Shown here: positions 1-64,000 of the stretch, piece after piece
Numbering within the stretch: position 1 is the first letter of the stretch
How the letters are laid out: the number at the start of each line of letters is the position of its first letter
IMG/VR virus record: IMGVR_UViG_3300017991_000109
Span: 1 to 64,000 of that record
Length of the DNA: 64,000 nucleotides
Reading direction: 5' to 3' (one strand)
Source: a virus
Position numbers and translations under genes: made by a program
Notes under the pieces: generated by a model
The model's database searches: none
The model's input: the letters and a program-made list of their open reading frames with translations, nothing else
Told to the model about the DNA's origin: nothing

Positions 1-293
1 GCGTAATAGTCTCTTGCATGACCCACACCCTGTTTCTGAGGTCTACGTACTTTCTCACTTATTCCTAAAACCGGAGTATATAAGCTGCCATCACTGCCAG
101 CCTGTCTAAGCGATAAATACACGACACAGTGTTTTGCATCAAATATGTGTGTAATTTCATCATTCGTGTTCTTATCGAATTCATAGTCTGGCATAAGTAG
201 TACAACCTTCAAACCCTTTTGGTTGAGTTTGTCTTGAAGCTTACTCGACCATTCCGCCAATTTTTCTTCAGCTTGCTTTTTCTGTAGTATCAT
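1..293 (-). CDS. Hypothetical protein, partial (3' end outside window)
   Basis: Reading leftward from the ATG at 291-293, an open frame runs without a stop to the window edge. It begins MILQKKQAEEKLAEWSSKL and contains the readable segment LKVVLLMPDYEFDKNT. The start lies inside the end of the upstream gene (26-base overlap), a spacing common in this genome. The protein is soluble with a charged helical N-terminus. No family was recognised, and the C-terminus is missing, so no function is offered. Confidence 0.7.
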   Translation of the reverse strand, partial: MILQKKQAEEKLAEWSSKLQDKLNQKGLKVVLLMPDYEFDKNTNDEITHIFDAKHCVVYLSLRQAGSDGSLYTPVLGISEKVRRPQKQGVGHARDYY

Positions 294-843
294 TATTTTC
301 TTTCGTTTCTATAACTTGTGCTTCACGCATCAAACCGTTTAAAAAGTCTTGAACCTTTGCTCGCCCTTCTGTTCCTAATCTCAGCCCCTGCTTCTGGGCT
401 TGCTTTTGCGTCTCATCCAAAGGAACTGTAAGATCCTGAATGGCATCTGGCGATGCAGTCAATTGAGCTTCCTCCGCAACTTGTTTGTGATACCTCGCCA
501 AAGCGTTCGCTTCTTTGTAAAGCATTTGCAGTAACCTGACCACATCTTTACTCTCCATAGTTGCTAGCGTTCGCTTTAACTCCATAGGACTTTGACCAAA
601 AAAATGATCTTCGACCTCTGAGATATGCTGAAAGGTATCTGACAGCCTTTTCATCTGGTGGTTATCTACAGCGAGTTGAACCAGATCAGCTCGTTCCTGA
701 AGATTTGTCAACTGCCGAGATAGTGCCGTCACGAATTGGACACTCAAAGGCTTACCTTGTGCTACGAACTCAACAGCTTGCTGCACAGCCTCTAACGACG
801 TAGGCTCGTCTGCTTGGACCAATTCAGTATTTTTTTCACTCAT
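268..843 (-). CDS. Hypothetical helical protein (191 aa)
   Basis: A complete frame from an ATG at 843 with no Shine-Dalgarno upstream (AT-rich leader). The product is Gln/Glu/Leu-rich and looks almost entirely alpha-helical, with no membrane segment or Cys/His motif. It is divergent from the small structural genes that start at 874 and overlaps the next leftward gene by 26 bases. It could be a coiled-coil assembly factor or a terminase small-subunit-like protein, but nothing in the sequence decides this. Confidence 0.8.
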   Translation of the reverse strand: MSEKNTELVQADEPTSLEAVQQAVEFVAQGKPLSVQFVTALSRQLTNLQERADLVQLAVDNHQMKRLSDTFQHISEVEDHFFGQSPMELKRTLATMESKDVVRLLQMLYKEANALARYHKQVAEEAQLTASPDAIQDLTVPLDETQKQAQKQGLRLGTEGRAKVQDFLNGLMREAQVIETKENNDTTEKAS

Positions 844-873
844 TAAAAAGAAATTAGACGTTCGTTACTCAGT

Positions 874-1038
874 ATGGAAGAGAAATGGATCATCTACAAC
901 ACAGAAACGAAGAAGCGTGCAACAACACAAACTTATACAAGTCAAGAGCTTGCAGAGAGTGCAAAAAGCACGCTACTCACAGAGGGCAAGGAGAAGAAGC
1001 CTCAGAATCTCCAAGTTCGACAACTCTTGGAAGGCTGA
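874..1038 (+). CDS. Small hypothetical protein (54 aa)
   Basis: The frame begins MEEKWIIYNTETKKRATTQT and ends at a TGA at 1036-1038. It is shorter than usual ORF cut-offs. An alternative frame over the same bases (885-1130) gives a Cys/Arg/His-rich low-complexity product and is judged a shadow. The opening W/Y-x-Y-x-x-x-T-K pattern resembles the start of the protein at 3884, so both may be small virion or assembly proteins. The gene leads a rightward operon running to 4402. Confidence 0.6.
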   Translation: MEEKWIIYNTETKKRATTQTYTSQELAESAKSTLLTEGKEKKPQNLQVRQLLEG

Positions 1039-1126
1039 GTAAACCTCTTGCTCGACTTTGCGTTCTCCGTAAAAGTATGAACGCAAAAGCAGATTTTGTT
1101 GAACAACTAAAAACACACAATCTATT

Positions 1127-1645
1127 ATGAAAAATCAGACAGTTCAAAATATTGGCTACTACAACGCTAACGAATATCCTATTTCATGGGTAAGACCTTC
1201 TAAAGGTCAGACGCCTATAGACTTGGAAGGGGGGCAACCCGTCACAGACGCTAAAGGTATGCTCGTTGAGTATCACGAAGAGTTGGAGGAGAAAGTTGCT
1301 CAAGGGCTCCTATCTCGTGCAACCAGTGCAATGCCTAACTTCGTAAATTGGAATGCCATTCGGGAGCGCCAGCTCAACAAGCGTCCAAATAGTGTTGCCA
1401 AAGAAAAGCCTCAGGGTGAAAAGTCAGGAGAACCTAGTGTCATGAAAGTGGCATCAATCTCTTCTGAACACGGTGTCTCGGAAACCGAGGTTGATCGGCG
1501 CAAGATGGACGTATCAGCCATTGATATTGAAAAGTATCCAGGTGTTGAGGTCCTAGCTGAAGGCTTCTACCGTTACAACAACATCTCATTCGACAGCAAA
1601 CTTGCACTTCAGACGTTTCTAGCTCAAGAAAATAGTAACGACTAA
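1127..1645 (+). CDS. Hypothetical protein (172 aa), putative virion-associated
   Basis: Second gene of the rightward structural operon, nine bases ahead of the next start. The N-terminal third contains IGYYNANEYPISWVRP. The middle is charged and low-complexity (residues about 85-125), and a compact C-terminal segment ends near YRYNNISFDSKLALQTFLAQ. No enzymatic motif, signal peptide or membrane helix is visible. Its role is inferred only from its neighbours. Confidence 0.75.
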   Translation: MKNQTVQNIGYYNANEYPISWVRPSKGQTPIDLEGGQPVTDAKGMLVEYHEELEEKVAQGLLSRATSAMPNFVNWNAIRERQLNKRPNSVAKEKPQGEKSGEPSVMKVASISSEHGVSETEVDRRKMDVSAIDIEKYPGVEVLAEGFYRYNNISFDSKLALQTFLAQENSND

Positions 1646-1654
1646 GTATAGAGT

Positions 1655-2407
1655 ATGGCAGATGATTTCATTGTGACAGGCGCTTTGCTGGGGAGGATAG
1701 CATCCTTCCTTGGCAAAGGGTCTGACCCTTTCAATTCAGATATCCCCGATGATTCACCTCCGAATTACTCACAATACAGTAATGAATCGCTGATTCCAGA
1801 TGGCTATAACCTGACAAGGGCAATAGCCTATGTGGAAAATCAGAACGATTCCACACAATTTGCGACTATCCAAACTATTGGAGGAACTCTACCTACCTTA
1901 GAGATATCAGCAGATAAAGCACAACAGGTTCTAGTCGGGGGGAAAATTCAAAGGTATGCTGCTAATGCTTACCCCCTCAACTTCTCAGGTACAGGTCCCA
2001 GAGCACGAGGATTCGTAGACGGCAATAACACAGCGAGTGGTTATTACTGGGAGGGAGATCAAGGACGTCCTTTTGATGGCTCAGGTGCAGACGGGTTCAC
2101 AATTAATACAAATCAATTCGGTTCGATCAATCTAACCATTTGGAACAACTACACAACATACGGAATTTATCACAACGATGTGCTCCTCGACACCCTACGG
2201 GTAGGACAGGCTACAGGATCAGCTTACCTATTCACAGTAGCAGATCTTACAGCAGGTTTAAATCAATTTAGATGGGACTATATAGACGGCGCAGAACCTA
2301 TAAGCCCCGAAGAAGATACAGACCAATTCAGATCAGCACCTATTAGCCAAGGAGGGGAGCTTGGTGTATGGGGAGTTGATGTGGATAGTCAAATAGACGG
2401 TTTTTAA
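1655..2407 (+). CDS. Putative virion protein, paralogue A (250 aa)
   Basis: First of three consecutive genes whose products share an N-terminal pattern: a helix of the form L-x-x-L-x-R-I-x-x-F-x-G, then an acidic linker and a [ND]YSQY-like element (here at about residues 38-42). The remaining 200 residues are Asn/Thr/Gly-rich and beta-predicted, as in phage fibre or decoration proteins. The stop overlaps the next ATG (TAATG). The shared N-terminus would suit a common attachment point with divergent outer domains. The exact virion location is unknown. Confidence 0.7.
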   Translation: MADDFIVTGALLGRIASFLGKGSDPFNSDIPDDSPPNYSQYSNESLIPDGYNLTRAIAYVENQNDSTQFATIQTIGGTLPTLEISADKAQQVLVGGKIQRYAANAYPLNFSGTGPRARGFVDGNNTASGYYWEGDQGRPFDGSGADGFTINTNQFGSINLTIWNNYTTYGIYHNDVLLDTLRVGQATGSAYLFTVADLTAGLNQFRWDYIDGAEPISPEEDTDQFRSAPISQGGELGVWGVDVDSQIDGF

Positions 2408-3102
2408 TGAAAGATCTTTACCATATTACAGGACAACTCCTTCATGGAGATCTTGAGTATATAGGGTTGCCGGAAGAAGCTATTGCTGAAGGAGTCCCTC
2501 AAGATACCACGACTGATTACTCTCAGTACGGTCCTACACCTGTCATCGATGATGGGGATGTCCCTGCGGAAGCTCTGGCAAAGATCAGTGCTTTCAGAAT
2601 CTCTGAACTGTCTTTCACTGAAACTATCAACGTAGGCGGATGGGTGTCAATAGACATTAACAGCGCTATTGCTCAAAACGCACTTATCTTCGCTACGGTC
2701 GAACGAACATTACCAGATTACTCTTTTAACTATACTATTGCTGAAGAAGATATCAACGTAGACCATACTCCATGGAGGTTAACTTATTTTAGTGGTTGGC
2801 TTAACCCCGTAGTTAGAGGTATTTATCTAATTCCTGCTTCGGGGAGATTCTCTCATAATGTCGTGCTGGATACGGACATTCCTATTTGGACAACATCTTC
2901 ATACACAGATGTTGTCCTACGTCAAGATGGGTCGCCATTAGCAACAGCACATATTCAAACACCTGAAGAATCCACTTCATTCTATAGTATTGCCTCTCTA
3001 TCTGTAGGTTCAAATGTGTTCTCACTTGCAAACACTCTTGGAGACTTTGGCACAATCCTACGTTCTAAACTAGTGGTCATGACCTTAAACGGACTTTCTT
3101 AA
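2407..3102 (+). CDS. Putative virion protein, paralogue B (231 aa)
   Basis: Begins at the ATG overlapping the previous stop. The N-terminus (ITGQLLHGDLEYIG, later DYSQYGPTPVIDDGD) aligns by eye with the proteins on either side. The body is beta-rich with many aromatics and no catalytic motif. The next gene again starts on a TAATG overlap, so the three paralogues should be translated together, which suggests related positions in one virion structure. Confidence 0.7.
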   Translation: MKDLYHITGQLLHGDLEYIGLPEEAIAEGVPQDTTTDYSQYGPTPVIDDGDVPAEALAKISAFRISELSFTETINVGGWVSIDINSAIAQNALIFATVERTLPDYSFNYTIAEEDINVDHTPWRLTYFSGWLNPVVRGIYLIPASGRFSHNVVLDTDIPIWTTSSYTDVVLRQDGSPLATAHIQTPEESTSFYSIASLSVGSNVFSLANTLGDFGTILRSKLVVMTLNGLS

Positions 3103-3887
3103 TGGCAGACGAATATTTACCAACTTTAGAAGATCTAGAAAGGATCAGGAATTTTACAGGTCAAAAAAGACACGGTAAAGCAGACCTAGAACCTCTCTAC
3201 TCTGCTTACAACGCTATTGACGATGTTTCTAATGGTATGTCTTTAATCGAGGCAATAGCTACGCTTAACCAAGTCGATAAACTCAGGCTTACTTACCAGT
3301 CAGTAGACTCTTACGGGAGCCTACCTTCGTTGTCATTCGAATCCCCATCACATCAATGGGTTCTGGTCCTAACCAGAGTTCAGAAAGCAACCGCTTACAG
3401 TGCTAGTATAAACGAAATCACCAAGCTAAATTTTCCAGAATGGGTGTGGAACTGGGACCCTCTGATTCTATTCCAACATTGGTATTTTGGATACCTTTTT
3501 GGATACACAGGTTTCTGGGGTTCTGGGCTGAGCGGTCTACAATTAGCTGACGGTATAGGTTACTACTTAGGTGGAACCAATATGCAAAACATGCAAAGAG
3601 ATGGTTCTGTTGTTCGTTTTGATGCTCAAGGACAAGCAACTTGGGAAATGTCAGAAGTGCCTTTGAAGACACATGATTCAAGTCTAGGTCAATGGTTTCA
3701 AGTAAAACACAATAATCGACTTGTTTCACAAGCATTTGCAAATCTAACAGATTCCGAGATGATAACCATGGATACTGTCCAACTAGGACAAACGTATAAC
3801 ACTTTCAAGATCGAAGGAGAATTTGACAACGCAACAGTGAAAGCCGCCAACATCACAGTAGTTGGCATGAGAGACCTTACAGTATGA
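3102..3887 (+). CDS. Putative virion protein, paralogue C (261 aa)
   Basis: Third tandem paralogue. The N-terminus reads YLPTLEDLERIRNFTGQK with a YSAYN element replacing YSQY. A Trp/Phe/Tyr-rich stretch at about residues 107-145 (WVWNWDP, FQHWYFGYLFGYTGFWG) is aromatic enough to mimic a membrane segment but lies mid-protein and is probably a beta core or binding surface. It overlaps the next gene by four bases (ATGA). No family was recognised beyond the three-gene set. Confidence 0.7.
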   Translation: MADEYLPTLEDLERIRNFTGQKRHGKADLEPLYSAYNAIDDVSNGMSLIEAIATLNQVDKLRLTYQSVDSYGSLPSLSFESPSHQWVLVLTRVQKATAYSASINEITKLNFPEWVWNWDPLILFQHWYFGYLFGYTGFWGSGLSGLQLADGIGYYLGGTNMQNMQRDGSVVRFDAQGQATWEMSEVPLKTHDSSLGQWFQVKHNNRLVSQAFANLTDSEMITMDTVQLGQTYNTFKIEGEFDNATVKAANITVVGMRDLTV

Positions 3888-4402
3888 CCAAATATTTTTA
3901 TCACCTAAAAACTAAAGATGTAATCACCTTACGAGTACCTACTGTTCGAACAGAGGATTCCCTGAAGGTTGCAATACAGCCCTACCTAGATAAGGGTTAT
4001 ACAGAGGTATCAGAAGCCGATGGGCAAAAGTACATCAAAGAAAAATTGCACTCCATTCAAGAAGAAGCTCAGAAAAAACAACAGAAGAGCACTCAAGCCT
4101 CCGACTTACCATCTCAATCCGCTCCTTCAAACGAGCCTATTCGAGCTAATATAGAGGAAATGGCTGAAGCAACTTTTAATAGTCTTCTGGAAAAGAGAAA
4201 TAAGCTCGTCACTCTGGCTGACAAAAATCACATCGAAGCGAACATTCTTCTGGATTTACCAGATAAACTTCCTAAGTCGGATACTCCGAAAAAGTTGACT
4301 AAGACTGGTGAGAAAATGAAGAAAGTATGGATCGAAGAACAGATCAAAAACATTTCCGCCATGAAGGAGAGTGGTCCCTTAGCCACTTCTGACTCCAATT
4401 GA
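3884..4402 (+). CDS. Hypothetical protein (172 aa), charged helical
   Basis: Last gene of the rightward operon, coupled by ATGA to the previous one. The N-terminus is compact (MTKYFYHLKTKDVITLRVP), followed by a Lys/Gln-rich coiled-coil-like segment and a helical C-terminal half. Its 3' end overlaps the opposing HU-like gene by 59 bases. No enzymatic signature. It may be a small assembly or chaperone-type protein. Confidence 0.7.
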   Translation: MTKYFYHLKTKDVITLRVPTVRTEDSLKVAIQPYLDKGYTEVSEADGQKYIKEKLHSIQEEAQKKQQKSTQASDLPSQSAPSNEPIRANIEEMAEATFNSLLEKRNKLVTLADKNHIEANILLDLPDKLPKSDTPKKLTKTGEKMKKVWIEEQIKNISAMKESGPLATSDSN

Positions 4403-4670
4403 TTTTCCACTTCTTTGTCTCTCCACGATAATGCGTTTGTCCTGTTAATACAGAACTAATAACGCGAGGCTCTCTAGTTTCTGGCGTAAGTTTTAGAAAC
4501 CCTAAGTTGATTATTTCACCCTCTTCTGCTTGCTTCTGTAAAAAGCCCAAAACCAAAGACACTGCTCTCTTGGCTTCTTTCTTTGGAACGTCATACTCTT
4601 GTTGAATTCCATTTACAAGAGTCTTCATATATTTCCTTCGAAATTCGTTCGTACCAAATATAGCGTCCAT
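4344..4670 (-). CDS. HU/IHF-like DNA-binding protein (108 aa)
   Basis: Two N-terminal helices (RKYMKTLVNGIQQEYDVPKK, EAKRAVSLVLGFLQKQA) are followed by GEIINLGFLKLTPETREPR. This matches the HU layout of a helical dimer body, G-D/E-x-I-x-L-x-x-G-x-F and then a basic beta arm. HU-family proteins bend or compact DNA. A phage copy could act in packaging, replication-origin architecture or late transcription. The C-terminal tail is Trp/Lys-rich and overlaps the end of the converging gene. The assignment rests on pattern alone. Confidence 0.55.
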   Translation of the reverse strand: MDAIFGTNEFRRKYMKTLVNGIQQEYDVPKKEAKRAVSLVLGFLQKQAEEGEIINLGFLKLTPETREPRVISSVLTGQTHYRGETKKWKINWSQKWLRDHSPSWRKCF

Positions 4671-4686
4671 ACTTAATTAGAGAACC

Positions 4687-6168
4687 ATGTTTCCTCAAAA
4701 TCAGTTTCAAACTACTCAACCTATAGCCACAGACCGTTACTATGGGATCTACTATGGGAAAGTCGAGCAACGAATAGATCCTGAAAGAATGGGTCGCGTA
4801 AAGGTTCGGATTTTTGGATTACATGGCGATGAAATGCAAGTTGAGGACCTGCCATGGGCACTACCTAATGCAACTGCTTGGAACAAAGGAGGTTTTTTCA
4901 ATGTCCCACCTATTGGGACAGTAGTCACTATCCAGTTCCAAACTGGAGATCCTGAATACCCTGTATGGACCGGAGGTCATTGGGGCATAATCGGAGAAGA
5001 GAGGGATCTGTCGGCATTATTAAGTGAATCTCTAATCGTCAACATTTCCCCAGAACCCGAAGCGCCAGATGGACAAGGAGCTGCGGCAAATACAAATTGG
5101 GCGAGTAGCTCGTTTGGAGGTAAGCGAATCGAAGAAGGTCCTTTAAAACAGGAAGAGATCAAAGACGCGCTATCTTCCGATGCACCTAACAATTTTGGCT
5201 TTTCGTCTCCTCTACACAAACATATTGAACTCGACGATAGAAAAGGCAGAGAGAAGGTAAAACTAGCCGACTATCTCGATAACATGCTGTGGTTAAACTC
5301 TGAGCATGCGTCCATCACGTTAGAGACTAGTCAAGGAATACAAGGCGGAACAGAAGTTTTTGGTCTGACGGCTAACTCTGATCCTGCCGTTATGTCATGG
5401 CAGATGTACGGCGCAGGAGGTACATACGCAGGAGATTGGTCCATCTTAGGAGATCTGAACAAGGGCTACATCGAGATAACCTCTCCAGGTATGTACCGAA
5501 TCTATCTAGATCGTAGGAGAAGACGAATCGAGATCTGGACAGGTAAGGGGCACCATATCGTCGCCTGTGACGGCATGACAGACGATGAGGTATCTAAACT
5601 CTCCGAAGACGAGACTGCCTTTCAGGAGGCAGTACAGCAGCGAGAGAGTGACACTGAGCCAACTCTCATAGCGGGTAAGAGGAATACCTCTATGCCATTG
5701 CGTTCTTCAGAAGAGCATTTAAAATCCAATTATGTCATAGCTCGAACAGAGGGTAAGCGTCAGTTAGTCCTTGGGGACAGTATTGGCGACGATGAACTAA
5801 AGACCACGGCATTGGTATCGCCTGATGGGAGTTATCTCATGATGCACGAATCAGGAGGAGAAGAGTCAAACGTGGTCGAAGTCTACAGTGCGGGTAAGCT
5901 CAATTTCTTTGCTGAAGATGAAATTAACATGCGAAGTGCCTCTGCCAACATTCAACTCGATGGAACCGAAGTTCACTTCAACAGTGACAAAGCCCCTCAA
6001 ATGGAGGAGAAATTAGGAGATGATACTACGGTCTCAAAATACGTTGGGGATGTCGAACCTTGGATTGAGCAGCCCCCTAAGAGCAAAAACGTGATCAAAG
6101 CTTCGGAATACCCTTATTTCGAAGAAGCGGAAAAAATCCCCGGTTACGAGGATCAAACCAGTACTTAA
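4687..6168 (+). CDS. Baseplate central spike / gp5-like OB-fold protein (493 aa)
   Basis: Residues about 18-100 carry the phage baseplate V / gp5 OB-fold signature: YYGKVEQRIDPERMGRVKVR, then DLPWALP, a glycine-rich PPIGTVVTIQF strand and GDPEYPVWTG. In T4 this domain anchors the spike to the hub at the tip of the tail tube. The C-terminal half is beta-rich with short repeats (for example NIQLDGTEVHFNS), as expected for a spike stem. No lysozyme (gp5 glycoside hydrolase) domain was recognised between the two. The PAAR protein at 41306 is a plausible tip partner. Confidence 0.85.
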   Translation: MFPQNQFQTTQPIATDRYYGIYYGKVEQRIDPERMGRVKVRIFGLHGDEMQVEDLPWALPNATAWNKGGFFNVPPIGTVVTIQFQTGDPEYPVWTGGHWGIIGEERDLSALLSESLIVNISPEPEAPDGQGAAANTNWASSSFGGKRIEEGPLKQEEIKDALSSDAPNNFGFSSPLHKHIELDDRKGREKVKLADYLDNMLWLNSEHASITLETSQGIQGGTEVFGLTANSDPAVMSWQMYGAGGTYAGDWSILGDLNKGYIEITSPGMYRIYLDRRRRRIEIWTGKGHHIVACDGMTDDEVSKLSEDETAFQEAVQQRESDTEPTLIAGKRNTSMPLRSSEEHLKSNYVIARTEGKRQLVLGDSIGDDELKTTALVSPDGSYLMMHESGGEESNVVEVYSAGKLNFFAEDEINMRSASANIQLDGTEVHFNSDKAPQMEEKLGDDTTVSKYVGDVEPWIEQPPKSKNVIKASEYPYFEEAEKIPGYEDQTST

Positions 6169-6186
6169 CGGCTGTGTCATGAAATA

Positions 6187-6203
6187 AGTACTTGTCAAGT
6201 ACT
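6187..6203. promoter_or_regulatory. 17-bp perfect palindrome, putative operator before primase
   Basis: The sequence is AGTACTTG-T-CAAGTACT: two perfect 8-base arms around one central base. It sits 21 bases before the primase ATG at 6225 and just upstream of a TATGAT (6207-6212) that would suit a -10 element. The half-site GTACTTGTCA recurs before the RuvC-like gene (11759-11768). The geometry suits a dimeric repressor or activator. The binding protein is not known. Confidence 0.5.
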
Positions 6204-6224
6204 ACTTATGATGTAAGATCCCGT

Positions 6225-7211
6225 ATGTTACCGACTCCACGTATAATCGAATCGCTACAAGCCATCTTCTCAATCGTCTACGCGGCTGAGACTGATGAGA
6301 TTGCTGTCAATTGCCCTTATTGCACTTATCGCAAGATGTCGGAGGACAAAACCGGACATCTGCATCTCAATTTTGTCAAAAACGCAGCCCACTGTGTCAA
6401 ATGCGATTGGGGACACCCGAATTTAAGAGATTGGCTCAAGTCAAAGAACTTCGATGGTATCCTCCCCCTTCCACGACCTTCTGAACTCTTTGTAAAACCC
6501 GAACCAAAACCATACCAGCTTCAAAGCGCAGCACTGCCTAAAGGATGCTCCTTGATGAGCCGAATCGATCAAGACGAATTTGCTCAGAGTCTGCTCGATA
6601 AAAATCTAGACCCTGATGACTGGGTTAATGCTCGTTGCTTCAAATGCACTAGCGGAAAGCATCAAGGGTATGTCATCTTTCCATTCTACGAAAATAACAA
6701 TTTAGTCTACTGGCAAGGTCGGGCAGCATGGGAAGGTCTCATAAGAAAAGCAAACCCGTCAAAATCAGAATTAGCTCTCGGTCGGGCTTCTTGGTTGTAT
6801 GGATGGCAACCTGATATCCCTCCTGGTTCGCATATTCACCTATGTGAGGGCACTCTTGATAAAATTTCCGCAGAAAAATTCGTTCGTAAGCATTATGGAG
6901 AAGATCACTTCGTCTTTGCTTTGCAAGGTACTGCGTTTTCTTTCCCTGATGGAATTATTCATCCTCTCAATACTCAATTCGGTAAACTATCTTCTATTCA
7001 ACCAGCGGACGTAAACATTCTCTTTGATCCTGATGCAATCTACAAAGCCAAAGGCTTAGCAAAACAACTTCAGCTATGTGATTTTGAAGTCAGCGTATCA
7101 GAGCTTGTTAACGGAGATCCAAATGAGGTTTCAGATGAAGAGCTTAAAAGCGCACTGGATAATGATTGGGGGAATTCATTGTTATCAAAACTACAGACCA
7201 GTAAAATATGA
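6225..7211 (+). CDS. DNA primase: zinc ribbon plus TOPRIM (328 aa)
   Basis: Makes RNA primers for lagging-strand synthesis. The N-terminus has a zinc ribbon with Cys30-x2-Cys33 (CPYC) and Cys57-x2-Cys60 (CVKC). The C-terminal half has TOPRIM features: an acidic LCEGTLDKISAEKF and a second acidic strand NILFDPDA with a downstream helix. It lacks a fused helicase, so it resembles T4 gp61 rather than T7 gp4. A longer frame from a TTG at 6192 is possible, but that TTG lies in the middle of a palindrome, so ATG 6225 is preferred. It overlaps the next gene by four bases. Confidence 0.85.
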   Translation: MLPTPRIIESLQAIFSIVYAAETDEIAVNCPYCTYRKMSEDKTGHLHLNFVKNAAHCVKCDWGHPNLRDWLKSKNFDGILPLPRPSELFVKPEPKPYQLQSAALPKGCSLMSRIDQDEFAQSLLDKNLDPDDWVNARCFKCTSGKHQGYVIFPFYENNNLVYWQGRAAWEGLIRKANPSKSELALGRASWLYGWQPDIPPGSHIHLCEGTLDKISAEKFVRKHYGEDHFVFALQGTAFSFPDGIIHPLNTQFGKLSSIQPADVNILFDPDAIYKAKGLAKQLQLCDFEVSVSELVNGDPNEVSDEELKSALDNDWGNSLLSKLQTSKI

Positions 7212-7795
7212 AATTAGACCAACTCTATGATCTAGGTAAGCCGATAGTCGAACAACTATCATACTCGTTTTTCGCCAAAAACAGAGAGGCTTACCAGATT
7301 CAAGGCATAACAGTGGAAGATTTACAAAGTTATCTTTGGGAAGTCCTTTACGCCAAATATGCCCCCACTGTCGAAAAGAATCCGACATACTACGACGAAG
7401 AATCGTTCAAAAAATCTTTCTTTGTTGGAGGTAGGAAGGCTCTTTTGAGCCATGTCAAAAAATACATCCAATCGAGGAAACGAGGAGACTTCATCAAAAA
7501 AGGAGCTATTTACCTAAATAGCCCTCACCCAACCACAGGCATGGAAACAGAACTCGGCTCCGAACAAGAAGACGAGTATCTCAAAAAAGTCAAGCACGCT
7601 GTTGATAAATGTGATAACCCTCTCGCGCAAAGAGCACTTTTCTTAGTAGCCACCGAAAAGTATAGCAGTAAGAACCAACTTAGAAAACGCCTTCAGCTAC
7701 CCATAAATCAATTCAACTTTATCTGGGCAGAAATTCAAAAGGCGCTTTCTGATTTTGTATTCACACCTCAACAAGAAGTTCAAATTTATGAGTGA
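7208..7795 (+). CDS. Putative sigma-like transcription factor (195 aa)
   Basis: Residues about 35-100 resemble sigma-70 region 2: VEDLQSYLWEVLYAKYAP, then YDEESFKKSFFVGGRKALL and a basic YIQSRKRGDF. The C-terminal part (KNQLRKRLQLPINQF) could be a helix-turn-helix. The layout parallels the intein-split sigma factor at 9620. It is coupled to the primase by a four-base overlap. Function is inferred: it could redirect host RNA polymerase to a phage promoter class, or be a helical replication factor. No -10-binding residues can be confirmed by eye. Confidence 0.45.
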   Translation: MKLDQLYDLGKPIVEQLSYSFFAKNREAYQIQGITVEDLQSYLWEVLYAKYAPTVEKNPTYYDEESFKKSFFVGGRKALLSHVKKYIQSRKRGDFIKKGAIYLNSPHPTTGMETELGSEQEDEYLKKVKHAVDKCDNPLAQRALFLVATEKYSSKNQLRKRLQLPINQFNFIWAEIQKALSDFVFTPQQEVQIYE

Positions 7796-8222
7796 TATAT
7801 TACGAGAATTAGACTTTGAGGCTATTAGCTCCTCACTTGGTATCGAAGTAAATTCGGAGATCCCTAGACCAATTTTGAAAAAGGTTGTGTCTAAACGTTT
7901 GAAAGTTCTTTCAGGCAAGGATATTGATATGATACCTAACTTCGTTTGGACAGCCCTTAGGAAGCATCTAGATGAGCACCCGCCACAGCATGTCATACGA
8001 GAATCCGCTGATAGTATTAGGCTTGTAGGGTACAGTATAGAAGATCTGACCAATAACGCCAAATACGCTACATGGACATCACATAATGATGTGCTTATCG
8101 AAGAAACACCAGCAGGACTCGAACTTCAAAGCGAAGTTTTTAAACCTTGGACAGACAAGAATCTAGCCTCTGTTATCTCGAATATACTCTCAGGAAGTAA
8201 TTATTTCCATGAGTCTGCTTGA
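7788..8222 (+). CDS. Hypothetical protein (144 aa)
   Basis: The start is placed at ATG 7788 (MSDILRELDFEAISSSLGIE), which overlaps the previous stop by eight bases. An upstream start at 7755 would lie deep in the preceding gene. The product is mixed alpha/beta with no Cys/His motif or membrane segment. It overlaps the next gene by 14 bases, and the three genes from 7208 look translationally coupled. No family recognised. Confidence 0.75.
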   Translation: MSDILRELDFEAISSSLGIEVNSEIPRPILKKVVSKRLKVLSGKDIDMIPNFVWTALRKHLDEHPPQHVIRESADSIRLVGYSIEDLTNNAKYATWTSHNDVLIEETPAGLELQSEVFKPWTDKNLASVISNILSGSNYFHESA

Positions 8223-9099
8223 TAAAGAGACCGAAATTATAGAGCCACGTCCAGCGGGAGTTCTTGAAGCAGCCGACTTCGAGGATGTCTTAGTTCGTAC
8301 TGCAACTGAGGATGATCGTGATTCTCACTTCCTTCGCCAATATACCGTGGGAGTCAAACAGTGGGTACAAGGCGTTGTCAATATTAAGGGGAAACCTATT
8401 CGCCTGATCAAATCAACTCCTATGCGAGCTTTTGCCGATTACCTCTGTTTGTTAAAAGAGGAGGATAATCCTATTGCTTCACAACTCGAAGATGCTGACT
8501 CCCTAGCACGCTTTCCGATGCCTATTGTCATAATGGGAAGACCTTCTTGGGAGTGGCGAAGTGATTACGGTAACTCAAAATCAACCGTACGTAGAATCGG
8601 ATTATCAGACGATAATCTAAAGACAGGTTGGAGTCATGCTCCCCGACCATTAGATATTACATTCACACTAGACTTCTACGCTAAAACGGAGTTACAGATG
8701 GGATGGATCGTCACTCAAATAGAGAAGCAATTTTACCCCCTCGCATATGCTAAGATTCCAAGTGCATATCGAGATGTTCAGGATGATCCGGCATACAACC
8801 GCTGGATGCCTATCAAACACGGGGGTTTTCAAGATAACAGCGAGTTAGAGCCAGACACCGCAGGAGATCGTCTACTAAGACAGACACTAACCATCACTGT
8901 CGAAGGCTATCTGTTCTACGACATTAAAGAAGCTCCAATGGCTCACAGGTGGAACTTAGAAGTAGATATCGACTCTGGAGACGAAGTTGAAACCAACGAA
9001 CTTGATGTTAACGACTCTGCGCCGACTTTAACTTCGAGTGACGTTGACGAGCTGCCCACCCAACCTCTTGAGCCTTCGACGGATGGAGTAGTTGTATAA
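8209..9099 (+). CDS. Virion structural protein, possibly tail-completion (gp15-like) (296 aa)
   Basis: The core contains PMPIVIMGRPSWEWRSDYGN followed by PRPLDITFTLDFYAKTELQM and a helix ending IEKQFYPLAY. That order (variable strand, P-x-x-L/I-x-I-x-x-x-x-x-F, then an E-Q-I-x-P-F-like helix) is reminiscent of T4 gp15 tail-sheath stabiliser proteins. The likeness is weak and by eye. The last 60 residues are acidic, Thr/Ser-rich and probably disordered. The 3' end overlaps the converging peptidase gene by 92 bases. Confidence 0.5.
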   Translation: MSLLDKETEIIEPRPAGVLEAADFEDVLVRTATEDDRDSHFLRQYTVGVKQWVQGVVNIKGKPIRLIKSTPMRAFADYLCLLKEEDNPIASQLEDADSLARFPMPIVIMGRPSWEWRSDYGNSKSTVRRIGLSDDNLKTGWSHAPRPLDITFTLDFYAKTELQMGWIVTQIEKQFYPLAYAKIPSAYRDVQDDPAYNRWMPIKHGGFQDNSELEPDTAGDRLLRQTLTITVEGYLFYDIKEAPMAHRWNLEVDIDSGDEVETNELDVNDSAPTLTSSDVDELPTQPLEPSTDGVVV

Positions 9100-9589
9100 A
9101 GTGAGTCCACTCCTTTTTCCACCGACTAGCATACTGATCGAATCGAGGGTCTCTTAAGACTGAAACAAGAGATTCTTCGTCATAGAGATAGGTCTTAAGG
9201 TTATCCCATGATCTTAGTATAAACTCATCTCTGAGAGGTTCTGGCACAAATTTATACCCTCGCAAGTTAGCGTCAATCTCGTACAGAATGTCTCTTTCAT
9301 GGTCCTCATCAGTCTCTTCAATTGTATGCCAGACTGACTCTTGACGGTCCCACATAGTCTCATCAGAGGCGTAAATCGCATGACCTAATTCATGACACAG
9401 AGCGAAAAGCGCCTCCTTATCTGACTGCCCTTTCTTCAGCAGGATCTTCTTGGTCCCGTCATCCTCGATGATATGCCAGTTCCCGAAGCACTTTCCGAAT
9501 AGCGGATGATAAAAACCTTCGTTTAGCATCACGCTATATCCAAGCGCGTACAATTCACTTCGGGCTTCTAAAAAGGCTCTTCTGATCAT
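9008..9589 (-). CDS. HExxH zinc metallopeptidase-like protein (193 aa)
   Basis: Residues 63-73 read ALCHELGHAIY, a gluzincin/IrrE-type HExxH site (His66, Glu67, His70). A helix with Glu/Asp about 30 residues downstream (DILYEIDANLRGYKF) may supply the third ligand. Such phage proteins are sometimes anti-repressor-type (ImmA/IrrE) proteases, and the substrate here is unknown. It has its own promoter-like sequence (9596-9623) with the -10 only six bases from the ATG, and it points against the preceding structural gene. Confidence 0.7.
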   Translation of the reverse strand: MIRRAFLEARSELYALGYSVMLNEGFYHPLFGKCFGNWHIIEDDGTKKILLKKGQSDKEALFALCHELGHAIYASDETMWDRQESVWHTIEETDEDHERDILYEIDANLRGYKFVPEPLRDEFILRSWDNLKTYLYDEESLVSVLRDPRFDQYASRWKKEWTHFIQLLHPSKAQEVGWAARQRHSKLKSAQSR

Positions 9590-9595
9590 GAAGAC

Positions 9596-9623
9596 AGTAT
9601 GATCAGAAAATCAGGAATGTCAA
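9596..9623 (-). promoter_or_regulatory. Promoter-like element for the metallopeptidase
   Basis: On the minus strand TTGACA (9618-9623), a 16-base spacer and CATACT (9596-9601) precede the ATG at 9589 by six bases. The -35 is a perfect consensus and the -10 matches four of six. Transcription would be expected to begin at or beside the start codon, so the mRNA may be leaderless. It shares the TTGACA half and spacing with the elements at 19817, 31409, 46076 and 48538. Confidence 0.5.
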
Positions 9624-11713
9624 GTCATTTTTGGCAACGATTCCACTGTTGGATACAATTCCACGTCTTCAAGCACTCCCGCTTTGATGTTAGTCACAAT
9701 GTTCTCAAACGCCTCTTGGATTTTAGCAGGGGATTTTCGATATTTCTTACCCAAACGCTTAACATTCTCTTGTGAAGAGTCTTCTGACAAGCTCGTGTAA
9801 ATAGAAACAGCTTCCTGCCATTTTCGAACTTGCTGGACGCTGGGAAAACGGATTGAAATACCTGCGAAGACATTCATCAACTTAACCGTATTATCCAACC
9901 CTACTGCGTTAATCACATCAGGAATCAAACTGAATTTCTGGGCAGCGCGTACAACATCAACAGTCCCTAGAGGCTGGTTATAGTGATCTAACAATGATGC
10001 TCGAACAGCTCCGTGTGACCAGTCCAATAGAAAGCGAGCAGTGTCCTGGTTTATATCCCATCCCAGAATCGATGTTTCGATGATTGCCTGTCTACGATCT
10101 CCTCGCCCTTTAAGGACACAAGATACCATATACCTAAGTACCTCTTGAATCACAGGCTCTTCCCAACGGCAGTATATCTCTGAGGCTACCTTCTGAAGCG
10201 TCTCTACCAGAACATCAGAAATATCCGAAGAAGGCGCGTCATAACCTTCCATGATGGTTTCTAGAGGAACATCTGTGACTGCAAACCTTTGGTTAAACAA
10301 GCTCTCTTTACCAACTATCGATAAACATCCATTCCTAATACAATTATGTACTAACACACCCTCTGCAAAATAACAGTGTGTGTTTTCTACAGTAATGTCA
10401 TATTTCCAATTTAAGTCTGGGGTATAATGGACCTGCTTCCAATCACCATCATGTCCCGAAATATACTCCTGTAGCTGAATATTGAGCTGAGGCTCCTGCG
10501 CAAGGCTTCTAATCTCAGTATCACAAACAGAAAGAACTTCTTTCATCCAAGAAGATTCAACGTACTGACCACGATATCTTTCAGGTAGCTTATATTCCAT
10601 AGATGGAACAATGTACGGAGCAATTATCTCAAACCAGCGATCTTTACTCTCAGAAGCTAAACACAGATAGTGATAACCTTGTTTACGTCTTGTCTTTTTC
10701 CATGTAACCCCCCATTTAGAAGCAAACCACTCCACTAGTCTATCAACATCTTCTTCCGAAAATGACTCAGTATGCAACGTAGTCCTATCGCCCGTAGTTC
10801 TACATCCGTCATCCATGAACCAATAAGCGAGAGCAACTTCGTTCATGGATTCTAGAAACTTCTCTGGAACATATTTCTTTCCAGGTATAACCATCTCTTC
10901 GATACCCTCAAATATAGGTCTTAGGGCTTTACCAAATTTGAACTCTGGATTGGTACCGTAAACTGAATCAGCCGCAGTAGATTCAGTTATAGAACTTCCC
11001 AGCTTCTTAGCTTTATGCTCTACGTAGCTCTTCTGAGGAGATGTATGAGTGCAGTTGAATACATAAGATGATCCTGAAATACTGCCATCACCCAGATAAC
11101 TACCCATAATGGCTTGTTTTCCATAGTCTGTTAAAACCTTATGATACATACGATGAGACGTAGTATCCTCTGAGTCATCTAGAGAGACCCATACATTATC
11201 ACCTGTGTAAAATTCGTGGTTACCCGTAAACAACAGGCGTCTACGCTTACCATCAGGTCTTTTTATGGACACACGCCTCCACTCATCTCGACTAGAGGGG
11301 ATCTTTGACCAATCAGTAACCTTATTGTAACAAAAAGCTTTCTTATCAGTATCGTAAGATAGTACCGACACGTCTAGTTTGTTCTCAACAATTTCTTGGA
11401 TCGTTTTAACTCCCTGATCGGTCATTAACCTATGGTGCCCACATGAACAAGCACTGAAGTACGTATAAATCTTACCGTCTTCGGGTTTCCATTTCCTGAT
11501 CCAATTCTCGATCTGAAGATATAAGCTGTTTTTTATATCTCCAAACGGGACTTGCCTATCAAATTTATTGGTGCGAATGATCGCATCCATCAAATTACTT
11601 GACTCTTCGCAAATCTTACGGTAAGAAGTAAAATCCCCGTCTTTACGGTATTGAAAAGCAAGGGTCTCTACAACATCGTTATCGAAGACGTTTTGTTTTT
11701 CTTTCTTTGCCAT
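9620..11713 (-). CDS. RNA polymerase sigma factor-like protein interrupted by an intein (697 aa precursor)
   Basis: After removal of the predicted intein (residues 89-457) a 328-aa protein remains. Its N-terminus carries a sigma region-2-like stretch, FGDIKNSLYLQIENWIRKW then YTYFSA joined to CIRNGCLSIVGKE. This pattern of Asp-x-K helix, tyrosine/phenylalanine and N-x-C/A-L is typical of region 2 in phage late sigma factors such as T4 gp55. The middle (about 480-560) is helical. The last 110 residues (DVINAVGLDNTVKLMNVFAG, then a basic helix) resemble a Mor/C-type activator and the separate protein at 12313. It may direct late transcription. It is divergent from the RuvC-like gene. Confidence 0.75.
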   Translation of the reverse strand: MAKKEKQNVFDNDVVETLAFQYRKDGDFTSYRKICEESSNLMDAIIRTNKFDRQVPFGDIKNSLYLQIENWIRKWKPEDGKIYTYFSACSCGHHRLMTDQGVKTIQEIVENKLDVSVLSYDTDKKAFCYNKVTDWSKIPSSRDEWRRVSIKRPDGKRRRLLFTGNHEFYTGDNVWVSLDDSEDTTSHRMYHKVLTDYGKQAIMGSYLGDGSISGSSYVFNCTHTSPQKSYVEHKAKKLGSSITESTAADSVYGTNPEFKFGKALRPIFEGIEEMVIPGKKYVPEKFLESMNEVALAYWFMDDGCRTTGDRTTLHTESFSEEDVDRLVEWFASKWGVTWKKTRRKQGYHYLCLASESKDRWFEIIAPYIVPSMEYKLPERYRGQYVESSWMKEVLSVCDTEIRSLAQEPQLNIQLQEYISGHDGDWKQVHYTPDLNWKYDITVENTHCYFAEGVLVHNCIRNGCLSIVGKESLFNQRFAVTDVPLETIMEGYDAPSSDISDVLVETLQKVASEIYCRWEEPVIQEVLRYMVSCVLKGRGDRRQAIIETSILGWDINQDTARFLLDWSHGAVRASLLDHYNQPLGTVDVVRAAQKFSLIPDVINAVGLDNTVKLMNVFAGISIRFPSVQQVRKWQEAVSIYTSLSEDSSQENVKRLGKKYRKSPAKIQEAFENIVTNIKAGVLEDVELYPTVESLPKMT
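10343..11449 (-). mobile_element. Intein with LAGLIDADG homing endonuclease (369 aa)
   Basis: It starts CSCGHHRLMTDQG (Cys1, block A), has a block B FTGNHEFY and ends DITVENTHCYFAEGVLVHN followed by Cys+1 (blocks F and G). Two endonuclease motifs occur: IMGSYLGDGSIS (intein residues about 114-125) and LAYWFMDDG (about 207-215). All splicing residues (Cys1, His of block B, His-Asn at the C-terminus, Cys+1) are present, so protein splicing is predicted. The insertion point is the conserved region-2 helix of the sigma host, typical of homing into an essential motif. Confidence 0.92.
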
Positions 11714-11783
11714 ACCCTGTACGAACAGAAATAGTTATTTTTCATTTAAAATTCTGGGTACTTGTCAGTTCTATATTTCAAAA

Positions 11784-12344
11784 ATGAAGAAATCTGTAAT
11801 AATCACTGGGTGTGACCCTGCTTTTAGTAACTTTGGCATGGTGAAAGTCGAATACGATCTGGAGAGGTGTAAAATCATTCGAGTTATCGAAATGGAACTA
11901 ATCCAAACTAAGAAATCAAAAGAGAAGGGTATCAAAAAAGTAGATGACGACTGGGCTAGAGCATGTCACATTGATGACAGGCTCACAAAATTCGTTGCAG
12001 ATTCTGACCTAATTGTTGCAGAGATCCCCTCAGGAAGTCAGAGCGCGACTGCAAGTAGAGGTCTGGGAATAGCAACTGGGTTACTAATCAAGCTAGATAG
12101 TCTTCTAGTTCGTGTTACTCCAACGGATGTGAAAAAAGTTGTTGGTAAGAGGCAGACTTCTAAGAAAGAAATGATCGAGTGGGCTGTTGAATGCTTCCCT
12201 GAGGCTCCTTGGTTACGCACTAAGGATAAAAATCAGCGAATCAAGAATGATAACGAACACTTAGCAGATGCACTAGCAGTTATCTTTGCTGGAGAAAAGA
12301 AGGGAGACTTCTTTAAAATCTTTCCTTCGGATCACCCTTCTTGA
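11784..12344 (+). CDS. RuvC-like Holliday-junction resolvase (186 aa)
   Basis: RNase H-fold signature: ITGCDPAFSNFGMV (first Asp at residue 11), then LIVAEIPSGSQSATASRG (Glu) and a C-terminal DNEHLADALAVIFAG with the last Asp residues. Length is close to bacterial RuvC (about 170 aa). It would cut branched recombination or replication intermediates before packaging, the job of T4 gp49. The 3' end overlaps the converging gene by 32 bases. A TATATT lies six bases before the ATG, without a clear -35. Confidence 0.8.
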   Translation: MKKSVIITGCDPAFSNFGMVKVEYDLERCKIIRVIEMELIQTKKSKEKGIKKVDDDWARACHIDDRLTKFVADSDLIVAEIPSGSQSATASRGLGIATGLLIKLDSLLVRVTPTDVKKVVGKRQTSKKEMIEWAVECFPEAPWLRTKDKNQRIKNDNEHLADALAVIFAGEKKGDFFKIFPSDHPS

Positions 12345-12741
12345 TTTTAGGATGATCGTATTTGTTTCGCTGCAAATACTGTCGAGCTTCCTCTACTTGA
12401 TCATCTACAGCCTTTACGGTCTTAAGCACTCTTCGGATAGCTGTGACCGTGACCTTAAATTGTGCAGCAGCCTCCTGCTCAGTTTGCTCTTCCGAATAGA
12501 CTGACCAAGCTGCTGCTGTAGTATTCAGACTCTCTACCAGAGATTGCGCTGTTGGTAACTTCAGCTTTTCTCCTCCAAAAATGAGGACTAGTTGTATCGT
12601 GGCATCCATGCCGATTGCATCAATTAAATGATACAGATCGACATGGTTATTGGCCAAAGCCAGACTCATCATCAGTTCTGGCTTCCCGCGATTTTGAAGT
12701 CTGTCTAAGACCTCTTTTTGTTTAGGTCTCGGATTCGGCAT
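12313..12741 (-). CDS. Mor-like transcription regulator, paralogue of the sigma C-terminus (142 aa)
   Basis: Residues about 34-60 read LYHLIDAIGMDATIQLVLIF followed by GGEKLKLP. This is the I-G-x-x-A-x-x-L-x-x-x-F-G-G-x-x-x-x-x-P pattern of Mor/C activators of Mu-like phages, which bind DNA as dimers. A helix-turn-helix-like stretch (QEAAAQFKVTVTAIRRVLK) follows. The same two-part layout forms the end of the intein-bearing sigma factor, suggesting a shared domain. It overlaps the co-chaperonin gene by 20 bases and is probably co-transcribed with it. Confidence 0.55.
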   Translation of the reverse strand: MPNPRPKQKEVLDRLQNRGKPELMMSLALANNHVDLYHLIDAIGMDATIQLVLIFGGEKLKLPTAQSLVESLNTTAAAWSVYSEEQTEQEAAAQFKVTVTAIRRVLKTVKAVDDQVEEARQYLQRNKYDHPKIKKGDPKERF

Positions 12742-13102
12742 CGTCCTTCTCTTCAGGGGGAAGGATAGCAGTTATACAAACACTAGAATCGTCAATCCTG
12801 ACATAACGAGGATTCTCATAGTCAGGGTTATTACCATCAGGCATACGTTGCGCTGTCGATTTCACGTAGATAACAATATCGCCTTTCTTACAAGACTCAA
12901 CCTCATCTCCAACAGTGACAACTCGTCCAACAGCTAGCTTTTTCTCATAGCTATCTTCCTCTCCAAAGCCAGGAGGGAGGTGGATACCTCCTTTGGTCAC
13001 TTCTTGGGAATAATCAGTTGATCGAGCGAGGATAATTGATTTCCGAGGGGCTCTAACCACGTCCTCGAAATTTTCTGGCATGTAGATGATTCTATTAGTC
13101 AT
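12722..13102 (-). CDS. GroES-like co-chaperonin (126 aa)
   Basis: Cpn10 layout: RAPRKSIILARSTD at the entry strand, then TKGGIHLPPG, KLAVGRVVTVGDEV, KKGDIVIYVKSTAQ and a final strand RYVRIDDSSVCITAILP. T4 gp31 is the known phage counterpart; it caps host GroEL to fold the large capsid protein, which fits the gp23-like capsid protein encoded at 54071. The segment at residues about 33-45 occupies the position of the mobile loop. It couples by a four-base overlap with the upstream virion gene. Confidence 0.75.
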   Translation of the reverse strand: MTNRIIYMPENFEDVVRAPRKSIILARSTDYSQEVTKGGIHLPPGFGEEDSYEKKLAVGRVVTVGDEVESCKKGDIVIYVKSTAQRMPDGNNPDYENPRYVRIDDSSVCITAILPPEEKDDAESET

Positions 13103-13587
13103 TTAAATATGATAGTTCCTTTGAATTCAGAAACCACGTTAGATCGATGAAGCTTCTGGAAACCCCATGTTCCCACTCCCTGATTTATCGTAGTTATTGC
13201 CTCAACCATACCACCTCCAGGTACACTCATTCCGATGAGGACATTGGATGCATTATGATTACCACTTACTTGGAAGTTAGGAATTTGCCACGAACCTTGA
13301 TGAGATCCGTACCATAAGACATTCCCTTCCTCCATGAAGTAGTCGGCACCTCTATAGAACGTCATTGGTTTATCAAATTCTATTTTTTTATCTCTTTTCA
13401 CCAGAAACCCTTTTCCAAAAACACTGATCTGAGTAACGAACGGAAAATGGTCTTCCCATTGAAGTGTCGGATACTCGTCTACAGGATCTGGTTTCACAAA
13501 CCGAGTATTGTTTGGATGAAACTTTCGAGCCCACTCCTTAGATGGAAAAATGTAGTCGATCTTATCGACAGAAATAACGCTACTCAT
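13099..13587 (-). CDS. Hypothetical virion-type protein (162 aa)
   Basis: Small beta-rich protein with many aromatic and glycine residues (for example YGSHQGSWQIPNFQVSG), resembling phage fibre or fibre-attached domains. It is linked by four-base overlaps both to the 569-aa protein upstream and to the co-chaperonin downstream. No catalytic or metal motif. The virion role is inferred from composition and position. Confidence 0.65.
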   Translation of the reverse strand: MSSVISVDKIDYIFPSKEWARKFHPNNTRFVKPDPVDEYPTLQWEDHFPFVTQISVFGKGFLVKRDKKIEFDKPMTFYRGADYFMEEGNVLWYGSHQGSWQIPNFQVSGNHNASNVLIGMSVPGGGMVEAITTINQGVGTWGFQKLHRSNVVSEFKGTIIFK

Positions 13588-15293
13588 GTAATAAAAAGCT
13601 CTTCGGAGGAACTACACCCTTTGAAATCCCATAATTGACCGTATCTCACACCCCAAGTAGAAACTGTTAGATTGACAGGAAGATCTCCATTATCAAATTC
13701 TACTGTTACATTCATAGCCCACTTCACATCTGTCGGAGTTTGTAATTTCAATTTTGTTAGCTCTGTAGCTACTGTTCCCGAAGCCACTAGATAAGACCTG
13801 ACTCGATCCGTAACAGACGTATAATTAAAGAATATGTTATAACCTACACCGATATCTTGTGTGAACCAAAAATCAAACATTTGGTCGTGGTATAATGTTT
13901 TTGATTGAGCAGAACTAGTTTCCTGCTGTTGCCTGTGTCTGGGACCAGCGGGTAGACAATGAAAATTAAAATTCAATAACCCTACGGCATCAAACTGAAC
14001 TTCGTCTTCCAAAGCAGGAAACATCCAACATTTGTAGTTGTCCGAATAGTACGAGTAGTAGTAGTAGTCACCCGATCTAACAACTTCCGCCTGTTCGTAC
14101 AATGCATTACTAAAAAGAAGGTACGCTGGAGGAGGTATAAACGTGTCTAGATGAAGAGCTTCCACAATGTACACATCCGACCAGTTAAAATCTCCAAGTT
14201 CAGCATCTATTACTAATTCGTTCTCCCCGTTTGTAACAAAATCAGTCACATCTACAGGTAATGATGGAAGTTGGGGCAGCGTATAATTATTTAGGCTTAA
14301 CCGAACAGCTTCCACTGTATAAGCGTACTCAGAATCAGAATCAACCCAATCCATCCGAGAACGATTTAAAATCCAGTATGAAGCTCCCTCTACCTTAACA
14401 AGGTCAAACGTCACTGTTTTAGTTTCAAGCTCCACAGGAGGAAGCTGAGAGGCTTCTGCACGGTCTGGGAACTCAAGAGCATCTTCGGGGGGGACAAAAT
14501 TCTCATCGATAACTCCTACCGAAGGTGTCTCTCTCGGAAATTCGACGGTTGCCACACGATCAACCATCGTTAAATCAGCTCTGGATAGTAGTTGAGATCC
14601 ACCAGCAATATGAGGATAGACCCAAGAACATTGTTCCGCTGGAACATTATTTAAAGCTAATCTGACCTTGTTCTGAAATCTACTTGTTGTCTTTTCATTT
14701 AGAATAAACGAACCAAAACAAGAATTTGTATTTTGAAGCTCATAACCTTCTACGGGGTATCCCGCAACGGTCTGTCTAGGGAGTGCCCAATCTGCATAGA
14801 TAAAGCCTTCTCGGGAATAGGGGAAGAATTTGAACGCAGTATCAACGGATAGAAGTACTTGCTTACCGTACACCAATTTTCGCAACGCATCTTTAGCTGA
14901 GTCTAAACTCGCAGGAAATGAATGACTTGGAGGTTGTAGACCGAAAGCGCGTAACTCAGCTTCGGTTACCAGCGACATATCATAGTCGTAAAAAAGGTCT
15001 GCCAACTCTAGAATCTTATCATGAATTTGTTTAATGAGTTCAAGCTTATTCTGATAACTTCCAAGCTGCTTTTCTAAATCGGGAATGCCAAAACCGTCAG
15101 AGGTTGAGATACCGTTGACAGTTAATTCGATTGGCAGATTATAGGCAGCGAAACGCTCAAAAATAGCACAGAGCAATTCAGAAAACTCTGTTGAAGCAAC
15201 CGGAGCTAACCAAGACTGGTTTTTAAAAATCGGTTGCTTATGGAGGTTCGAGAGAGCTACTGCATAGCTTTTATCTAGATTACTGAAAAGCAT
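13584..15293 (-). CDS. Large putative virion protein (569 aa)
   Basis: The first 130 residues are helical (FERFAAYNLPIELTVNGIST, LEKQLGSYQNKLELIKQIHD). The rest is beta-rich with many Tyr/Ser/Asp residues, including the unusual aspartate/tyrosine run SGDYYYYSYYSDNY near residue 400. The composition matches tail-fibre or baseplate-associated proteins. It sits 41 bases downstream of the recombinase stop and is coupled to the 162-aa gene. No recognisable family or enzymatic motif. Confidence 0.65.
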   Translation of the reverse strand: MLFSNLDKSYAVALSNLHKQPIFKNQSWLAPVASTEFSELLCAIFERFAAYNLPIELTVNGISTSDGFGIPDLEKQLGSYQNKLELIKQIHDKILELADLFYDYDMSLVTEAELRAFGLQPPSHSFPASLDSAKDALRKLVYGKQVLLSVDTAFKFFPYSREGFIYADWALPRQTVAGYPVEGYELQNTNSCFGSFILNEKTTSRFQNKVRLALNNVPAEQCSWVYPHIAGGSQLLSRADLTMVDRVATVEFPRETPSVGVIDENFVPPEDALEFPDRAEASQLPPVELETKTVTFDLVKVEGASYWILNRSRMDWVDSDSEYAYTVEAVRLSLNNYTLPQLPSLPVDVTDFVTNGENELVIDAELGDFNWSDVYIVEALHLDTFIPPPAYLLFSNALYEQAEVVRSGDYYYYSYYSDNYKCWMFPALEDEVQFDAVGLLNFNFHCLPAGPRHRQQQETSSAQSKTLYHDQMFDFWFTQDIGVGYNIFFNYTSVTDRVRSYLVASGTVATELTKLKLQTPTDVKWAMNVTVEFDNGDLPVNLTVSTWGVRYGQLWDFKGCSSSEELFIT

Positions 15294-15334
15294 ATCAATA
15301 CCTACAGTAGCTCTCTCTCTATGACAGAGAACCG

Positions 15335-16513
15335 TTAGTCTTCAACATCGCCAGGATCTAACTCTGACTCATCGACAGTCTCATTTACCTCAATTTCTGG
15401 GAAGTAACCCAGTGATGTTGCACCAAACAATTTGGCTTTCCAATCCTCAAAGGCAGTTTGGATCGGAACGTACAGAGGGTGCGAAGTATCTCGGTAGATC
15501 TTACCCCACTCCTCTTTTGTGAACTTCTCATCTTCGTGACCTTCCAGATGGCAATACTTTCCTTGCTTTATGTACTTGTTCTTCTGAAGGACAGAGAATA
15601 CAGACCATGCAGGGTTAAACCCAGAAGGTCCCCACATCTCTTCATTAGCCGTATAGATGATAGGTATCTCGACCTTACGCAGAGGAGGGACACGTCGATT
15701 CTTGACCGTTGTAAGCGAATGCATCGCACCATCTGGGAAGCCTTTATCATCACCGCTTTTGGTTTTGAAATAGAACTTTCCAGTTTTAGCGCTCTTGATC
15801 CTGTACGTGGCAAAGAACTTCAATGCACGTCCACCTGGACTCTTCAGCTCCGCAAACGCACTACCTCCGATATCTTCTCGAACTTGGTTCACAAATACCA
15901 AGTGAGTCGTTGTCTGTTCGAGGATAGGCACAATATGTGGTAACCCCGATGACATAGCGCGAGCTATCGGTGCATAATGTTGGTCACCAATTTCACCATC
16001 CTGTTCGATCTTCGATACCAATGCCTTGAGCGAATCCACAATCATCAGAACAGGGGTTCCCGTCTTCACTTCATGAATCTTCTGGGTCTTGGTCTCAATA
16101 TCCCGTAGCAAAGACTCAATGTTCTTCGCCTTCAGAATGGCACACCTGTTGTTCTTAAACATAGGTCTAGCAGCAATCTTCTTATCGTCGATACCGCCTT
16201 CGATGTCATAATAAATAACAATCCCAGTGGGGTGCTCGACCAAAAAGTTATGCGCCAGAAGCTGCACGAACTCACTCTTACCTGAAGCTTCACCTCCGTA
16301 GATCTCAGTGATCTTACCACAAGCCAAGCCTCCCTCATAGCCTCCAACCAAAGCATCAATAGGAGGGACTCCCAGTGAATAAAAATGCTTTGGAGTGACG
16401 AAGAAGGCATTCTCCTCGCTGAAGATGCCTCCATAGATATCCTCGTTAGATTGATCGACAATGGTTGCCAACAAATCTTCGGAGTCTACCTCTTTTTTCT
16501 TTCTACCAGCCAT
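15335..16513 (-). CDS. uvsX: UvsX/RecA-type recombinase (392 aa)
   Basis: Walker A GGEASGKSE at about residues 73-81, Walker B VLMIVDS near 155, and the RecA loop region HLVFVNQVREDIGGSAF followed by SPGGRALKFFATYRI are all readable. It polymerises on SSB-coated single strands for strand exchange, repair and recombination-dependent replication. The SSB and UvsY-like genes immediately precede it on the same strand, the classic T4 partnership. The C-terminus is acidic (ESELDPGDVED). Confidence 0.92.
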   Translation of the reverse strand: MAGRKKKEVDSEDLLATIVDQSNEDIYGGIFSEENAFFVTPKHFYSLGVPPIDALVGGYEGGLACGKITEIYGGEASGKSEFVQLLAHNFLVEHPTGIVIYYDIEGGIDDKKIAARPMFKNNRCAILKAKNIESLLRDIETKTQKIHEVKTGTPVLMIVDSLKALVSKIEQDGEIGDQHYAPIARAMSSGLPHIVPILEQTTTHLVFVNQVREDIGGSAFAELKSPGGRALKFFATYRIKSAKTGKFYFKTKSGDDKGFPDGAMHSLTTVKNRRVPPLRKVEIPIIYTANEEMWGPSGFNPAWSVFSVLQKNKYIKQGKYCHLEGHEDEKFTKEEWGKIYRDTSHPLYVPIQTAFEDWKAKLFGATSLGYFPEIEVNETVDESELDPGDVED

Positions 16514-16514
16514 A

Positions 16515-17639
16515 TTAATCTGAAGGAAGGGCTGACAGTGATTCTAGAAGCTCAGCATTATCAGCAGCTTCTGCTTTGGATTCGTATTCCATAGGAATAT
16601 TGTCAGCAGCTAGCGTCGTTGCTCCAGCAGGAGGTGTAAACTGAGCGTCTGCTATAGCCTGTGCAGGTGCAGGTTGAGGAACCTGTGCCGCTGGCTGCTG
16701 TACAGGTTGTGGTGCTGGTTGTACAGGTGCTGAAGGTGCTTGCTGAACATACTGAGTAGTCTCTTGCTGTTGTGGCTGAGGTGTGTAGTTCATCGCAGCG
16801 GCTGCTGCATGGCTCGGCTGAGATACCTGACTTTGGGTATCCCACTTTCCTTTAGTGTCAGCTTCAACCCAAGCTTCCAACTTAGGAAGTAGGGAATCCA
16901 TCAGTGCAGGGTCTGGAGCGTTCTTTAGGTGACGCTTCAACGGAGCTTCGTCGATCACCTTCGCCAGGATATCCTCTGTCTCAGAGGGCTGAGTGTGAAG
17001 AGGAGACTTTTCGAATGCTGGCGATAGGTTGTATTCAGTTTTCTTCCGAGTGCTATTCGGGAGAGACGTCACTTTCTTCTCGACAAAGACATCGTTACCT
17101 TCGTAAGGATCGAGCATAGAAGGTGAACTTTGAATGTAATTGAGGATCTGGTCAAAAAGACCTTTTGTTGCTCCCAGCTCTACAACATCACCCGTGGTAC
17201 GATCAATAACCATGAAGAAGAACTTTCGGTCTATTCTAAGCTTATACAGCTTAGCGCTGATGATCTTCCTACGAAGCTTCAGCTCCTCACGTTGAGGATC
17301 TTGTTCGGGAAGTTCCTTCTCGATCTTGGATATCTCTTTTTCCTCAGCGTACAACTCGGATACACGCGCACACCAAGAGCATGCATCTTCCAGCAACTCA
17401 CCGTCTTCAGTCAGGTGCTTGTTAGGGCACAGAAGAGGTCCTTTATGGACAGCCGGAGGTGCCCAGTGTTGCTCTATTGGCAAGAATGGCAACGTCTCTG
17501 AAGAACCGTAAACTCCAGGGAGGATACGGATTTGCTTCTTTTGGTTGTCATCGATTTTGAAGGAATTGAAAAATCCTTTTTTTTCAAAACGCTTCTTTGT
17601 TTCGTTTAGTTCGTTTAGGTCTACTGCTTTGTAGCTCAT
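16515..17639 (-). CDS. gp32-like single-stranded DNA-binding protein (374 aa)
   Basis: A Lys-rich N-terminus (residues 1-30) is followed by an OB-fold region with a zinc site Cys71, His75, Cys87, Cys90, the arrangement of T4 gp32. Residues about 265-345 form a Gln/Pro/Ala-rich linker, and the tail is acidic and hydrophobic (NAELLESLSALPSD), the usual partner-binding end. It coats replication and recombination intermediates. It has no Shine-Dalgarno; the leader is TAAAGTAATAAT-ATG. It lies one base upstream of the uvsX start. Confidence 0.85.
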   Translation of the reverse strand: MSYKAVDLNELNETKKRFEKKGFFNSFKIDDNQKKQIRILPGVYGSSETLPFLPIEQHWAPPAVHKGPLLCPNKHLTEDGELLEDACSWCARVSELYAEEKEISKIEKELPEQDPQREELKLRRKIISAKLYKLRIDRKFFFMVIDRTTGDVVELGATKGLFDQILNYIQSSPSMLDPYEGNDVFVEKKVTSLPNSTRKKTEYNLSPAFEKSPLHTQPSETEDILAKVIDEAPLKRHLKNAPDPALMDSLLPKLEAWVEADTKGKWDTQSQVSQPSHAAAAAMNYTPQPQQQETTQYVQQAPSAPVQPAPQPVQQPAAQVPQPAPAQAIADAQFTPPAGATTLAADNIPMEYESKAEAADNAELLESLSALPSD

Positions 17640-17658
17640 ATTATTACTTTAGTTTAGT

Positions 17659-18117
17659 TTATGTTTGTCTTTCTATTCTGGAGTCTGCACCCATCTGCAT
17701 TAACATGTCTTTTCTGTCGTGCCAGCTCCATTTAGCCGATTCCCAATTCAAGGCTACTATTTTGAGCCTATCTAGTATTTCATTTTGTGTGGCTAAATCT
17801 TTATCTGAGGCAACTGCTGATTTGATATCTTCTACTGTTGGGCGCTTTTTCCCTTCTTGGGATATTCCCTTGTAGTATTGGAACTTTTCAGCCTCAATTC
17901 GTTTAATATTTCTCTGTTGTTTTTCTACCCGCGCATTCGCTAGTGCCGAATGGTAGTTAAAGAACCCTGCCCAAGCAGCTTGAGTGGTATATGCTTGAGT
18001 GAGGTTATCAGGATCTATCTTCACCAACTCCCCGAAGGGAACCTCAATTTTATCGTCTGTTATCAACCTCAGGGACTGAGGAGGTAGTCTGTCCGACCAC
18101 TGTTTTAATTCGCTCAT
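17659..18117 (-). CDS. UvsY-like recombination mediator (152 aa)
   Basis: Order and spacing match T4 UvsY: DNLTQAYTTQAAWAGFFNYH, a basic coiled helix VEKQQRNIKRIEAEKFQYY, then a VEDIKSAVASDKDL segment and a final amphipathic helix. UvsY loads UvsX onto gp32-coated DNA. Direct sequence identity is low, so the assignment rests on architecture and on its place directly upstream of the SSB and UvsX genes. It overlaps the 45-aa gene by four bases. Confidence 0.65.
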   Translation of the reverse strand: MSELKQWSDRLPPQSLRLITDDKIEVPFGELVKIDPDNLTQAYTTQAAWAGFFNYHSALANARVEKQQRNIKRIEAEKFQYYKGISQEGKKRPTVEDIKSAVASDKDLATQNEILDRLKIVALNWESAKWSWHDRKDMLMQMGADSRIERQT

Positions 18118-18251
18118 AGTTTACCGTGTGTTATTATGATAGGCTTCTTCCACCACCTGAAACAAGTATAGATCTCTTTATCATTTATGTATATGTCAAT
18201 ACAGAGATCCTTATCTGCGTCTATGTAGACATCTATGTCTAGATTAATCAT
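18114..18251 (-). CDS. Small protein (45 aa) coupled in the recombination operon
   Basis: The frame starts MINLDIDVYIDADKDLCIDI and ends at a TGA at 18114-18116. Both ends overlap neighbours by four bases (ATGA with the helicase stop and with the UvsY-like start), which is strong evidence that it is translated. It has two Cys (17, 30), a WW pair and an Ile-rich beta pattern. Too short for usual gene callers. Function unknown; it may modulate the helicase or the mediator. Confidence 0.75.
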   Translation of the reverse strand: MINLDIDVYIDADKDLCIDIYINDKEIYTCFRWWKKPIIITHGKL

Positions 18252-19807
18252 GCTTCAACCAGTGCTTCTAGAAACCACTTAGGAAAGAAAGGACGATAAT
18301 CGTTCAAAAGTCGTTTGAAATTTCCATCCAAGATGTAGCTATCGGCATAGTCCTCCTTATGCCTAACTGCCCGTCCACATGCCTGAACGATGGCCATGAT
18401 AACTTGGAGTGAGTACCATTCGGGGTTCGTATCCAACCGACGCTTAACCCAAGGATCACCAAGTGATGGGTAAGGCGTCTTTGGAATAATAACAAATCGT
18501 GCTAGGTCGTCTTTTAGATCAACACCTTCGTTCATAGAAGGACTTAACAAGACTGTCGGTTCTGGATTCGTCGCATGCTCTTGAAGCAGCGCCTCTCGAT
18601 CGCTCGTCCGCTTGTGGTGTAAAACCCTTCTTCTAAGATTTCGAGACATACTCAAGATATCTTCTCCAAGGGCAAAAGAATGACAATGGATGATCCCTTT
18701 CTTGTCAGGATATAGATCCAGAAGATAATCAATAAAATCGACTATTTTTGGCAAAACCGTGTCTTTGTTTTTCTTACTCATCCAACCGACTGGCTTGAAA
18801 TAAACCGCACGATTGTTTACTGGGAAAGGTGACTTGATTTGTGTGCTGGCATAATCCTCTGGACTCCAACCAAACCATTTGGCTGCTGTTTCAGGCGGAA
18901 CCATCGTAGCAGATGTCAGGAGGATCTTTTTATCCAACGGTGCTACGTATTTGTCAAACAGCCCATCAATCTCCAAAGGCTTTGCCACGAACGTCGTACC
19001 ATCAGAATGGCTAACCCACTCCACACCTTCATCCAACTCGATCAATAGGTTCTGGCATGAGTTTGCGATCTTCAACAACCGATTAGCTTTATTCAACTCG
19101 CCCGTTGCAGCATCCCCTAAATCAGGATCATCCATACTCTGGTAACTACCAATGAGCTTCTCAACCTTCGTCAGCTCCTTATCAATCTTCTCCAGAACAG
19201 GACCTACAAAATTTCGAACCTGTTGAGGGGAAAGAGTCATACGTGTCGGCGCTTGGAAGCCTAACATCTCCAGAGTATCTTCATCAAGTTCGACCGCTGC
19301 GGCTTCGATCAATTGTGCTTCCAAAGAGTGACCCTCATCAAAAATCAACCATTCAGTATCTGCCAATTTTTCAACTGATCCATCGTAATCTGCGGTTAGA
19401 GAAGATAGTAGATAGCTGTAATTAGTGATCCCTGCACGACCTTCATAAAACTCGTTAGCAGCTTGCTTGTACGGACATGAACCGCATTTACTGGAAGCAC
19501 ATACTTTCGAAAATGTCTCGCAGTTTCCTTTTCTGGACACACATTGATAATTGGCACGACCTTTCACGAGGGGAACTTCTGGCCAATCACGTGTGTACTG
19601 ATCCTGAAGGATCTTTTGAGGTGTCATGATTTTACCAGAACATGCCTTGGCAAGGGTCATGCACACAGGGGATTTTCCTGCCCCGGTGGGAGCTTCGATC
19701 AGGAGAACTTTCTTATCACGATTTTGCTCGATGAATTTGAACATCGCTTCCTGCTCTGGGCGCATGGGTTTATCCATGCACCACGAATTTACAATTTTAT
19801 CTGTCAT
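18248..19807 (-). CDS. XPD/DinG-like superfamily 2 DNA helicase with Fe-S cysteines (519 aa)
   Basis: Walker A EAPTGAGKSP (residues about 38-47), DEAH-type box FDEGHS and a motif VI QACGRAVRH are present. Between motifs I and II lie five cysteines (89, 96, 103, 108, 111) in the position of the XPD/DinG 4Fe-4S domain. It is probably a 5'-to-3' helicase for recombination or repair. An in-frame TTG lies 39 bases upstream, but the ATG at 19807 is preferred because of the promoter-like motif just before it. It heads the recombination operon. Confidence 0.88.
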   Translation of the reverse strand: MTDKIVNSWCMDKPMRPEQEAMFKFIEQNRDKKVLLIEAPTGAGKSPVCMTLAKACSGKIMTPQKILQDQYTRDWPEVPLVKGRANYQCVSRKGNCETFSKVCASSKCGSCPYKQAANEFYEGRAGITNYSYLLSSLTADYDGSVEKLADTEWLIFDEGHSLEAQLIEAAAVELDEDTLEMLGFQAPTRMTLSPQQVRNFVGPVLEKIDKELTKVEKLIGSYQSMDDPDLGDAATGELNKANRLLKIANSCQNLLIELDEGVEWVSHSDGTTFVAKPLEIDGLFDKYVAPLDKKILLTSATMVPPETAAKWFGWSPEDYASTQIKSPFPVNNRAVYFKPVGWMSKKNKDTVLPKIVDFIDYLLDLYPDKKGIIHCHSFALGEDILSMSRNLRRRVLHHKRTSDREALLQEHATNPEPTVLLSPSMNEGVDLKDDLARFVIIPKTPYPSLGDPWVKRRLDTNPEWYSLQVIMAIVQACGRAVRHKEDYADSYILDGNFKRLLNDYRPFFPKWFLEALVEA

Positions 19808-19816
19808 TGGGCGGGA

Positions 19817-19843
19817 GGTTTCCACCGAAATCCCGCGTGTCAA
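19817..19843 (-). promoter_or_regulatory. Promoter-like element heading the recombination operon
   Basis: Minus strand: TTGACA (19838-19843), 15 bases, GAAACC (19817-19822), then nine bases to the ATG at 19807. The sequence around the second box (GGTGGAAACCTC) is nearly repeated at 48555-48566. The DNA polymerase gene has the same 15-base spacing and 9-base gap. GAAACC is not a sigma-70 -10 box, so the motif may belong to a phage-modified polymerase. Confidence 0.5.
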
Positions 19844-19851
19844 CAACTTTC

Positions 19852-20172
19852 TTATTTTATTCCCAAACGATCTGAACCCCCCAATAATGCGGAAAGTGTT
19901 CGCAAAAGTGGGGTCTGGAAGCGTTCATTGAACTGAAAAAAGTGAATCAAGTAGCTGAGCATCCTCAACATGATCAGACCAATCGAACACGCCAAGGAGA
20001 TCAGCCAAGCCAGCATCCCCGCTATGGCGGCTAGCTGATCAAATCCTCCTTGAAAAAAGATGACGATCCCCATCACAAAACCTACGAGTGGTGTAGCCCA
20101 TTCGATAGGTGTTAATATTTTCATGCGGTCAAATTGAACAGGGAAGAGATCTTTTACCGTAACATCGTTCAT
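19852..20172 (-). CDS. Putative holin / small membrane protein (106 aa)
   Basis: Two hydrophobic segments (WATPLVGFVMGIVIFF at about residues 25-40; AAIAGMLAWLISLACSIGLI at about 48-67) are followed by a mildly amphipathic helix and a charged C-terminus. This size and topology suit a holin. The DUF1353 gene that commonly neighbours lysis genes in phages lies directly upstream. The start is set at ATG 20172, six bases after the DUF1353 stop. No endolysin was recognised nearby. Confidence 0.55.
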   Translation of the reverse strand: MNDVTVKDLFPVQFDRMKILTPIEWATPLVGFVMGIVIFFQGGFDQLAAIAGMLAWLISLACSIGLIMLRMLSYLIHFFQFNERFQTPLLRTLSALLGGSDRLGIK

Positions 20173-20177
20173 ACCTT

Positions 20178-20537
20178 CTAAGAACTCCAACCACTTCCAA
20201 AATAATAGAATTTCCAGCCAAAGAGCCTAACCGCCCAGTATGCAGCAAACGCCCTCCAGCTTGCGACATCCTCAGAAACCATATCATGTGCGAATATTTT
20301 ATCACACACATACCGTGAAAAAGCTTGTAGTTCATATAGCCTGTCATGCATGATCACAGATTTTATACCAAGATCGAATGGACTAACTAAAGCCCATAAG
20401 AATCTTGGTGAGGAGCCTAGATCAGTTTGATAGTGAGCCGGAAAATGAATCTCTTTTCCTAACACTTCATACGTGACTGCGAACATCGTAGTCCACATAC
20501 CTGTAGAGGGATGGTATGTCACGTACATACGTTCCAT
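20178..20537 (-). CDS. DUF1353 family protein (119 aa)
   Basis: The diagnostic core is readable: HFPAHYQTDLGSSPRFLW followed by SVIMHDRLYE and a C-terminal AYWAVRLFGW. DUF1353 proteins are small phage/prophage proteins of uncertain role, often near lysis or tail genes; the conserved HD and D residues suggest a metal-binding site. ATG 20537 is preferred over the in-frame GTG just before it. It follows the 62-aa gene by four bases. Confidence 0.75.
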   Translation of the reverse strand: MERMYVTYHPSTGMWTTMFAVTYEVLGKEIHFPAHYQTDLGSSPRFLWALVSPFDLGIKSVIMHDRLYELQAFSRYVCDKIFAHDMVSEDVASWRAFAAYWAVRLFGWKFYYFGSGWSS

Positions 20538-20541
20538 CACA

Positions 20542-20730
20542 TTAACCCACTAAATCTATGCTCTGATCATCCAGATAATAGCCCCACAATTGGCACAGGT
20601 GGAAGTTCAACCTCCCGGCAAATCTTTCGTGCGTGCGATCCGACTCGCTCACCAACCACTTTGCTTTCAATTTCCCCCATTCCGTATCGGCAGAAAAGGA
20701 AGCTCCAACTAATGTTCCATTATTACTCAC
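20542..20730 (-). CDS. Small hypothetical protein (62 aa)
   Basis: Begins MSNNGTLVGASFSADTEWGK, overlaps the upstream gene by eight bases and ends four bases before DUF1353. The tight spacing on both sides supports translation. It has a Trp/Leu-rich C-terminal half (HLCQLWGYYLDDQSIDL). No known family. It is probably part of the lysis/receptor-binding gene group. Confidence 0.65.
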   Translation of the reverse strand: MSNNGTLVGASFSADTEWGKLKAKWLVSESDRTHERFAGRLNFHLCQLWGYYLDDQSIDLVG

Positions 20731-21004
20731 TTTCTATAGTTACCTCCACGTTTGGCAAAGCTGCAATGGTAGCATCCACGCTCTGTTCAATCTGGATTTT
20801 CTGTTCATTCAAGTGCTGCGCGATTCCCTTCTTCAATTCTCGAACAAGATTCGGCACCAGAACATTATCACGGTAGAACTGCGCGGGATCTCCGTTTAGT
20901 TCTTGGCTTACCCATCCGTGTTGTTTAGCGACAAGCTGCATCGGGTTAGCCCCGATCGATTCTTCCAGCGCATCCGGTATTCTAATTGGTAGATAGATTG
21001 TCAT
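20723..21004 (-). CDS. Hypothetical protein (93 aa)
   Basis: Starts MTIYLPIRIPDALEESIGAN, 11 bases after the beta-helix gene stop. Contains one long amphipathic helix (VLVPNLVRELKKGIAQHLNE) and no Cys/His motif. A similar small helical protein next to a fibre could be an assembly chaperone, but that is inference from position only. Confidence 0.65.
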   Translation of the reverse strand: MTIYLPIRIPDALEESIGANPMQLVAKQHGWVSQELNGDPAQFYRDNVLVPNLVRELKKGIAQHLNEQKIQIEQSVDATIAALPNVEVTIESE

Positions 21005-21015
21005 TTGTTCTTTGG

Positions 21016-21924
21016 TTAGAGATTGGTTCCAGCGTCGATAGCCGGAGAAGATGATTGCAACGTGAAGTCTCCACTAGCTGCGTCCACGAAAAGCGGGTCG
21101 CCTGTTAACCCTCCAGTAGAAGATATACTGTTCCAAGTGCCTTGAGAATCATCTATACCTCCCGATCCCGATTCGTAGTATAGGTTGTTTGCCAGCACTG
21201 CATTATGAACTCCCGATTGAATAGACCAAACGCAGTCTACGTTTTGCGAAGTATCGTTAACGACGATATTGTTTTTGAAGTTGACGGTATTGGCCGTGCC
21301 GTTGTTAAAGTATATCATCCCATTGTCAGGGGCTAAACTTGAGCCAGTGAAGTAGAACGTGTTATTAAGCACATTGAAGGTCACGCCCCCCGTCCCTCCC
21401 ACGCTCGATATCAGCGGGTCTTGCGTCTGCGCTAACGTCTTGTTCCAAACATTATTGCGGAAGGTAAGCGTAAGCGCGATCCCAGAAACTTCTATGGTCC
21501 CGTAGGTTCCTGCCCCGCTCATACCCTCGAAAACACAATTCTCTATCACATGTTCTACGCTTGCATCGGCATAGTAAAAGGATAAACACCTAGAACGCGA
21601 AACAGCATAGTCCTTCAGTGTAATACCCGAGAAGCTGGTGACGGTTCCATAGAAATTAAATTCATAGGAGTAGCTACTTACCGCGTCGATTATACATGAA
21701 TCAGCATCACCCGACTCTGACCTATAAGACAGAGCCTTGCCTGCCGCCCCAGTTAAGCTTTCAGCGGTGCTTGATGATAGAGTGTAAGTGCCATCCTTTA
21801 GAATGATGGTGTCCCCGGTTGACGCCTCGGTGCAGGCCTTATTAAATGTCTGATACGGAGTTCCACTGCTACCGTCCCCGGTCGAATCATTGCCTGAATC
21901 TAAATCGATATACCAATCTGCCAT
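21016..21924 (-). CDS. Parallel beta-helix tail-spike-like protein (302 aa)
   Basis: The opening WYIDLDSGNDSTGDGSSGTP-type segment and the ILKDGTYTLSS step are hallmarks of right-handed beta-helix (choice-of-anchor / pectate-lyase-like) repeats. Successive N-N-x-F/V/I steps follow (FRNNVWNK, LNNTFYF, FKNNIVVND, LANNLYYES), ending DPLFVDAASGDFTLQ-SSPAIDAG. Such folds in phages bind or degrade surface glycans. No catalytic pair can be assigned by eye. It lies four bases after the preceding fibre gene. Confidence 0.8.
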   Translation of the reverse strand: MADWYIDLDSGNDSTGDGSSGTPYQTFNKACTEASTGDTIILKDGTYTLSSSTAESLTGAAGKALSYRSESGDADSCIIDAVSSYSYEFNFYGTVTSFSGITLKDYAVSRSRCLSFYYADASVEHVIENCVFEGMSGAGTYGTIEVSGIALTLTFRNNVWNKTLAQTQDPLISSVGGTGGVTFNVLNNTFYFTGSSLAPDNGMIYFNNGTANTVNFKNNIVVNDTSQNVDCVWSIQSGVHNAVLANNLYYESGSGGIDDSQGTWNSISSTGGLTGDPLFVDAASGDFTLQSSSPAIDAGTNL

Positions 21925-21928
21925 AATT

Positions 21929-22981
21929 TTAGCTGGGTTGAATTGCTCCTATACTTACCTGCCAGTTCTGCACCACTGGCGTTCCATTCCTATCCGTTTC
22001 AATGCTGTTCCCTGCCGTGTCAGTGGTGTATAGGAAGTCATCACAGACCAGCCTCTCGGTGGTCGTGTCCACGCGCAAGGATACTCCCATTAATGCTTGT
22101 CGCCATGCCAGCGTTTGTGTGTCCCATAGGTAAAGCTCATCCGATCCAGAGGTAGAGTTTTCTTCCACCTTGACCGCTCCGCGTGTTTGGCTATCCGGTG
22201 TCTGCGAGTAGCTGCCAATCTTACAGGTTGAAAGGCGCTTTCCAAAAACGGCGGTAGGTGTGTAATCGTTCAAGTAGGCTTTGCCCTGCGCCCCGATCCA
22301 GGGATTGTCTGTGGCGATGTAGGCTTCGCTTTCCAGCGCAAATTTAAGGTCTCCAAAAATATCTAAGTCTCCCGAACCCCACCCAACGACTTCATTCCCA
22401 TTAAAATCAGACAGAAATCTTTCCTCAATGGCCACAGCACTTGATCCCTCGAATGACAGTACTCCTTCCCCCAAGTGAATGTCCCCTATTGTCAATCCCT
22501 GAGAGTCGTCATTGAGAGTGAGAGATAAGAACGTAACGTTATCGAGGGAGGTAAGCTCTGCTGACTCTCGAACCTGACCTCCAGTGGCGGCATTGATAAA
22601 TTCACCATCTCCGTATAGGAGACCACTCACATCAGTTCCAGTTCCTCCGTCTTCGATGGAAGTTGAAAGCTGCACGTTAGTCCAAGCCGATCCGTTCCAT
22701 TGGAGAAAATCGTTAGTTGCTAAAGTCAGCCCTGAGGTATCAATCCCTCTCGCAATTTCAACATACTCAGATCCAGCCCAGCGATAAAGCTTTTCAGTAT
22801 CATCAGCAACATAGATCCCTGTAGACTCCCCTGTCAATGGAAATGCAGCTTGGTTAGCCGCGACAGAGAGTTCTGCGAATCCAGAAGGGTCTGAATCACC
22901 TAAGAGTGTAATAGCATCCCTGAGGTTGAACACATCCCCATTAGCCAGCACAATCTGATCTTTTCTGTGATCTAGTAACAT
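21929..22981 (-). CDS. Tail fibre protein (350 aa)
   Basis: Contains the common fibre motif FPLTGESTGIYVADDTEKLY followed by RWAGSEYVEI (residues about 49-77), then repeating SLTLNDDSQ/GDIHLGEG-type strands and a C-terminal region ending in conserved-looking aromatic strands. It has one of the few clear ribosome-binding sites here (ATAGGAG before ATG 22981). Co-directional with the beta-helix gene, so the two may form a receptor-binding unit. Confidence 0.75.
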   Translation of the reverse strand: MLLDHRKDQIVLANGDVFNLRDAITLLGDSDPSGFAELSVAANQAAFPLTGESTGIYVADDTEKLYRWAGSEYVEIARGIDTSGLTLATNDFLQWNGSAWTNVQLSTSIEDGGTGTDVSGLLYGDGEFINAATGGQVRESAELTSLDNVTFLSLTLNDDSQGLTIGDIHLGEGVLSFEGSSAVAIEERFLSDFNGNEVVGWGSGDLDIFGDLKFALESEAYIATDNPWIGAQGKAYLNDYTPTAVFGKRLSTCKIGSYSQTPDSQTRGAVKVEENSTSGSDELYLWDTQTLAWRQALMGVSLRVDTTTERLVCDDFLYTTDTAGNSIETDRNGTPVVQNWQVSIGAIQPS

Positions 22982-22990
22982 CTCCTATAA

Positions 22991-24100
22991 CTAGCTGTTA
23001 GACATACCTGTCAGTACCAAGGAAACATTAAAATCCAAGTTAAGTGTGTGCTCGTTTGTGAGCATGACTGTGACATCAGTGTTATTGAAAGCGATCGACA
23101 CTGTAGGAGGGTCAATAGATTCATGAGTTCCTACAACATCAACAGTTGCTGAATCAGAAGCTGTTGAGCCAGAAGCATCAACTTCAGCCACACCTTGGAC
23201 TTCGATACCTAACATCTGACCATCAGTAGCTTTCGCCATGACAAACAATTTGTAATACCAAACACCTTCAGGAACTGCAAAGGTCTCCGAAGAGGTTTCA
23301 GTAGGTAGAATCGAGGTCTCGGTGAACGAGAACGTGTATGTTCCGTCTTCCGTAGGTTCTACCCCCTCTGGGAGTGTTCCGCTATTTGATAGAATGGTCA
23401 CGATGTCTCCTGTATCGACTGTTGTCAAAGTTCCGAACTCAAGATGTGGTCCTCCCTTAACTGGGAGATCATCATCAGCAGGTCTTAGTTGTGTAATAAT
23501 GTCTGCGTACCAAGCAGGTTCTTTACCCTTCGTTCGGGTATCGAGAACTCTATCGGGAATATTCGAGCCCCAGAATTGGGTAAGCTCGCAGTTCAGTGTA
23601 ATATGTAAAGGAACTGTCGAATTCTGAAAATAGTCTTCAGGTTCCGAAGTCACTGTAATGACATCATACAACCTACCTTTGTAGAGTAATCGATCTCCAG
23701 TCCTTGGCCAATAATTGGCTTTGTGTAACTGTAAAAGACCTATAGCGACTTTTAAATCTTGCTTCAGCTCCTCACCAACAGCCGATAGTTTCCACTCTGG
23801 AGAGTCCTGTTTTACAACAGCATGGAGTTTTATTAGCCGATCGAATTCTAAATCTCCATCCAATGGTTCGAAATCGAGAGGATCAATATCCGCGCAAGTA
23901 GTCTTTAGCTCCTTAAAAGTCACTCGTGGGAAATTCGTGTACCACTCATCAAGAATATTGAGATTCTCAGCCAAATCCATGAGACCAGTAGTTGGTAGCC
24001 TACCAGTCTCGACATTAAGTGCCCTTAGAAGACCGTCTAGATCATAGCCGTGCCACAATTCTTGCTCGTAATACCAAAACTTCTGATCTTCAAATTTCAT
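22991..24100 (-). CDS. Virion structural protein, possible neck/adaptor with Ig-like C-terminus (369 aa)
   Basis: Residues about 1-210 include WPRTGDRLLYKGRLYDVITV and PLHITLNCELTQFWG, an arrangement of a short beta domain seen in phage head-tail adaptor or neck proteins (low certainty). The C-terminal 150 residues are Thr/Ser/Val-rich, with segments like GVWYYKLFVMAKATDG that look Ig-like. Overlaps the 97-aa gene by four bases. A precise role is not claimed. Confidence 0.55.
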   Translation of the reverse strand: MKFEDQKFWYYEQELWHGYDLDGLLRALNVETGRLPTTGLMDLAENLNILDEWYTNFPRVTFKELKTTCADIDPLDFEPLDGDLEFDRLIKLHAVVKQDSPEWKLSAVGEELKQDLKVAIGLLQLHKANYWPRTGDRLLYKGRLYDVITVTSEPEDYFQNSTVPLHITLNCELTQFWGSNIPDRVLDTRTKGKEPAWYADIITQLRPADDDLPVKGGPHLEFGTLTTVDTGDIVTILSNSGTLPEGVEPTEDGTYTFSFTETSILPTETSSETFAVPEGVWYYKLFVMAKATDGQMLGIEVQGVAEVDASGSTASDSATVDVVGTHESIDPPTVSIAFNNTDVTVMLTNEHTLNLDFNVSLVLTGMSNS

Positions 24101-24390
24101 TCTACACTCCTAACCTCTTTTTCAAGCTCTGCTTCCAGTAGACTCCTAAGCCGAGACCCAAATTGCAAAGCAGGAACTTTCTGAATTGAAGAGCCATACT
24201 CAAGAAGTTGTAACTCATAATTCCCTCGTGTGATCTCCCCTTCCTCATCGCAAGTAATTATTCCAGGGAGCTTCATCAACTGTTTGAACAGTTCCTCGCT
24301 CACATTTTTTTGCAAGACAGGAGCCGCTTCTTCCATCATTGGTCGAAGATTGGTTCTTAAAAAAGAGGTTACTTCCACAGCATTCAACAT
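24097..24390 (-). CDS. Small hypothetical structural-operon protein (97 aa)
   Basis: Starts MLNAVEVTSFLRTNLRPMME and is helical, with an acidic middle (CDEEGEITRGNYEL). It is divergent from the tape measure gene across a 21-base gap (24391-24411) and overlaps the 369-aa gene by four bases. The size and place suit a head-tail joining or tail-terminator component, but no sequence motif confirms that. Confidence 0.65.
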   Translation of the reverse strand: MLNAVEVTSFLRTNLRPMMEEAAPVLQKNVSEELFKQLMKLPGIITCDEEGEITRGNYELQLLEYGSSIQKVPALQFGSRLRSLLEAELEKEVRSVE

Positions 24391-24411
24391 AACTAACTAT
24401 AGGTAGACGCT

Positions 24412-26880
24412 ATGTTCAGATTCCTAGACCAACGATTTAAAGAAACTGGTAAGAGTTCGAAAGGACTCGGAGATGAGATCGAACGTCTCGGAAAGCGTAG
24501 TGTTATCAGCACAAAGCAACTCAAAGAGCATAACACACTCTTTGGTAAATTAGCGAATACTCTAGACCAGAGCACCGCTATCGTAAAAAAGTATGGTTTA
24601 GAACACTATGATCTTTCAAAACAAGTCATCCGTGGCACTGCCTTAATAGGTAAAAGCGGAAAGGAATATCAGCGGAATGCTGAGCTAATCGCGAAGCAAG
24701 CTTTTGAACTTTCAAAAGCTACAGGTAAAAGCTACGAAGAATCCCGTGCTTTCATGGCAAAAATGGGTCATGCCTACAAAGTAGCAACTGGCAAGCAGCT
24801 TGAGTACACAGCTACTACAAATAAAGCAGCAGAAGCTATTGCACTCGTCCGTAAGCAATTCAACGACATGCAAAAAGGTGTGGGTTTACTCCCTGATGGT
24901 ATCAAAGAAACTTTCACAAAAGCAGGTGGTCACTTAAAAGACCTTTATGAAAAGATACCAGAAAATATTCGCGACACAGTAGAGCAATACACCAAAATGG
25001 GCAAAGAGTGGGCTGAAAAAGGCTATAAAATGGCTATTCAGGCTCTCGAAGCTGAGCAGATGCGTCAATTCCATGCCCAGACAGCAGAGGACCGAATGGT
25101 AGAAACTGCTTCCCATGTTGGTAGGCTCATGGGTATGTCAGATGATTCCGTAGCTGGTATGATGCGGAACATGAAGGATCTTCGCATGGACTCCGACAGT
25201 GTAAGTCAGGTATTTGCTGATGCATGGGGTTTAGCAGAATTCGGCCTATCAGGTGAAACATCAGCCGCTGTCATCAGTGAAAACATGATGCACATCTTCG
25301 GAATCGAAGAGCAGGGTCGTCAGGCATATATCAAAAATCTGATGAAGAGCGCCACTCTCTTCGAAGGTGCAGGTAAACATTTTGAAAAGTTTACAAAAGC
25401 TTTAAATCCAGACGAGGGAGAACAAGCAATTCAAAGTGCTGCTAGGATGGCAGCTTTCTCTGACAGATCTATATCTGAAATCCTTGATGACCAAGCTATG
25501 GCTAATCAAGGTGATGCCGATGCGAAAGTCCGCATGCAAGGAGTCCATCGTGCCATTGCACAAACTATGGATAAAATGTCGGGAGGTGGCTTCCTTAAGA
25601 AGATGACCGCAGCCTCGACAGGTGATAGGGAGGGTGCAAAAGGGCTGGGTATGCAACAAGCTATCATGGGCGTCTTCAGAGGTCTTGGTTTTGGAGGAGG
25701 GATATCCTCAAGCCAAGATGTAGCTGCGTTGTTAAGACAGACTCCTGGGGAAGCCATGGGTAAAGGTCGAGAAGGCTTCTTAGATGCATTGAACTCTAAC
25801 CCCGGAAGTACTCCTGCAGATGTTATGAAAGCAGGTGCTGGAGCTACTGATACGGACGAAAAGACTCAGCAATATAAAGCTATTATCGATGGAGCAATGT
25901 TTAACTTAGTTAACGCTGCCACGAACCTAGAAACAGTTAGTGAAGGACTTGCTGCTTTTCGTGGAGCCTCTCATCTCGGAGAGGTCTTTAAGAGCATTCT
26001 AGAACCTGCAATCAAACTAGCCTCTATTTTTGGAACAGTCCTTATTGTTGTAGAACTGTTCGAATCTGCAATGGAGAAATTACCTAGTACAATTGAAACC
26101 ATTAGCGGGATATTAGAAAAAACGCAAGAAAAAATGCAAGCAGGATTCGAATGGTTCGAAAGACTTGAGGCACATGTGAAGACAGAGATCAAAGACACAA
26201 AAGAAACTGTAAAAAAGACCTCCAAAGCAGTTGTAGGGGGAATAACCTCTACGAATCCTGTCTTAGGAGGCGTACTTTCAGGTGCAAGAAAAATTATGGA
26301 ACATGCTAGTGGTGGCCCAAAGATTGAGGGGAGGGCTTCAGGAGGACCTATTTCTGCTGGACGACCTGTTGTGGTAGGTGAAGAAGGTCCTGAACTCGTT
26401 GTACCTAATACAGGAGGTACAGTTATCCCAAACCAATATATGGGTTACTTCACAAACCCTAATACAGGTGAGAGAGAATGGGGCTTACAAGGAGGGGGAA
26501 ATCTTGCATCAGGTAACCACGGAGGTTACATGGGTTTTAATTCTACCACAGGTAAAATGGAGTGGGTGAAACCTGGAGGTAAATCTAGAAATACAGCTCA
26601 CATGGATAAAGACGGTGGAGGTCTAAATTTCATGTCGGGCAGGTACAATCCTATACTAGGAAATAACACCCTTTCTGTAGAGAAAGCTAAGCTTAACTCA
26701 ATCCAAGAGCCACAATCATCCCCTGCCCCGAAGCCAACACAAAATGCTACGGCTGAAGCTGCAAAGGCAACAGCAGAGCGTATCCGACATGCCTCTAAGT
26801 CTAAGGAGGCAGACCTCCTAGAGGCTATTCTAGAAGAACTTTCTAGCTGGGGAGCTAAAGCCGCTTACGGAGGTATCTAA
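24412..26880 (+). CDS. Tail tape measure protein (822 aa)
   Basis: Long, mostly helical protein with a hydrophobic stretch at about residues 538-548 (FGTVLIVVELF). The C-terminal signature AGRPVVVGEEGPELVVPN followed by TGGTVIPN is found in many phage tape measures. At the usual 1.5 angstrom per residue, 822 residues would give a tail of roughly 120 nm. The short repeats NPNTGEREWG and NSTTGKMEWV near residue 690-720 are paralogous units. The gene stands alone on the plus strand and ends at a two-way terminator. Confidence 0.85.
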   Translation: MFRFLDQRFKETGKSSKGLGDEIERLGKRSVISTKQLKEHNTLFGKLANTLDQSTAIVKKYGLEHYDLSKQVIRGTALIGKSGKEYQRNAELIAKQAFELSKATGKSYEESRAFMAKMGHAYKVATGKQLEYTATTNKAAEAIALVRKQFNDMQKGVGLLPDGIKETFTKAGGHLKDLYEKIPENIRDTVEQYTKMGKEWAEKGYKMAIQALEAEQMRQFHAQTAEDRMVETASHVGRLMGMSDDSVAGMMRNMKDLRMDSDSVSQVFADAWGLAEFGLSGETSAAVISENMMHIFGIEEQGRQAYIKNLMKSATLFEGAGKHFEKFTKALNPDEGEQAIQSAARMAAFSDRSISEILDDQAMANQGDADAKVRMQGVHRAIAQTMDKMSGGGFLKKMTAASTGDREGAKGLGMQQAIMGVFRGLGFGGGISSSQDVAALLRQTPGEAMGKGREGFLDALNSNPGSTPADVMKAGAGATDTDEKTQQYKAIIDGAMFNLVNAATNLETVSEGLAAFRGASHLGEVFKSILEPAIKLASIFGTVLIVVELFESAMEKLPSTIETISGILEKTQEKMQAGFEWFERLEAHVKTEIKDTKETVKKTSKAVVGGITSTNPVLGGVLSGARKIMEHASGGPKIEGRASGGPISAGRPVVVGEEGPELVVPNTGGTVIPNQYMGYFTNPNTGEREWGLQGGGNLASGNHGGYMGFNSTTGKMEWVKPGGKSRNTAHMDKDGGGLNFMSGRYNPILGNNTLSVEKAKLNSIQEPQSSPAPKPTQNATAEAAKATAERIRHASKSKEADLLEAILEELSSWGAKAAYGGI

Positions 26881-26884
26881 GAAA

Positions 26885-26910
26885 AAGGGACACTCTTTCG
26901 AGTGCCCCTT
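26885..26910. terminator. Bidirectional terminator-like hairpin
   Basis: An 11-bp stem with one mismatch (AAGGGACACTC with GAGTGCCCCTT) and a four-base loop sits between converging genes. Read on the minus strand the hairpin is followed by five T residues, which suits termination of the 26942 gene. On the plus strand the following bases are only moderately T-rich. Confidence 0.65.
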
Positions 26911-26941
26911 CATTTCATTGTTTGTTACCAGTGATAAGAGA

Positions 26942-27673
26942 TTATTCTGGCCATGCGTCCGCACCGTAAACGGCAATACCGTTGTCGGTAGTAGCAACCT
27001 GTCCATCTTTACCATAACCGCTCTTCGCGATAAGGTCGATGTCGAGCTGTCCGAAATACGGATCTCCACGGTGCTGGATGTCCAGACGGCAATATCCAGG
27101 TCCGGTTACTCCTTTACCAGTCACCTTGATGTATCGCTTGTTGGTCATAACAGCGGCATCTTCGGTTCCACCAGGAGCAACTTCGATGAAGGTACCAACA
27201 GTGCTATAAGTCACAGAAGTTCCATCATCATCGAAGTCAACAACTGCGCCACCCTTGGTAGCCGAAACTCGGAAAGTGTTTGTAGTAGCGTCGATGACGT
27301 AATACTCTTGACCTTCTACAATTCCGGTCGGAACGGCAGTACCACCGAAGGTGATAATATCGTTGTTGGTTAAACCGTGGTCGTTATCAGTGAATAGATC
27401 TTCTGAAGCACCACCTGTAGCATCAGCGACAACAGCAGTAGCTGCGCCAGCGGCTGTTAGTGATGTCCATGTTACACGGTCGTTGGATTCATAGATGTTG
27501 AATTTCAGGGTTGATCCTGCCTTCATTCCGCCTTCTCCAGCACGAGCGATCTTCTCACCGTTGTTGAAGAAAAGGAAATTCATCTTACCAGTTTTTTCTT
27601 TGACTTGGTAAACTGCAATGTCTTCCTCGTTGAGAGTAGCCACTGCCAAGTCGTCTACTAGATTAGCTGCCAT
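26942..27673 (-). CDS. Virion decoration-type protein with inserted beta domain (243 aa)
   Basis: The outer parts (residues 1-65 and 165-243) include NIYESNDRVTWTSLT, a phrase like the FQESANGSDWTDI of the gene at 63254. A beta domain (about 85-165) with DHGLTNNDIITFGG and GIVEGQEYYVIDATTNTF is a module seen in phage surface proteins. No Shine-Dalgarno; the leader is A-rich. It is probably a tail or head decoration protein. Confidence 0.65.
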   Translation of the reverse strand: MAANLVDDLAVATLNEEDIAVYQVKEKTGKMNFLFFNNGEKIARAGEGGMKAGSTLKFNIYESNDRVTWTSLTAAGAATAVVADATGGASEDLFTDNDHGLTNNDIITFGGTAVPTGIVEGQEYYVIDATTNTFRVSATKGGAVVDFDDDGTSVTYSTVGTFIEVAPGGTEDAAVMTNKRYIKVTGKGVTGPGYCRLDIQHRGDPYFGQLDIDLIAKSGYGKDGQVATTDNGIAVYGADAWPE

Positions 27674-27677
27674 TTCT

Positions 27678-27977
27678 TTATTGTTTTTGGGTTAGTTTGA
27701 AAATCATGTTTGGTACATTCGAGAGATTCACCTCCAGACAAGCTGCTTTAAATCGAACTTGTTTTCCGGCTGCTCGAAGACGCTTAACGACTTCATCTTT
27801 CAGAGCCTCATAGTCATCAACATTGACAGGACTCAATCGGAGCAGACAGGAATTAGCCTCTCCATCCCAATTGAAGCCTTCAACCGATGCTAATAACTCA
27901 AGTTCTTCCAGATATGAAATCACAGTATCCATAAAAGGATTCTGCTGAGTTTCAAGCTGTTCTCGTAGGGTACGCAT
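27678..27977 (-). CDS. Hypothetical protein (99 aa)
   Basis: Starts MRTLREQLETQQNPFMDTVI. Mixed alpha/beta with LKDEVVKRLRAAGKQVRF and a final hydrophobic strand. It lies four bases upstream of the decoration-type gene, and the pair are likely co-transcribed. No recognised family. The size resembles small tail-assembly or neck proteins. Confidence 0.65.
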   Translation of the reverse strand: MRTLREQLETQQNPFMDTVISYLEELELLASVEGFNWDGEANSCLLRLSPVNVDDYEALKDEVVKRLRAAGKQVRFKAACLEVNLSNVPNMIFKLTQKQ

Positions 27978-28024
27978 GATTCGTTCTTTCCCAAATAACT
28001 AGGGGAGGCATACCGAACAACAAA

Positions 28025-28047
28025 TTTATTCTGAAGGTCAGAATAAA
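28025..28047. repeat. AT-rich inverted repeat downstream of 28053
   Basis: A perfect 9-bp stem (TTTATTCTG with CAGAATAAA) and five-base loop lie just after the stop of the minus-strand gene at 28053. There is no following T-tract on the minus strand, so it may be a weak or factor-dependent terminator or an mRNA-end hairpin. Confidence 0.45.
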
Positions 28048-28052
28048 AATGC

Positions 28053-28319
28053 TTAGTTTATAGATCTGTCTCGACAGGCTACCGAGAGATCTGTAGTCTT
28101 TTTGATGACATCTAGAGGCGCTTTTTCGAAAGCATTAGAACGAATTGCAAGCTCCAAGCTCGAAGACACTTCAGCCAAGAAAGATCTTGTCACTAAAATC
28201 TCTTCATTACCTTCAACGATAAATTGCTTTACCTCGCCATCTACTACCTTATTGAAGAAAATCGGGTTCTCAAAATCCTCCGGTGAGGTCTTTTCTTCTT
28301 TTTCTTGATCTTTAGCCAT
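28053..28319 (-). CDS. Hypothetical protein (88 aa)
   Basis: Starts MAKDQEKEEKTSPEDFENPI. Acidic/lysine N-terminus and a helical C-terminus (FLAEVSSSLELAIRSNAFEK). Its first 76 bases overlap, in another frame, the end of the upstream gene, which is unusually long for this genome. The overlap contains A-rich runs. Independent start or frameshift product cannot be decided from sequence. Confidence 0.65.
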   Translation of the reverse strand: MAKDQEKEEKTSPEDFENPIFFNKVVDGEVKQFIVEGNEEILVTRSFLAEVSSSLELAIRSNAFEKAPLDVIKKTTDLSVACRDRSIN

Positions 28320-28540
28320 TTTGGTTTTTTCTTAGGTTTAGGTTCTTCTTCTCCTAAGAACTCCAACTCAAGAAATGACAGCACAAAAAGACGAAGAAAG
28401 TTTCCGACTGTCCTTCGATCTGTTTCTCCACGAGCCCAACCCTTCTTCTCCAAGAAGTTACAAACTCTCTTAATCAAGATAGAAATACCTATCTTTTGAC
28501 AGAGGTTTGCTCGGTTGGTCTCAATGTAGAAATTACTCAT
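28244..28540 (-). CDS. Hypothetical protein with lysine-rich tail (98 aa)
   Basis: The start at ATG 28540 (MSNFYIETNRANLCQKIGIS) overlaps the previous stop by eight bases; a longer frame from 28642 would sit inside that gene. After a hydrophobic helix (NFLRLFVLSFLELEF) the tail becomes Lys/Arg-rich in the part that overlaps the next gene. The tail may be a by-product of the overlap. Function unknown. Confidence 0.6.
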   Translation of the reverse strand: MSNFYIETNRANLCQKIGISILIKRVCNFLEKKGWARGETDRRTVGNFLRLFVLSFLELEFLGEEEPKPKKKPKWLKIKKKKKRPHRRILRTRFSSIR

Positions 28541-28763
28541 ACTGTACGGTGTATATATATTGTTGAAGGGCTGCATAACACGCTTTTGCGTAGAAAGAGC
28601 AGAGGATCTCACCAGTCGATAATCCACTTTCGGCTGCTTCATGTATATCCTGAAGTAATGCTTCTTGCCCTGTATCTCGAAGGTATTGTTCCATCCCCAC
28701 GGGGCAAAGGACAGTCTGGCCTACAAAGTAAGTCTTTGGTTGTTTGAAGTTCTGGTAGTTCAT
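28533..28763 (-). CDS. Small hypothetical protein (76 aa)
   Basis: Starts MNYQNFKQPKTYFVGQTVLC, coupled to the thymidylate kinase gene by a four-base overlap (ATGA) and to the next gene by an eight-base overlap. Helical with several Ala and Tyr residues (FYAKACYAALQQYIYTV). No family recognised. Confidence 0.65.
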   Translation of the reverse strand: MNYQNFKQPKTYFVGQTVLCPVGMEQYLRDTGQEALLQDIHEAAESGLSTGEILCSFYAKACYAALQQYIYTVQYE

Positions 28764-29347
28764 GGCATTAGAAAATCAACTTCTGCACTGATGTCATTAT
28801 CAAGCTGGTCGAGGTCATTATCTCCTTCAAAGACCAGCCACTGATTGTCCTCGCTCACACCGTTTAGGTCCTTAGCAAGCTCCAAATAACGTGTCCGAGT
28901 TACTGTCTGGAAACCATAGTCGTTGAAGTTGTCTATCTCTTCCCTATCGTTGATTCGACTCGAAGCCGTTAGGGGATCGATGTCAAGAAGGATCACCAAA
29001 TGAGGCTTGACAATGCAGGGCTCCATAAGGGCAGTTACCAACGCGCCGTTACTTGATGACAGGTAACGAGACTGGTAGGCATAGAATGTGTAGACACTCC
29101 GGTCCATGATTGTCACTTCTCCTGCGATTTCCCTGCCCATTAAGACCTCTCCCATCCGTGCATGCAGGAGCGCCATGAGAAGGCACTGAGTTGCTTCATC
29201 TTGGTTCTCGTTCAGGAAATTCCTTATCTCATTACCTAGACCCAGTTCATCAAAAGGATGGAACACTTCAGTATCGAGGCGCTCTGCCAAGCGTTTTGCC
29301 TGAGTTGTTTTCCCAGACCCATCTATTCCTTCGAATGCGATTATCAT
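28760..29347 (-). CDS. tmk: Thymidylate (dTMP) kinase (195 aa)
   Basis: P-loop FEGIDGSGKTTQAKRL at residues about 5-20, the MDRSVYTFYAYQ (DR-x) motif and a VILLDIDPLTASSRI lid-adjacent segment followed by an arginine-containing loop identify a Tmk-type kinase. Converts dTMP to dTDP for phage DNA synthesis. Length is close to bacterial Tmk (about 210 aa). Co-directional with the gp46-like gene. Confidence 0.92.
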   Translation of the reverse strand: MIIAFEGIDGSGKTTQAKRLAERLDTEVFHPFDELGLGNEIRNFLNENQDEATQCLLMALLHARMGEVLMGREIAGEVTIMDRSVYTFYAYQSRYLSSSNGALVTALMEPCIVKPHLVILLDIDPLTASSRINDREEIDNFNDYGFQTVTRTRYLELAKDLNGVSEDNQWLVFEGDNDLDQLDNDISAEVDFLMP

Positions 29348-29357
29348 ACGTAAAATC

Positions 29358-29540
29358 CTATCTATCTTCTACTAGTTTCCACAGTTTCTCTTCTCCGTCA
29401 AGTGGTCCATCTGGAAAGGTATCTCTATGCTCTTTGATTCCTTTAATGAGTTCTTCAAGCCTGTCCGCAGCTAACGCGGACGGTCTATAAACTCCTGATG
29501 AATTTAGCCGAAGCCATTCTATAAGTTCTTGATCATTCAT
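29358..29540 (-). CDS. Small hypothetical protein (60 aa)
   Basis: The start is set at ATG 29540 (MNDQELIEWLRLNSSGVYRP), which shares one base with the gp46-like stop (TAATG). An upstream in-frame start would overlap that gene more deeply. Helical and acidic, with DRLEELIKGIKEHRDTFPDG. Located between the recombination ATPase and thymidylate kinase. No function assigned. Confidence 0.65.
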   Translation of the reverse strand: MNDQELIEWLRLNSSGVYRPSALAADRLEELIKGIKEHRDTFPDGPLDGEEKLWKLVEDR

Positions 29541-31402
29541 TACCTTATCAGTTTTCCATTCTCGACTCTCCAAATCTGATCGACGGAACCCTCAAACTCT
29601 TCCAAGGTATGGGCAATCATAAAAACGCTGCTTTTTCCTTGTGTCACGTACTTGAAAAGGCGATTCATCGATTGCTGCCCCTTATTATCCAATGACTCGA
29701 ACGGTTCGTCAAGGAAAGCTTGTCCAAAAGAATGAACCCCTCTTGATTGGGCAAGCTTGAGCAAGCTCATGATGATCATCATGTCAACCCGTCTACGTTC
29801 TCCCCGACTATCCCACTCGTATGAGGCTGCTCCATCAGGGTTATGGACATCGACGTTAAATGTTCCGGCATAGGCTTCCCCTTCGGCATTCATCCTGAAG
29901 TTCACGCTCAAGTTCGTTTCTAAGACCTGTCTTAACTCCTCTGCGTTCAAATTTAGCTGAGGGATAGCTTGTGCTAAAAGATCAGACCTGAACCCTTTTA
30001 GACCGAATGCCTCATCGAGGAGATACTCATCTGCACTCTCCTCCTGTAATCGGGATAACTCAGTCTCCTGAGTTTTCAACTCAGCTACAGCAGCATCGAA
30101 TTTCTCTTGAGCATCATCCATCAACGGGATGAAATCATTCGTAGCTTCTTGTAATGCCGCCAGCTTATCTGACATCTCCCGCTCTCCGAGTTTCTCTCTT
30201 TCAACTGCCGTCCAGAGATTATCAACAACGGTTTTCCACAAGCTCTTTTCTTGCTCTGACTTCTTCAAATCCGTATTTCGATCGCTCAATAAACTTGCCA
30301 ACCGAGTAAGGTCTTGGGTAAAAGGGATTTCCGTTTTTTTTGCTTCTTCAATACGCTCAGTCGCAGTCTTTATCTCTGCAACGAGTCCTTCTATCTGTTT
30401 TGCATTCTCAGCTTCATCCAATTCCGATCCGCACAAAGAACAGTTATGAAGTCCATCTAAAGAAGATAGCTTCGCATGGTTCGCTTTCAACGCTTTCAGT
30501 TCCGCTTGCAGACTACCGAAATTTTCATAGTATTGACGAGATGCCTCAGCATAGTGCTTTTCAACCTCAGTATGCTCTTCTTGGACTTGTATCAAAGCAT
30601 CTTGAGCTTCCCTTATATTCTGATCAAACATCCCTTCTTTGAGCTGCTCCTGATCATACTCATCTTGCTTCCTCTGCACAACATCTTGGATCTCCCTAAG
30701 ACCTTGGGTGACATGTAATAATTCGCTTGCATGTTTTTCATCCCAACTGGCAACCTCCGCTTTCATGCGGTTAAGCATATCCCTCCAATTTTTGACATCA
30801 TGCTCACACTTTGAAATGACCTCCTTAACAACATTGACAGAATTAGCATATTCCATCATTATCTTCCTAGTCTCTTTCAGTGCCAGCTCGATCTGATCGA
30901 ACTGTAGAAGATTATCAAGGATCTCTTTCTTCTGCTTGTCACCCATTGTTGGGAAGGACATTATCTCCGCACTGTAAAACATCGAGTGGCGAGCAGTTTG
31001 AGGGTTGATACAGAGAATCTGATCCTCTATCATTTTTTGAGTATCAGCAGTTGTGCCCCGAGTCATGTCCTTGTCGTTGCAGAGAACGGAGAGTCCATTT
31101 GGTATCCCATCTGCTTTTTTCATACCTCTGGCACGAATGATGGTGTAACGATTCTTACCATCATTGAGTGTTAGTTGCACATAACCTCCACGAGTACCGC
31201 GTGTCCAGAGTTTCGCACCAACGCTCTTATCAGTCCGAATTGATTTACCAAACAGGGCATAAAAAGGTGCTTCTATGAACATACCTGTTTTACCATCCCC
31301 GTTTTCGCCCCTGACCATTACAAGACCTTGGTCTTTCAAAGGTACAACCTCATCAGAGATGTTCCAAAAATTTTTCAGCGCCAATTGCTCCAGTTCGATC
31401 AT
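29540..31402 (-). CDS. gp46/SbcC/Rad50-like ABC ATPase (620 aa)
   Basis: N-terminal Walker A VRGENGDGKTG, a long coiled coil interrupted by a zinc-hook CxxC (NCSLCGSELDE, near residue 327) and a C-terminal half with WDSRGERRRVDMMI (signature), FLDEPFESLD (Walker B/D-loop) and IAHTLEEF (switch His). In T4, gp46 works with nuclease gp47 to resect ends for recombination-dependent replication; the nuclease was not found in this window. ATG 31402 is chosen over a TTG 15 bases upstream because of the promoter spacing. Confidence 0.9.
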   Translation of the reverse strand: MIELEQLALKNFWNISDEVVPLKDQGLVMVRGENGDGKTGMFIEAPFYALFGKSIRTDKSVGAKLWTRGTRGGYVQLTLNDGKNRYTIIRARGMKKADGIPNGLSVLCNDKDMTRGTTADTQKMIEDQILCINPQTARHSMFYSAEIMSFPTMGDKQKKEILDNLLQFDQIELALKETRKIMMEYANSVNVVKEVISKCEHDVKNWRDMLNRMKAEVASWDEKHASELLHVTQGLREIQDVVQRKQDEYDQEQLKEGMFDQNIREAQDALIQVQEEHTEVEKHYAEASRQYYENFGSLQAELKALKANHAKLSSLDGLHNCSLCGSELDEAENAKQIEGLVAEIKTATERIEEAKKTEIPFTQDLTRLASLLSDRNTDLKKSEQEKSLWKTVVDNLWTAVEREKLGEREMSDKLAALQEATNDFIPLMDDAQEKFDAAVAELKTQETELSRLQEESADEYLLDEAFGLKGFRSDLLAQAIPQLNLNAEELRQVLETNLSVNFRMNAEGEAYAGTFNVDVHNPDGAASYEWDSRGERRRVDMMIIMSLLKLAQSRGVHSFGQAFLDEPFESLDNKGQQSMNRLFKYVTQGKSSVFMIAHTLEEFEGSVDQIWRVENGKLIR

Positions 31403-31408
31403 CGCAAG

Positions 31409-31436
31409 AGTTTCCAATGGGTTTTCTTTTTGTCAA
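31409..31436 (-). promoter_or_regulatory. Promoter-like element for the gp46-like gene
   Basis: Minus strand TTGACA (31431-31436), 16-base spacer, GAAACT (31409-31414), six bases to ATG 31402. Same architecture as the elements before the helicase, DNA polymerase and 48572 genes. Confidence 0.5.
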
Positions 31437-31459
31437 GAAATTTGTTCTATTTATTCAAG

Positions 31460-33853
31460 ATGGACAGACCTCAATTTGACTTTACTGCCAGAGACTGGGA
31501 TACCAACCTGGAAGCTCTTAAGGAATTTATCCGAATTCGACACCCCGAAGACTGGACTTCTTTCTTCGATGGGGATTTGAGTACTGCCCTGCTAGAAGCC
31601 ATTGCATACAACAGCACATTGCTGGGATACACTCTTGACAGACAGGCTCTGGAGTCATTTCTGGATACTCTTCAGCTTCGAGAGAGCGCCATGCATTTTG
31701 CGCGGCAAAACTCTTACCAAATCCGACGCAATACCAGTGCTTCAGTTCCTGTTTATGCCTCAGCCTCTCGTGCTCCTTCTACCGGGGAGAGATTTGTCAT
31801 CCGACAAGGTGTGCAAATCCGAGATAAAATGGGTCAACCGTGGGAAGTGGCTGAAGATACGTTTCTCGAAGAAGGCTATGTCAATCCAACGCACGAGATT
31901 CTAAAATATGGTGATATTAAAGGCACTGTTCCTAATACCACTAATGTGACTGAGGTTAAGGCACTGGTGAAGCTCGAACCAGGAAGTTCCGTAGCCACTT
32001 TGGTGGACGAAAACGGGGAGCGTTTTCCCAGTGATATCAATTTTAGTCAGCGCGTTCAAGCGGGTCATATTCTCAAACTCGGAAACGAGTGGAATGGCAC
32101 ATCCTTTACTAGCATACCATCACCTCCGAAAGATGAGTATGCTATCATCTCCACTTCAAAGTTCGACTATGATGTGTATGACAACTCGATTATCTATCTC
32201 GACCGTGCATGGTCTGGGACAGCCGTCTGGAGTGGTAAGTGGACGATTGAATCTCGAAACGTTGTCTTGATTCAAGGAGAATCTAAGATAGACCGTGCAA
32301 CCGCTCCTAGTGAATTAGAATCCCGAAAAAACTACATTGTTGAAGGTGCTTATTTCCCTGTTGTCATGGGCTCTTTGGATACACCAACAGCATCAGGGTC
32401 TTCTCAACTGACTGGTGTTGCGGGGAGCGGTATCGATGTCTATGTCAATGGTATCCAATGGACAGAAACGGTTTCTCTTCTTTTTGAAGGTCCTGACAGT
32501 CGTTCTTTCCAAGTCGATTTTGATAATAATGACCGATTCACTGTTCAGTTTGGAGATGGTGTTTTTGGGTCGTTGGTTCCCTCAGAAGCTACAATCGAAA
32601 TTCACTATCGCATCGGAGGAGGCTCAAAAGGTAATATTTCACAAAACTTAATCGACACGTCTATCACGATTGGCGATAGTTTTGGAAGTGCTAGCACATC
32701 TATCCAGCTTTACCTATCCAACACATACACTGTAGGTACGGGTGGTCAAGACAGGGAATCTCTTCAGGATCTCAAAAAGAACATCCCGGCACACATTAGA
32801 ACTAACGATAGGGCAGTTACCATCGAAGATTATGAGTATCTTGCGTCTAACTTCAGTGATCCTATTGCGGGAAGAGTCAAAGTAGCAAAGGGCGTTATCC
32901 ACAAGAACCTCGTTCCACGAGAACAAAATATCATTTGGGTGTACACTTGGGTGGAGGGATCAAACGGTCAGTTGACAGCGCCCTCACTGACTCTAAAGCG
33001 TGCACTCCTCGAATACCTGAATGCTAGAAAACTCGTAACTGATGAGGTTGTGATCGTTGATGGTATTGTCACACCCACACCAATCGAAATGCGCTACTGC
33101 TTTGAGAAGGGTGCTGATTCGGTTAAGGTCGAGCAGAAAGTCCAGAGTGCAATCAATCAGATTTTTGTTGATTTGAAGCCTGGAGATCCTCTTCGGTTAT
33201 CAAACCTTTATGAGGCTGTTGAAGCTGTAGCGGAGGTCAAGTTTTGTCAGTTCATCTACCCCAGTCAGGATCTTATTCCAGCCAATGATTACGAGTTGTT
33301 CTCTAACACCATGCAGCTACCTAGTCTGACACGGTTGAATGCTGCGGCATCAGCAGGAGCATCAGCGGTACAGGTTTCTGATCCAAATCTTTTTGTAGAG
33401 CAAGGAACTGTTTCGATTTTTGAAACATCGAAAACACCAACTACCTCTACGGTTATTGCCAAGACATCTAACACGTTGTCTCTCCAAGCTGACCAGCTTC
33501 TCGAAGAAGACTACTCATTGAATGCTGTCGTTACAAATAGCGCGTATCTTCCCTATGGATGGCAATTTGAGCGTCCGATTGATATCTTCATCACATACTC
33601 GATTGGTAATACTACGTCCCCTCTTGTAACATCTAACATTGCACGTAAAATACGTCAGTACTTCAGCCAGACACTCCGTCCAGAAGAACCGCTAATCAGG
33701 AGCACGTTAAGAACACTGGTTCAGAGCATCCCTAATGTGACTACCTCAGATGTACGATTCAACTCGGTTGATGGCATAGCAGAACAAGTCGTACCGAGTG
33801 ACTCAGAGAAGATCACTCTCGGTGTTCTAAGTATTAACAACCAAATTGTATAA
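31460..33853 (+). CDS. Baseplate wedge protein, gp6/baseplate-J-like (797 aa)
   Basis: The N-terminus has LSTALLEAIAYNSTLLGYTL then RQALESFLDTLQLRESA, the helical entry of T4 gp6/baseplate J proteins that form the inner baseplate ring. Mid-protein beta regions include FTVQFGDGVFGSLVP and a GGGSKGN turn, followed by the conserved RAVTIEDYEYLASNF motif and C-terminal alpha/beta domains. ATG 31460 is used because it opens the conserved domain; the frame extends upstream to 31328 over the divergent gene. Confidence 0.88.
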   Translation: MDRPQFDFTARDWDTNLEALKEFIRIRHPEDWTSFFDGDLSTALLEAIAYNSTLLGYTLDRQALESFLDTLQLRESAMHFARQNSYQIRRNTSASVPVYASASRAPSTGERFVIRQGVQIRDKMGQPWEVAEDTFLEEGYVNPTHEILKYGDIKGTVPNTTNVTEVKALVKLEPGSSVATLVDENGERFPSDINFSQRVQAGHILKLGNEWNGTSFTSIPSPPKDEYAIISTSKFDYDVYDNSIIYLDRAWSGTAVWSGKWTIESRNVVLIQGESKIDRATAPSELESRKNYIVEGAYFPVVMGSLDTPTASGSSQLTGVAGSGIDVYVNGIQWTETVSLLFEGPDSRSFQVDFDNNDRFTVQFGDGVFGSLVPSEATIEIHYRIGGGSKGNISQNLIDTSITIGDSFGSASTSIQLYLSNTYTVGTGGQDRESLQDLKKNIPAHIRTNDRAVTIEDYEYLASNFSDPIAGRVKVAKGVIHKNLVPREQNIIWVYTWVEGSNGQLTAPSLTLKRALLEYLNARKLVTDEVVIVDGIVTPTPIEMRYCFEKGADSVKVEQKVQSAINQIFVDLKPGDPLRLSNLYEAVEAVAEVKFCQFIYPSQDLIPANDYELFSNTMQLPSLTRLNAAASAGASAVQVSDPNLFVEQGTVSIFETSKTPTTSTVIAKTSNTLSLQADQLLEEDYSLNAVVTNSAYLPYGWQFERPIDIFITYSIGNTTSPLVTSNIARKIRQYFSQTLRPEEPLIRSTLRTLVQSIPNVTTSDVRFNSVDGIAEQVVPSDSEKITLGVLSINNQIV

Positions 33854-35859
33854 TGCCTAAGTCAAGTGGATCAAGAAGTCAACTTTGGAACCTCTTCGGG
33901 TGGTTACAGCCTCGTCCTGATAACCTAACTCGCCAAGAACAGGATGATATCCTTACTTTTGACCAAAAAAATGGCTTTGCTGAAAAGCCTAAAGGCACGA
34001 CCTATTATTTCGATCAGATTACCCCAAATGAGGGGACTGTTGATCATCTGGCAGAATTGGAGTACATGGCAAAGTCTGAATTTGTCAGTCCCTTTATTGA
34101 GCTTATCGCAGAAGAGTGTGCTCAGCCTGACATCAACACAAAAAAGACCGTCTGGTTTACATGTACCGATGGAACTATCGAAGAAGAGTTAAATGACATG
34201 CTCGATAGAGTCGGTATCGAGAATATTGTCTATTCTATTTGCAAAAAGGTTGCCGGAACAGGTAATGACTACAAACGAATTTTGCGAAGTCAAGAAAATG
34301 GTATTGAGCAGCTTGTCAGCGTACCCCTGACCGATGTAGAGCGTGTCTGGGACAAGACTACAAGAAAACTCCTTGGATTCCACTGGAAAGAGCAGGAGCC
34401 TGATACTGATAATGTTATCAAACTCGGTCAGGGAGGTAAAGGTATTGAAATTTTTGCTCCATGGGAGTTTATTCATTTCCGTCGTATGGAAGATTCCAAT
34501 ACGGAATATGGCACAGGTCTTTTGGACGCTGCTTGGCCATTATACAAACGTCTTAAAATGGCTACTGACCAGATGGTTCAGTATCGCATGCATATGATGC
34601 CTACTAGACATGCGATGTTCATTGATACAGGAAATAAATCTCCTTTTGAAGCGGCTGAAGAAGTTAACATGTTCAAAATGCTGTTGCGTAATGCAATGGT
34701 GGTCGATCCTGTTCAGAGTCGATTGGATAGTCGATTCAACCCACCTGCTATGGACAGCATGTTGTTCTTTCCAAAGAGGAAAGATGAGACTACTTCCATC
34801 GAACCAATGCAGGGTGACAAAGACATACCTGACGTGTATGATATGGACCTGCTCTGGAAGCAGCTCTTCATGCAAGCACGTGTGCCTAAAGCCTATTTAG
34901 GTTGGGAGGAGAATACGGGCATTGCACAGGCTTCACTTGTTTCCCAAGATATCCGGTTTGCCCGAATGATTCGGACATTGCGGAAGCCCATAGTTGAAGG
35001 TGTTCTAAAACTTGGACACCTACACCTTGCCTTCAAAGGTATCGATCCCAGCCAATACAAAATTGAGGTTGAGATGAGTAAAATCAGTGCCTTGGAAGAG
35101 GAGCTGAATGCTGCGACTATCGAAAGACAAGCTGATATCGCTAATACCCTCGTTGGGTTGTGTCAATCACTTGAAATACCAAACCGTGATATCATGGACT
35201 TGGTATTCAAGGAGTACCTCCATGTACCCCGTCACTTCATCGACTTGGCTAAGCTCTCGACAGCTATCGAACGAGCTATCCACGGTGAAAATGGTCCAGA
35301 AGGTGCTGAAGGAGGTGCTATGGGCGGTATGGGTGGAATGATGGGAGGTGGCTTCGCAGGAGGTCTTGGAGGAGAAATGGACGAAGGCGAAGCTGGAGGT
35401 ATAGGCGACGAACTCGGCTTGGAAGATCACATGGAAGATGAGGAACCCTTGCCAGAGCATAACTCCAAGTATCTAGGGACCTCACTAAATGAGTCACTAG
35501 TTCAAAGGGTGTCTGGTGTTGTTTCCGAGATCAGAAATCATCGAACTACCTTAACTGAAAGTGCCCGTAAAGAAAACACCCTTCTGATCGAAACTAGCTT
35601 CAAGAAAATCAAAAGAGCTATTTCGGACGTTGCAGATATTCAAGGAGGAGGTAGGTGTAGCGGTATGGAAACTTGGAAGCCTAATCCTTTCTTGTGGGAA
35701 TCTGCGCCTAAAGCTGGGAATCTTCAAGAATCTCTTCAAGAACAAAGATCTTTTGCTAAATCTTGTGGTGACAACTTTACTTCAGGTATTGTTGAATCGA
35801 CAAAAACTGAAGCTGAAGAGCATCCAGCAGTTAAGATGAGACGCAATGCAAAAAGATAG
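33853..35859 (+). CDS. Portal vertex protein, gp20-like (668 aa)
   Basis: The T4 gp20-like core is readable: SEFVSPFIELIAEECAQPD, LRSQENGIEQLVSVPLTD, WEFIHFRRMEDSNTEYGTGL and RVPKAYLGWEENTG. It forms the dodecameric channel at the capsid vertex. The C-terminal third carries a Gly/Met-rich stretch (about residues 483-518) and an acidic tail that are unusual additions. Shares one base with the preceding gene. Confidence 0.9.
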   Translation: MPKSSGSRSQLWNLFGWLQPRPDNLTRQEQDDILTFDQKNGFAEKPKGTTYYFDQITPNEGTVDHLAELEYMAKSEFVSPFIELIAEECAQPDINTKKTVWFTCTDGTIEEELNDMLDRVGIENIVYSICKKVAGTGNDYKRILRSQENGIEQLVSVPLTDVERVWDKTTRKLLGFHWKEQEPDTDNVIKLGQGGKGIEIFAPWEFIHFRRMEDSNTEYGTGLLDAAWPLYKRLKMATDQMVQYRMHMMPTRHAMFIDTGNKSPFEAAEEVNMFKMLLRNAMVVDPVQSRLDSRFNPPAMDSMLFFPKRKDETTSIEPMQGDKDIPDVYDMDLLWKQLFMQARVPKAYLGWEENTGIAQASLVSQDIRFARMIRTLRKPIVEGVLKLGHLHLAFKGIDPSQYKIEVEMSKISALEEELNAATIERQADIANTLVGLCQSLEIPNRDIMDLVFKEYLHVPRHFIDLAKLSTAIERAIHGENGPEGAEGGAMGGMGGMMGGGFAGGLGGEMDEGEAGGIGDELGLEDHMEDEEPLPEHNSKYLGTSLNESLVQRVSGVVSEIRNHRTTLTESARKENTLLIETSFKKIKRAISDVADIQGGGRCSGMETWKPNPFLWESAPKAGNLQESLQEQRSFAKSCGDNFTSGIVESTKTEAEEHPAVKMRRNAKR

Positions 35860-35870
35860 TATCTATTTGT

Positions 35871-38800
35871 ATGCCTGAATTCAGCATACAGAACCTTACG
35901 ACATACGCGCACCCGATTTACTATCTCGATAGTGATGCTTCGCAACAAAGTCGTATAGTAGAATCAAAGCAGATAGCAACCTTCTTTGCTAATGAGCTTC
36001 TACCAGCGACCTTAAATGCGATTGAAGACAAACATCTAAAACTGGTCACTCAAGTCGAAACTGCATTCGTATCACCTAAAGTTCCGACCAACACTATTGG
36101 TCTAAGCACAGTCGGAACATGGGGTCAAAACACAAGGTACGTTCCTGGGAACCTAGTCTACTATGGAGGAACCTACTACATAGTTTTAAATGAGGTAACA
36201 GGCACAACAACGCCCGATGTTGATACAACAAACTATGGTCCTTTCTCCCTCTCATCACCTGAAGCTTTTTTTGGAATTAATGAAGGTGATTTCAATGAGG
36301 GTGAAGGTATTTTCAAAACTGCTGGGGGTTGGGAGAACACGAAAATCACTGACACTCAAGTTGATACTCTCAGTATCTCAAAAATCACTAACTTACAGAC
36401 CACTCTAGACGGTAAGTTATCACTTACAGGAGGGACACTTACTGGGGCAGTTCTTACATCTGTAACTCCAACCGTATCAACACATCTTACTAACAAAGCG
36501 TATGTTGATACAAAGCTGCCATTGGCTGGTGGAACAATGACTGGAGCGCTTACCTTGTCAGGAGCACCCTCCTCAGGACTTCACGCTGCCACCAAAGATT
36601 ATGTCGATGCAATAGGTTCAGGCTTCATACAGACCACAGGAGCCACTATGACAGGGGCGCTGAATCTGAATGGGACCTACACCCTTGGAACTCATGCTAT
36701 CGACAAGGATTATGCGGACCAGAAACTATCAAAAAGTGGCGGTACAATGACGGGGTATATCACCCTTCATGCCAACCCAATTTCTGATCTACAAGCTGCG
36801 CCAAAGCAATACGTCGATACAATGGTTCCTCTAACGGGAGGCACAATGACGGGACTACTGACACTCAGCGGAAGCCCCTCCAACGCAAACCATGCGGCTA
36901 CCAAGAACTATGTTGACACTGCCGATAATCTGAAATTATCTTTGGCTGGGGGTACAATGACTGGAGCGCTTACCTTGTCAGGAGCACCTACGGTTGATCT
37001 TCACGCATCCACTAAAAAGTATGTTGACGACAGCATAACTACTCTTGGAAATGCCTCCCTTGCCCTTGTAGGAGGGACAATGACAGGGTTTGTAACCCTA
37101 CATTCAGCGCCAACTTCTGATTTACACGCTGCTACCAAAAAGTATGTCGATGACGTATTTGCAGGAGACATCAGTGTGAACTTCCTATCACTGGCTGGAG
37201 GGGTAATGACTGGAGCCATTACTGGGGATCACGAGTTGCTGCCTCTGGCTGGTGATACTATGACTGGTCCTATTGTGCTATCATCACAAGCATCTGGCAC
37301 AGGGTTGTTCGTTAGCAGCACAACAGGTGAGCCGATGTATTCTACAAAAAGAATTCTGACGGAGCCAACCGCGCCATCTACAATCACAGCAGATTACACC
37401 GTTACAAACACAGATAGAGAGATTCTGGTCAACAACACAGATGTTGTAACAGTCACACTACCAGTACCTACTGGATTCATCGATCCAATTCGAATCGAGA
37501 AAACCTCAAATAACAGCACTGTTGTGTTGATTACAGCAGAAAACTCAACTGGTAGGAACGCAGATACCGTTCTGACCATTCCGTCTCAATCGATCACACT
37601 TTACCCATCTAGCAATTCTTGGCGAATCAGTGAGAGTTATGTTCCGACAACATCGAACTTGTACTTCACGTGGGACGATCCTGTCGATAATGGCAATGCT
37701 GTTGAGGTAGTGGGTCGTTTGAAGACACGTTCATCCGCCCAACAACAGTTTACAGCCGTCACAGACGAAGGTGGGGGGCAAATTAGCTTTACAGTTGATT
37801 CGACTACTGGTTTTTCAGCTAACCAAACACTGATAGTAACTGCGAGCCCACAGTATGCTGGCGAGTATAAGATCGATAGTGTTACCTCGACAAAAATCTT
37901 TGTAACTGCGTCCTACTCATCAAACGAAAGTGGCGGTTTTTGTACATCCCACACTTACAGCGCATTGTCTTCAGCAACCACTGTTCTGGTAGCATTGAGT
38001 AACAACACTTATGACCCTACTGAACTTGTCCTGACACTGGGCGCACTGGAAATGACAGTCCTACAAGGTTCAATTGTCGATCGTTACGGGAACTGGATTT
38101 TCAAACTAGAAACAACTTCGACAGGGGTTTTTGAAATCAGTGTCGAAGACATAAATGGTTCACCTAATATTGATACCGTATTAGGCTACCTACATGTTCT
38201 TTCTGCGGGTCCTCCTGATTCTAACATCTACCCGCAATATAGCAGTCTTGTCAGCGACACATCGAGATTTCAAAAGAACTTCACAGCAATTGCTCAAAGC
38301 ACTGCTACAGACTCCATCGTATCCTCACAACCTCCTGTCGCTGTAGAGACGGGTAACGCCATTACAGATGCTACAGGAGATGGAGGAGGTGTTTGGATAG
38401 CCGTATCAGACGACAGCTTGTGGATAGAGGGATTCGAGGCTATTATCAGTAACTCGACAAGCTACAACGGCACTCAAACTGTTTTGGAAGTTGACACTGG
38501 AAACGATAGGATTCGTCTTGATGTAGCTTATGTCGCAGATGAAACAGGAGACATCTACTCCAATTGGACATCGTCTGCTATTCAGTCGGTTGAAGAGAGT
38601 ACTACTCTTGGTAATATCTTGTTGAATTTGAATTTCTATCCATCTCATCTCGGATCTGGAGATGATATCTCCATTACAGGAACCACGAGTTATAATGGAA
38701 CGCACACAATCGTAGCCGCTGTAGGCAATCAGATTGAAATAACGGATACTTTCGTTGCTTCGGAGACAGGCATTGCCTCTTATGTAAGTAGCGCGACTTT

Positions 38801-39368
38801 AATTGAAGTTGCCGATTCCTCACAATTCAATATCGAAGATCCTATCTCTATCTCTGGTTCTGCTAGTTACAACGGGGACCATATTATTGTGAATAATTTC
38901 GAAGTATCTAACCAAATATGGATCGACACTCCTTATGTTGCTAATGATGTTGCAGGAACAGTTACTAGCGAAGCATCTGTACTAACGATATCAGGAGGTT
39001 ACGACCAAGAGTATAAAGCTGGAGATGATGTTACAATTATTGGCAGCTCCAGCTCAGACGGCTCTTACCAAATCCAATCAACACCCAACTCGACTACGGT
39101 ATCTATAAATCTCAGGTTTGTAGCTACGGACTCTGGGGCACTTCGAAACGAAGACGTTGTGACCTTAACAACAGTCAATGGCACAGGGCTTGAAACACTC
39201 GATGGTATTCTTGTCAAAGATGTCGAGATCCTTGGAGGAGATATCAGTAGCGAAGCGCTCTCAGCTTCAGCTACGGAAGTGACTGTTAGGGCTCCTTATG
39301 GGACAGGAGGATTGACAGGGACTATCGAACAAGTAACCTCAAAACGACTAGACTTCCAACGTAGATAA
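35871..39368 (+). CDS. Long tail fibre with two repeat families (1165 aa)
   Basis: After a globular N-terminus (residues about 1-180; virion-anchoring by inference) come nine copies of an LAGGTMTGALTLSGAP-type unit, most followed by HAATKxYVD, a fibre shaft repeat. A middle domain follows, then four S-x-SYNG/SSDG units spaced 50-60 residues apart. The last 60 residues are beta-rich. Probably the distal receptor fibre. It starts 11 bases after the portal gene. See the DNA-level repeats listed separately. Confidence 0.85.
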   Translation: MPEFSIQNLTTYAHPIYYLDSDASQQSRIVESKQIATFFANELLPATLNAIEDKHLKLVTQVETAFVSPKVPTNTIGLSTVGTWGQNTRYVPGNLVYYGGTYYIVLNEVTGTTTPDVDTTNYGPFSLSSPEAFFGINEGDFNEGEGIFKTAGGWENTKITDTQVDTLSISKITNLQTTLDGKLSLTGGTLTGAVLTSVTPTVSTHLTNKAYVDTKLPLAGGTMTGALTLSGAPSSGLHAATKDYVDAIGSGFIQTTGATMTGALNLNGTYTLGTHAIDKDYADQKLSKSGGTMTGYITLHANPISDLQAAPKQYVDTMVPLTGGTMTGLLTLSGSPSNANHAATKNYVDTADNLKLSLAGGTMTGALTLSGAPTVDLHASTKKYVDDSITTLGNASLALVGGTMTGFVTLHSAPTSDLHAATKKYVDDVFAGDISVNFLSLAGGVMTGAITGDHELLPLAGDTMTGPIVLSSQASGTGLFVSSTTGEPMYSTKRILTEPTAPSTITADYTVTNTDREILVNNTDVVTVTLPVPTGFIDPIRIEKTSNNSTVVLITAENSTGRNADTVLTIPSQSITLYPSSNSWRISESYVPTTSNLYFTWDDPVDNGNAVEVVGRLKTRSSAQQQFTAVTDEGGGQISFTVDSTTGFSANQTLIVTASPQYAGEYKIDSVTSTKIFVTASYSSNESGGFCTSHTYSALSSATTVLVALSNNTYDPTELVLTLGALEMTVLQGSIVDRYGNWIFKLETTSTGVFEISVEDINGSPNIDTVLGYLHVLSAGPPDSNIYPQYSSLVSDTSRFQKNFTAIAQSTATDSIVSSQPPVAVETGNAITDATGDGGGVWIAVSDDSLWIEGFEAIISNSTSYNGTQTVLEVDTGNDRIRLDVAYVADETGDIYSNWTSSAIQSVEESTTLGNILLNLNFYPSHLGSGDDISITGTTSYNGTHTIVAAVGNQIEITDTFVASETGIASYVSSATLIEVADSSQFNIEDPISISGSASYNGDHIIVNNFEVSNQIWIDTPYVANDVAGTVTSEASVLTISGGYDQEYKAGDDVTIIGSSSSDGSYQIQSTPNSTTVSINLRFVATDSGALRNEDVVTLTTVNGTGLETLDGILVKDVEILGGDISSEALSASATEVTVRAPYGTGGLTGTIEQVTSKRLDFQRR
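36417..37320 (+). repeat. Tandem fibre-shaft repeats (GGTMTG type), about 9 units
   Basis: In-frame units of about 90-130 bases encode GGTMTG-x-LTL...AATKxYVD. Two segments of 35 bases are identical at 36534-36568 and 36954-36988, 420 bases apart. Such identity could allow recombination that changes fibre length. Confidence 0.8.
38421..39150 (+). repeat. Second fibre repeat family (SYNG units), 4 copies
   Basis: Four divergent protein repeats, each with I-S/T-x-S-x-SYNG (or SSDG), then a V/I-x-I strand and a Y/F-V-A-x-[ED]-T/V element. They resemble small beta domains strung before the C-terminus. Boundaries are approximate. Confidence 0.65.
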
Positions 39369-39437
39369 TGAAATTCTTAGCACTGTTTACCATCGTCCTA
39401 CGCCATCTGAGCCAATTAAGAAAACTGTAACAGCCTA

Positions 39438-39932
39438 ATGGGATTTTCAAGTGTATTCGGCAGAATTGCTCCAACGGCAGAACCAATGCGTTCGTGTCAT
39501 GGTGACATATTGGTATCAGCACCTGCTGGTTCTTTCAGGGGAGGGATTATGTGTCGAAACCTAAGCCCTGCTGGGACAAGTATTTCTCCTAACCCAATGC
39601 TTGGACGAAATATGCTGGTACCTATTCCAGGTAATAAAAGCAGCGGAAGTGCAAGTCTCTCATTCTTCATTTTCAATGATACTGAAGCTTGGAGATTCTG
39701 GAAGAATTGGTCTAGTTTAATCTACGATGTCAGAACTGATAATGTAGCACTGTTCCATGAAATTGCGGGGACAGCGGTAGTCTCATTACATGGTCCAGGA
39801 GGGGGAAAGGTAGCAGACTGGACCATGGAAGGCTGCTGGCCAAGTAACGTTACACCTTCGGCTCTCGACTCACAAACCGAAGGGACTCCAGCATCTATCG
39901 ATGTAACTCTTGAGTGTGCTGCCGTTAGATAG
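39438..39932 (+). CDS. Tail-tube-like protein (gp19/gp54 type) (164 aa)
   Basis: The C-terminal signature DWTMEGCWPSNVTPSALD then ASIDVTLECAAVR matches the L-E-G-x-x-P-x-x-V-x-P-x-x-L-D...V-T-x-x-x-x end of T4-type tail tube and tube-initiator proteins. A second, more typical tube protein runs off the right window edge (63624-64000). This copy may therefore be a gp54-like tube initiator rather than the bulk tube subunit. Converges with and overlaps the frameshift extension at 39925 by eight bases. Confidence 0.6.
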   Translation: MGFSSVFGRIAPTAEPMRSCHGDILVSAPAGSFRGGIMCRNLSPAGTSISPNPMLGRNMLVPIPGNKSSGSASLSFFIFNDTEAWRFWKNWSSLIYDVRTDNVALFHEIAGTAVVSLHGPGGGKVADWTMEGCWPSNVTPSALDSQTEGTPASIDVTLECAAVR

Positions 39933-40110
39933 ACATAGGAGGGTAATCTTCCATCAGCTCCTTTGTGGTTCTATGCCACTCCATAACCAAGTTTAGAGGC
40001 TCATTCACTAGAAACGATTGTTGCCCTCCACCAAAACGGCAAATCTCAAGGATCAGTCTGTAGTTTAATTGATGCTGCCGAAGTGCGCGTTCGCTAACTT
40101 CGGCTCCGAC
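39925..40110 (-). CDS. Apparent +1 frameshift extension of the 40094-40948 gene (61 aa)
   Basis: Downstream of the zinc-ribbon gene the +1 frame stays open for 61 codons to a TAA at 39925-39927. It reads ERALRQHQLNYRLILEICRF then LNLVMEWHRTTKELM. It has no ATG, GTG or TTG before its middle. The frame opens after a TAA at 40126-40128, and the upstream gene stops at 40094-40096. Inside that 30-base shared window lies TTT-TTT-C (40111-40117), where a Phe-tRNA could slip from TTT to TTC. The fused protein would be 340 aa, as in tail-assembly chaperone pairs that use frameshifting. Confidence 0.6.
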   Translation of the reverse strand, partial: VGAEVSERALRQHQLNYRLILEICRFGGGQQSFLVNEPLNLVMEWHRTTKELMEDYPPMSI

Positions 40111-40948
40111 GAAAAAAGTCGGCTCTTAGCGGTAGCTCATTCGGATAGACGTGACCGCAATTTTCACATTCAATCTCTCCTGTAAACGAAATTCCACATT
40201 CCTTCTCAGTGATAGCATCTGACAAGGCGACCATATCAACACCTTCGATAGCTTTCACATAATCTTCAGCTTCGAAAGGCGTATCAGGCATACCTCCATT
40301 GACAGAATGGATGTGACTCGCAATACGCGCAATTTCCTGCTCTTCAGTCACGTTAGTGGCACCGCTCTTCTCAAGAGTTGCAAAACGCTCGCCCAGAAGC
40401 CTTTCGCCTCCCAATGTAGGGAATTGGAGCTGAACAGCGTCTTTGATGTAGGGAAGCTCGACTGTGAAGAACTTATCATCGACCATAGAACCTCCACGTT
40501 TGGATACATTTTCAGGCGCGTTCACGTCCGAACCTTTCTTCGGCTTGATAGGATCATCTCCGTTGAACCAGATGTGGACAGGAAGTTCTTCTGGCACCGA
40601 GAAGGTGTGTTTTTCTTCGTGACCACAAGCAGGGCACTTTGTAGTGAAGGTGTAGTGCTCTCCATAAGTCAAAGCCCTAGCGCATGCAAAGATAAAGTAC
40701 GCATCAGCAACCAATAGCTGGTCTAGGTCGAAACCTTCGGGAAAGACAGTTACCTTCTCCAAAATGGCTTTCATCTTATCGTGCCACTTCCTGTTAGAAA
40801 TGAGATAACCCTCTGTAACAAAGCTATAGGGTTTGATTGCCAGTTCTTTCGGGAGTGAATCCCCGTAAGTGTAACATCCAGATGGAAGTTTATGCACCTG
40901 CTCCCTAGCAGGAATCTTCATCGAGTTCAAGTTTGATTCTAATGCCAT
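40094..40948 (-). CDS. Baseplate hub/tail-assembly protein with zinc ribbon (T4 gp26-like) (284 aa)
   Basis: LPSGCYTYGDSL near residue 20, a helix LDQLLVADAYFIFACARALT then YGEHYTFTTKCPACGHEE (first CxxC) and a second CENCGHVY near the C-terminus match the T4-type baseplate/chaperone family (gp26/gp51-like) containing a zinc ribbon. It may help tape-measure or hub assembly. The zero-frame ends FFRRSRS; a +1 shift at the FF codons would add 61 residues. Coupled to the 117-aa gene two bases upstream. Confidence 0.65.
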   Translation of the reverse strand: MALESNLNSMKIPAREQVHKLPSGCYTYGDSLPKELAIKPYSFVTEGYLISNRKWHDKMKAILEKVTVFPEGFDLDQLLVADAYFIFACARALTYGEHYTFTTKCPACGHEEKHTFSVPEELPVHIWFNGDDPIKPKKGSDVNAPENVSKRGGSMVDDKFFTVELPYIKDAVQLQFPTLGGERLLGERFATLEKSGATNVTEEQEIARIASHIHSVNGGMPDTPFEAEDYVKAIEGVDMVALSDAITEKECGISFTGEIECENCGHVYPNELPLRADFFRRSRS

Positions 40949-40950
40949 AA

Positions 40951-41304
40951 TTATTTCTTTTGAAATTCTGTGTTTGTAAATTCAACTACTTTCTGAGCAA
41001 GTTCGGGACGCTCTCTCAAAAGTGTCCCGATATGGGCTAGTTTGAAGTCTGTTTCTTTTCTCTTTTCTCTGTCGGTTCTTTGTTCTTCCAATTCCTCTTG
41101 CCATTCTGACACGTCTACCGAGATTGCTACAGAATCCTCTAATCTCCAAAGTTTTAAATCCCATTCCTCCGCAGCGCCCCATCTTAAAGTAGCGTTTGTC
41201 CACTCTTCTTGAGCATACTTAAGGGCAGATTCATCGTCTGGAAAGGGTAGTATCCATCCAGACGTTGTTTGATTGTTAGAAACTAGTGCTAGAGCATAAA
41301 TCAT
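40951..41304 (-). CDS. Hypothetical protein (117 aa)
   Basis: Begins MIYALALVSNNQTTSGWILP. A small beta domain with WNLK-like aromatic strands is followed by a long acidic/basic helix (EWQEELEEQRTDREKRKETD) and a helical C-terminus. It sits in the hub/PAAR operon, two bases before the gp26-like gene and one base after the PAAR stop. No family recognised. Confidence 0.7.
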   Translation of the reverse strand: MIYALALVSNNQTTSGWILPFPDDESALKYAQEEWTNATLRWGAAEEWDLKLWRLEDSVAISVDVSEWQEELEEQRTDREKRKETDFKLAHIGTLLRERPELAQKVVEFTNTEFQKK

Positions 41305-41305
41305 T

Positions 41306-41578
41306 TCAATCTCCTACGAACACTTTTTCTGAGAGATTTGATACATTATGTCCACAATCTAGATCATCTCCTTCTCGGCACACACTTTGGTTCTCGCATT
41401 TTACGGTCCCACTTCCGCTTGTAAACTTCCCTATAATCAGATCATCAGTGTGAGGTGAAGTCATGGTCCCAACCACACACACCAACTCATTATTGATGTA
41501 GACTGACTGTTGAGGTGATGATACAAACGTACCTCCCTCCTCACAAGCATCTTTATTCAGTTTCGCCGCTTTTTTCAT
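41306..41578 (-). CDS. PAAR-like spike-tip protein (90 aa)
   Basis: Pattern SVYINNELVCVVGTMTSPH, then GKFTSGSGTVKCENQSVCRE and GDDLDCGH is the PAAR layout: V-x-x-N-x-x, two H/C positions and G-D-x-x-x-C-G. PAAR cones cap the central spike in contractile systems (T4 gp5.4). ATG 41578 gives the family size of about 90 aa; the longer frame from 41647 lies in the previous gene. It overlaps the HTH gene by 26 bases and probably caps the 4687 spike. Confidence 0.75.
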   Translation of the reverse strand: MKKAAKLNKDACEEGGTFVSSPQQSVYINNELVCVVGTMTSPHTDDLIIGKFTSGSGTVKCENQSVCREGDDLDCGHNVSNLSEKVFVGD

Positions 41579-42053
41579 GTTGGTAGAGATAGATAGAGAT
41601 ATTTTTACCCTTCTCAGGTTTACAAGACACTTGAAGCTTGAATCCAAACTGTTTGATCTTACGATTCAGAAACTTCACGAAATCAGTGTCGTTTGTGCGA
41701 AGCTCTATGTCGTGTCCTGCTTCTAAAGCTTCGAGCATAGGCTTGGCTTCTAAAAATGATTTGTCTTCTTTAAGAACATTTGGGAGGGTCTCCCACACTG
41801 CGCGTGCTTTGTAGCCTGTGGTACCGAACGGATCAGGCGCATTGAATATCTGGCAAACATACTGGCGCTTGCAACCGATTCTACGAGCTATCTCAGCTTG
41901 TACACCTGTCTTGGCATACCTTAAGGAATCTAAAAGATCTAGGTAATATTCTCTCTCTTCCGAACTTGGCCAAGTTGGAACATCTGCTTTGGGAACACCT
42001 ATAGGCGCTTTACCTTTAGTCTCCCCACCGAACAATTTAGAAAACACCTTCAC
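41553..42053 (-). CDS. HTH (XRE-like) protein (166 aa)
   Basis: Residues about 45-72 read YAKTGVQAEIARRIGCKRQY then VCQIFN, a helix-turn-helix of the Cro/CI class (Q-x-x-I/L-A-x-x-x-G-x-x-x-x-x-V/I-x-x-x-x-N). The C-terminal half is a small alpha/beta domain with a charged tail. It starts 17 bases from a 16-bp hairpin (42070-42110). It may autoregulate this tail operon. Confidence 0.6.
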   Translation of the reverse strand: MKVFSKLFGGETKGKAPIGVPKADVPTWPSSEEREYYLDLLDSLRYAKTGVQAEIARRIGCKRQYVCQIFNAPDPFGTTGYKARAVWETLPNVLKEDKSFLEAKPMLEALEAGHDIELRTNDTDFVKFLNRKIKQFGFKLQVSCKPEKGKNISIYLYQHEKSGETE

Positions 42054-42069
42054 AAGTTACTGCATGAGA

Positions 42070-42110
42070 TTGGATTGGTGTACAACTTGAGTCTTTGTAC
42101 TCCAATCCAA
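42070..42110. promoter_or_regulatory. Long inverted repeat upstream of the HTH gene
   Basis: Left arm TTGGATTGG-T-GTACAA (42070-42085) and right arm TTGTAC-T-CCAATCCAA (42095-42110) pair over 16 positions with a single T:T mismatch around a nine-base loop. No T-tract follows on either strand, so it is not a standard terminator. Its place 17 bases before the ATG at 42053 suits an operator or a translation-controlling hairpin. Confidence 0.6.
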
Positions 42111-42193
42111 ATAGAACACCTGTCCAGTAGGTTTCTGACGATCTTTTTCTCTCTCCCAAGTGATATCAGTTTTCTAGGGGAAAGGGTGAAACA

Positions 42194-42436
42194 TTAAGCG
42201 AACTTTTTCAGGTTGCCCAAAATCTCATGGATTTCTCCTGAGTGCATCCGTAAATCACGAGGCTCTAACTCCTTGTAATCAACGTCTTTGATTTTTTCAA
42301 ACCTCTCAACAAATTCGTTAAAAATAAGTTGAAGTGCTTTTGGTTGGTCTGAAACATCGAGGGAAAGCAACGGGGTAAGTTCATCCAATTCTCTTTCAAT
42401 CCGCTCAATCCTTCTATCTCTTGTAGTTGTTTCCAT
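42194..42436 (-). CDS. Small coiled-coil protein (80 aa)
   Basis: Starts METTTRDRRIERIERELDEL; heptad-like Glu/Arg/Leu pattern through the first 30 residues, then LIFNEFVERFEKIKDVDYKE. No metal or enzymatic motif. A -10-like TATAAG lies just before the ATG, with operator-like repeats upstream. Function unknown. Confidence 0.65.
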   Translation of the reverse strand: METTTRDRRIERIERELDELTPLLSLDVSDQPKALQLIFNEFVERFEKIKDVDYKELEPRDLRMHSGEIHEILGNLKKFA

Positions 42437-42601
42437 GCCTTATATTCGCACATTGTGCAGTTATTACAAGTTCTTTTTTTTTTTTTCACTTTGTGCATTT
42501 TTCTTTATATTGGCGTATGACATAGCAGGAATTTATTCAGGATTACACTCATCAGCAGATCAAAGCGGCATTTCCGAAGATTAGTCTTTCCGCGCCGTGG
42601 C
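42437..42601 (-). promoter_or_regulatory. Regulatory region with operator-like repeats and T13 tract
   Basis: This 165-base gap holds no gene. On the minus strand it has TGCACAAAGTG and TGCACAATGTGC (GCACA-A-TGTGC is a perfect 11-mer palindrome), separated by a run of 13 A residues (T13 at 42474-42486 on the plus strand), then TATAAG close to the ATG at 42436. The repeats look like sites for a dimeric regulator. The neighbouring HTH protein is one candidate. Confidence 0.5.
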
Positions 42602-42811
42602 TCATCTCAATCGTTGTTGAAATCGGTATTGCATGACCGACCACGGCCCACCTCCGGTATATTCTTTTTCTCCGTATGGATCGTTGTTTTCGTGCCAATC
42701 TCGATTTCTCTGGTCTGCCTCATCTTCGGCGCGTGATCGCTCAAACATGTAATAGTCACTCCACTCGTATTCTCCGAGTTCGTCACTGTGTAGCAGGTAT
42801 ATAGCATCCAT
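42602..42811 (-). CDS. Small acidic/aromatic protein (69 aa)
   Basis: Starts MDAIYLLHSDELGEYEWSDY; very rich in Glu, Asp, Tyr and Arg, with DWHENNDPYGEKEYTGGG. It follows the DNA polymerase stop by 12 bases. A competing frame over the same bases (42607-42834) gives less protein-like sequence. No recognised family. Confidence 0.55.
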   Translation of the reverse strand: MDAIYLLHSDELGEYEWSDYYMFERSRAEDEADQRNRDWHENNDPYGEKEYTGGGPWSVMQYRFQQRLR

Positions 42812-42823
42812 ATCTCCTTTGGA

Positions 42824-45800
42824 TTAGAACGCATTTTTCTTAGCGTGCAACGCTTTTTTCAAGATCGGAAGATTATCATCGAAGGGCACTTTCCACCACT
42901 TCTCGTTAGACTTATCCACACCTACGAGATTCGCAACAGCATTCTCCGACAGAAAATCATTAGCGACCTCCACCACGAGTTTATCGTCTGGATGATAAGA
43001 TGAGGGTTCCTCGCACGAAGTAAAAGTGTCCTTGGCGTTGAGCCCAAACTCGGATTCCCCAATAATAGGAACTATCATCCAGCTAGGATCAAATCCTGGC
43101 AAGCAATTAGGCAACCATTCGGGCGCAAAATCCATGACATCCTTCATGATCTTGATCACGCGACTCACATCACTATCTAACGCGCAATCTACCCAAATAG
43201 AGTCATGCACCAAAGCAATTACCTCTGCTTTGATACCAGCAGCATCAATACGTTTCTTGACCTCCCATCCAGCAAACACAGTAAGATCCGACGCTGAACT
43301 CTGAATTGGCGAATTTTGAGCCTTCCTCAGAGCAGCTTTAATTTCGGACTTCAAAAACCCGAAACTTCGCGATTTGTCGTAGTTCTCGATCCCCTCCATG
43401 TAACGTTGCCAAGACTTCAGCACTGGCAAGGGTCTGACAAACCCAAAGGGACTGCAAACATGCTTTTTCAGGATACCCTGTGCATGGGCATTATTAACCC
43501 ACTCAGCAACACCCTCGTAGAGGTCGTCGATCATCTGGTTTAGCAACTCACACTCCTGCAAAGTAATCTCCTCGCCCGTAAAAGGAGATTTGATGCCTCT
43601 ACCTCGAAGCAGGAAAAGCAGACCATAAGCTGTCTGACCATACAGCCGACCGAACAGAACGTTTTTACAGATACTCCGCTGGTTCTTGTTGTGTTTATCC
43701 GCCAGCTCACCGAAGAATTTACGCTGGGTACGAAAGTGAGGGTCTCGACCGTTCAGGAAATCATCCACCAGACGCTCATCGCGGGATAAACATGCCAGCA
43801 CTCGGACCTCCAAACCAGAATAATCCCGCTGGATAATCCAGCCGCGTTTTGTTCTACCGGGATTATCAGTAAATCGGCTACAGTAGAGCTTTTTCACCAG
43901 ACCATCACGGGGAAGCTGCTGAATATTCGGAGCTTTACAAGAAAGTCGCCCTGTCCTCGGATGCGCTGGTAAAAAATCGGCATGGACGAGATTTTCTGCT
44001 TTGATAAGTGAATCCTCTTCTGAAGCGAATGGTCTGATAAAGCCACTCAGAAACTTCTCAGTCGCTCTGTACTTCAAAAGCTTGTCTGCCAATTTACACT
44101 CTTGCCTCGAAGCCAAGCTCACCAATGCCGCGTGATCAGTAGATGGATTGTCAGCATCAGTATAACCGGGAGGTTCTAACCCCATGAACTCATAAAACAG
44201 CATCTGAACCTGATTCGGAGAACCCCAACTCATTGTAGGTCTGTACTGCACAAATTCCTCAGACATGAGGATATCCTTGTCACGATTCCAATCTAATGGA
44301 GGGGGAACTTCATCTTCCGCCACTGGTTTACCATGTCGGACTGAGACCATGCGCTGAACAGGCTCTAAATGCTTCACCAACTTTCGGGCATTCTGAGAAT
44401 CTGATTTGTAGCACCGAAGAAGCCACGTCCACTCGAACTGCTGGACGAGTGGATCTTCTCTCAAGTCTCGTTGCATCTCGGCAAGATCATTCTCATAAAT
44501 CTCGCTCACCTTCCCCAGCAGTTCCTTGTCGATGTACTGCCCAACTTTGCCAAGGTGGTTACAGAGCTGATAGTGGATACGTCTTGCAAAGAAGTGGTAT
44601 TGGAACAGTGAGTAAGTCGGCGCAGAGATGTTGTCTCCATCGCTAATTGGAAATTCACCTCCGAAGTCTTCTTCCGCTGCGTCTATCAGTTTCTTCAACA
44701 CCTTCTCGTAGATCATCGAAACTGTCTTGGTGTCATACGCAGCGTAAGGTATGACCAGATCGATCGGGTAATCTACGTAGTTGTAGCCTAAATCTGGGTT
44801 TTCCTCTCGGAACTTATCCATGACCTTCCAATACTCTGGAAGCCATTGTAGTTCTCGCCGGATCAGATCGTTCAGCGTGCGCCCACCTTGCTGCTCAGCA
44901 TTCAGAATGTAATCGATGATCCTCGTATCAGCCAGGAAACCCTTCACATTCCACTTGTAACGGCTGTAGACAGCTTTCTCATCGAAAGAGGTGTTGTGAC
45001 CTATCTTTCGTATAGAAGGCTCTTCTAGGACCTTCTGAAGCTCTTTAAGGATATCCGCTTCCTCTTGCTCGAAGGATCTCTCAGCCTCAGGAGCGAACTT
45101 CTCGAAGGCTTCTTTCGCGTATTTGTAGTCACTTGTAACCACAATCAGAGGCTTCTCTTGGAGAGGGCTGTCAAAAGAGAAAATACCAACCTTGAAATGA
45201 GCACCCCAGAGATAATCAACTGAGCATGTCTCTACATCCCAAGAAAGAGGATAGAGGTATCCCGTTTTTTCCCAAATAGGACGGAACCAATCCTTAACTC
45301 GATCAATCGTCAGCCCCCAAACAAAATCCATCCAACCATCAACATCCACAAAGTCAAAGGACATAGGATTGTCGATCTTATGGAAAATAGTCTTCAGTTC
45401 TTGAATAAAGTCTGGCCAGCGAAGACGATCATCCTGACGCACATTCTCCTGATTGATAACTGGAAAGGTAGGGATACTAACTTCCTTCCCATCGAGATTA
45501 ATATCGACCAAGTAGCGCTTTCCCTGCATGCTGTTCAAGGCTCCACTCCCTAAAACCATCTTACATGCGGCATGACTCCCCAGAATAAATGCAGAGGGTT
45601 TGACTGCTTTGATGTCTGGCCAGATAAAATTCCAACATTTCTGATACTGGGTGACAGAAAGCTTCTTCGGAGGAGCGATGACCTTGTTTCGTACCTTCGG
45701 GTTGTCTTGGTCAGGTATCTGTCTCTCGATGAGTGGACGGCACTTGGTTGCAGGGTGATACCAGACCCGATCGATCTGACCAACTTCGACAAGCCCATTA

Positions 45801-46066
45801 GCCACATCTCGAAATCCTCTTTCAGCCAAGATTCCCAAATCCTGATCGATTGTACGATCTGGGACTTCCCCAATGTAAACGATCCAACCCCCTTCAGGAG
45901 TAAACTCTGGTATCCCCATAACCAGTTCACCCTCTTCGTTTAGATAAACACCTTGGGTGAAGTCGAATTCCAACGCTGTTGGATCGAGTTGAGGACTATG
46001 AAAGCAAAAGCCGCATTTCTGGCAAATCTCGTTAGATAACGAGGGTTTTAAAGTCTCAGGTGTCAT
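42824..46066 (-). CDS. Family A DNA polymerase with N-terminal UDG-like domain (1080 aa)
   Basis: Residues 1-230 resemble family 4/5 uracil-DNA glycosylases: Cys15/18/21 (possible Fe-S ligands), WIVYIGEVPD (motif 1), ATKCRP (near residue 109) and PSAFILGSHAACKMVLG. Then comes a 3'-5' exonuclease (SWDVETC, GHNTSFDEKAVY, AAYDTKTV) and the polymerase with motif A RDYSGLEVR, motif B QRSICKNVLFGRLYGQ and motif C LVHDSIWVD. Both activities look intact. A UDG-polymerase fusion is known in SPO1-type phages. ATG 46066 begins the recognisable protein; a frame to 46303 covers the repeat-rich gap and is rejected. Confidence 0.92.
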   Translation of the reverse strand: MTPETLKPSLSNEICQKCGFCFHSPQLDPTALEFDFTQGVYLNEEGELVMGIPEFTPEGGWIVYIGEVPDRTIDQDLGILAERGFRDVANGLVEVGQIDRVWYHPATKCRPLIERQIPDQDNPKVRNKVIAPPKKLSVTQYQKCWNFIWPDIKAVKPSAFILGSHAACKMVLGSGALNSMQGKRYLVDINLDGKEVSIPTFPVINQENVRQDDRLRWPDFIQELKTIFHKIDNPMSFDFVDVDGWMDFVWGLTIDRVKDWFRPIWEKTGYLYPLSWDVETCSVDYLWGAHFKVGIFSFDSPLQEKPLIVVTSDYKYAKEAFEKFAPEAERSFEQEEADILKELQKVLEEPSIRKIGHNTSFDEKAVYSRYKWNVKGFLADTRIIDYILNAEQQGGRTLNDLIRRELQWLPEYWKVMDKFREENPDLGYNYVDYPIDLVIPYAAYDTKTVSMIYEKVLKKLIDAAEEDFGGEFPISDGDNISAPTYSLFQYHFFARRIHYQLCNHLGKVGQYIDKELLGKVSEIYENDLAEMQRDLREDPLVQQFEWTWLLRCYKSDSQNARKLVKHLEPVQRMVSVRHGKPVAEDEVPPPLDWNRDKDILMSEEFVQYRPTMSWGSPNQVQMLFYEFMGLEPPGYTDADNPSTDHAALVSLASRQECKLADKLLKYRATEKFLSGFIRPFASEEDSLIKAENLVHADFLPAHPRTGRLSCKAPNIQQLPRDGLVKKLYCSRFTDNPGRTKRGWIIQRDYSGLEVRVLACLSRDERLVDDFLNGRDPHFRTQRKFFGELADKHNKNQRSICKNVLFGRLYGQTAYGLLFLLRGRGIKSPFTGEEITLQECELLNQMIDDLYEGVAEWVNNAHAQGILKKHVCSPFGFVRPLPVLKSWQRYMEGIENYDKSRSFGFLKSEIKAALRKAQNSPIQSSASDLTVFAGWEVKKRIDAAGIKAEVIALVHDSIWVDCALDSDVSRVIKIMKDVMDFAPEWLPNCLPGFDPSWMIVPIIGESEFGLNAKDTFTSCEEPSSYHPDDKLVVEVANDFLSENAVANLVGVDKSNEKWWKVPFDDNLPILKKALHAKKNAF

Positions 46067-46075
46067 TGGCTGGTA

Positions 46076-46102
46076 GGTTTCGACAGTCTGAGTAAAAATC
46101 AA
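46076..46102 (-). promoter_or_regulatory. Promoter-like element for DNA polymerase
   Basis: Minus strand TTGATT (46097-46102), 15-base spacer, GAAACC (46076-46081), nine bases to ATG 46066. The downstream bases (TACCAGCCA) closely resemble those after the helicase element (TCCCGCCCA). Confidence 0.5.
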
Positions 46103-46163
46103 GTTCAAAAATAACTGGAAAAATGTCACAAAAAACTGCTTGACAGATCGGGGTTTTGCCCCC

Positions 46164-46191
46164 ACGCGTGTGTGCGCGTACGCGCGCGTAC
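46164..46191. repeat. 28-base alternating purine-pyrimidine tract (Z-DNA-prone)
   Basis: A perfect alternation of purine and pyrimidine rich in GC and GT steps, immediately following GGGG-TTTTG-CCCC. Such tracts favour left-handed DNA under supercoiling. Confidence 0.7.
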
Positions 46192-46228
46192 TTAAATTTA
46201 GTACCCTGGCGAACCTCGCTAACTCGAT

Positions 46229-46255
46229 AATCCGCGAAGGTAGCCTTCGCGGATT
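46229..46255. repeat. Perfect 12-bp inverted repeat, three-base loop
   Basis: AATCCGCGAAGG-TAG-CCTTCGCGGATT. No T-tract follows on either strand, so termination is unlikely. It may be a cruciform or protein-binding site within the putative origin. Confidence 0.8.
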
Positions 46256-46468
46256 GAAGAGGAAGAGAAAGAGAAAAAGAAAACGTAGTTTTTTTTTACC
46301 CACGTAGTGGGCAAAGGACTAATTAGTACTGATTATTATTAAGGGGCCCCTACCCCTATCTAATGCGCGCGAGGCGCAAGTTGGGACAACTGAAACAAAC
46401 ACTTCGTTCAAAAAAAGTTCGAAAAACTTCTACCAGACAATAGGGGGTATCCCCGGTGGGGGCGCGAG

Positions 46469-46497
46469 GTGTTCAAAATTACAAGTGTTCAAAATTA
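46469..46497 (+). repeat. Two 13-base direct repeats (iteron-like)
   Basis: GTGTTCAAAATTA occurs at 46469-46481 and 46485-46497, a 16-base period, bordering AT-rich sequence that leads to the start of the 46576 gene. Confidence 0.7.
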
Positions 46498-46575
46498 TTA
46501 AAGCGTGCTAAAAACTTTGAATGATTCTCCTTGACTTTTGTCAGATACTCATTAGTCTTACATCTAATTATCAAT

Positions 46576-47562
46576 ATGGATCACGATTTTGCTAACGAAG
46601 TGCAGTCTGTTATCAAAGCTACTTTAGCTGGCTTATTAGGCTATGTGCCTGAGAAAGGTAGTTACAGACCAAGCGCTGAAACACAGGAAATGCTTTTAGA
46701 TGTCTTTGAAAAAGATATGTCAGAGATACTTCGTTATTGTACAGATGCAGTAACTGCTCATATGTGCCGCCATAAAAGTCATACACCTCCTCCTTTTTTC
46801 ATTAATAGACACCTTTTCTCAGAGGGCATCATGGAAGATGTGATGAATCGAAGAGCTACGCTTTCAACAGAGCGTGCAGACGGTTCGTCTCTGGGTTTCA
46901 GTTTCGCGGAGCAGGTTAAGAGTCAGATCCGACATACCGAGTATGAATATCTGACTTTGGCATCCGAATACTACTATCGGGATATGCCTTTTGATTGGTC
47001 AGTTGTCATCCCTTCACTTTATTGGCATGTTCTTATCGCAGTTGGGATTAAAGAATTTCCTTGCAACCGGATGCCCCCCGGAATGGAGATTCCTCAAATC
47101 TGGTACATCAACACTCCTCTAACCAATGGCGTTTATGAAGACGTTGAACCTGCCGTATCTCGTGTCCGGTCAAATCTGAAAGACAAAGATGTGCGTATGG
47201 TCTTCGTCACGGCTGCTCGTGAAGCAATTTACGAAGCGACTCGTCAGTGGGCATCGACTCAGCAGCTTATTGTTCTGTACAAAGATGGGAATAGGCAAAT
47301 CTCAATCAGTCCAGAATTTAGCAAACTCAAAGCTCCTGAGTTGGAGGTCACTACTCCTCTAGCAGAGCGCGATGAGCGTCTTTTTTCTCGTGCTAAAGAG
47401 GAGTTGACTCAGATGGGGAAAACTTTTCCGCCATTGACTTTCGAGCGAACTGTCAAACCTGAAGATTTAGACGCTCATTTACCCGAAGACGGTATTTATG
47501 AGCAACACGGTAATTTTGATGCAATGCTGGCAACTCTAGCAGATGACAAACTTGATGACTGA
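46576..47562 (+). CDS. Hypothetical protein (328 aa)
   Basis: ATG 46576 (MDHDFANEVQSVIKATLAGL) is preferred to the in-frame TTG near 46531. Mostly helical, with a central YYYRDMPFDWSVVIPSLYWH and a C-terminal acidic tail. No enzyme motif recognised. It heads a rightward set of small genes (to 48371) across the putative origin from the polymerase gene. Its TGA overlaps the next ATG by one base. Confidence 0.75.
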   Translation: MDHDFANEVQSVIKATLAGLLGYVPEKGSYRPSAETQEMLLDVFEKDMSEILRYCTDAVTAHMCRHKSHTPPPFFINRHLFSEGIMEDVMNRRATLSTERADGSSLGFSFAEQVKSQIRHTEYEYLTLASEYYYRDMPFDWSVVIPSLYWHVLIAVGIKEFPCNRMPPGMEIPQIWYINTPLTNGVYEDVEPAVSRVRSNLKDKDVRMVFVTAAREAIYEATRQWASTQQLIVLYKDGNRQISISPEFSKLKAPELEVTTPLAERDERLFSRAKEELTQMGKTFPPLTFERTVKPEDLDAHLPEDGIYEQHGNFDAMLATLADDKLDD

Positions 47563-47813
47563 TGAATTTGGAATCAACACCTTACTCTCTGGGAGGACTA
47601 CGCGTTGTCCTCTCGGAGACGTTTTGTGTTGAAAACGTGGAATTTCCCCGTCCATGGTGTCAACGCCTTTTCTGGAAGCCCTGGAAATCTCATCGTGTTG
47701 AACTACATCCTAAACGAGGTGCTTTCAAGTTCGGAAATACCTTAATTTTCCATCCAGACGTGTATGCTCAGTTGAAAGCTGAGAACCGTCTCGAAGATTT
47801 GGAAGAAGCTTGA
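47562..47813 (+). CDS. Small hypothetical protein (83 aa)
   Basis: Starts MNLESTPYSLGGLRVVLSET on a TGATG overlap. Contains RPWCQRLFWKPWKSHRVELH and HPDVYAQLKAENRLEDLEEA, a pattern of aromatic/basic core and acidic C-terminal helix. A similar layout is seen in small phage virion-adaptor proteins, but no family is certain. Confidence 0.7.
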   Translation: MNLESTPYSLGGLRVVLSETFCVENVEFPRPWCQRLFWKPWKSHRVELHPKRGAFKFGNTLIFHPDVYAQLKAENRLEDLEEA

Positions 47814-47834
47814 TGTTTGTTGCTATATATCTCT

Positions 47835-48371
47835 ATGAGATACGGCAAAACTCTTTTTTTACTCGAACACTCCTTGACCGAAGGGGAAGATTACTATGAA
47901 GAGTTGAAAAAGCTTGCTAAGGGTGACATCAGTGTTCTGAAGAACCTGATCAATCTTCACAAGCTTTATTCTGGCGATGATCCTCAACTGACTTCAAAAG
48001 AAGCTGACTTGGCGATCGGGATTCTACTTCAAAAGCTTTACCAGAAAAATCCACGTGCAGCCCATTATCTTGGGAAGCTGAATTGGGAAGCTGAATTGGT
48101 CAATTGGGTTGGCTTTTTGGATCAGATCGGAGACCAAACACTAGCTCAGTATCTCGGTATCAACAGCACTGAGGAAATCCCGATTGGACAGGCTTCTGGA
48201 ATTGGAGATGAGATGGGGCTGGATGATGATCCAGAGCAAAGCGATTTGGAAGCTGCCATTATGGACGATGAAGGTAGCTATGGGATGGATGAACCTGAAC
48301 CTCCCGAAGAAGAGGTGCCTCACGACATCGACGTAGACGCTGATGAATTGGCCGCAGCCCTTCGAGACTGA
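47835..48371 (+). CDS. Acidic hypothetical protein (178 aa), scaffold-like composition
   Basis: ATG 47835 (MRYGKTLFLLEHSLTEGEDY) is chosen; the upstream TTG at 47817 is less likely. Residues about 110-178 are strongly acidic (DDDPEQSDLEAAIMDDEG, EPEPPEEEVPHDID). The N-terminus ends in FLLE, near the LFE peptides of the head-cluster proteins, so it could be packaged or cleaved by the prohead protease. That link is tentative. Confidence 0.6.
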   Translation: MRYGKTLFLLEHSLTEGEDYYEELKKLAKGDISVLKNLINLHKLYSGDDPQLTSKEADLAIGILLQKLYQKNPRAAHYLGKLNWEAELVNWVGFLDQIGDQTLAQYLGINSTEEIPIGQASGIGDEMGLDDDPEQSDLEAAIMDDEGSYGMDEPEPPEEEVPHDIDVDADELAAALRD

Positions 48372-48520
48372 TGAGCAATTCGGACCTCCACAGTATTCAA
48401 GATGCGCTGGAACAACTCAGCATCAGATTGGGGACGACAATGGAGGAACTGACCGAACGCTTTGAAGATCTTATGGAGCCCGACGATTACCAGAGTTTGT
48501 TGGCGATACTGGTCGATTAA
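48371..48520 (+). CDS. Small protein (49 aa)
   Basis: Starts on the TGATG overlap at 48371 (MSNSDLHSIQDALEQLSIRL) and ends at a TAA at 48518-48520. Acidic, helical and leucine-rich. The overlapping start and the clean helical composition support a real gene below usual length cut-offs. A promoter-like element begins 18 bases later. Confidence 0.65.
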   Translation: MSNSDLHSIQDALEQLSIRLGTTMEELTERFEDLMEPDDYQSLLAILVD

Positions 48521-48537
48521 AAAGTGTCAAAAAGTAG

Positions 48538-48564
48538 TTGACAAATTTCATAACGGGTGAAACC
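48538..48564 (+). promoter_or_regulatory. Promoter-like element before 48572
   Basis: TTGACA (48538-48543), 15 bases, GAAACC (48559-48564), seven bases to ATG 48572; the GGTGAAACCTC core nearly repeats the GGTGGAAACCTC of the helicase element. Confidence 0.5.
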
Positions 48565-48571
48565 TCGTGAG

Positions 48572-48892
48572 ATGAAAGCTCAAATTACTCCAAAAACCAG
48601 AAATCGCATTACTGTCCCTACTGATCTCGTCGCAGAACTCTTTGAAGTAGACCAAGCTTGGCAAGCTGGAGGCGATCAAGTCACTATCTATTGTACGAAG
48701 AGAAGTCCTAACAAACTTTTCGTAGTTCCATCCAGTAGCGTTCTACCTAAAGGTGCAACTCCTGTTTTGGAATCAACTGTTGACCTTTATGGGAATATCA
48801 CATTTGGCGTTAACAAGTTCGTTAGGTCAGAAATCATTAATCCCGGTCCAGTAACCGCAACATATCAGAAAGGTAAAATCGCAATCTCATGA
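48572..48892 (+). CDS. AbrB-like small protein, tentative (106 aa)
   Basis: MKAQITPKTRNRITVPTDLV resembles the swapped-hairpin start of AbrB/SpoVT DNA-binding proteins (K-I-T-x-K-x-R-I-T-I-P). The remainder is beta-rich, with GNITFGVNKFVRSEII. It may be a regulator, or the likeness may be fortuitous. It overlaps the next gene by four bases (ATGA). ATG 48572 fits the promoter spacing better than the in-frame GTG at 48557. Confidence 0.45.
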   Translation: MKAQITPKTRNRITVPTDLVAELFEVDQAWQAGGDQVTIYCTKRSPNKLFVVPSSSVLPKGATPVLESTVDLYGNITFGVNKFVRSEIINPGPVTATYQKGKIAIS

Positions 48893-49338
48893 GCACACTC
48901 ACCGTAGACGAAATCGAAGCAGCACTCGAAGAACTTCGAGACAACTCGGAGGAATACACCGAATTTTTTGATCTCCTCAAGAATCCCAGTGGACGTAGAA
49001 ATCTACCTGCTATCATCAAGGAAGGAATCGGAGCTTTTAACGAAGCCAAAAAAGATTACGCCATGGTAGCACCAGTAGTAACTGACGCTACTAATGCACT
49101 TAGGCAAGGTATCGGGACTTCTGAATTCAAAGCTGCTAGTGCCGTAACCAAAGTCTTGACCGTGATAGGTGCCGCAGCACCTCTTCTTGAGGTTCTCCAA
49201 TCTCTTCTAGCAAATTCTACCTTGTTTGATGGTAACAGTCTCTGGGTAACCATTGCCTCTCTTATTCTGAAGGCATTGATTGCCATGAAATACTCAGACG
49301 ATCGAACAAAACTTAAGCGCGAAGCTGTTGCTAAATAA
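48889..49338 (+). CDS. Putative membrane protein / second holin candidate (149 aa)
   Basis: After an acidic helical N-terminus come two hydrophobic stretches: VTKVLTVIGAAAPLLEVLQ at about residues 85-105 and LWVTIASLILKALIAMKY at about 118-135, then a charged tail (DDRTKLKREAVAK). This suits a holin-like or other small inner-membrane protein, though the first stretch is short. Followed by a strong terminator. Confidence 0.5.
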   Translation: MSTLTVDEIEAALEELRDNSEEYTEFFDLLKNPSGRRNLPAIIKEGIGAFNEAKKDYAMVAPVVTDATNALRQGIGTSEFKAASAVTKVLTVIGAAAPLLEVLQSLLANSTLFDGNSLWVTIASLILKALIAMKYSDDRTKLKREAVAK

Positions 49339-49360
49339 TTTCGCCTCTTGGTGTGTCATA

Positions 49361-49404
49361 GTGGTGTGGGGTTTTCGGTTTGCCCCACACCACATCTCTT
49401 TTTT
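49361..49404 (+). terminator. Rho-independent terminator
   Basis: A perfect 11-bp stem (GTGGTGTGGGG with CCCCACACCAC), an 11-base loop and, after ATC, TCTTTTTT. The strongest terminator in the window. It ends the unit that begins at the 48538 promoter-like element, and the next gene starts immediately after the T-tract. Confidence 0.9.
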
Positions 49405-49641
49405 ATGAAAAATCCTAATATGGAAACAAGGGTGACTGCTCTAATAGTATGTCAGAAAGATGATCCTACACTGTTCTCTGGGACAACGACTAAAATCTCA
49501 ATGGCAGATGAGGCTGCTGGAGAATATGTTGTGGTAGAGCAAAATGACTCAGATGCTGGGAAGATATTTATCGCGCCCGAAGAGTGGGAAGATCTTAAAG
49601 ATGCTATCGATACGATGATAGCAAACTGCCGCGATAACTGA
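49405..49641 (+). CDS. Small hypothetical protein (78 aa)
   Basis: ATG 49405 (MKNPNMETRVTALIVCQKDD) follows directly on the terminator T-tract; a second Met at 49420 is also possible. A frame from 49348 would start inside the terminator. Beta-strand N-terminus and acidic C-terminal helix (EEWEDLKDAIDTMIANCRDN). No known family. Confidence 0.65.
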   Translation: MKNPNMETRVTALIVCQKDDPTLFSGTTTKISMADEAAGEYVVVEQNDSDAGKIFIAPEEWEDLKDAIDTMIANCRDN

Positions 49642-49955
49642 TGTTGTACGGAATATTTTGGATAGACACTGACGAGCTTTTGTCTCCTGCTTCATTCAAG
49701 GAGCATTGGCAAGGCTATGGGAACAATCAGCTACACGGCTGGAGACCTCCTAAAAAGGTGTATTATACTTTAGGTAATGCCAAGTCCGGTTTTGCCCATA
49801 TTCCAGATCAAATCAAACCCCATGTGTGTATTCGAGCGATCGAGCCGACCAATGTCATTATTGACGGAGAAGACCTTATCAAGGAGCAGAAAGAGCGCCA
49901 AGATAAGCGGCGCGAGGAGCAAGAAGAACGTTATCGAAAGTGGAGAACGGAATAA
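49641..49955 (+). CDS. Hypothetical protein (104 aa)
   Basis: Starts MLYGIFWIDTDELLSPASFK on a TGATG overlap. A compact N-terminal domain (HIPDQIKPHVCIRAIEPTNV) is followed by a Glu/Arg-rich helix to the C-terminus (KERQDKRREEQEERYRKWRT). No recognised family. Confidence 0.65.
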   Translation: MLYGIFWIDTDELLSPASFKEHWQGYGNNQLHGWRPPKKVYYTLGNAKSGFAHIPDQIKPHVCIRAIEPTNVIIDGEDLIKEQKERQDKRREEQEERYRKWRTE

Positions 49956-49992
49956 TGTAACTAGCTACATATGTCAGTATCTACATATTGAC

Positions 49993-51063
49993 ATGTCCTC
50001 AAAAAAGTTCCTGCAACTATTTGAAATGCCTGTGGGGAGGTTCGACCTCCAAGGCGATTGGAATCCTGACACAAAGATCGGTAATCTAGATCCATATGCT
50101 GATGAAGATGACGGTGGAAGTTATGGCGCATACGACCGTAAAACTGTCAAAAACATGCGGGACGCTATCCCTAAGATTAGGAAGCGCTTTGATAATATAA
50201 ATCATACTTTTGATTTTATCATGTTGAGAGAACAGCCTCAACATGATGGGGACTCTAGGTACGTCGAATATGGCGCTATCGATGACAATGACGATTCAGG
50301 TGTAGCTGCCAAGAACAGGTTCCGTCAAATTTGGGACGAGGCTGATCCCGATGCAATCACCGTTGTATTCACAAATAACACTGGTGATGATCTTGTGTCT
50401 ATTGCTAAAGAGTGGAATTTCTCACATCGCCTTGCACATGTTTTTCAAGCGGCTGCAAGAAAAAATCAGAAAGGTCTCGCGTACACTATGTCCGAGATGG
50501 AGGCTTGTGTCCATGAGTTACTTGGTTATCTGTGTGATAATGTTTATGGGATTACAAACCCATTTAAAAAGGTTCGAATGTATGATGGTAATATATCACA
50601 CAACTGGATTTACGAACAAGAAGAGCTTGCGGGTGCATTGTTAACAGCAGTGGGCAAACAGCATTTTATATCGTGTCAAAAGGGGAGATTGGCTAGACCT
50701 TTCGAGTTTGTGTATGAAGCCTTTGCTTGTATGGTAAAATATGGTGAGATAAGATTCTCAGATCCTATCGGACCTGCTTTGATTGATAAACCCGAACCAG
50801 ATGGGGATTGGGAGCGTAAATCTGAATTTATGACTTACCCCCCTATGGATGAGGACCACCCTGATTATGATCCTGAGTATCCTGATGAACCAGACTATGA
50901 TGAGGAGCCTGAATTTGATGAAGAGGCATACAATGCTTCTTTCTATAGACAGCCCCAGCGAGGTATGTTCTACCAAGATGACTTACACAGCTATGCCAGA
51001 ACTCTAGAGTACTACTGGGATGAGTTACTAAGTCAAGCTACTGGCAGTATTTTTATTATGTGA
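49993..51063 (+). CDS. Putative internal-head protein with FLQLFE tag (356 aa)
   Basis: Begins MSSKKFLQLFEMPVGRFDLQ. The FLQLFE segment recurs in three other genes (52149, 52919, 57677), and L-F-E is a legal site for a T4-like prohead protease (L/I-x-E). ATG 49993 is chosen because it starts this peptide; a longer frame to 49777 lies over the previous gene. The body is charged, and a Pro/Asp/Glu repeat (DPEYPDEPDYDEEPEFDEE) at about residues 290-315 is probably disordered. Biochemical activity is not known. Confidence 0.65.
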   Translation: MSSKKFLQLFEMPVGRFDLQGDWNPDTKIGNLDPYADEDDGGSYGAYDRKTVKNMRDAIPKIRKRFDNINHTFDFIMLREQPQHDGDSRYVEYGAIDDNDDSGVAAKNRFRQIWDEADPDAITVVFTNNTGDDLVSIAKEWNFSHRLAHVFQAAARKNQKGLAYTMSEMEACVHELLGYLCDNVYGITNPFKKVRMYDGNISHNWIYEQEELAGALLTAVGKQHFISCQKGRLARPFEFVYEAFACMVKYGEIRFSDPIGPALIDKPEPDGDWERKSEFMTYPPMDEDHPDYDPEYPDEPDYDEEPEFDEEAYNASFYRQPQRGMFYQDDLHSYARTLEYYWDELLSQATGSIFIM

Positions 51064-52137
51064 TCAATCAAAATGATTGTAGCCGATATCAATCCACTCC
51101 CGGTCAAAAGCTTCGCACCAGTTCTCGACTTGTCGGGCATAACTATGAGCTGTCTGCTCTTTCAATTCAGTTGAGTATTTCTCCCTCAGCTCATCAATCT
51201 TTTCGGAAAGTCTCTGGAGTCTTGGACGCATGTCCTGCACGAACTCTCTAAACTCCTCGCGGGAACGGTGGATCTCAGGATCAGAAAGATAATCAACGGA
51301 TCTACGGAAGGAATTCACCTTATCCATCCACTCCATGAAGCGAAGGGTTAGGAACGTCTCAGCTTGATTGAGATGTCGATTTTCCTTACGAACCTCAGAA
51401 AGTCCAGAAATCGATTCTGAGACACGGGTTAGAAGCTGACTGCTAGGACCAAGACCAAACCCTTTAAGCTGCTCTGAGAGGATACCTGAGAGCTTTACGC
51501 ACTTACTGGACAACCGACCGATGTTTTTGTCATCCCCCCGCTCGTGAAGTCTACGCTTTTTACGTTTTTTCTCTTTCTTTGCCCATTCCTCAGGATCAAA
51601 GCACTTTAGGAAAATCGCTGCATTACTCTTCATAGCACCAGGACGGGCTGATGTGCTGGAAATCCCCATTGTTGAACTTGTCTCTTCCATGTTCATAAAT
51701 AGTTTCAACTTATGACCAGCATTATAAAGGAAATCTGCCAACCCGTAGTGTAGGGGTTCTGGCCAATCACCAAATTCGCACCATTCGTAGTCATCTGCTT
51801 CCCAATTCAGAATTGGCTCAAACTCGTCCTCACACACCGCTACGAAGTTATGATATCGAAATCCACTTTCATCATCTTCAAAGGTGTACACATGCTGAAG
51901 GTCGTACCTGCCAACGTAACCAACTTCCTCGTCTACTTCTCGCCTAACAGCATCTTGAGGAGCTTCGCCTTCGTCTATCGCACCTCCCCAAGTCCCCCAT
52001 GTATGAGGCTCTAAAACGTAGCTAGATCTATACTGAATCAGGAATCGCTGAGTCCTTTTGGAAAAGAAGATACACCCCGCACCTTGCTTTCCCCAGAATC
52101 CTGTTTTATCGAGAGCATCTTGGTGCTGGGCATCCAT
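51064..52137 (-). CDS. Nudix hydrolase with C-terminal helical domain (357 aa)
   Basis: The Nudix box GAIDEGEAPQDAVRREVDEE then VGY (residues about 52-74) matches G-x5-E-x7-R-E-U-x-E-E-x-G-U with all catalytic residues. Nudix enzymes hydrolyse nucleoside diphosphates linked to X, such as ADP-ribose or Ap4A. The C-terminal 190 residues are basic then helical/coiled-coil and unfamiliar. It lies in the internal-protein gene group, 11 bases after the 52149 gene. An ADP-ribose or NAD-related substrate would suit the nearby ART-like candidate, but that is inference. Confidence 0.85.
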   Translation of the reverse strand: MDAQHQDALDKTGFWGKQGAGCIFFSKRTQRFLIQYRSSYVLEPHTWGTWGGAIDEGEAPQDAVRREVDEEVGYVGRYDLQHVYTFEDDESGFRYHNFVAVCEDEFEPILNWEADDYEWCEFGDWPEPLHYGLADFLYNAGHKLKLFMNMEETSSTMGISSTSARPGAMKSNAAIFLKCFDPEEWAKKEKKRKKRRLHERGDDKNIGRLSSKCVKLSGILSEQLKGFGLGPSSQLLTRVSESISGLSEVRKENRHLNQAETFLTLRFMEWMDKVNSFRRSVDYLSDPEIHRSREEFREFVQDMRPRLQRLSEKIDELREKYSTELKEQTAHSYARQVENWCEAFDREWIDIGYNHFD

Positions 52138-52148
52138 GCCTATAGATA

Positions 52149-52922
52149 CTACTCCAGAGCTTTTAGTAATCTTGGATTACCATTACGCACATTTTGTTTT
52201 GATACCGTTACATAAACGAAGGGCTCGCCTCCGTGGAGAGACCCAAATACTCTGTGGTTCCCATCACGCATTTGCACAGATAACTGACCTATGTCACCAT
52301 CAACAGTGTTGTGCATTTCAGCTACTTTAGCTTTTAGATGTTCTGTCATTGCCAATGCAACTGGATGCTCATCCACGGGCTTGATGTCCTCAACATCTAC
52401 ATCGTTGTATCCAAGCTCTATGTGAACAAAGTCATCGTAGTAATAATCGTAGAACTCTTCACCTTGATCAGACAAAAAATCTGTTGCCCAATTTTCGACT
52501 GTAGACTCGGTATTGTCTAGATATTCATCAACCTCCCATCCGGCGCTCCAAGGTTCATCCATACCAAACTCGTATATACGCTCTTTCGACCTACGTGTTT
52601 CAACAACGTCGTTGTAATCAATCTCTGAAACTGAAGCGTATCCACACTCAAATTTCACATCTTCGTTCCTACGTACTTCTTTTGAGATCGCTGCGAGCTT
52701 AGCATTGTCAAAGATGTTGTCACTGCGCGGAAAAACATATTCAGGGTAGACTCGAAGCATTCTGCCTTCTGGACCAAACCATGTTACGTGGCGACCTTTC
52801 TTAGCTTGGAGACCATGTACGTCGTAATCGTGGCTATAATGATTTTCGAAAGAATCTGCTTCAGCATCGTCGATGTAAAATTTAGAACGAGGACTTTCGA
52901 ATAGTCTTAAGAATTCGATCAT
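52149..52922 (-). CDS. Putative internal-head protein with FLRLFE tag and DGNHR motif (257 aa)
   Basis: Starts MIEFLRLFESPRSKFYIDDA, sharing the N-terminal peptide with its neighbours. The C-terminal SVQMRDGNHRVFGSLHGG is the D-G-N/H-H-R element of ParB-like/Srx-fold domains, which bind nucleotides. The middle is very acidic (EEFYDYYYDDFVHIE). The combination of a possible targeting peptide and a ParB-like site suggests an injected protein, but no biochemical activity can be assigned. Confidence 0.6.
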   Translation of the reverse strand: MIEFLRLFESPRSKFYIDDAEADSFENHYSHDYDVHGLQAKKGRHVTWFGPEGRMLRVYPEYVFPRSDNIFDNAKLAAISKEVRRNEDVKFECGYASVSEIDYNDVVETRRSKERIYEFGMDEPWSAGWEVDEYLDNTESTVENWATDFLSDQGEEFYDYYYDDFVHIELGYNDVDVEDIKPVDEHPVALAMTEHLKAKVAEMHNTVDGDIGQLSVQMRDGNHRVFGSLHGGEPFVYVTVSKQNVRNGNPRLLKALE

Positions 52923-53530
52923 GAGGCTCCGAGTGTAATAGGTTCTATCTCGGTTAACGTACCGAAAAATGGGTCGTCTAGAGGGTCATCGAAAGATGTC
53001 CTTTTGTGTATTTTTATACCTCGTTTCGACAATTCACGTTCCAGCAGCTTATGGTAAATTCTCTGCCTTCTTTCGTCTCCTTCGTACTCTTGTCGAGAAG
53101 CTAGTAGAATGTATTTAAGCTCTACAGAGGTATTCTTCTTTACCCCATCATCGCGTACGTTCTTGATAAAAGCATCGACACACTCCATAACCCCAGATAA
53201 CACTTGATGTGCATGACGTTTATCAGTCAACGCAGGTTTCTCTGGTTCTAGTTCTATATAGGTGTCTTTAGTAGGTATCCCTTGCATGATACGTAAACCT
53301 GCAAGCGCAGGTTCAACTTTTTTTTCATGGGCTATTGCAGAAGAAAAATCCACCCTAAGTCCATCTTGCTCATTATCTACTTTTATAAGTTTGCAGTATA
53401 CTAGGTAGTGCTCTCCATCTACATCGAAACTCATTTGTTCTTCGTGACGAATAGGCTTGTGATAACCCCACGCAGAACGTACGCTTTTAACATCTGACCT
53501 TGCTTCGAATAGTTTAAGAAATTCTATCAT
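52919..53530 (-). CDS. Putative internal-head protein with FLKLFE tag (203 aa)
   Basis: Starts MIEFLKLFEARSDVKSVRSA. The tag is identical to the next gene except for K/R at one position. The remainder is alpha/beta with KYILLASRQEYEGDERRQRI near residue 145. Overlaps its neighbours on both sides by four bases, so the three genes are one operon with the DUF723-like gene upstream. No family recognised. Confidence 0.65.
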   Translation of the reverse strand: MIEFLKLFEARSDVKSVRSAWGYHKPIRHEEQMSFDVDGEHYLVYCKLIKVDNEQDGLRVDFSSAIAHEKKVEPALAGLRIMQGIPTKDTYIELEPEKPALTDKRHAHQVLSGVMECVDAFIKNVRDDGVKKNTSVELKYILLASRQEYEGDERRQRIYHKLLERELSKRGIKIHKRTSFDDPLDDPFFGTLTEIEPITLGAS

Positions 53531-53973
53531 ATGAATAGATACACACGGGAGTCTATTTTAGCGTTCTTCTCTCCGAAGGAAACTCCTGCACGATTAAGAA
53601 GAGTACGTACCGTTGCTTCAGTTACATTCCTTTTCAGAGCAATATCTTTGACGGACATCCCTTTTTGGTACATCTGAACAGTTTCAGTGCGTGCTTTAGA
53701 ACCTCGTGGGCGACGTAATTTTTCTAGCGTTTCCTTAGAAGGTGTGTGTCCTTTACGCCCTTTCTTTTTAGTATTTGCTTCTAATTTACCACACTCAGGA
53801 CAACCTCTTCCGGCTAGATGATTCGAGGGTGTTTGTTCAAAATCCCCGTGAATTGGACAGGTTATCTTTAATTTAGTTAGAGCACCCTTGTATTCTGTTT
53901 TAGAGTATAAGTACTTGTTTCCGTGACAGTTATTAGCTCGTTTTATAAACTCTTCTGTTGTTAACTTCTTCAT
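53527..53973 (-). CDS. DUF723-like zinc ribbon with HTH, homing-endonuclease-associated (148 aa)
   Basis: Residues about 5-62 (FIKRANNCHGNKYLYSK, then KLKITCPIHGDFEQTPSNHL and GRGCPECGK) are the typical N-terminal DNA-recognition repeat of phage homing endonucleases. The C-terminus is a helix-turn-helix (MSVKDIALKRNVTEATVRTL). No GIY-YIG or HNH nuclease residues are seen, so it is a DNA-binding remnant or a regulator of mobile origin. It has its own promoter-like sequence and lies between capsid and internal-protein genes, as mobile genes often do. Confidence 0.7.
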   Translation of the reverse strand: MKKLTTEEFIKRANNCHGNKYLYSKTEYKGALTKLKITCPIHGDFEQTPSNHLAGRGCPECGKLEANTKKKGRKGHTPSKETLEKLRRPRGSKARTETVQMYQKGMSVKDIALKRNVTEATVRTLLNRAGVSFGEKNAKIDSRVYLFI

Positions 53974-53981
53974 GACGATAC

Positions 53982-54008
53982 TTTATAACTACCGGCTATA
54001 TAAGTCAA
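53982..54008 (-). promoter_or_regulatory. Promoter-like element for the DUF723/internal-protein operon
   Basis: Minus strand TTGACT (54003-54008), 15-base spacer, TATAAA (53982-53987), eight bases to ATG 53973. Unlike the GAAACC elements, the -10 is close to sigma-70 consensus. It sits directly after the capsid-gene terminator. Confidence 0.5.
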
Positions 54009-54041
54009 CAAAAAAAGAAGGCGCTCAATTAAGAGCGCCTT
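54009..54041 (-). terminator. Rho-independent terminator after the major capsid gene
   Basis: Minus strand: AAGGCGCTC with GAGCGCCTT (9-bp perfect stem, six-base loop), then C and T7. It separates highly expressed capsid transcription from the operon beyond. Confidence 0.85.
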
Positions 54042-54070
54042 CCCGAATTTGTAGTAAAGATACTAACTAA

Positions 54071-55504
54071 TTAGCCTCCGAAAGAAGCAGTTGTGTTAGT
54101 GATCTTCATTTTCGCGTACATCTTATTGTTTACCATCCTCTTACCGTATTGAGAGGCGAATCCCTTACGGTTAATGAAGTCATCAAGAACGACATTAGGT
54201 GTTGAAAACAACAATATCCATGGCGCAAACACGTAGCCAGTGCTGATAAAATCGTTACCCTTGTAACCGAACAGAGCTTCGTCCGTTCTGTAGTGAGGGT
54301 CACAATATACATCCATTCCCTGCCAGCGACCGATCTTGTGAACCCCTTGCACCTCTGCCTTGTCAGCAGCAGGTTCGAAGTTCGGAAGGGTCTTGACGAT
54401 GTTCGCACCAGAGATACCAGTCAGCATCCAGTTGGCGCTCACACGGTTAGTGGCACGTAGGATGAACGAGCTTGCCTTAACAGCAGCGTCTTGCATCGTA
54501 AGCTTGTGCTCCGTGTAAGAGATGTAGCTGTTAGTTGGCACTGTTTCGTCCCAAGTAACGACACCAGCTCCTGCCTGACGACGAAGATCTTCGATGATCT
54601 CACGGTCGATCTCCCACTGAAGGTGGTTGGCGATAGCTGTCGAAACCATGTTTTCGGCATTGACCTTGTGCAGAGCTTCAAGAGCTTGTGCAGCTTCCGT
54701 AGACCAACGTCCACGTAGCTTACGCTCTTGCACTTGGATAGGTGAGCTGACAATCTCGAAGTCGATCTGCTGAGCAGTATCGTTAAGTTCCGAGTTGTAG
54801 TTGTAGCTTGCTGTTACCGCAGATAGAGCGTCCAAGTCCGAAGAGTTGGAGTCAACCACGATTTCACCAGTGTTGTAGTTCACCGAACCAGCGGTAGCGT
54901 TGTCACTGTTGTCGAGAAGCTTACCAGCTCCATCGTCGTAAACAGTGTTCGTACCATCCGAGATGATGATTGTTCCTGGCATAACAGGTCCGTAAGCAAG
55001 GTTAGTTGCTGAGAAGTCACCGTTGGCGTCAGTTGTGCCTACAACCTCGTTGGACACAGAGTCCGCAGAGTCAAGGTAAGCATCAGCGTGTGCCGTACGT
55101 GCATCCCAGACCTTCGCCCCACGAGGACGATCACCTTTTGCCTGACCAGTCACGAAATTCATGAAGAAGATCTGACCAGTAGGTCCGTCAAGTGGCTGTA
55201 GTGAAACCAAGTCTTGTGCGACAAGGTTCTCAGACACGATTGAGATAAGCGGGAACGCGAACTTGTCGAAGTTACCAACCTGTAGTGTGGTTGATGTCTC
55301 GTCCAGTCCTTGGCGATACTGCTTGTAGTTTTCTAGCATCAAGGCTGTAATGGCTGCTTTTTCAGGACATCCGATGTCCTCCACCATTTCTTGCCACCCA
55401 GAAGCCTCGCAAAGCGATTGGTCCTTAGTGATTCCCATAGTGGAGTTAGCCAATTCGTACCCTCGAACTAGGTTTTCTGCTAATTTAGCTGCATGATTAA
55501 TCAT
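54071..55504 (-). CDS. Major capsid protein, gp23-like (477 aa)
   Basis: The T4 gp23-like HK97-fold core is recognisable from VGNFDKFAFPLISIVSENLV, MNFVTGQAKGDRPRG and a conserved VSANWMLTGISGANIVK followed by FAPWILLFSTPNVV. Residues 1-60 look like a cleavable propeptide, with SLCE|ASG (near residue 32) as a possible L-x-E cleavage site. A Ser/Asp-rich insert at about residues 145-240 may decorate the surface. Followed by its own terminator. The GroES-like protein at 12722 may assist folding. Confidence 0.9.
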   Translation of the reverse strand: MINHAAKLAENLVRGYELANSTMGITKDQSLCEASGWQEMVEDIGCPEKAAITALMLENYKQYRQGLDETSTTLQVGNFDKFAFPLISIVSENLVAQDLVSLQPLDGPTGQIFFMNFVTGQAKGDRPRGAKVWDARTAHADAYLDSADSVSNEVVGTTDANGDFSATNLAYGPVMPGTIIISDGTNTVYDDGAGKLLDNSDNATAGSVNYNTGEIVVDSNSSDLDALSAVTASYNYNSELNDTAQQIDFEIVSSPIQVQERKLRGRWSTEAAQALEALHKVNAENMVSTAIANHLQWEIDREIIEDLRRQAGAGVVTWDETVPTNSYISYTEHKLTMQDAAVKASSFILRATNRVSANWMLTGISGANIVKTLPNFEPAADKAEVQGVHKIGRWQGMDVYCDPHYRTDEALFGYKGNDFISTGYVFAPWILLFSTPNVVLDDFINRKGFASQYGKRMVNNKMYAKMKITNTTASFGG

Positions 55505-55537
55505 GATATTTTTCTAGTTTTGGTTATTGAGTTTGAA

Positions 55538-57598
55538 TTAAACCGCGAACTTACTTCCTTTTGTTCGTGCGCGGCTGACCATCGATAGCGCAGGGTGAAC
55601 TGATTCCTTCAGATCTTCCTCTCCGCTATTCTTGCCAGTTTTACCCTTATCGGCGCTTTCGGTAAGGGTCTTACCCTTCTTACCTTTCTTGGATTCTACG
55701 GTAGAGATTTCCTCTTCATCGTCTCCTTCTAGCGCAGGATCAGGATTTTCGCTAACAAGGTGCTTGCTCATTTCTGTGAACTTGTCGAAGGTCTTGCAGT
55801 TAGCAAGCTTCTCTCCATAACTCTCCCACAGATCTGGGCGACGAAGTTGGATATATGCCATACCCATTTCTTTCATGTCCTTGTTATACTTCCCAGCAAG
55901 TTCCTTAGCAGCCTCTTCAAAGCGCTGTGAGCGCTCGACTAGACCTTCTGGACCTTCAACGTTTCCGTCTACTATAGATTCTTTCAACTCTTTGTACTTA
56001 GCTAGCATATTTGAAGAAGCTTCGGCAAGCTTCTCGTAGCGAGCTTGGAGTAGGTTGAGTTGACGTTCAGTGCGAGTCTGGATCTTGTTAGACTTGACCC
56101 GCTTTGCCTCACGGAGTGAACGCAAGATTTTTCTTCGGCTCTCCATTGGCATCTTATCGTCAATTTCGTCATCGAAATTATCTTCTGGACCCATTTCTGG
56201 ATCGATGTCACACTCGTCCTCAGGACAAATGTCGTTGCTGATGTCTCGAAGCTCAGAGGCAAGCTGTTCGCACTCAGGATCTTCCTCACATGCTTGCTCA
56301 AGCTTTTCAGCGGCTTGGTCAAGGATGTCAGCAACTTGTGCGATATCTTCTTCTCCACCCTCTTCTTCAGGCATATCTTCAGGACCAGCATCAAGTTCTG
56401 GCTCAACAGAAGGTCCGTCGATTTCCTCTTCTCCACCCTCGTCGTTAAGATCGTCTTCAAACTCCTCTAAGAGCTTGAGAGATTTCTCAGCTACCAGCTT
56501 AAGTGAAGCGTCTTCTTCAAGGATTCTACCGATTTCAACCCGATAATCGTTAACTGCTTCGAAGAAACCGATCTTTTCGATGGGCTTCAAATCGCTGATA
56601 TCAGTTTTCCGAAGTCGAATCACATCGGTCTGTACTTTAGTTAGTTTAGATCGTGTATTCATATCGTCATGTGATTCGGTAACTGTGCCGCTTACCGGGA
56701 CGGGTTCATTTTCCAGCTTGAATGGAAAGTCGTATTCGTAACCTTTGCTCTCACAGAAAGTGTTCATTGCCTTAAGCGCAGCAACCTGAGAGATAAATGG
56801 TTGGTGAAATTCAGTCAAAGGAGTGTTATCGTTGCCGTTATACCAGCAGAATTTATTCGACTCTGCAATCAATTGAATAGGGATAAGTTGCTCACCCTTG
56901 TTCATGATTCCAGTGGCTAGAACAAAACTGCTTTCTTGTACTTTTTCGTCTTTCATCGGCTTCTCTTCTTCTTCAAATTCTTTAGCGTCGATTGTTTCTT
57001 TGATGATATTTACTCGCTTGCCTAGATCAGACTCGGCTTGAATGCGAGGAATAGCACGAGTAACTGATGGGCTGAAAACCACATCCCAAGTTTCAAGCTG
57101 GAAGTCTTCATTCACCTCCAAGCAATCAGAAGATTCAGAAACTGTTCCATTACCTCTGCTAGACACTCCAAACTTGACTCCTGCCATCAAAAGTGCTTCG
57201 ACGATCTTCCCTTTTGGAGTTGGCAGGGTTTCGTATGCTCCGATGATATCGCCCTCTTCTAGATCTGGGTTTGATCCGATTTCTTTTGGTGTGGCGTAGC
57301 GAGCTTCGACAATAACGTGACTCACTTCATCGAGTTTAGTAAGACCGTCTTCGGGATGCTCGATCATCCCCAAAACTGCTCGATCCTTCAAGCGATTCTG
57401 GAAATCATTACCCTCGTTAAAAACTTGATCCCAGACGTTTTTACCATAACGACGACCATTTTCGTTGATAACTTTGTAGTTCTGGAAAACCCCTTCAACG
57501 CGAAGGACCTTCTGGCCAGAACCTGTAGCAGACTCAACGAGTTGAGGCTTTCCAAGTGGTTTGAAGGGCATATAGCCACCTAACAGTAGATTTTCCAT
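55538..57598 (-). CDS. Prohead protease (S80/gp21-like) fused to scaffold-like region (686 aa)
   Basis: Residues about 30-190 form an S80-type protease: LRVEGVFQNYKVINENGRRY, LGMIEHPEDG (His), VSHVIVEARYAT and KFGVSSRGNGTV (Ser). Residues about 330-686 are acidic and coiled-coil-like with Lys-rich stretches, the composition of T4 gp22 scaffold. T4 encodes these as separate genes, so this is a fusion. Multiple L/I-x-E motifs (for example ILEE) could be self-cleavage sites. It lies 33 bases upstream of the capsid start. Confidence 0.85.
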   Translation of the reverse strand: MENLLLGGYMPFKPLGKPQLVESATGSGQKVLRVEGVFQNYKVINENGRRYGKNVWDQVFNEGNDFQNRLKDRAVLGMIEHPEDGLTKLDEVSHVIVEARYATPKEIGSNPDLEEGDIIGAYETLPTPKGKIVEALLMAGVKFGVSSRGNGTVSESSDCLEVNEDFQLETWDVVFSPSVTRAIPRIQAESDLGKRVNIIKETIDAKEFEEEEKPMKDEKVQESSFVLATGIMNKGEQLIPIQLIAESNKFCWYNGNDNTPLTEFHQPFISQVAALKAMNTFCESKGYEYDFPFKLENEPVPVSGTVTESHDDMNTRSKLTKVQTDVIRLRKTDISDLKPIEKIGFFEAVNDYRVEIGRILEEDASLKLVAEKSLKLLEEFEDDLNDEGGEEEIDGPSVEPELDAGPEDMPEEEGGEEDIAQVADILDQAAEKLEQACEEDPECEQLASELRDISNDICPEDECDIDPEMGPEDNFDDEIDDKMPMESRRKILRSLREAKRVKSNKIQTRTERQLNLLQARYEKLAEASSNMLAKYKELKESIVDGNVEGPEGLVERSQRFEEAAKELAGKYNKDMKEMGMAYIQLRRPDLWESYGEKLANCKTFDKFTEMSKHLVSENPDPALEGDDEEEISTVESKKGKKGKTLTESADKGKTGKNSGEEDLKESVHPALSMVSRARTKGSKFAV

Positions 57599-57676
57599 CG
57601 TAAATAACTACGTGAAAAATCAACTAAATTGAAAAATGACAGTTTTTACTTAGAATATTAGAAGCTTATTGCCACT

Positions 57677-58198
57677 TTATGTGTAACGATTTATTCTAAA
57701 CTTTTCGATACGAGAAGGGTAGTCCGAATGCCAATCTTCAGGGTGTTTTCTTACATCCTTCGCTTTATAGCCTCTGTACGGGAATAAATTATTAGATGTT
57801 ATATCGTACGGTTCGCCAGTATCAAATGTTTTCCCAAAATATTCTTCACTCCATCCAGGTGCTCCGAATTCTTCTCTGCACCATGCATCAAGCGCCATAA
57901 CACGAGTTAATTGAATACTATCAAAATCTTTCGATGAGATAAAGACTTCTTGACCGTAATCAGCACCTAAAGCTGAGGGGACTTTAAATTCGGCTATCCA
58001 AGGTCTCCAATATCCATGAGCGTTTAACCAAAATTCAGGGTTCTTAGCTAAGAAAATTCCTGGTTCAGTCCAATCTCCACCTATAGTAGTGTTATTTTGA
58101 GGGTAAAAATCTGGGTCTAATTGAAAATCTTTATCATCCGTTAAGTGGTATAAAAATCTAGTTTCAGACTCGAATAGTTGGAGGAACTTAACTGGCAT
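57677..58198 (-). CDS. Putative packaged ART-like effector with FLQLFE tag (173 aa)
   Basis: Starts MPVKFLQLFESETRFLYHLT. After the tag, the order YHLT, a GIFLAKNPEFWLNAHG strand-helix and GQEVFISSKDFDSIQL resembles the His, Tyr/Phe and Glu motifs of ADP-ribosyltransferase-like folds. T4 packages such an enzyme (Alt) through an N-terminal targeting peptide. The match is structural pattern only and the catalytic Glu is uncertain. It lies between the protease/scaffold gene and the next gene upstream, which it overlaps by 11 bases. Confidence 0.5.
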   Translation of the reverse strand: MPVKFLQLFESETRFLYHLTDDKDFQLDPDFYPQNNTTIGGDWTEPGIFLAKNPEFWLNAHGYWRPWIAEFKVPSALGADYGQEVFISSKDFDSIQLTRVMALDAWCREEFGAPGWSEEYFGKTFDTGEPYDITSNNLFPYRGYKAKDVRKHPEDWHSDYPSRIEKFRINRYT

Positions 58199-58562
58199 AG
58201 TCAGACTTGTCTTGGGTTATACAGTGAATGAAATTCCACACGTAGTCCAAAATAGTGACCAGCTTCTCCTCTGGGACACCAGCTTCGACCAGTTCTTTAT
58301 GCAGCATTGGCGTGACACTAAAAACTTTACTCTCACCCGTGTGGTACGTGACTTTGACACACTGAGACATTGGCCAGCGAGTCACTAAAAGAAAACCTTT
58401 AGGAAGTTGAGGAGGTTTGGGTAGTTTCTGACGGTAGTAGCTCTCCTCACTAGCCGTCAAAGGTGACGGAGCGAAAGACCTCCAAGAACCCGTTTGCAAC
58501 GCTCTGATCTGATACGCCAAGGGTTCCTTTTCTAGCACAGTACTCTCCGAAAGCTTGCTCAT
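58188..58562 (-). CDS. Hypothetical protein (124 aa), long overlap with 58450
   Basis: Starts MSKLSESTVLEKEPLAYQIR at ATG 58562 but overlaps the end of the upstream gene by 113 bases in another frame; a later start (TTG near 58460) would shorten it to about 90 aa. The C-terminal half is coherent (YHTGESKVFSVTPMLHKEL, VTILDYVWNFIHCI). Function unknown. Confidence 0.55.
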   Translation of the reverse strand: MSKLSESTVLEKEPLAYQIRALQTGSWRSFAPSPLTASEESYYRQKLPKPPQLPKGFLLVTRWPMSQCVKVTYHTGESKVFSVTPMLHKELVEAGVPEEKLVTILDYVWNFIHCITQDKSDYAS

Positions 58563-59178
58563 AGGTCATGTTCTTTGCGCCGTAAACCGATAGTAGAGGT
58601 CTCAGCGAATAAGGTTTGTGTGCTCGACAGAAATCCTTAGTAGCTGGGAACCGCTTCAAATCTAACTCCTTAGCAACCGAAGGTCGGACCGAGTTTTTGA
58701 TAAGCGCGTTACAGATATGTAGTGCGATCAGACGATCATTAGGAGTTTTGAAACTTGAAATGAGCTTCCGAAAATTCTTGAATTCCCCCTTTTTCAACAT
58801 GCGCTGAACCTTGTCGATCGTAGCACGCTTTGGAAGTACAAGCTTGCGCGACCACTGCAAACGACGCTCGCCGGATACGTTATTTGCGTAGAATCTTGCA
58901 CCGAGGGCTGAATAGAAAGCTTTGTCAATACGACCAAACAACCCGTTTGAAAGAGGGTAGATGCTAATGACATCCTCATCGGGATCGTAATGAAAAGGCT
59001 TGTTACCTCGCTCTAAACGCTCGACAAAGCGAATTTTTTGAAGCCCCTCGTAGCTCCGTTGTAGGTCCAGCTCGTCTACCCGACTCCAGAGCTTAGGCAT
59101 GAGGCTGCTAACGTGTCGCATTGCTTTGCGAAACCTCGTACCCTTACCTACCATTACTACCGGAATATTATTCTTCAT
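58450..59178 (-). CDS. Hypothetical basic protein (242 aa)
   Basis: Starts MKNNIPVVMVGKGTRFRKAM, strongly basic and helical, with LQKIRFVERLERGNKPFHYD and a long Lys/Arg-rich middle (KLVLPKRATIDKVQRMLKKG). It could bind nucleic acid. Overlaps the ParB-like gene by 11 bases. No known family recognised. Confidence 0.65.
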   Translation of the reverse strand: MKNNIPVVMVGKGTRFRKAMRHVSSLMPKLWSRVDELDLQRSYEGLQKIRFVERLERGNKPFHYDPDEDVISIYPLSNGLFGRIDKAFYSALGARFYANNVSGERRLQWSRKLVLPKRATIDKVQRMLKKGEFKNFRKLISSFKTPNDRLIALHICNALIKNSVRPSVAKELDLKRFPATKDFCRAHKPYSLRPLLSVYGAKNMTYEQAFGEYCARKGTLGVSDQSVANGFLEVFRSVTFDG

Positions 59179-60058
59179 CGTCTACAATCTCGACTTCTCT
59201 TGGATCGATCTCTTCGATATTATCACCATCTTCTGGAGCAATTCGGAGTTTCCCCCCTTCTTCTCCAGATACAGTTCCCACAACTTTCTTCCCACCTTTT
59301 TTGAAAATAACTGTTTTACCTGTGATAACGTCTGAGAGTCCTTTACCAACTTCTGCACCTGCGGCTGTTCCTGCGGCTGCTCCTGCTTTGGTGTTGGCTG
59401 CTCCTTTAGCCACTTTCCCAACACCTTTGACAACTTTAGCTGCTGCTGGTGCCATCCGAGCTGCTCCTGCTACGAAAGATGCGATTTCAGCCAAACGAGC
59501 TTCACGCATGTGGTTTGGGATAGTTGTTAGGTATCCAAACTTATCCCCCTTTAGCAACCCTGCTGAAATAGCTTCGTTGATAAGTTCATTTCTGAAGCCT
59601 TTGCCTAGAAGCACTCCCCGAGAGAAAGTACCGTGCAGATTGCATAGGGCATTAAGCTCAACCAGCTTACCAATTGTTTCGGACAATTTGCTTTCCAGCT
59701 TTTTCAAAATGTCGAAGCTTTTTTCAGTAGGGTATTTCAACATCAACACATCTGCTTCTGCATCTCTACCTTCGGCTTCGATGATACCGTACTTCCTGTG
59801 GTGTCCATCGAGAATTTCCATATCCTCAGATACCAACATCATCGGCAGAGACTCCAGACCATTCTTTTCGATCTCCTCAGCGATGCTCTTGACTTTCTCT
59901 TTCTTGACACCATGCTGAGTTGTATCGAGATCAACAACTTTGATATTCCTAACTTCAAAGTTTACGCCATGTTCTTCGAAAACCTCTTTGACTGCATCAA
60001 TATCATTGGTGCTAATCTGAGGCATATCACGTCTGAAATATTTTTCTAGTAGGTTCAT
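59168..60058 (-). CDS. ParB/sulfiredoxin-fold protein (296 aa)
   Basis: EILDGHHRKYGIIEAEG (GHHR at residues 85-88) is the ParB N-terminal nucleotide-binding motif. Residues about 190-245 are low-complexity Ala/Gly/Lys/Val. The C-terminus contains a TVIFKKGGKKVVGTVSG-type beta element and an acidic end. Its place in the head cluster suggests a virion or packaging role rather than plasmid-type partitioning. Short N-terminal peptide MNLLE may be a protease site. Overlaps 60055 by four bases. Confidence 0.65.
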   Translation of the reverse strand: MNLLEKYFRRDMPQISTNDIDAVKEVFEEHGVNFEVRNIKVVDLDTTQHGVKKEKVKSIAEEIEKNGLESLPMMLVSEDMEILDGHHRKYGIIEAEGRDAEADVLMLKYPTEKSFDILKKLESKLSETIGKLVELNALCNLHGTFSRGVLLGKGFRNELINEAISAGLLKGDKFGYLTTIPNHMREARLAEIASFVAGAARMAPAAAKVVKGVGKVAKGAANTKAGAAAGTAAGAEVGKGLSDVITGKTVIFKKGGKKVVGTVSGEEGGKLRIAPEDGDNIEEIDPREVEIVDDEE

Positions 60059-60696
60059 TCGATTCCTAAATCATCTATGAGTTTTTCTTTTTCGTCAGGT
60101 TCCGCCTCCTCTTCCTCCTCATCTTCAGGAGGTTCTTCACGAACATCTTCACTTGGAGGAGGTTCTTCTTCCTCACCTCCCATAGTATCATCGCTAGGAT
60201 CTTCCATAGGTTCTTCGCCTATGTCTTCAATTTGGTTAGCAAAACGACGAACACCCTGAGTCAGTTCTAGTAGATAATCGCCAATATGTCCATGATTATG
60301 TAAATCCCTACCTTCAATTTCATCCGAGAGTAGTGTCAGCCATTTTTTCACCATGACAGGAGTAACTCCTTCACCCGAAATGTCGGATAAGGTTTGTTTT
60401 AGGACCCCGATAATTCCATCCAGAAAATCAATTTGAGGAGGAGAAGGTCTTTGATTCAGGGCTGAACTCAATTCTGGTTTGAGCGCTGCTTTTTGCTCTT
60501 CCAAAAATCTCACAGCCTCGTGAGCAATATTGTTGAACTCCTGAACCATATGGTCAACAATCCCCTCTGTCAAATTTCTCTTATCGAGCTTCTCGTGCAA
60601 GCGATTCAAAACTCCACCTCGTTTCCAACGTGGAGGGTCAACAGCCACTTTCTGTGGATGGGTGTGCTTTCTGTAGTACTCGTCTGCTGAACTCAT
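60055..60696 (-). CDS. Hypothetical acidic-tailed protein (213 aa)
   Basis: Starts MSSADEYYRKHTHPQKVAVD. Helical body (IVDHMVQEFNNIAHEAVRFL) and a strongly acidic Pro/Glu/Asp tail (residues about 160-213). Such tails suit scaffold or head-completion factors. Four-base overlaps with both neighbours show it belongs to the head operon. No family recognised. Confidence 0.65.
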   Translation of the reverse strand: MSSADEYYRKHTHPQKVAVDPPRWKRGGVLNRLHEKLDKRNLTEGIVDHMVQEFNNIAHEAVRFLEEQKAALKPELSSALNQRPSPPQIDFLDGIIGVLKQTLSDISGEGVTPVMVKKWLTLLSDEIEGRDLHNHGHIGDYLLELTQGVRRFANQIEDIGEEPMEDPSDDTMGGEEEEPPPSEDVREEPPEDEEEEEAEPDEKEKLIDDLGIE

Positions 60697-62405
60697 ATCA
60701 CGTTTACCTTAGGTGTTGTTGTTGGACTGACATTCGGAGGACCACCTGATGGTTGAGGTTGTACTCCCGCTTTTTCAATCTCATCTATCTCTTTAAAATA
60801 CTTGTCTAGGTCTTTCTTAGACATAGATAGATAGTTGGCGACCCCAATTAAATGTTTACAGAGACACAATTTACCTGATGGGTTAGTTTTAGATGGGAAA
60901 GCACCATTTGATTCTGCGCCACCTTTTGGCTTATGACTCGCACCTGCTTTGAATAAAACAGCGTGCCAACGGTACTTAAAGTCCGGGCAGGTGCAGAACA
61001 CGTGGCACGGACGATTCCATTCACTACGACGATCCTTTCCAGATGTCTGACCTTTTTTTGTCCGGTACAAAAACTTCACATAACCCTTCTGTCTCATGCC
61101 CGTGGTCGAACGATCTGGGCGCGATTTAAAATTATACGCAATTTGAGGATTCCCATCATCTGCAACCTGCATTTTCGGAGGACGGGTAACGACAAATCGA
61201 GAACCGTTAGATTGTCTATCAGGTACAGTTACATCATAGATCCAGCCCTTCGATGTCTTTTTCAATCCTCCGTATTTGTAGCCACCGTTTGCACGAGTAA
61301 GCCCCCAGAGCTGGTTAAAAGTCATCTCAGTCAGCGTATGAACACTCTCTTCCAAGTCTCCTAGAAAGTAGATGTCCATGGCATCTTGGATATTCTCAGC
61401 ATGTTCAGAATAGTTCTTCTGAACATGTTGTAAGAATTTACCAAATTCCGTAACCTTGTCACCTCCAGCCGCCTCAGCCGCTTCAAAATGCTTTACCAGA
61501 CTATCGACTTCGAAAAAGCCTTTGGGCGCGTTAGATACAAACGCATCATAGTCAGATTCGATATCTTTGATAGTATCGTCAAAAGAACGTGTGTAAGCCG
61601 AACGTGTCATGGACTGACGAACGTCCTCAAGAGAGAATTTAGTTCCTGGCACACCGTCTGGTCCTACTTGACTGACGGTGAATTTTTTACCTTTCGACTG
61701 AAGCTCCGTGAATGGGATATCTACACGAACGTTTAGAGGCACCTGAGGTTGACCTAACAGTATCTCCTGCATAAGCTCCTTAAAATAAGGAAGGCTATCG
61801 ATCGATCCATTACATCCAATGTGTACATTACTCCCACCTTCGTAGATCACAAATGCCCAGTTTTCAAACATGATTGAACGTTGGACCTGTTGGACCGCAT
61901 AGAGGTGCTGGTCATTGTCTGGGTCAAAAAGAGGATCTTCTTTGTTGAGCTGATCTTTTGAAACTAGATCCCCTACCCAGCTATACTGGCTGTATTTCGA
62001 GAGATCCTTTAGATTTGCAAGTACTGGCCAGATTGGGGTAAATACTCTACGGCGTACTTTTTTACCCTCCACATTTTGGCTGGAAATACTGAAAAGCTTC
62101 CTCTTATTTGGAAGCCATTTGTTGCCAATAAAATAGTGGGATTTGATTTTTAGCTTCACATAACTCTCACCATTTGGGATGCACCAAAAGCCAAGAGCCT
62201 TACCGCCACCTTCTTTCTCGTCGTTAGCGTCTGTATCAGCCTTACGGGGTGTTGACCCTCCTTTAGGGGCATCCTCTTGAAGAAGTTGCGCCTGTGGTTC
62301 GTTACGAGCTAGTTTTGAGTATAGTGATTCTCTCCGAGGTCGATTAGTATCTTCCTTAGCCTTGTTCTTCGCTGCGAATAAATTCTGATAGATAGATTGG
62401 CGCAT
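60693..62405 (-). CDS. SWIM-type zinc-finger protein of the head cluster (570 aa)
   Basis: The C-terminal CHVFCTCPDFKYRWHAVLFK and then LCLCKHLIGV match the SWIM pattern C-x-C...C-x-H, which binds DNA or protein. Upstream there are alpha/beta regions including WCIPNGESYVKLKIKSHYFI, and a Lys/Gln-rich N-terminus. SWIM zinc fingers are unusual in phage head clusters. Start and stop overlap the neighbours closely. Function (DNA binding, packaging or terminus recognition) is not determined. Confidence 0.65.
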   Translation of the reverse strand: MRQSIYQNLFAAKNKAKEDTNRPRRESLYSKLARNEPQAQLLQEDAPKGGSTPRKADTDANDEKEGGGKALGFWCIPNGESYVKLKIKSHYFIGNKWLPNKRKLFSISSQNVEGKKVRRRVFTPIWPVLANLKDLSKYSQYSWVGDLVSKDQLNKEDPLFDPDNDQHLYAVQQVQRSIMFENWAFVIYEGGSNVHIGCNGSIDSLPYFKELMQEILLGQPQVPLNVRVDIPFTELQSKGKKFTVSQVGPDGVPGTKFSLEDVRQSMTRSAYTRSFDDTIKDIESDYDAFVSNAPKGFFEVDSLVKHFEAAEAAGGDKVTEFGKFLQHVQKNYSEHAENIQDAMDIYFLGDLEESVHTLTEMTFNQLWGLTRANGGYKYGGLKKTSKGWIYDVTVPDRQSNGSRFVVTRPPKMQVADDGNPQIAYNFKSRPDRSTTGMRQKGYVKFLYRTKKGQTSGKDRRSEWNRPCHVFCTCPDFKYRWHAVLFKAGASHKPKGGAESNGAFPSKTNPSGKLCLCKHLIGVANYLSMSKKDLDKYFKEIDEIEKAGVQPQPSGGPPNVSPTTTPKVNVI

Positions 62406-62408
62406 ACA

Positions 62409-63254
62409 TTAGCTCTGCTTCAGTTTTATAGGCTTGTAGGAATTTTTCGATAAAACGTCTAGAGCACCATAGTCTTTTTCAGGACGAGGAGCATATGTGA
62501 AGAGCCAACGGCTGGTTGGAGTATTACAATCTCCGTAAGAAATGTCTTCTTGTTTTCCGCTACGCAACATAATATACTCCTTATCTTCAGCGAAAGAATC
62601 GAGCGCACGATATTCCGTTCGGATCGTATCCATTAATTCGTTATGGCTGTTCTGATCTAGATACATCGCTAGACCTACACCTAATGATTCCCAGCGATGA
62701 ACACTTATCTTGAACTTCTTCTGAAAGGCATTGACGAATTTTTCATGTGCTTTTTCGCACTTTTCAGGATCACAGTATTCAAGTGACATATCCTCAGTCA
62801 ATTGCTGTGTTAGCCTCTTAAGTAGTCCCCCCGTGAAGTTATCGTCATGATTACCTTCTTGTAGATCGTCTAGGATACGCTCCAAATTAGGACAATGCTC
62901 TTCTAGCAGTTCGTGTCCTAAGAACGTTGGTTGAGCACTGTATCGAGTCTCTACGAAGCTCACCAACTTGATATACCTCTTGAGATTCTTCTGTGTTGTC
63001 CGAGTTGTATGAGCTTGGATGTGCTCGATGATGGATGTCCAACCATCGTGCTCAGACTTAAACTCACGCGCCTGTGTTTCGTCCAAAACATTTCGCATTC
63101 CCAAGAACCTTTGACCATTATCTTCAGATAACAACCTAGAGAGTGTCTCCACCCGTTCGGACTCAGAGAGTTCTTTGTCGATAAATGACAACCAGCCATC
63201 CTCTTGAAGAAGGAAATTTCCGGTTCTTCCGATATTTTTAAACTTAGGGAACAT
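62409..63254 (-). CDS. Hypothetical protein (281 aa)
   Basis: Starts MFPKFKNIGRTGNFLLQEDG. Helical, with two Cys-containing segments (EHCPNLERILDDLQEG, YCDPEKCEKAHEKF) but no complete metal site. It shares one base with the next gene's stop, and the following SWIM gene starts four bases after its stop. No family recognised; it is part of the head operon. Confidence 0.65.
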   Translation of the reverse strand: MFPKFKNIGRTGNFLLQEDGWLSFIDKELSESERVETLSRLLSEDNGQRFLGMRNVLDETQAREFKSEHDGWTSIIEHIQAHTTRTTQKNLKRYIKLVSFVETRYSAQPTFLGHELLEEHCPNLERILDDLQEGNHDDNFTGGLLKRLTQQLTEDMSLEYCDPEKCEKAHEKFVNAFQKKFKISVHRWESLGVGLAMYLDQNSHNELMDTIRTEYRALDSFAEDKEYIMLRSGKQEDISYGDCNTPTSRWLFTYAPRPEKDYGALDVLSKNSYKPIKLKQS

Positions 63255-63619
63255 TAGCCTGAGTTGATTGTATAAGGTGTCGTATCGGTATCGCTATCTA
63301 CTTGGTATTGGAGCCCAATACCTGCCATTAAATCACCTGAAGCCATTATCCTAAGATACTGCTCAGACGAGGTAACCTTGATAGATTGAACTTCTCCAGC
63401 AGCTACTTGGAATTGAGTAGCTGTACCTCCGGTAGAAACCGGGAGGGTTATATCTGTCCAGTCCGAACCGTTTGCTGACTCTTGAAACTTATAGATTAAG
63501 GTGTTAAGGGCATCTTGGTTCTGAAGAGAAATCACGAGCGTATCTACTGAACCGTCAACCCGTATGGTTTCCGCCTCAGAAGCTGCGATTTGCTTATTCA
63601 GAAATTTAGATACCAGCAT
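63254..63619 (-). CDS. Virion decoration-like beta protein (121 aa)
   Basis: ATG 63619 (MLVSKFLNKQIAASEAETIR) is chosen, four bases after the tube stop; the frame extends upstream to 63655 into that gene. Contains YKFQESANGSDWTDITLPVS, which recurs in altered form in the 26942 protein (NIYESNDRVTWTSL). All-beta composition suggests a surface decoration or tail-associated protein. Confidence 0.65.
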   Translation of the reverse strand: MLVSKFLNKQIAASEAETIRVDGSVDTLVISLQNQDALNTLIYKFQESANGSDWTDITLPVSTGGTATQFQVAAGEVQSIKVTSSEQYLRIMASGDLMAGIGLQYQVDSDTDTTPYTINSG

Positions 63620-63623
63620 AACA

Positions 63624-64000
63624 TTAGTTTCTTCCCGGTGGACGACAAACGTCAACTGAGCAAGTGAGGTTGATCATCTGCTTTTCACCTTCCGAAGAGT
63701 GGTCAAAATTACCTAGCTTTAGGGAGGTTGGGAATACGCCTTCCAAGACGAACTTTCTGTGAGTCTCACCGTCTGGTGTCATGATCAGGATCTCACCACA
63801 CTTCTTGTAGACCGCAGCGTTGTTGATTGAACCATTTTCACCAACTTGATTTAACCATCCAGTGAGGGTCTCTAAGCCAGCCTGATCGATGTAATCATTG
63901 TAGTTCAGTGTCCAGTCATCAGGAACCTTGTAGGCACCAGCATAGTGCGAGGTTTCGTTGAAGTATTTGATACCCTGCTTAACGAAACCAGCATCTGGTA
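63624..64000 (-). CDS. Tail tube protein, partial (5' end outside window)
   Basis: The visible C-terminal 124 residues include FVLEGVFPTSLKLGNFDHSS followed by EGEKQMINLTCSVDVC, the conserved end of T4 gp19-type tube subunits, with upstream GAYKVPDDWTLNYNDYIDQA. The tube polymerises around the tape measure. The coding start lies to the right of the window; the sheath gene, often adjacent, was not seen. Confidence 0.75.
   Translation of the reverse strand, partial: PDAGFVKQGIKYFNETSHYAGAYKVPDDWTLNYNDYIDQAGLETLTGWLNQVGENGSINNAAVYKKCGEILIMTPDGETHRKFVLEGVFPTSLKLGNFDHSSEGEKQMINLTCSVDVCRPPGRN

Follow-up and report, generated by a model that had tools for sequence, protein, structure and literature searches.

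A class 1, probably homing, intein inserted in a probable gp55-like sigma factor of a T4-superfamily phage

The stretch of DNA analysed here (64,000 nucleotides, hereafter the window) covers nearly the whole of the IMG/VR viral record IMGVR_UViG_3300017991_000109 (64,021 bases). Its major capsid protein falls in the T4 superfamily (phrog_138, 3.7e-46), and other genes of this superfamily in the window encode a portal (phrog_213), baseplate parts, SbcC, UvsX, a helicase and a DNA polymerase A. Late sigma factors of the gp55 type are common in the T4 superfamily. On the minus strand, a single open frame encodes a 697-aa precursor that combines a 328-aa sigma-like extein with a 369-aa intein, and displays the following features (positions of the window, residues of the precursor):

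9620-11713, minus strand: precursor gene, 697 aa, stop codon included
11450-11713, minus strand: N-extein, residues 1-88, sigma region-2-like and ending in KIYTYFSA (family profile alignment over residues 3-94)
10343-11449, minus strand: class 1 intein, residues 89-457, 369 aa (PF14890, TIGR01443, motif inspection)
11411-11449, minus strand: block A with the catalytic Cys1, CSCGHHRLMTDQG (read from the sequence)
11201-11242, minus strand: block B (TxxH), RRLLFTGNHEFYTG, with TGNH within residues 158-171 (read from the sequence)
10646-11116, minus strand: LAGLIDADG homing endonuclease domain, residues 200-356 (PF03161, I-SceI match, matches of the precursor model)
11075-11113, minus strand: endonuclease motif GSYLGDGS, the first LAGLIDADG motif
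10799-10837, minus strand: endonuclease motif AYWFMDDGC, the second LAGLIDADG motif
10340-10405, minus strand: blocks F and G and the +1 Cys, KYDITVENTHCYFAEGVLVHN (TIGR01443, sequence)
9623-10342, minus strand: C-extein, residues 458-697, starting with CIRNGC, its first ~25-35 residues continuing the gp55-like family alignment
9710-9940, minus strand: residues 592-668, weakly similar to Mor/C-type activators (PF08765, 1.6e-4 for the spliced protein)

Immediately downstream of the precursor gene lies a gene resembling IrrE/M78-type metallopeptidases (9008-9589, minus strand; PF06114 3.5e-4, just below the cut-off). After a primase-like gene, a 195-aa product is encoded at 7208-7795 (plus strand) that looks by eye like a second small sigma-like protein, with FKKSFFVGGRKALLSHVKKYIQSRKRGD followed by an HTH-like end; it has a 24% homologue in a relative of the phage (G006), and profile tests gave no support for its sigma-like character. 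Rfam and tRNA scans returned no matches. Another viral contig, IMGVR_UViG_3300018080_000472 (28.7 kb), is 100% identical to the window over the tested stretch 35000-47728.

The boundaries of the intein given in the preliminary description proved exact by the open frame and by motif inspection, and the splicing blocks listed there were all recovered. The sequence shows Cys1, T-G-N-H in block B, GSYLGDGS, AYWFMDDGC, YDITVENTHCYF, block F, the HN pair and the +1 Cys. The N-terminal nucleophile is Cys89, and the combination of Cys or Ser with a block B TxxH, together with block F and a C-terminal His-Asn followed by Cys, Ser or Thr, is that of class 1 inteins; the match to TIGR01443 ends at residue 458. 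None of the 369 intein codons is a stop or carries a frameshift. When confronted with family models, as had been suggested, the intein blocks gave a divided result: PF03161 (LAGLIDADG_2; 3.6e-25, 89.3 bits vs a cut-off of 25) and TIGR01443 (intein_Cterm; 1.3e-6, 28.4 bits vs 15.6) lie above their cut-offs, whereas PF14890 (Intein_splicing; 2.9e-7, 30.8 bits vs a gathering score of 35.8) and TIGR01445 (intein_Nterm; 0.058, 14.4 bits vs 24.5) lie below. The LAGLIDADG identity already proposed is borne out by PF03161 and by the two intact motifs, both of which keep their acidic Asp end. The domain also matches phrog_11023 (LAGLIDADG homing endonuclease, 2.9e-17), and I-SceI is its nearest solved endonuclease (1.4e-10).

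The nearest phage inteins by sequence are of the same type, with a LAGLIDADG endonuclease, and include those of KLEP7 (RNA ligase), L002 (terminase-like), LR756508 (unnamed protein) and DNA polymerases; they differ from the present one by their host proteins and sites, and are only 23-28% identical to it. None of the 46 matched phage records, several of which are without annotation, bears a sigma factor annotation for the matched protein. One of these genomes, LR756508.1, a 484-kb uncultured phage, holds a related intein in another protein (L001 2764-4545) along with an intein-free member of the sigma-like family described below (L012 395-1105).

In Pfam and PHROGs, the spliced 328-aa extein had no match to a named sigma family, and the curated sigma models PF04542, phrog_234 and phrog_1740 all failed to detect it. 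With PF04542, even T4 gp55 scores no better than 0.087, so that this model is no fair test; on the strength of the curated model results, the protein is filed here as gp55-like and not as a gp55. Direct searches of phages and viral contigs with the spliced extein yielded no confirmed relative, their single hint being a sub-threshold one (Microcystis phage Mel-JY01, E=4), which led to a family of uninterrupted proteins. Members of this family occur in Rhodothermus phage RM378 (p020), Flavobacterium phage immuto, Mel-JY01, a huge phage and at least 80 IMG/VR viral contigs, and are annotated as hypothetical proteins where annotated at all. A profile of 19 non-redundant members detected the spliced extein with 21.2 bits (E=9.4e-9 in a search of one sequence) and the precursor with 15.8 bits; the highest score among 5000 shuffles was 11.3 bits, and that among unrelated ORFs of the window 2.7 bits. 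The search sets being tiny, the shuffles are a better guide than the E-values. The alignment runs straight across the splice junction, as does a phmmer alignment with a single homologue (extein residues 1-122, E=6.4e-10 in a set of one). The preliminary description had called for homologues lacking the insert: more than 80 uninterrupted ones are now aligned across the junction, and the spliced protein outscores the unspliced one for 21 of 24 family representatives. These homologues join at the same point as the extein halves, as expected for the host protein of a class 1 intein, and are distant (20-30% identity). Homology extends from extein residue 1 to ~122; the family differs from the present protein by the absence of an intein, by another C-terminal domain and by the +1 residue, which is V or I in most members and Cys here. 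Alignments of the precursor with homologues used truncated rows. A full-length version, in which the C-terminus of the homologues was placed in the intein, was discarded, and so was one in which the precursor was set against a second intein in full, which mispaired the N-terminus.

Closer relatives with an empty site were sought as well. A junction-pattern search found no close intein-free allele, a prokaryote genome scan gave no match, and no clear sigma or intein gene was present on the contigs of five relatives whose capsid protein is 54-65% identical. One of these (G006, capsid protein 60% identical) encodes a short uninterrupted ORF (55715-56179, minus strand) with SAYTYLSTQIRR / SAYTYLSTQIRRSA, which aligns to extein residues 10-98 with 30% identity (Z=8.8, 0 of 2000 shuffles as good). 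With E=0.33 among 2883 ORFs, this match is only suggestive, and the ORF is a possible empty-site relative. A truncated 61-aa match to the extein C-terminus lies at the end of the same contig.

Structural comparisons are consistent with a sigma factor family. The AlphaFold2 model of one family member (L016; pLDDT 79, 16-sequence alignment) has four helices in its N-terminal part and is helical in its C-terminal part as well, and its matches in the PDB are mostly sigma factors (SigH, WhiG, sigma32, sigmaS, SigE region 2 and T4 gp55), none of the matches reaching E 0.001; the TMt reaches 0.58 for SigE region 2 and 0.56 for T4 gp55 (7d7c). Many of the BFVD matches to the family model are named phage sigma factors; the top match is unnamed and may itself be a member of the uninterrupted family, because its 264 residues equal the length of RM378 p020. 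The family profile also aligned along 97 columns with one built from seven gp55 proteins, a weak match (P=0.0028). This gp55 profile gave no direct match to the extein, and the link between extein and gp55 therefore goes through the intermediate family. The whole-precursor model is of low confidence (pLDDT 57) and retrieves I-WcaI (2.4e-8), I-SceI (3.8e-7) and the VMA1 intein, together with a number of sigma factors at E 0.02 or worse, which support the sigma reading without proving it. The sigma-like fold anticipated for the spliced protein was thus found for a family homologue. The rejoining of the extein halves into a sigma region-2-like sequence, a mere resemblance when first proposed, is upheld by profile and fold, the homology to sigma region 2 being indirect, through the family profile and the family fold. 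The identification of the host protein as a phage sigma factor holds on the same basis: since no named sigma model detects the extein, it is the homologous family, with its fold, that justifies the word "sigma".

The position of the insertion relative to the promoter-reading surface can be read against T4 gp55, which shares with this protein a sigma-2-like helical domain and aligned promoter-reading positions (PDB 7d7c; PMC7892883), and whose phage shares the virus superfamily of the present one according to the capsid protein. T4 gp55 differs by its size (185 aa), and by having neither an intein nor a Mor-like C-terminus. When the extein and seven annotated gp55 sequences were aligned jointly, extein residues Y83, Y85 and S87 corresponded to T4 H95, Y97 and T99, and W75 to F86. 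In the gp55-polymerase structure, promoter bases -12, -9 and -8 sit in pockets lined by these T4 residues, Y97 and T99 reading the -10-like promoter element, and alanine changes at the pocket residues impair open-complex formation (PMC7892883). The splice site lies one residue past S87, the position of T99. The earlier proposal of an insertion in the region contacting promoter DNA or core polymerase is thus supported, the joint alignment placing the intein within the promoter-reading segment of the sigma-2 domain. The T4-type late promoter TATAAATA was found 0 times in the window, for 1.8 expected.

Taken together, we consider it highly probable that a mobile class 1 homing intein has entered the gene of a gp55-like phage sigma factor, which would become active only once the intein is excised. 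The intein would excise itself after translation by the standard Cys1/Asn-Cys+1 route, and ligation of YTYFSA to CIRNGC would restore the helix that follows the promoter-reading loop. The LAGLIDADG domain is predicted to cleave those alleles of co-infecting relatives that lack the intein, which would thereby be copied into them (homing). The spliced protein would guide the polymerase of the host to promoters of the phage, possibly to late promoters. As 369 residues come between the -10-reading residues and the remainder of the sigma-2 fold, the unspliced precursor would be inactive, and from the insertion site the activity of the sigma-like protein very probably requires splicing, on which phage transcription could in turn depend.

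Two other readings concern the nature of the components. The extein could be a helical transcription protein of another kind that binds DNA or RNA polymerase and has a sigma-2-like segment, for example a Mor-type activator whose N-terminus is sigma-2-like, an idea fed by the named sigma families that do not match the extein, by the weak Mor match in the C-extein and by a Mor-like gene nearby. This match (22.1 bits on the spliced protein vs a PF08765 gathering score of 24.9) amounts to a resemblance and not to Mor membership; a profile of four neighbouring or relative proteins scored 11.9 bits on the Mor-like segment (best shuffle, 7.1). The nearby gene (12313-12741, minus strand, 142 aa; Mor/late-activator-like, phrog_836 3.8e-7) resembles the C-extein; a homologue of it lies at G003:32891-33322, with a weaker one at G004:35238-35639. 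Past ~35 residues, the C-extein does not match the uninterrupted family, the C-terminal 200 residues being different, and a kinship of the C-terminus of the gp55-like family with the Mor-like domain found no support in a profile test. However, the part that the extein keeps in common with the sigma-like family includes the promoter-reading positions, which makes a non-sigma protein unlikely. The extein may join a sigma-2 domain to an activator-like DNA-binding domain, a combination that the sequence comparisons suggest. As for the intein, the scores of TIGR01445 and PF14890 below their cut-offs could be those of a dead or chance intein-like insertion, a pseudogene without splicing, but the complete catalytic residues, the uninterrupted codons and the intact endonuclease motifs render this highly improbable.

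Granting a splicing intein in a sigma factor, its excision could further act as a regulatory switch, the sigma factor being made as an inactive precursor whose slow or conditional splicing would delay or gate it, and hence time a class of phage transcripts. The insertion separates the residues predicted to read the promoter from the remainder of sigma region 2, so that activity should need splicing, and conditional splicing is documented elsewhere, as for the Pyrococcus RadA intein (PMC5790916), which makes a transcription gate possible. Against this, inteins commonly occupy conserved functional sites without any regulatory role (PMC7765530), and the endonuclease looks intact in both acidic motifs, as for a mobile and not a domesticated intein. 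We therefore regard the intein as more probably mobile than domesticated for regulation, and consider the switch quite unlikely.

Inteins of phages usually reside in replication, packaging and nucleotide enzymes. We found no earlier case of an intein in a sigma factor in the openly accessible literature, and a survey of mycobacteriophage inteins lists none, the word "sigma" being absent from its main text (PMC5050341). The kind of element is known; its host protein and site are apparently new. The nearest functional parallel is provided by the TFIIB inteins of Methanocaldococcus (MjaTFIIB, whose endonuclease domain is degenerate, and MvuTFIIB; PMC6801210), which likewise lie inside a factor bringing RNA polymerase to promoters; these are archaeal and cellular, and TFIIB is analogous to sigma in function only. 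The phage intein would represent a bacterial-virus counterpart to them. The analysis also brings to notice a large uncharacterised phage family (RM378 p020, immuto, Mel-JY01) whose members resemble gp55-type sigma factors. Finally, because the activity of the sigma-like protein very probably requires splicing, splicing could be read out as transcription and, should it indeed gate transcription, its rate would set the timing of a phage gene class.
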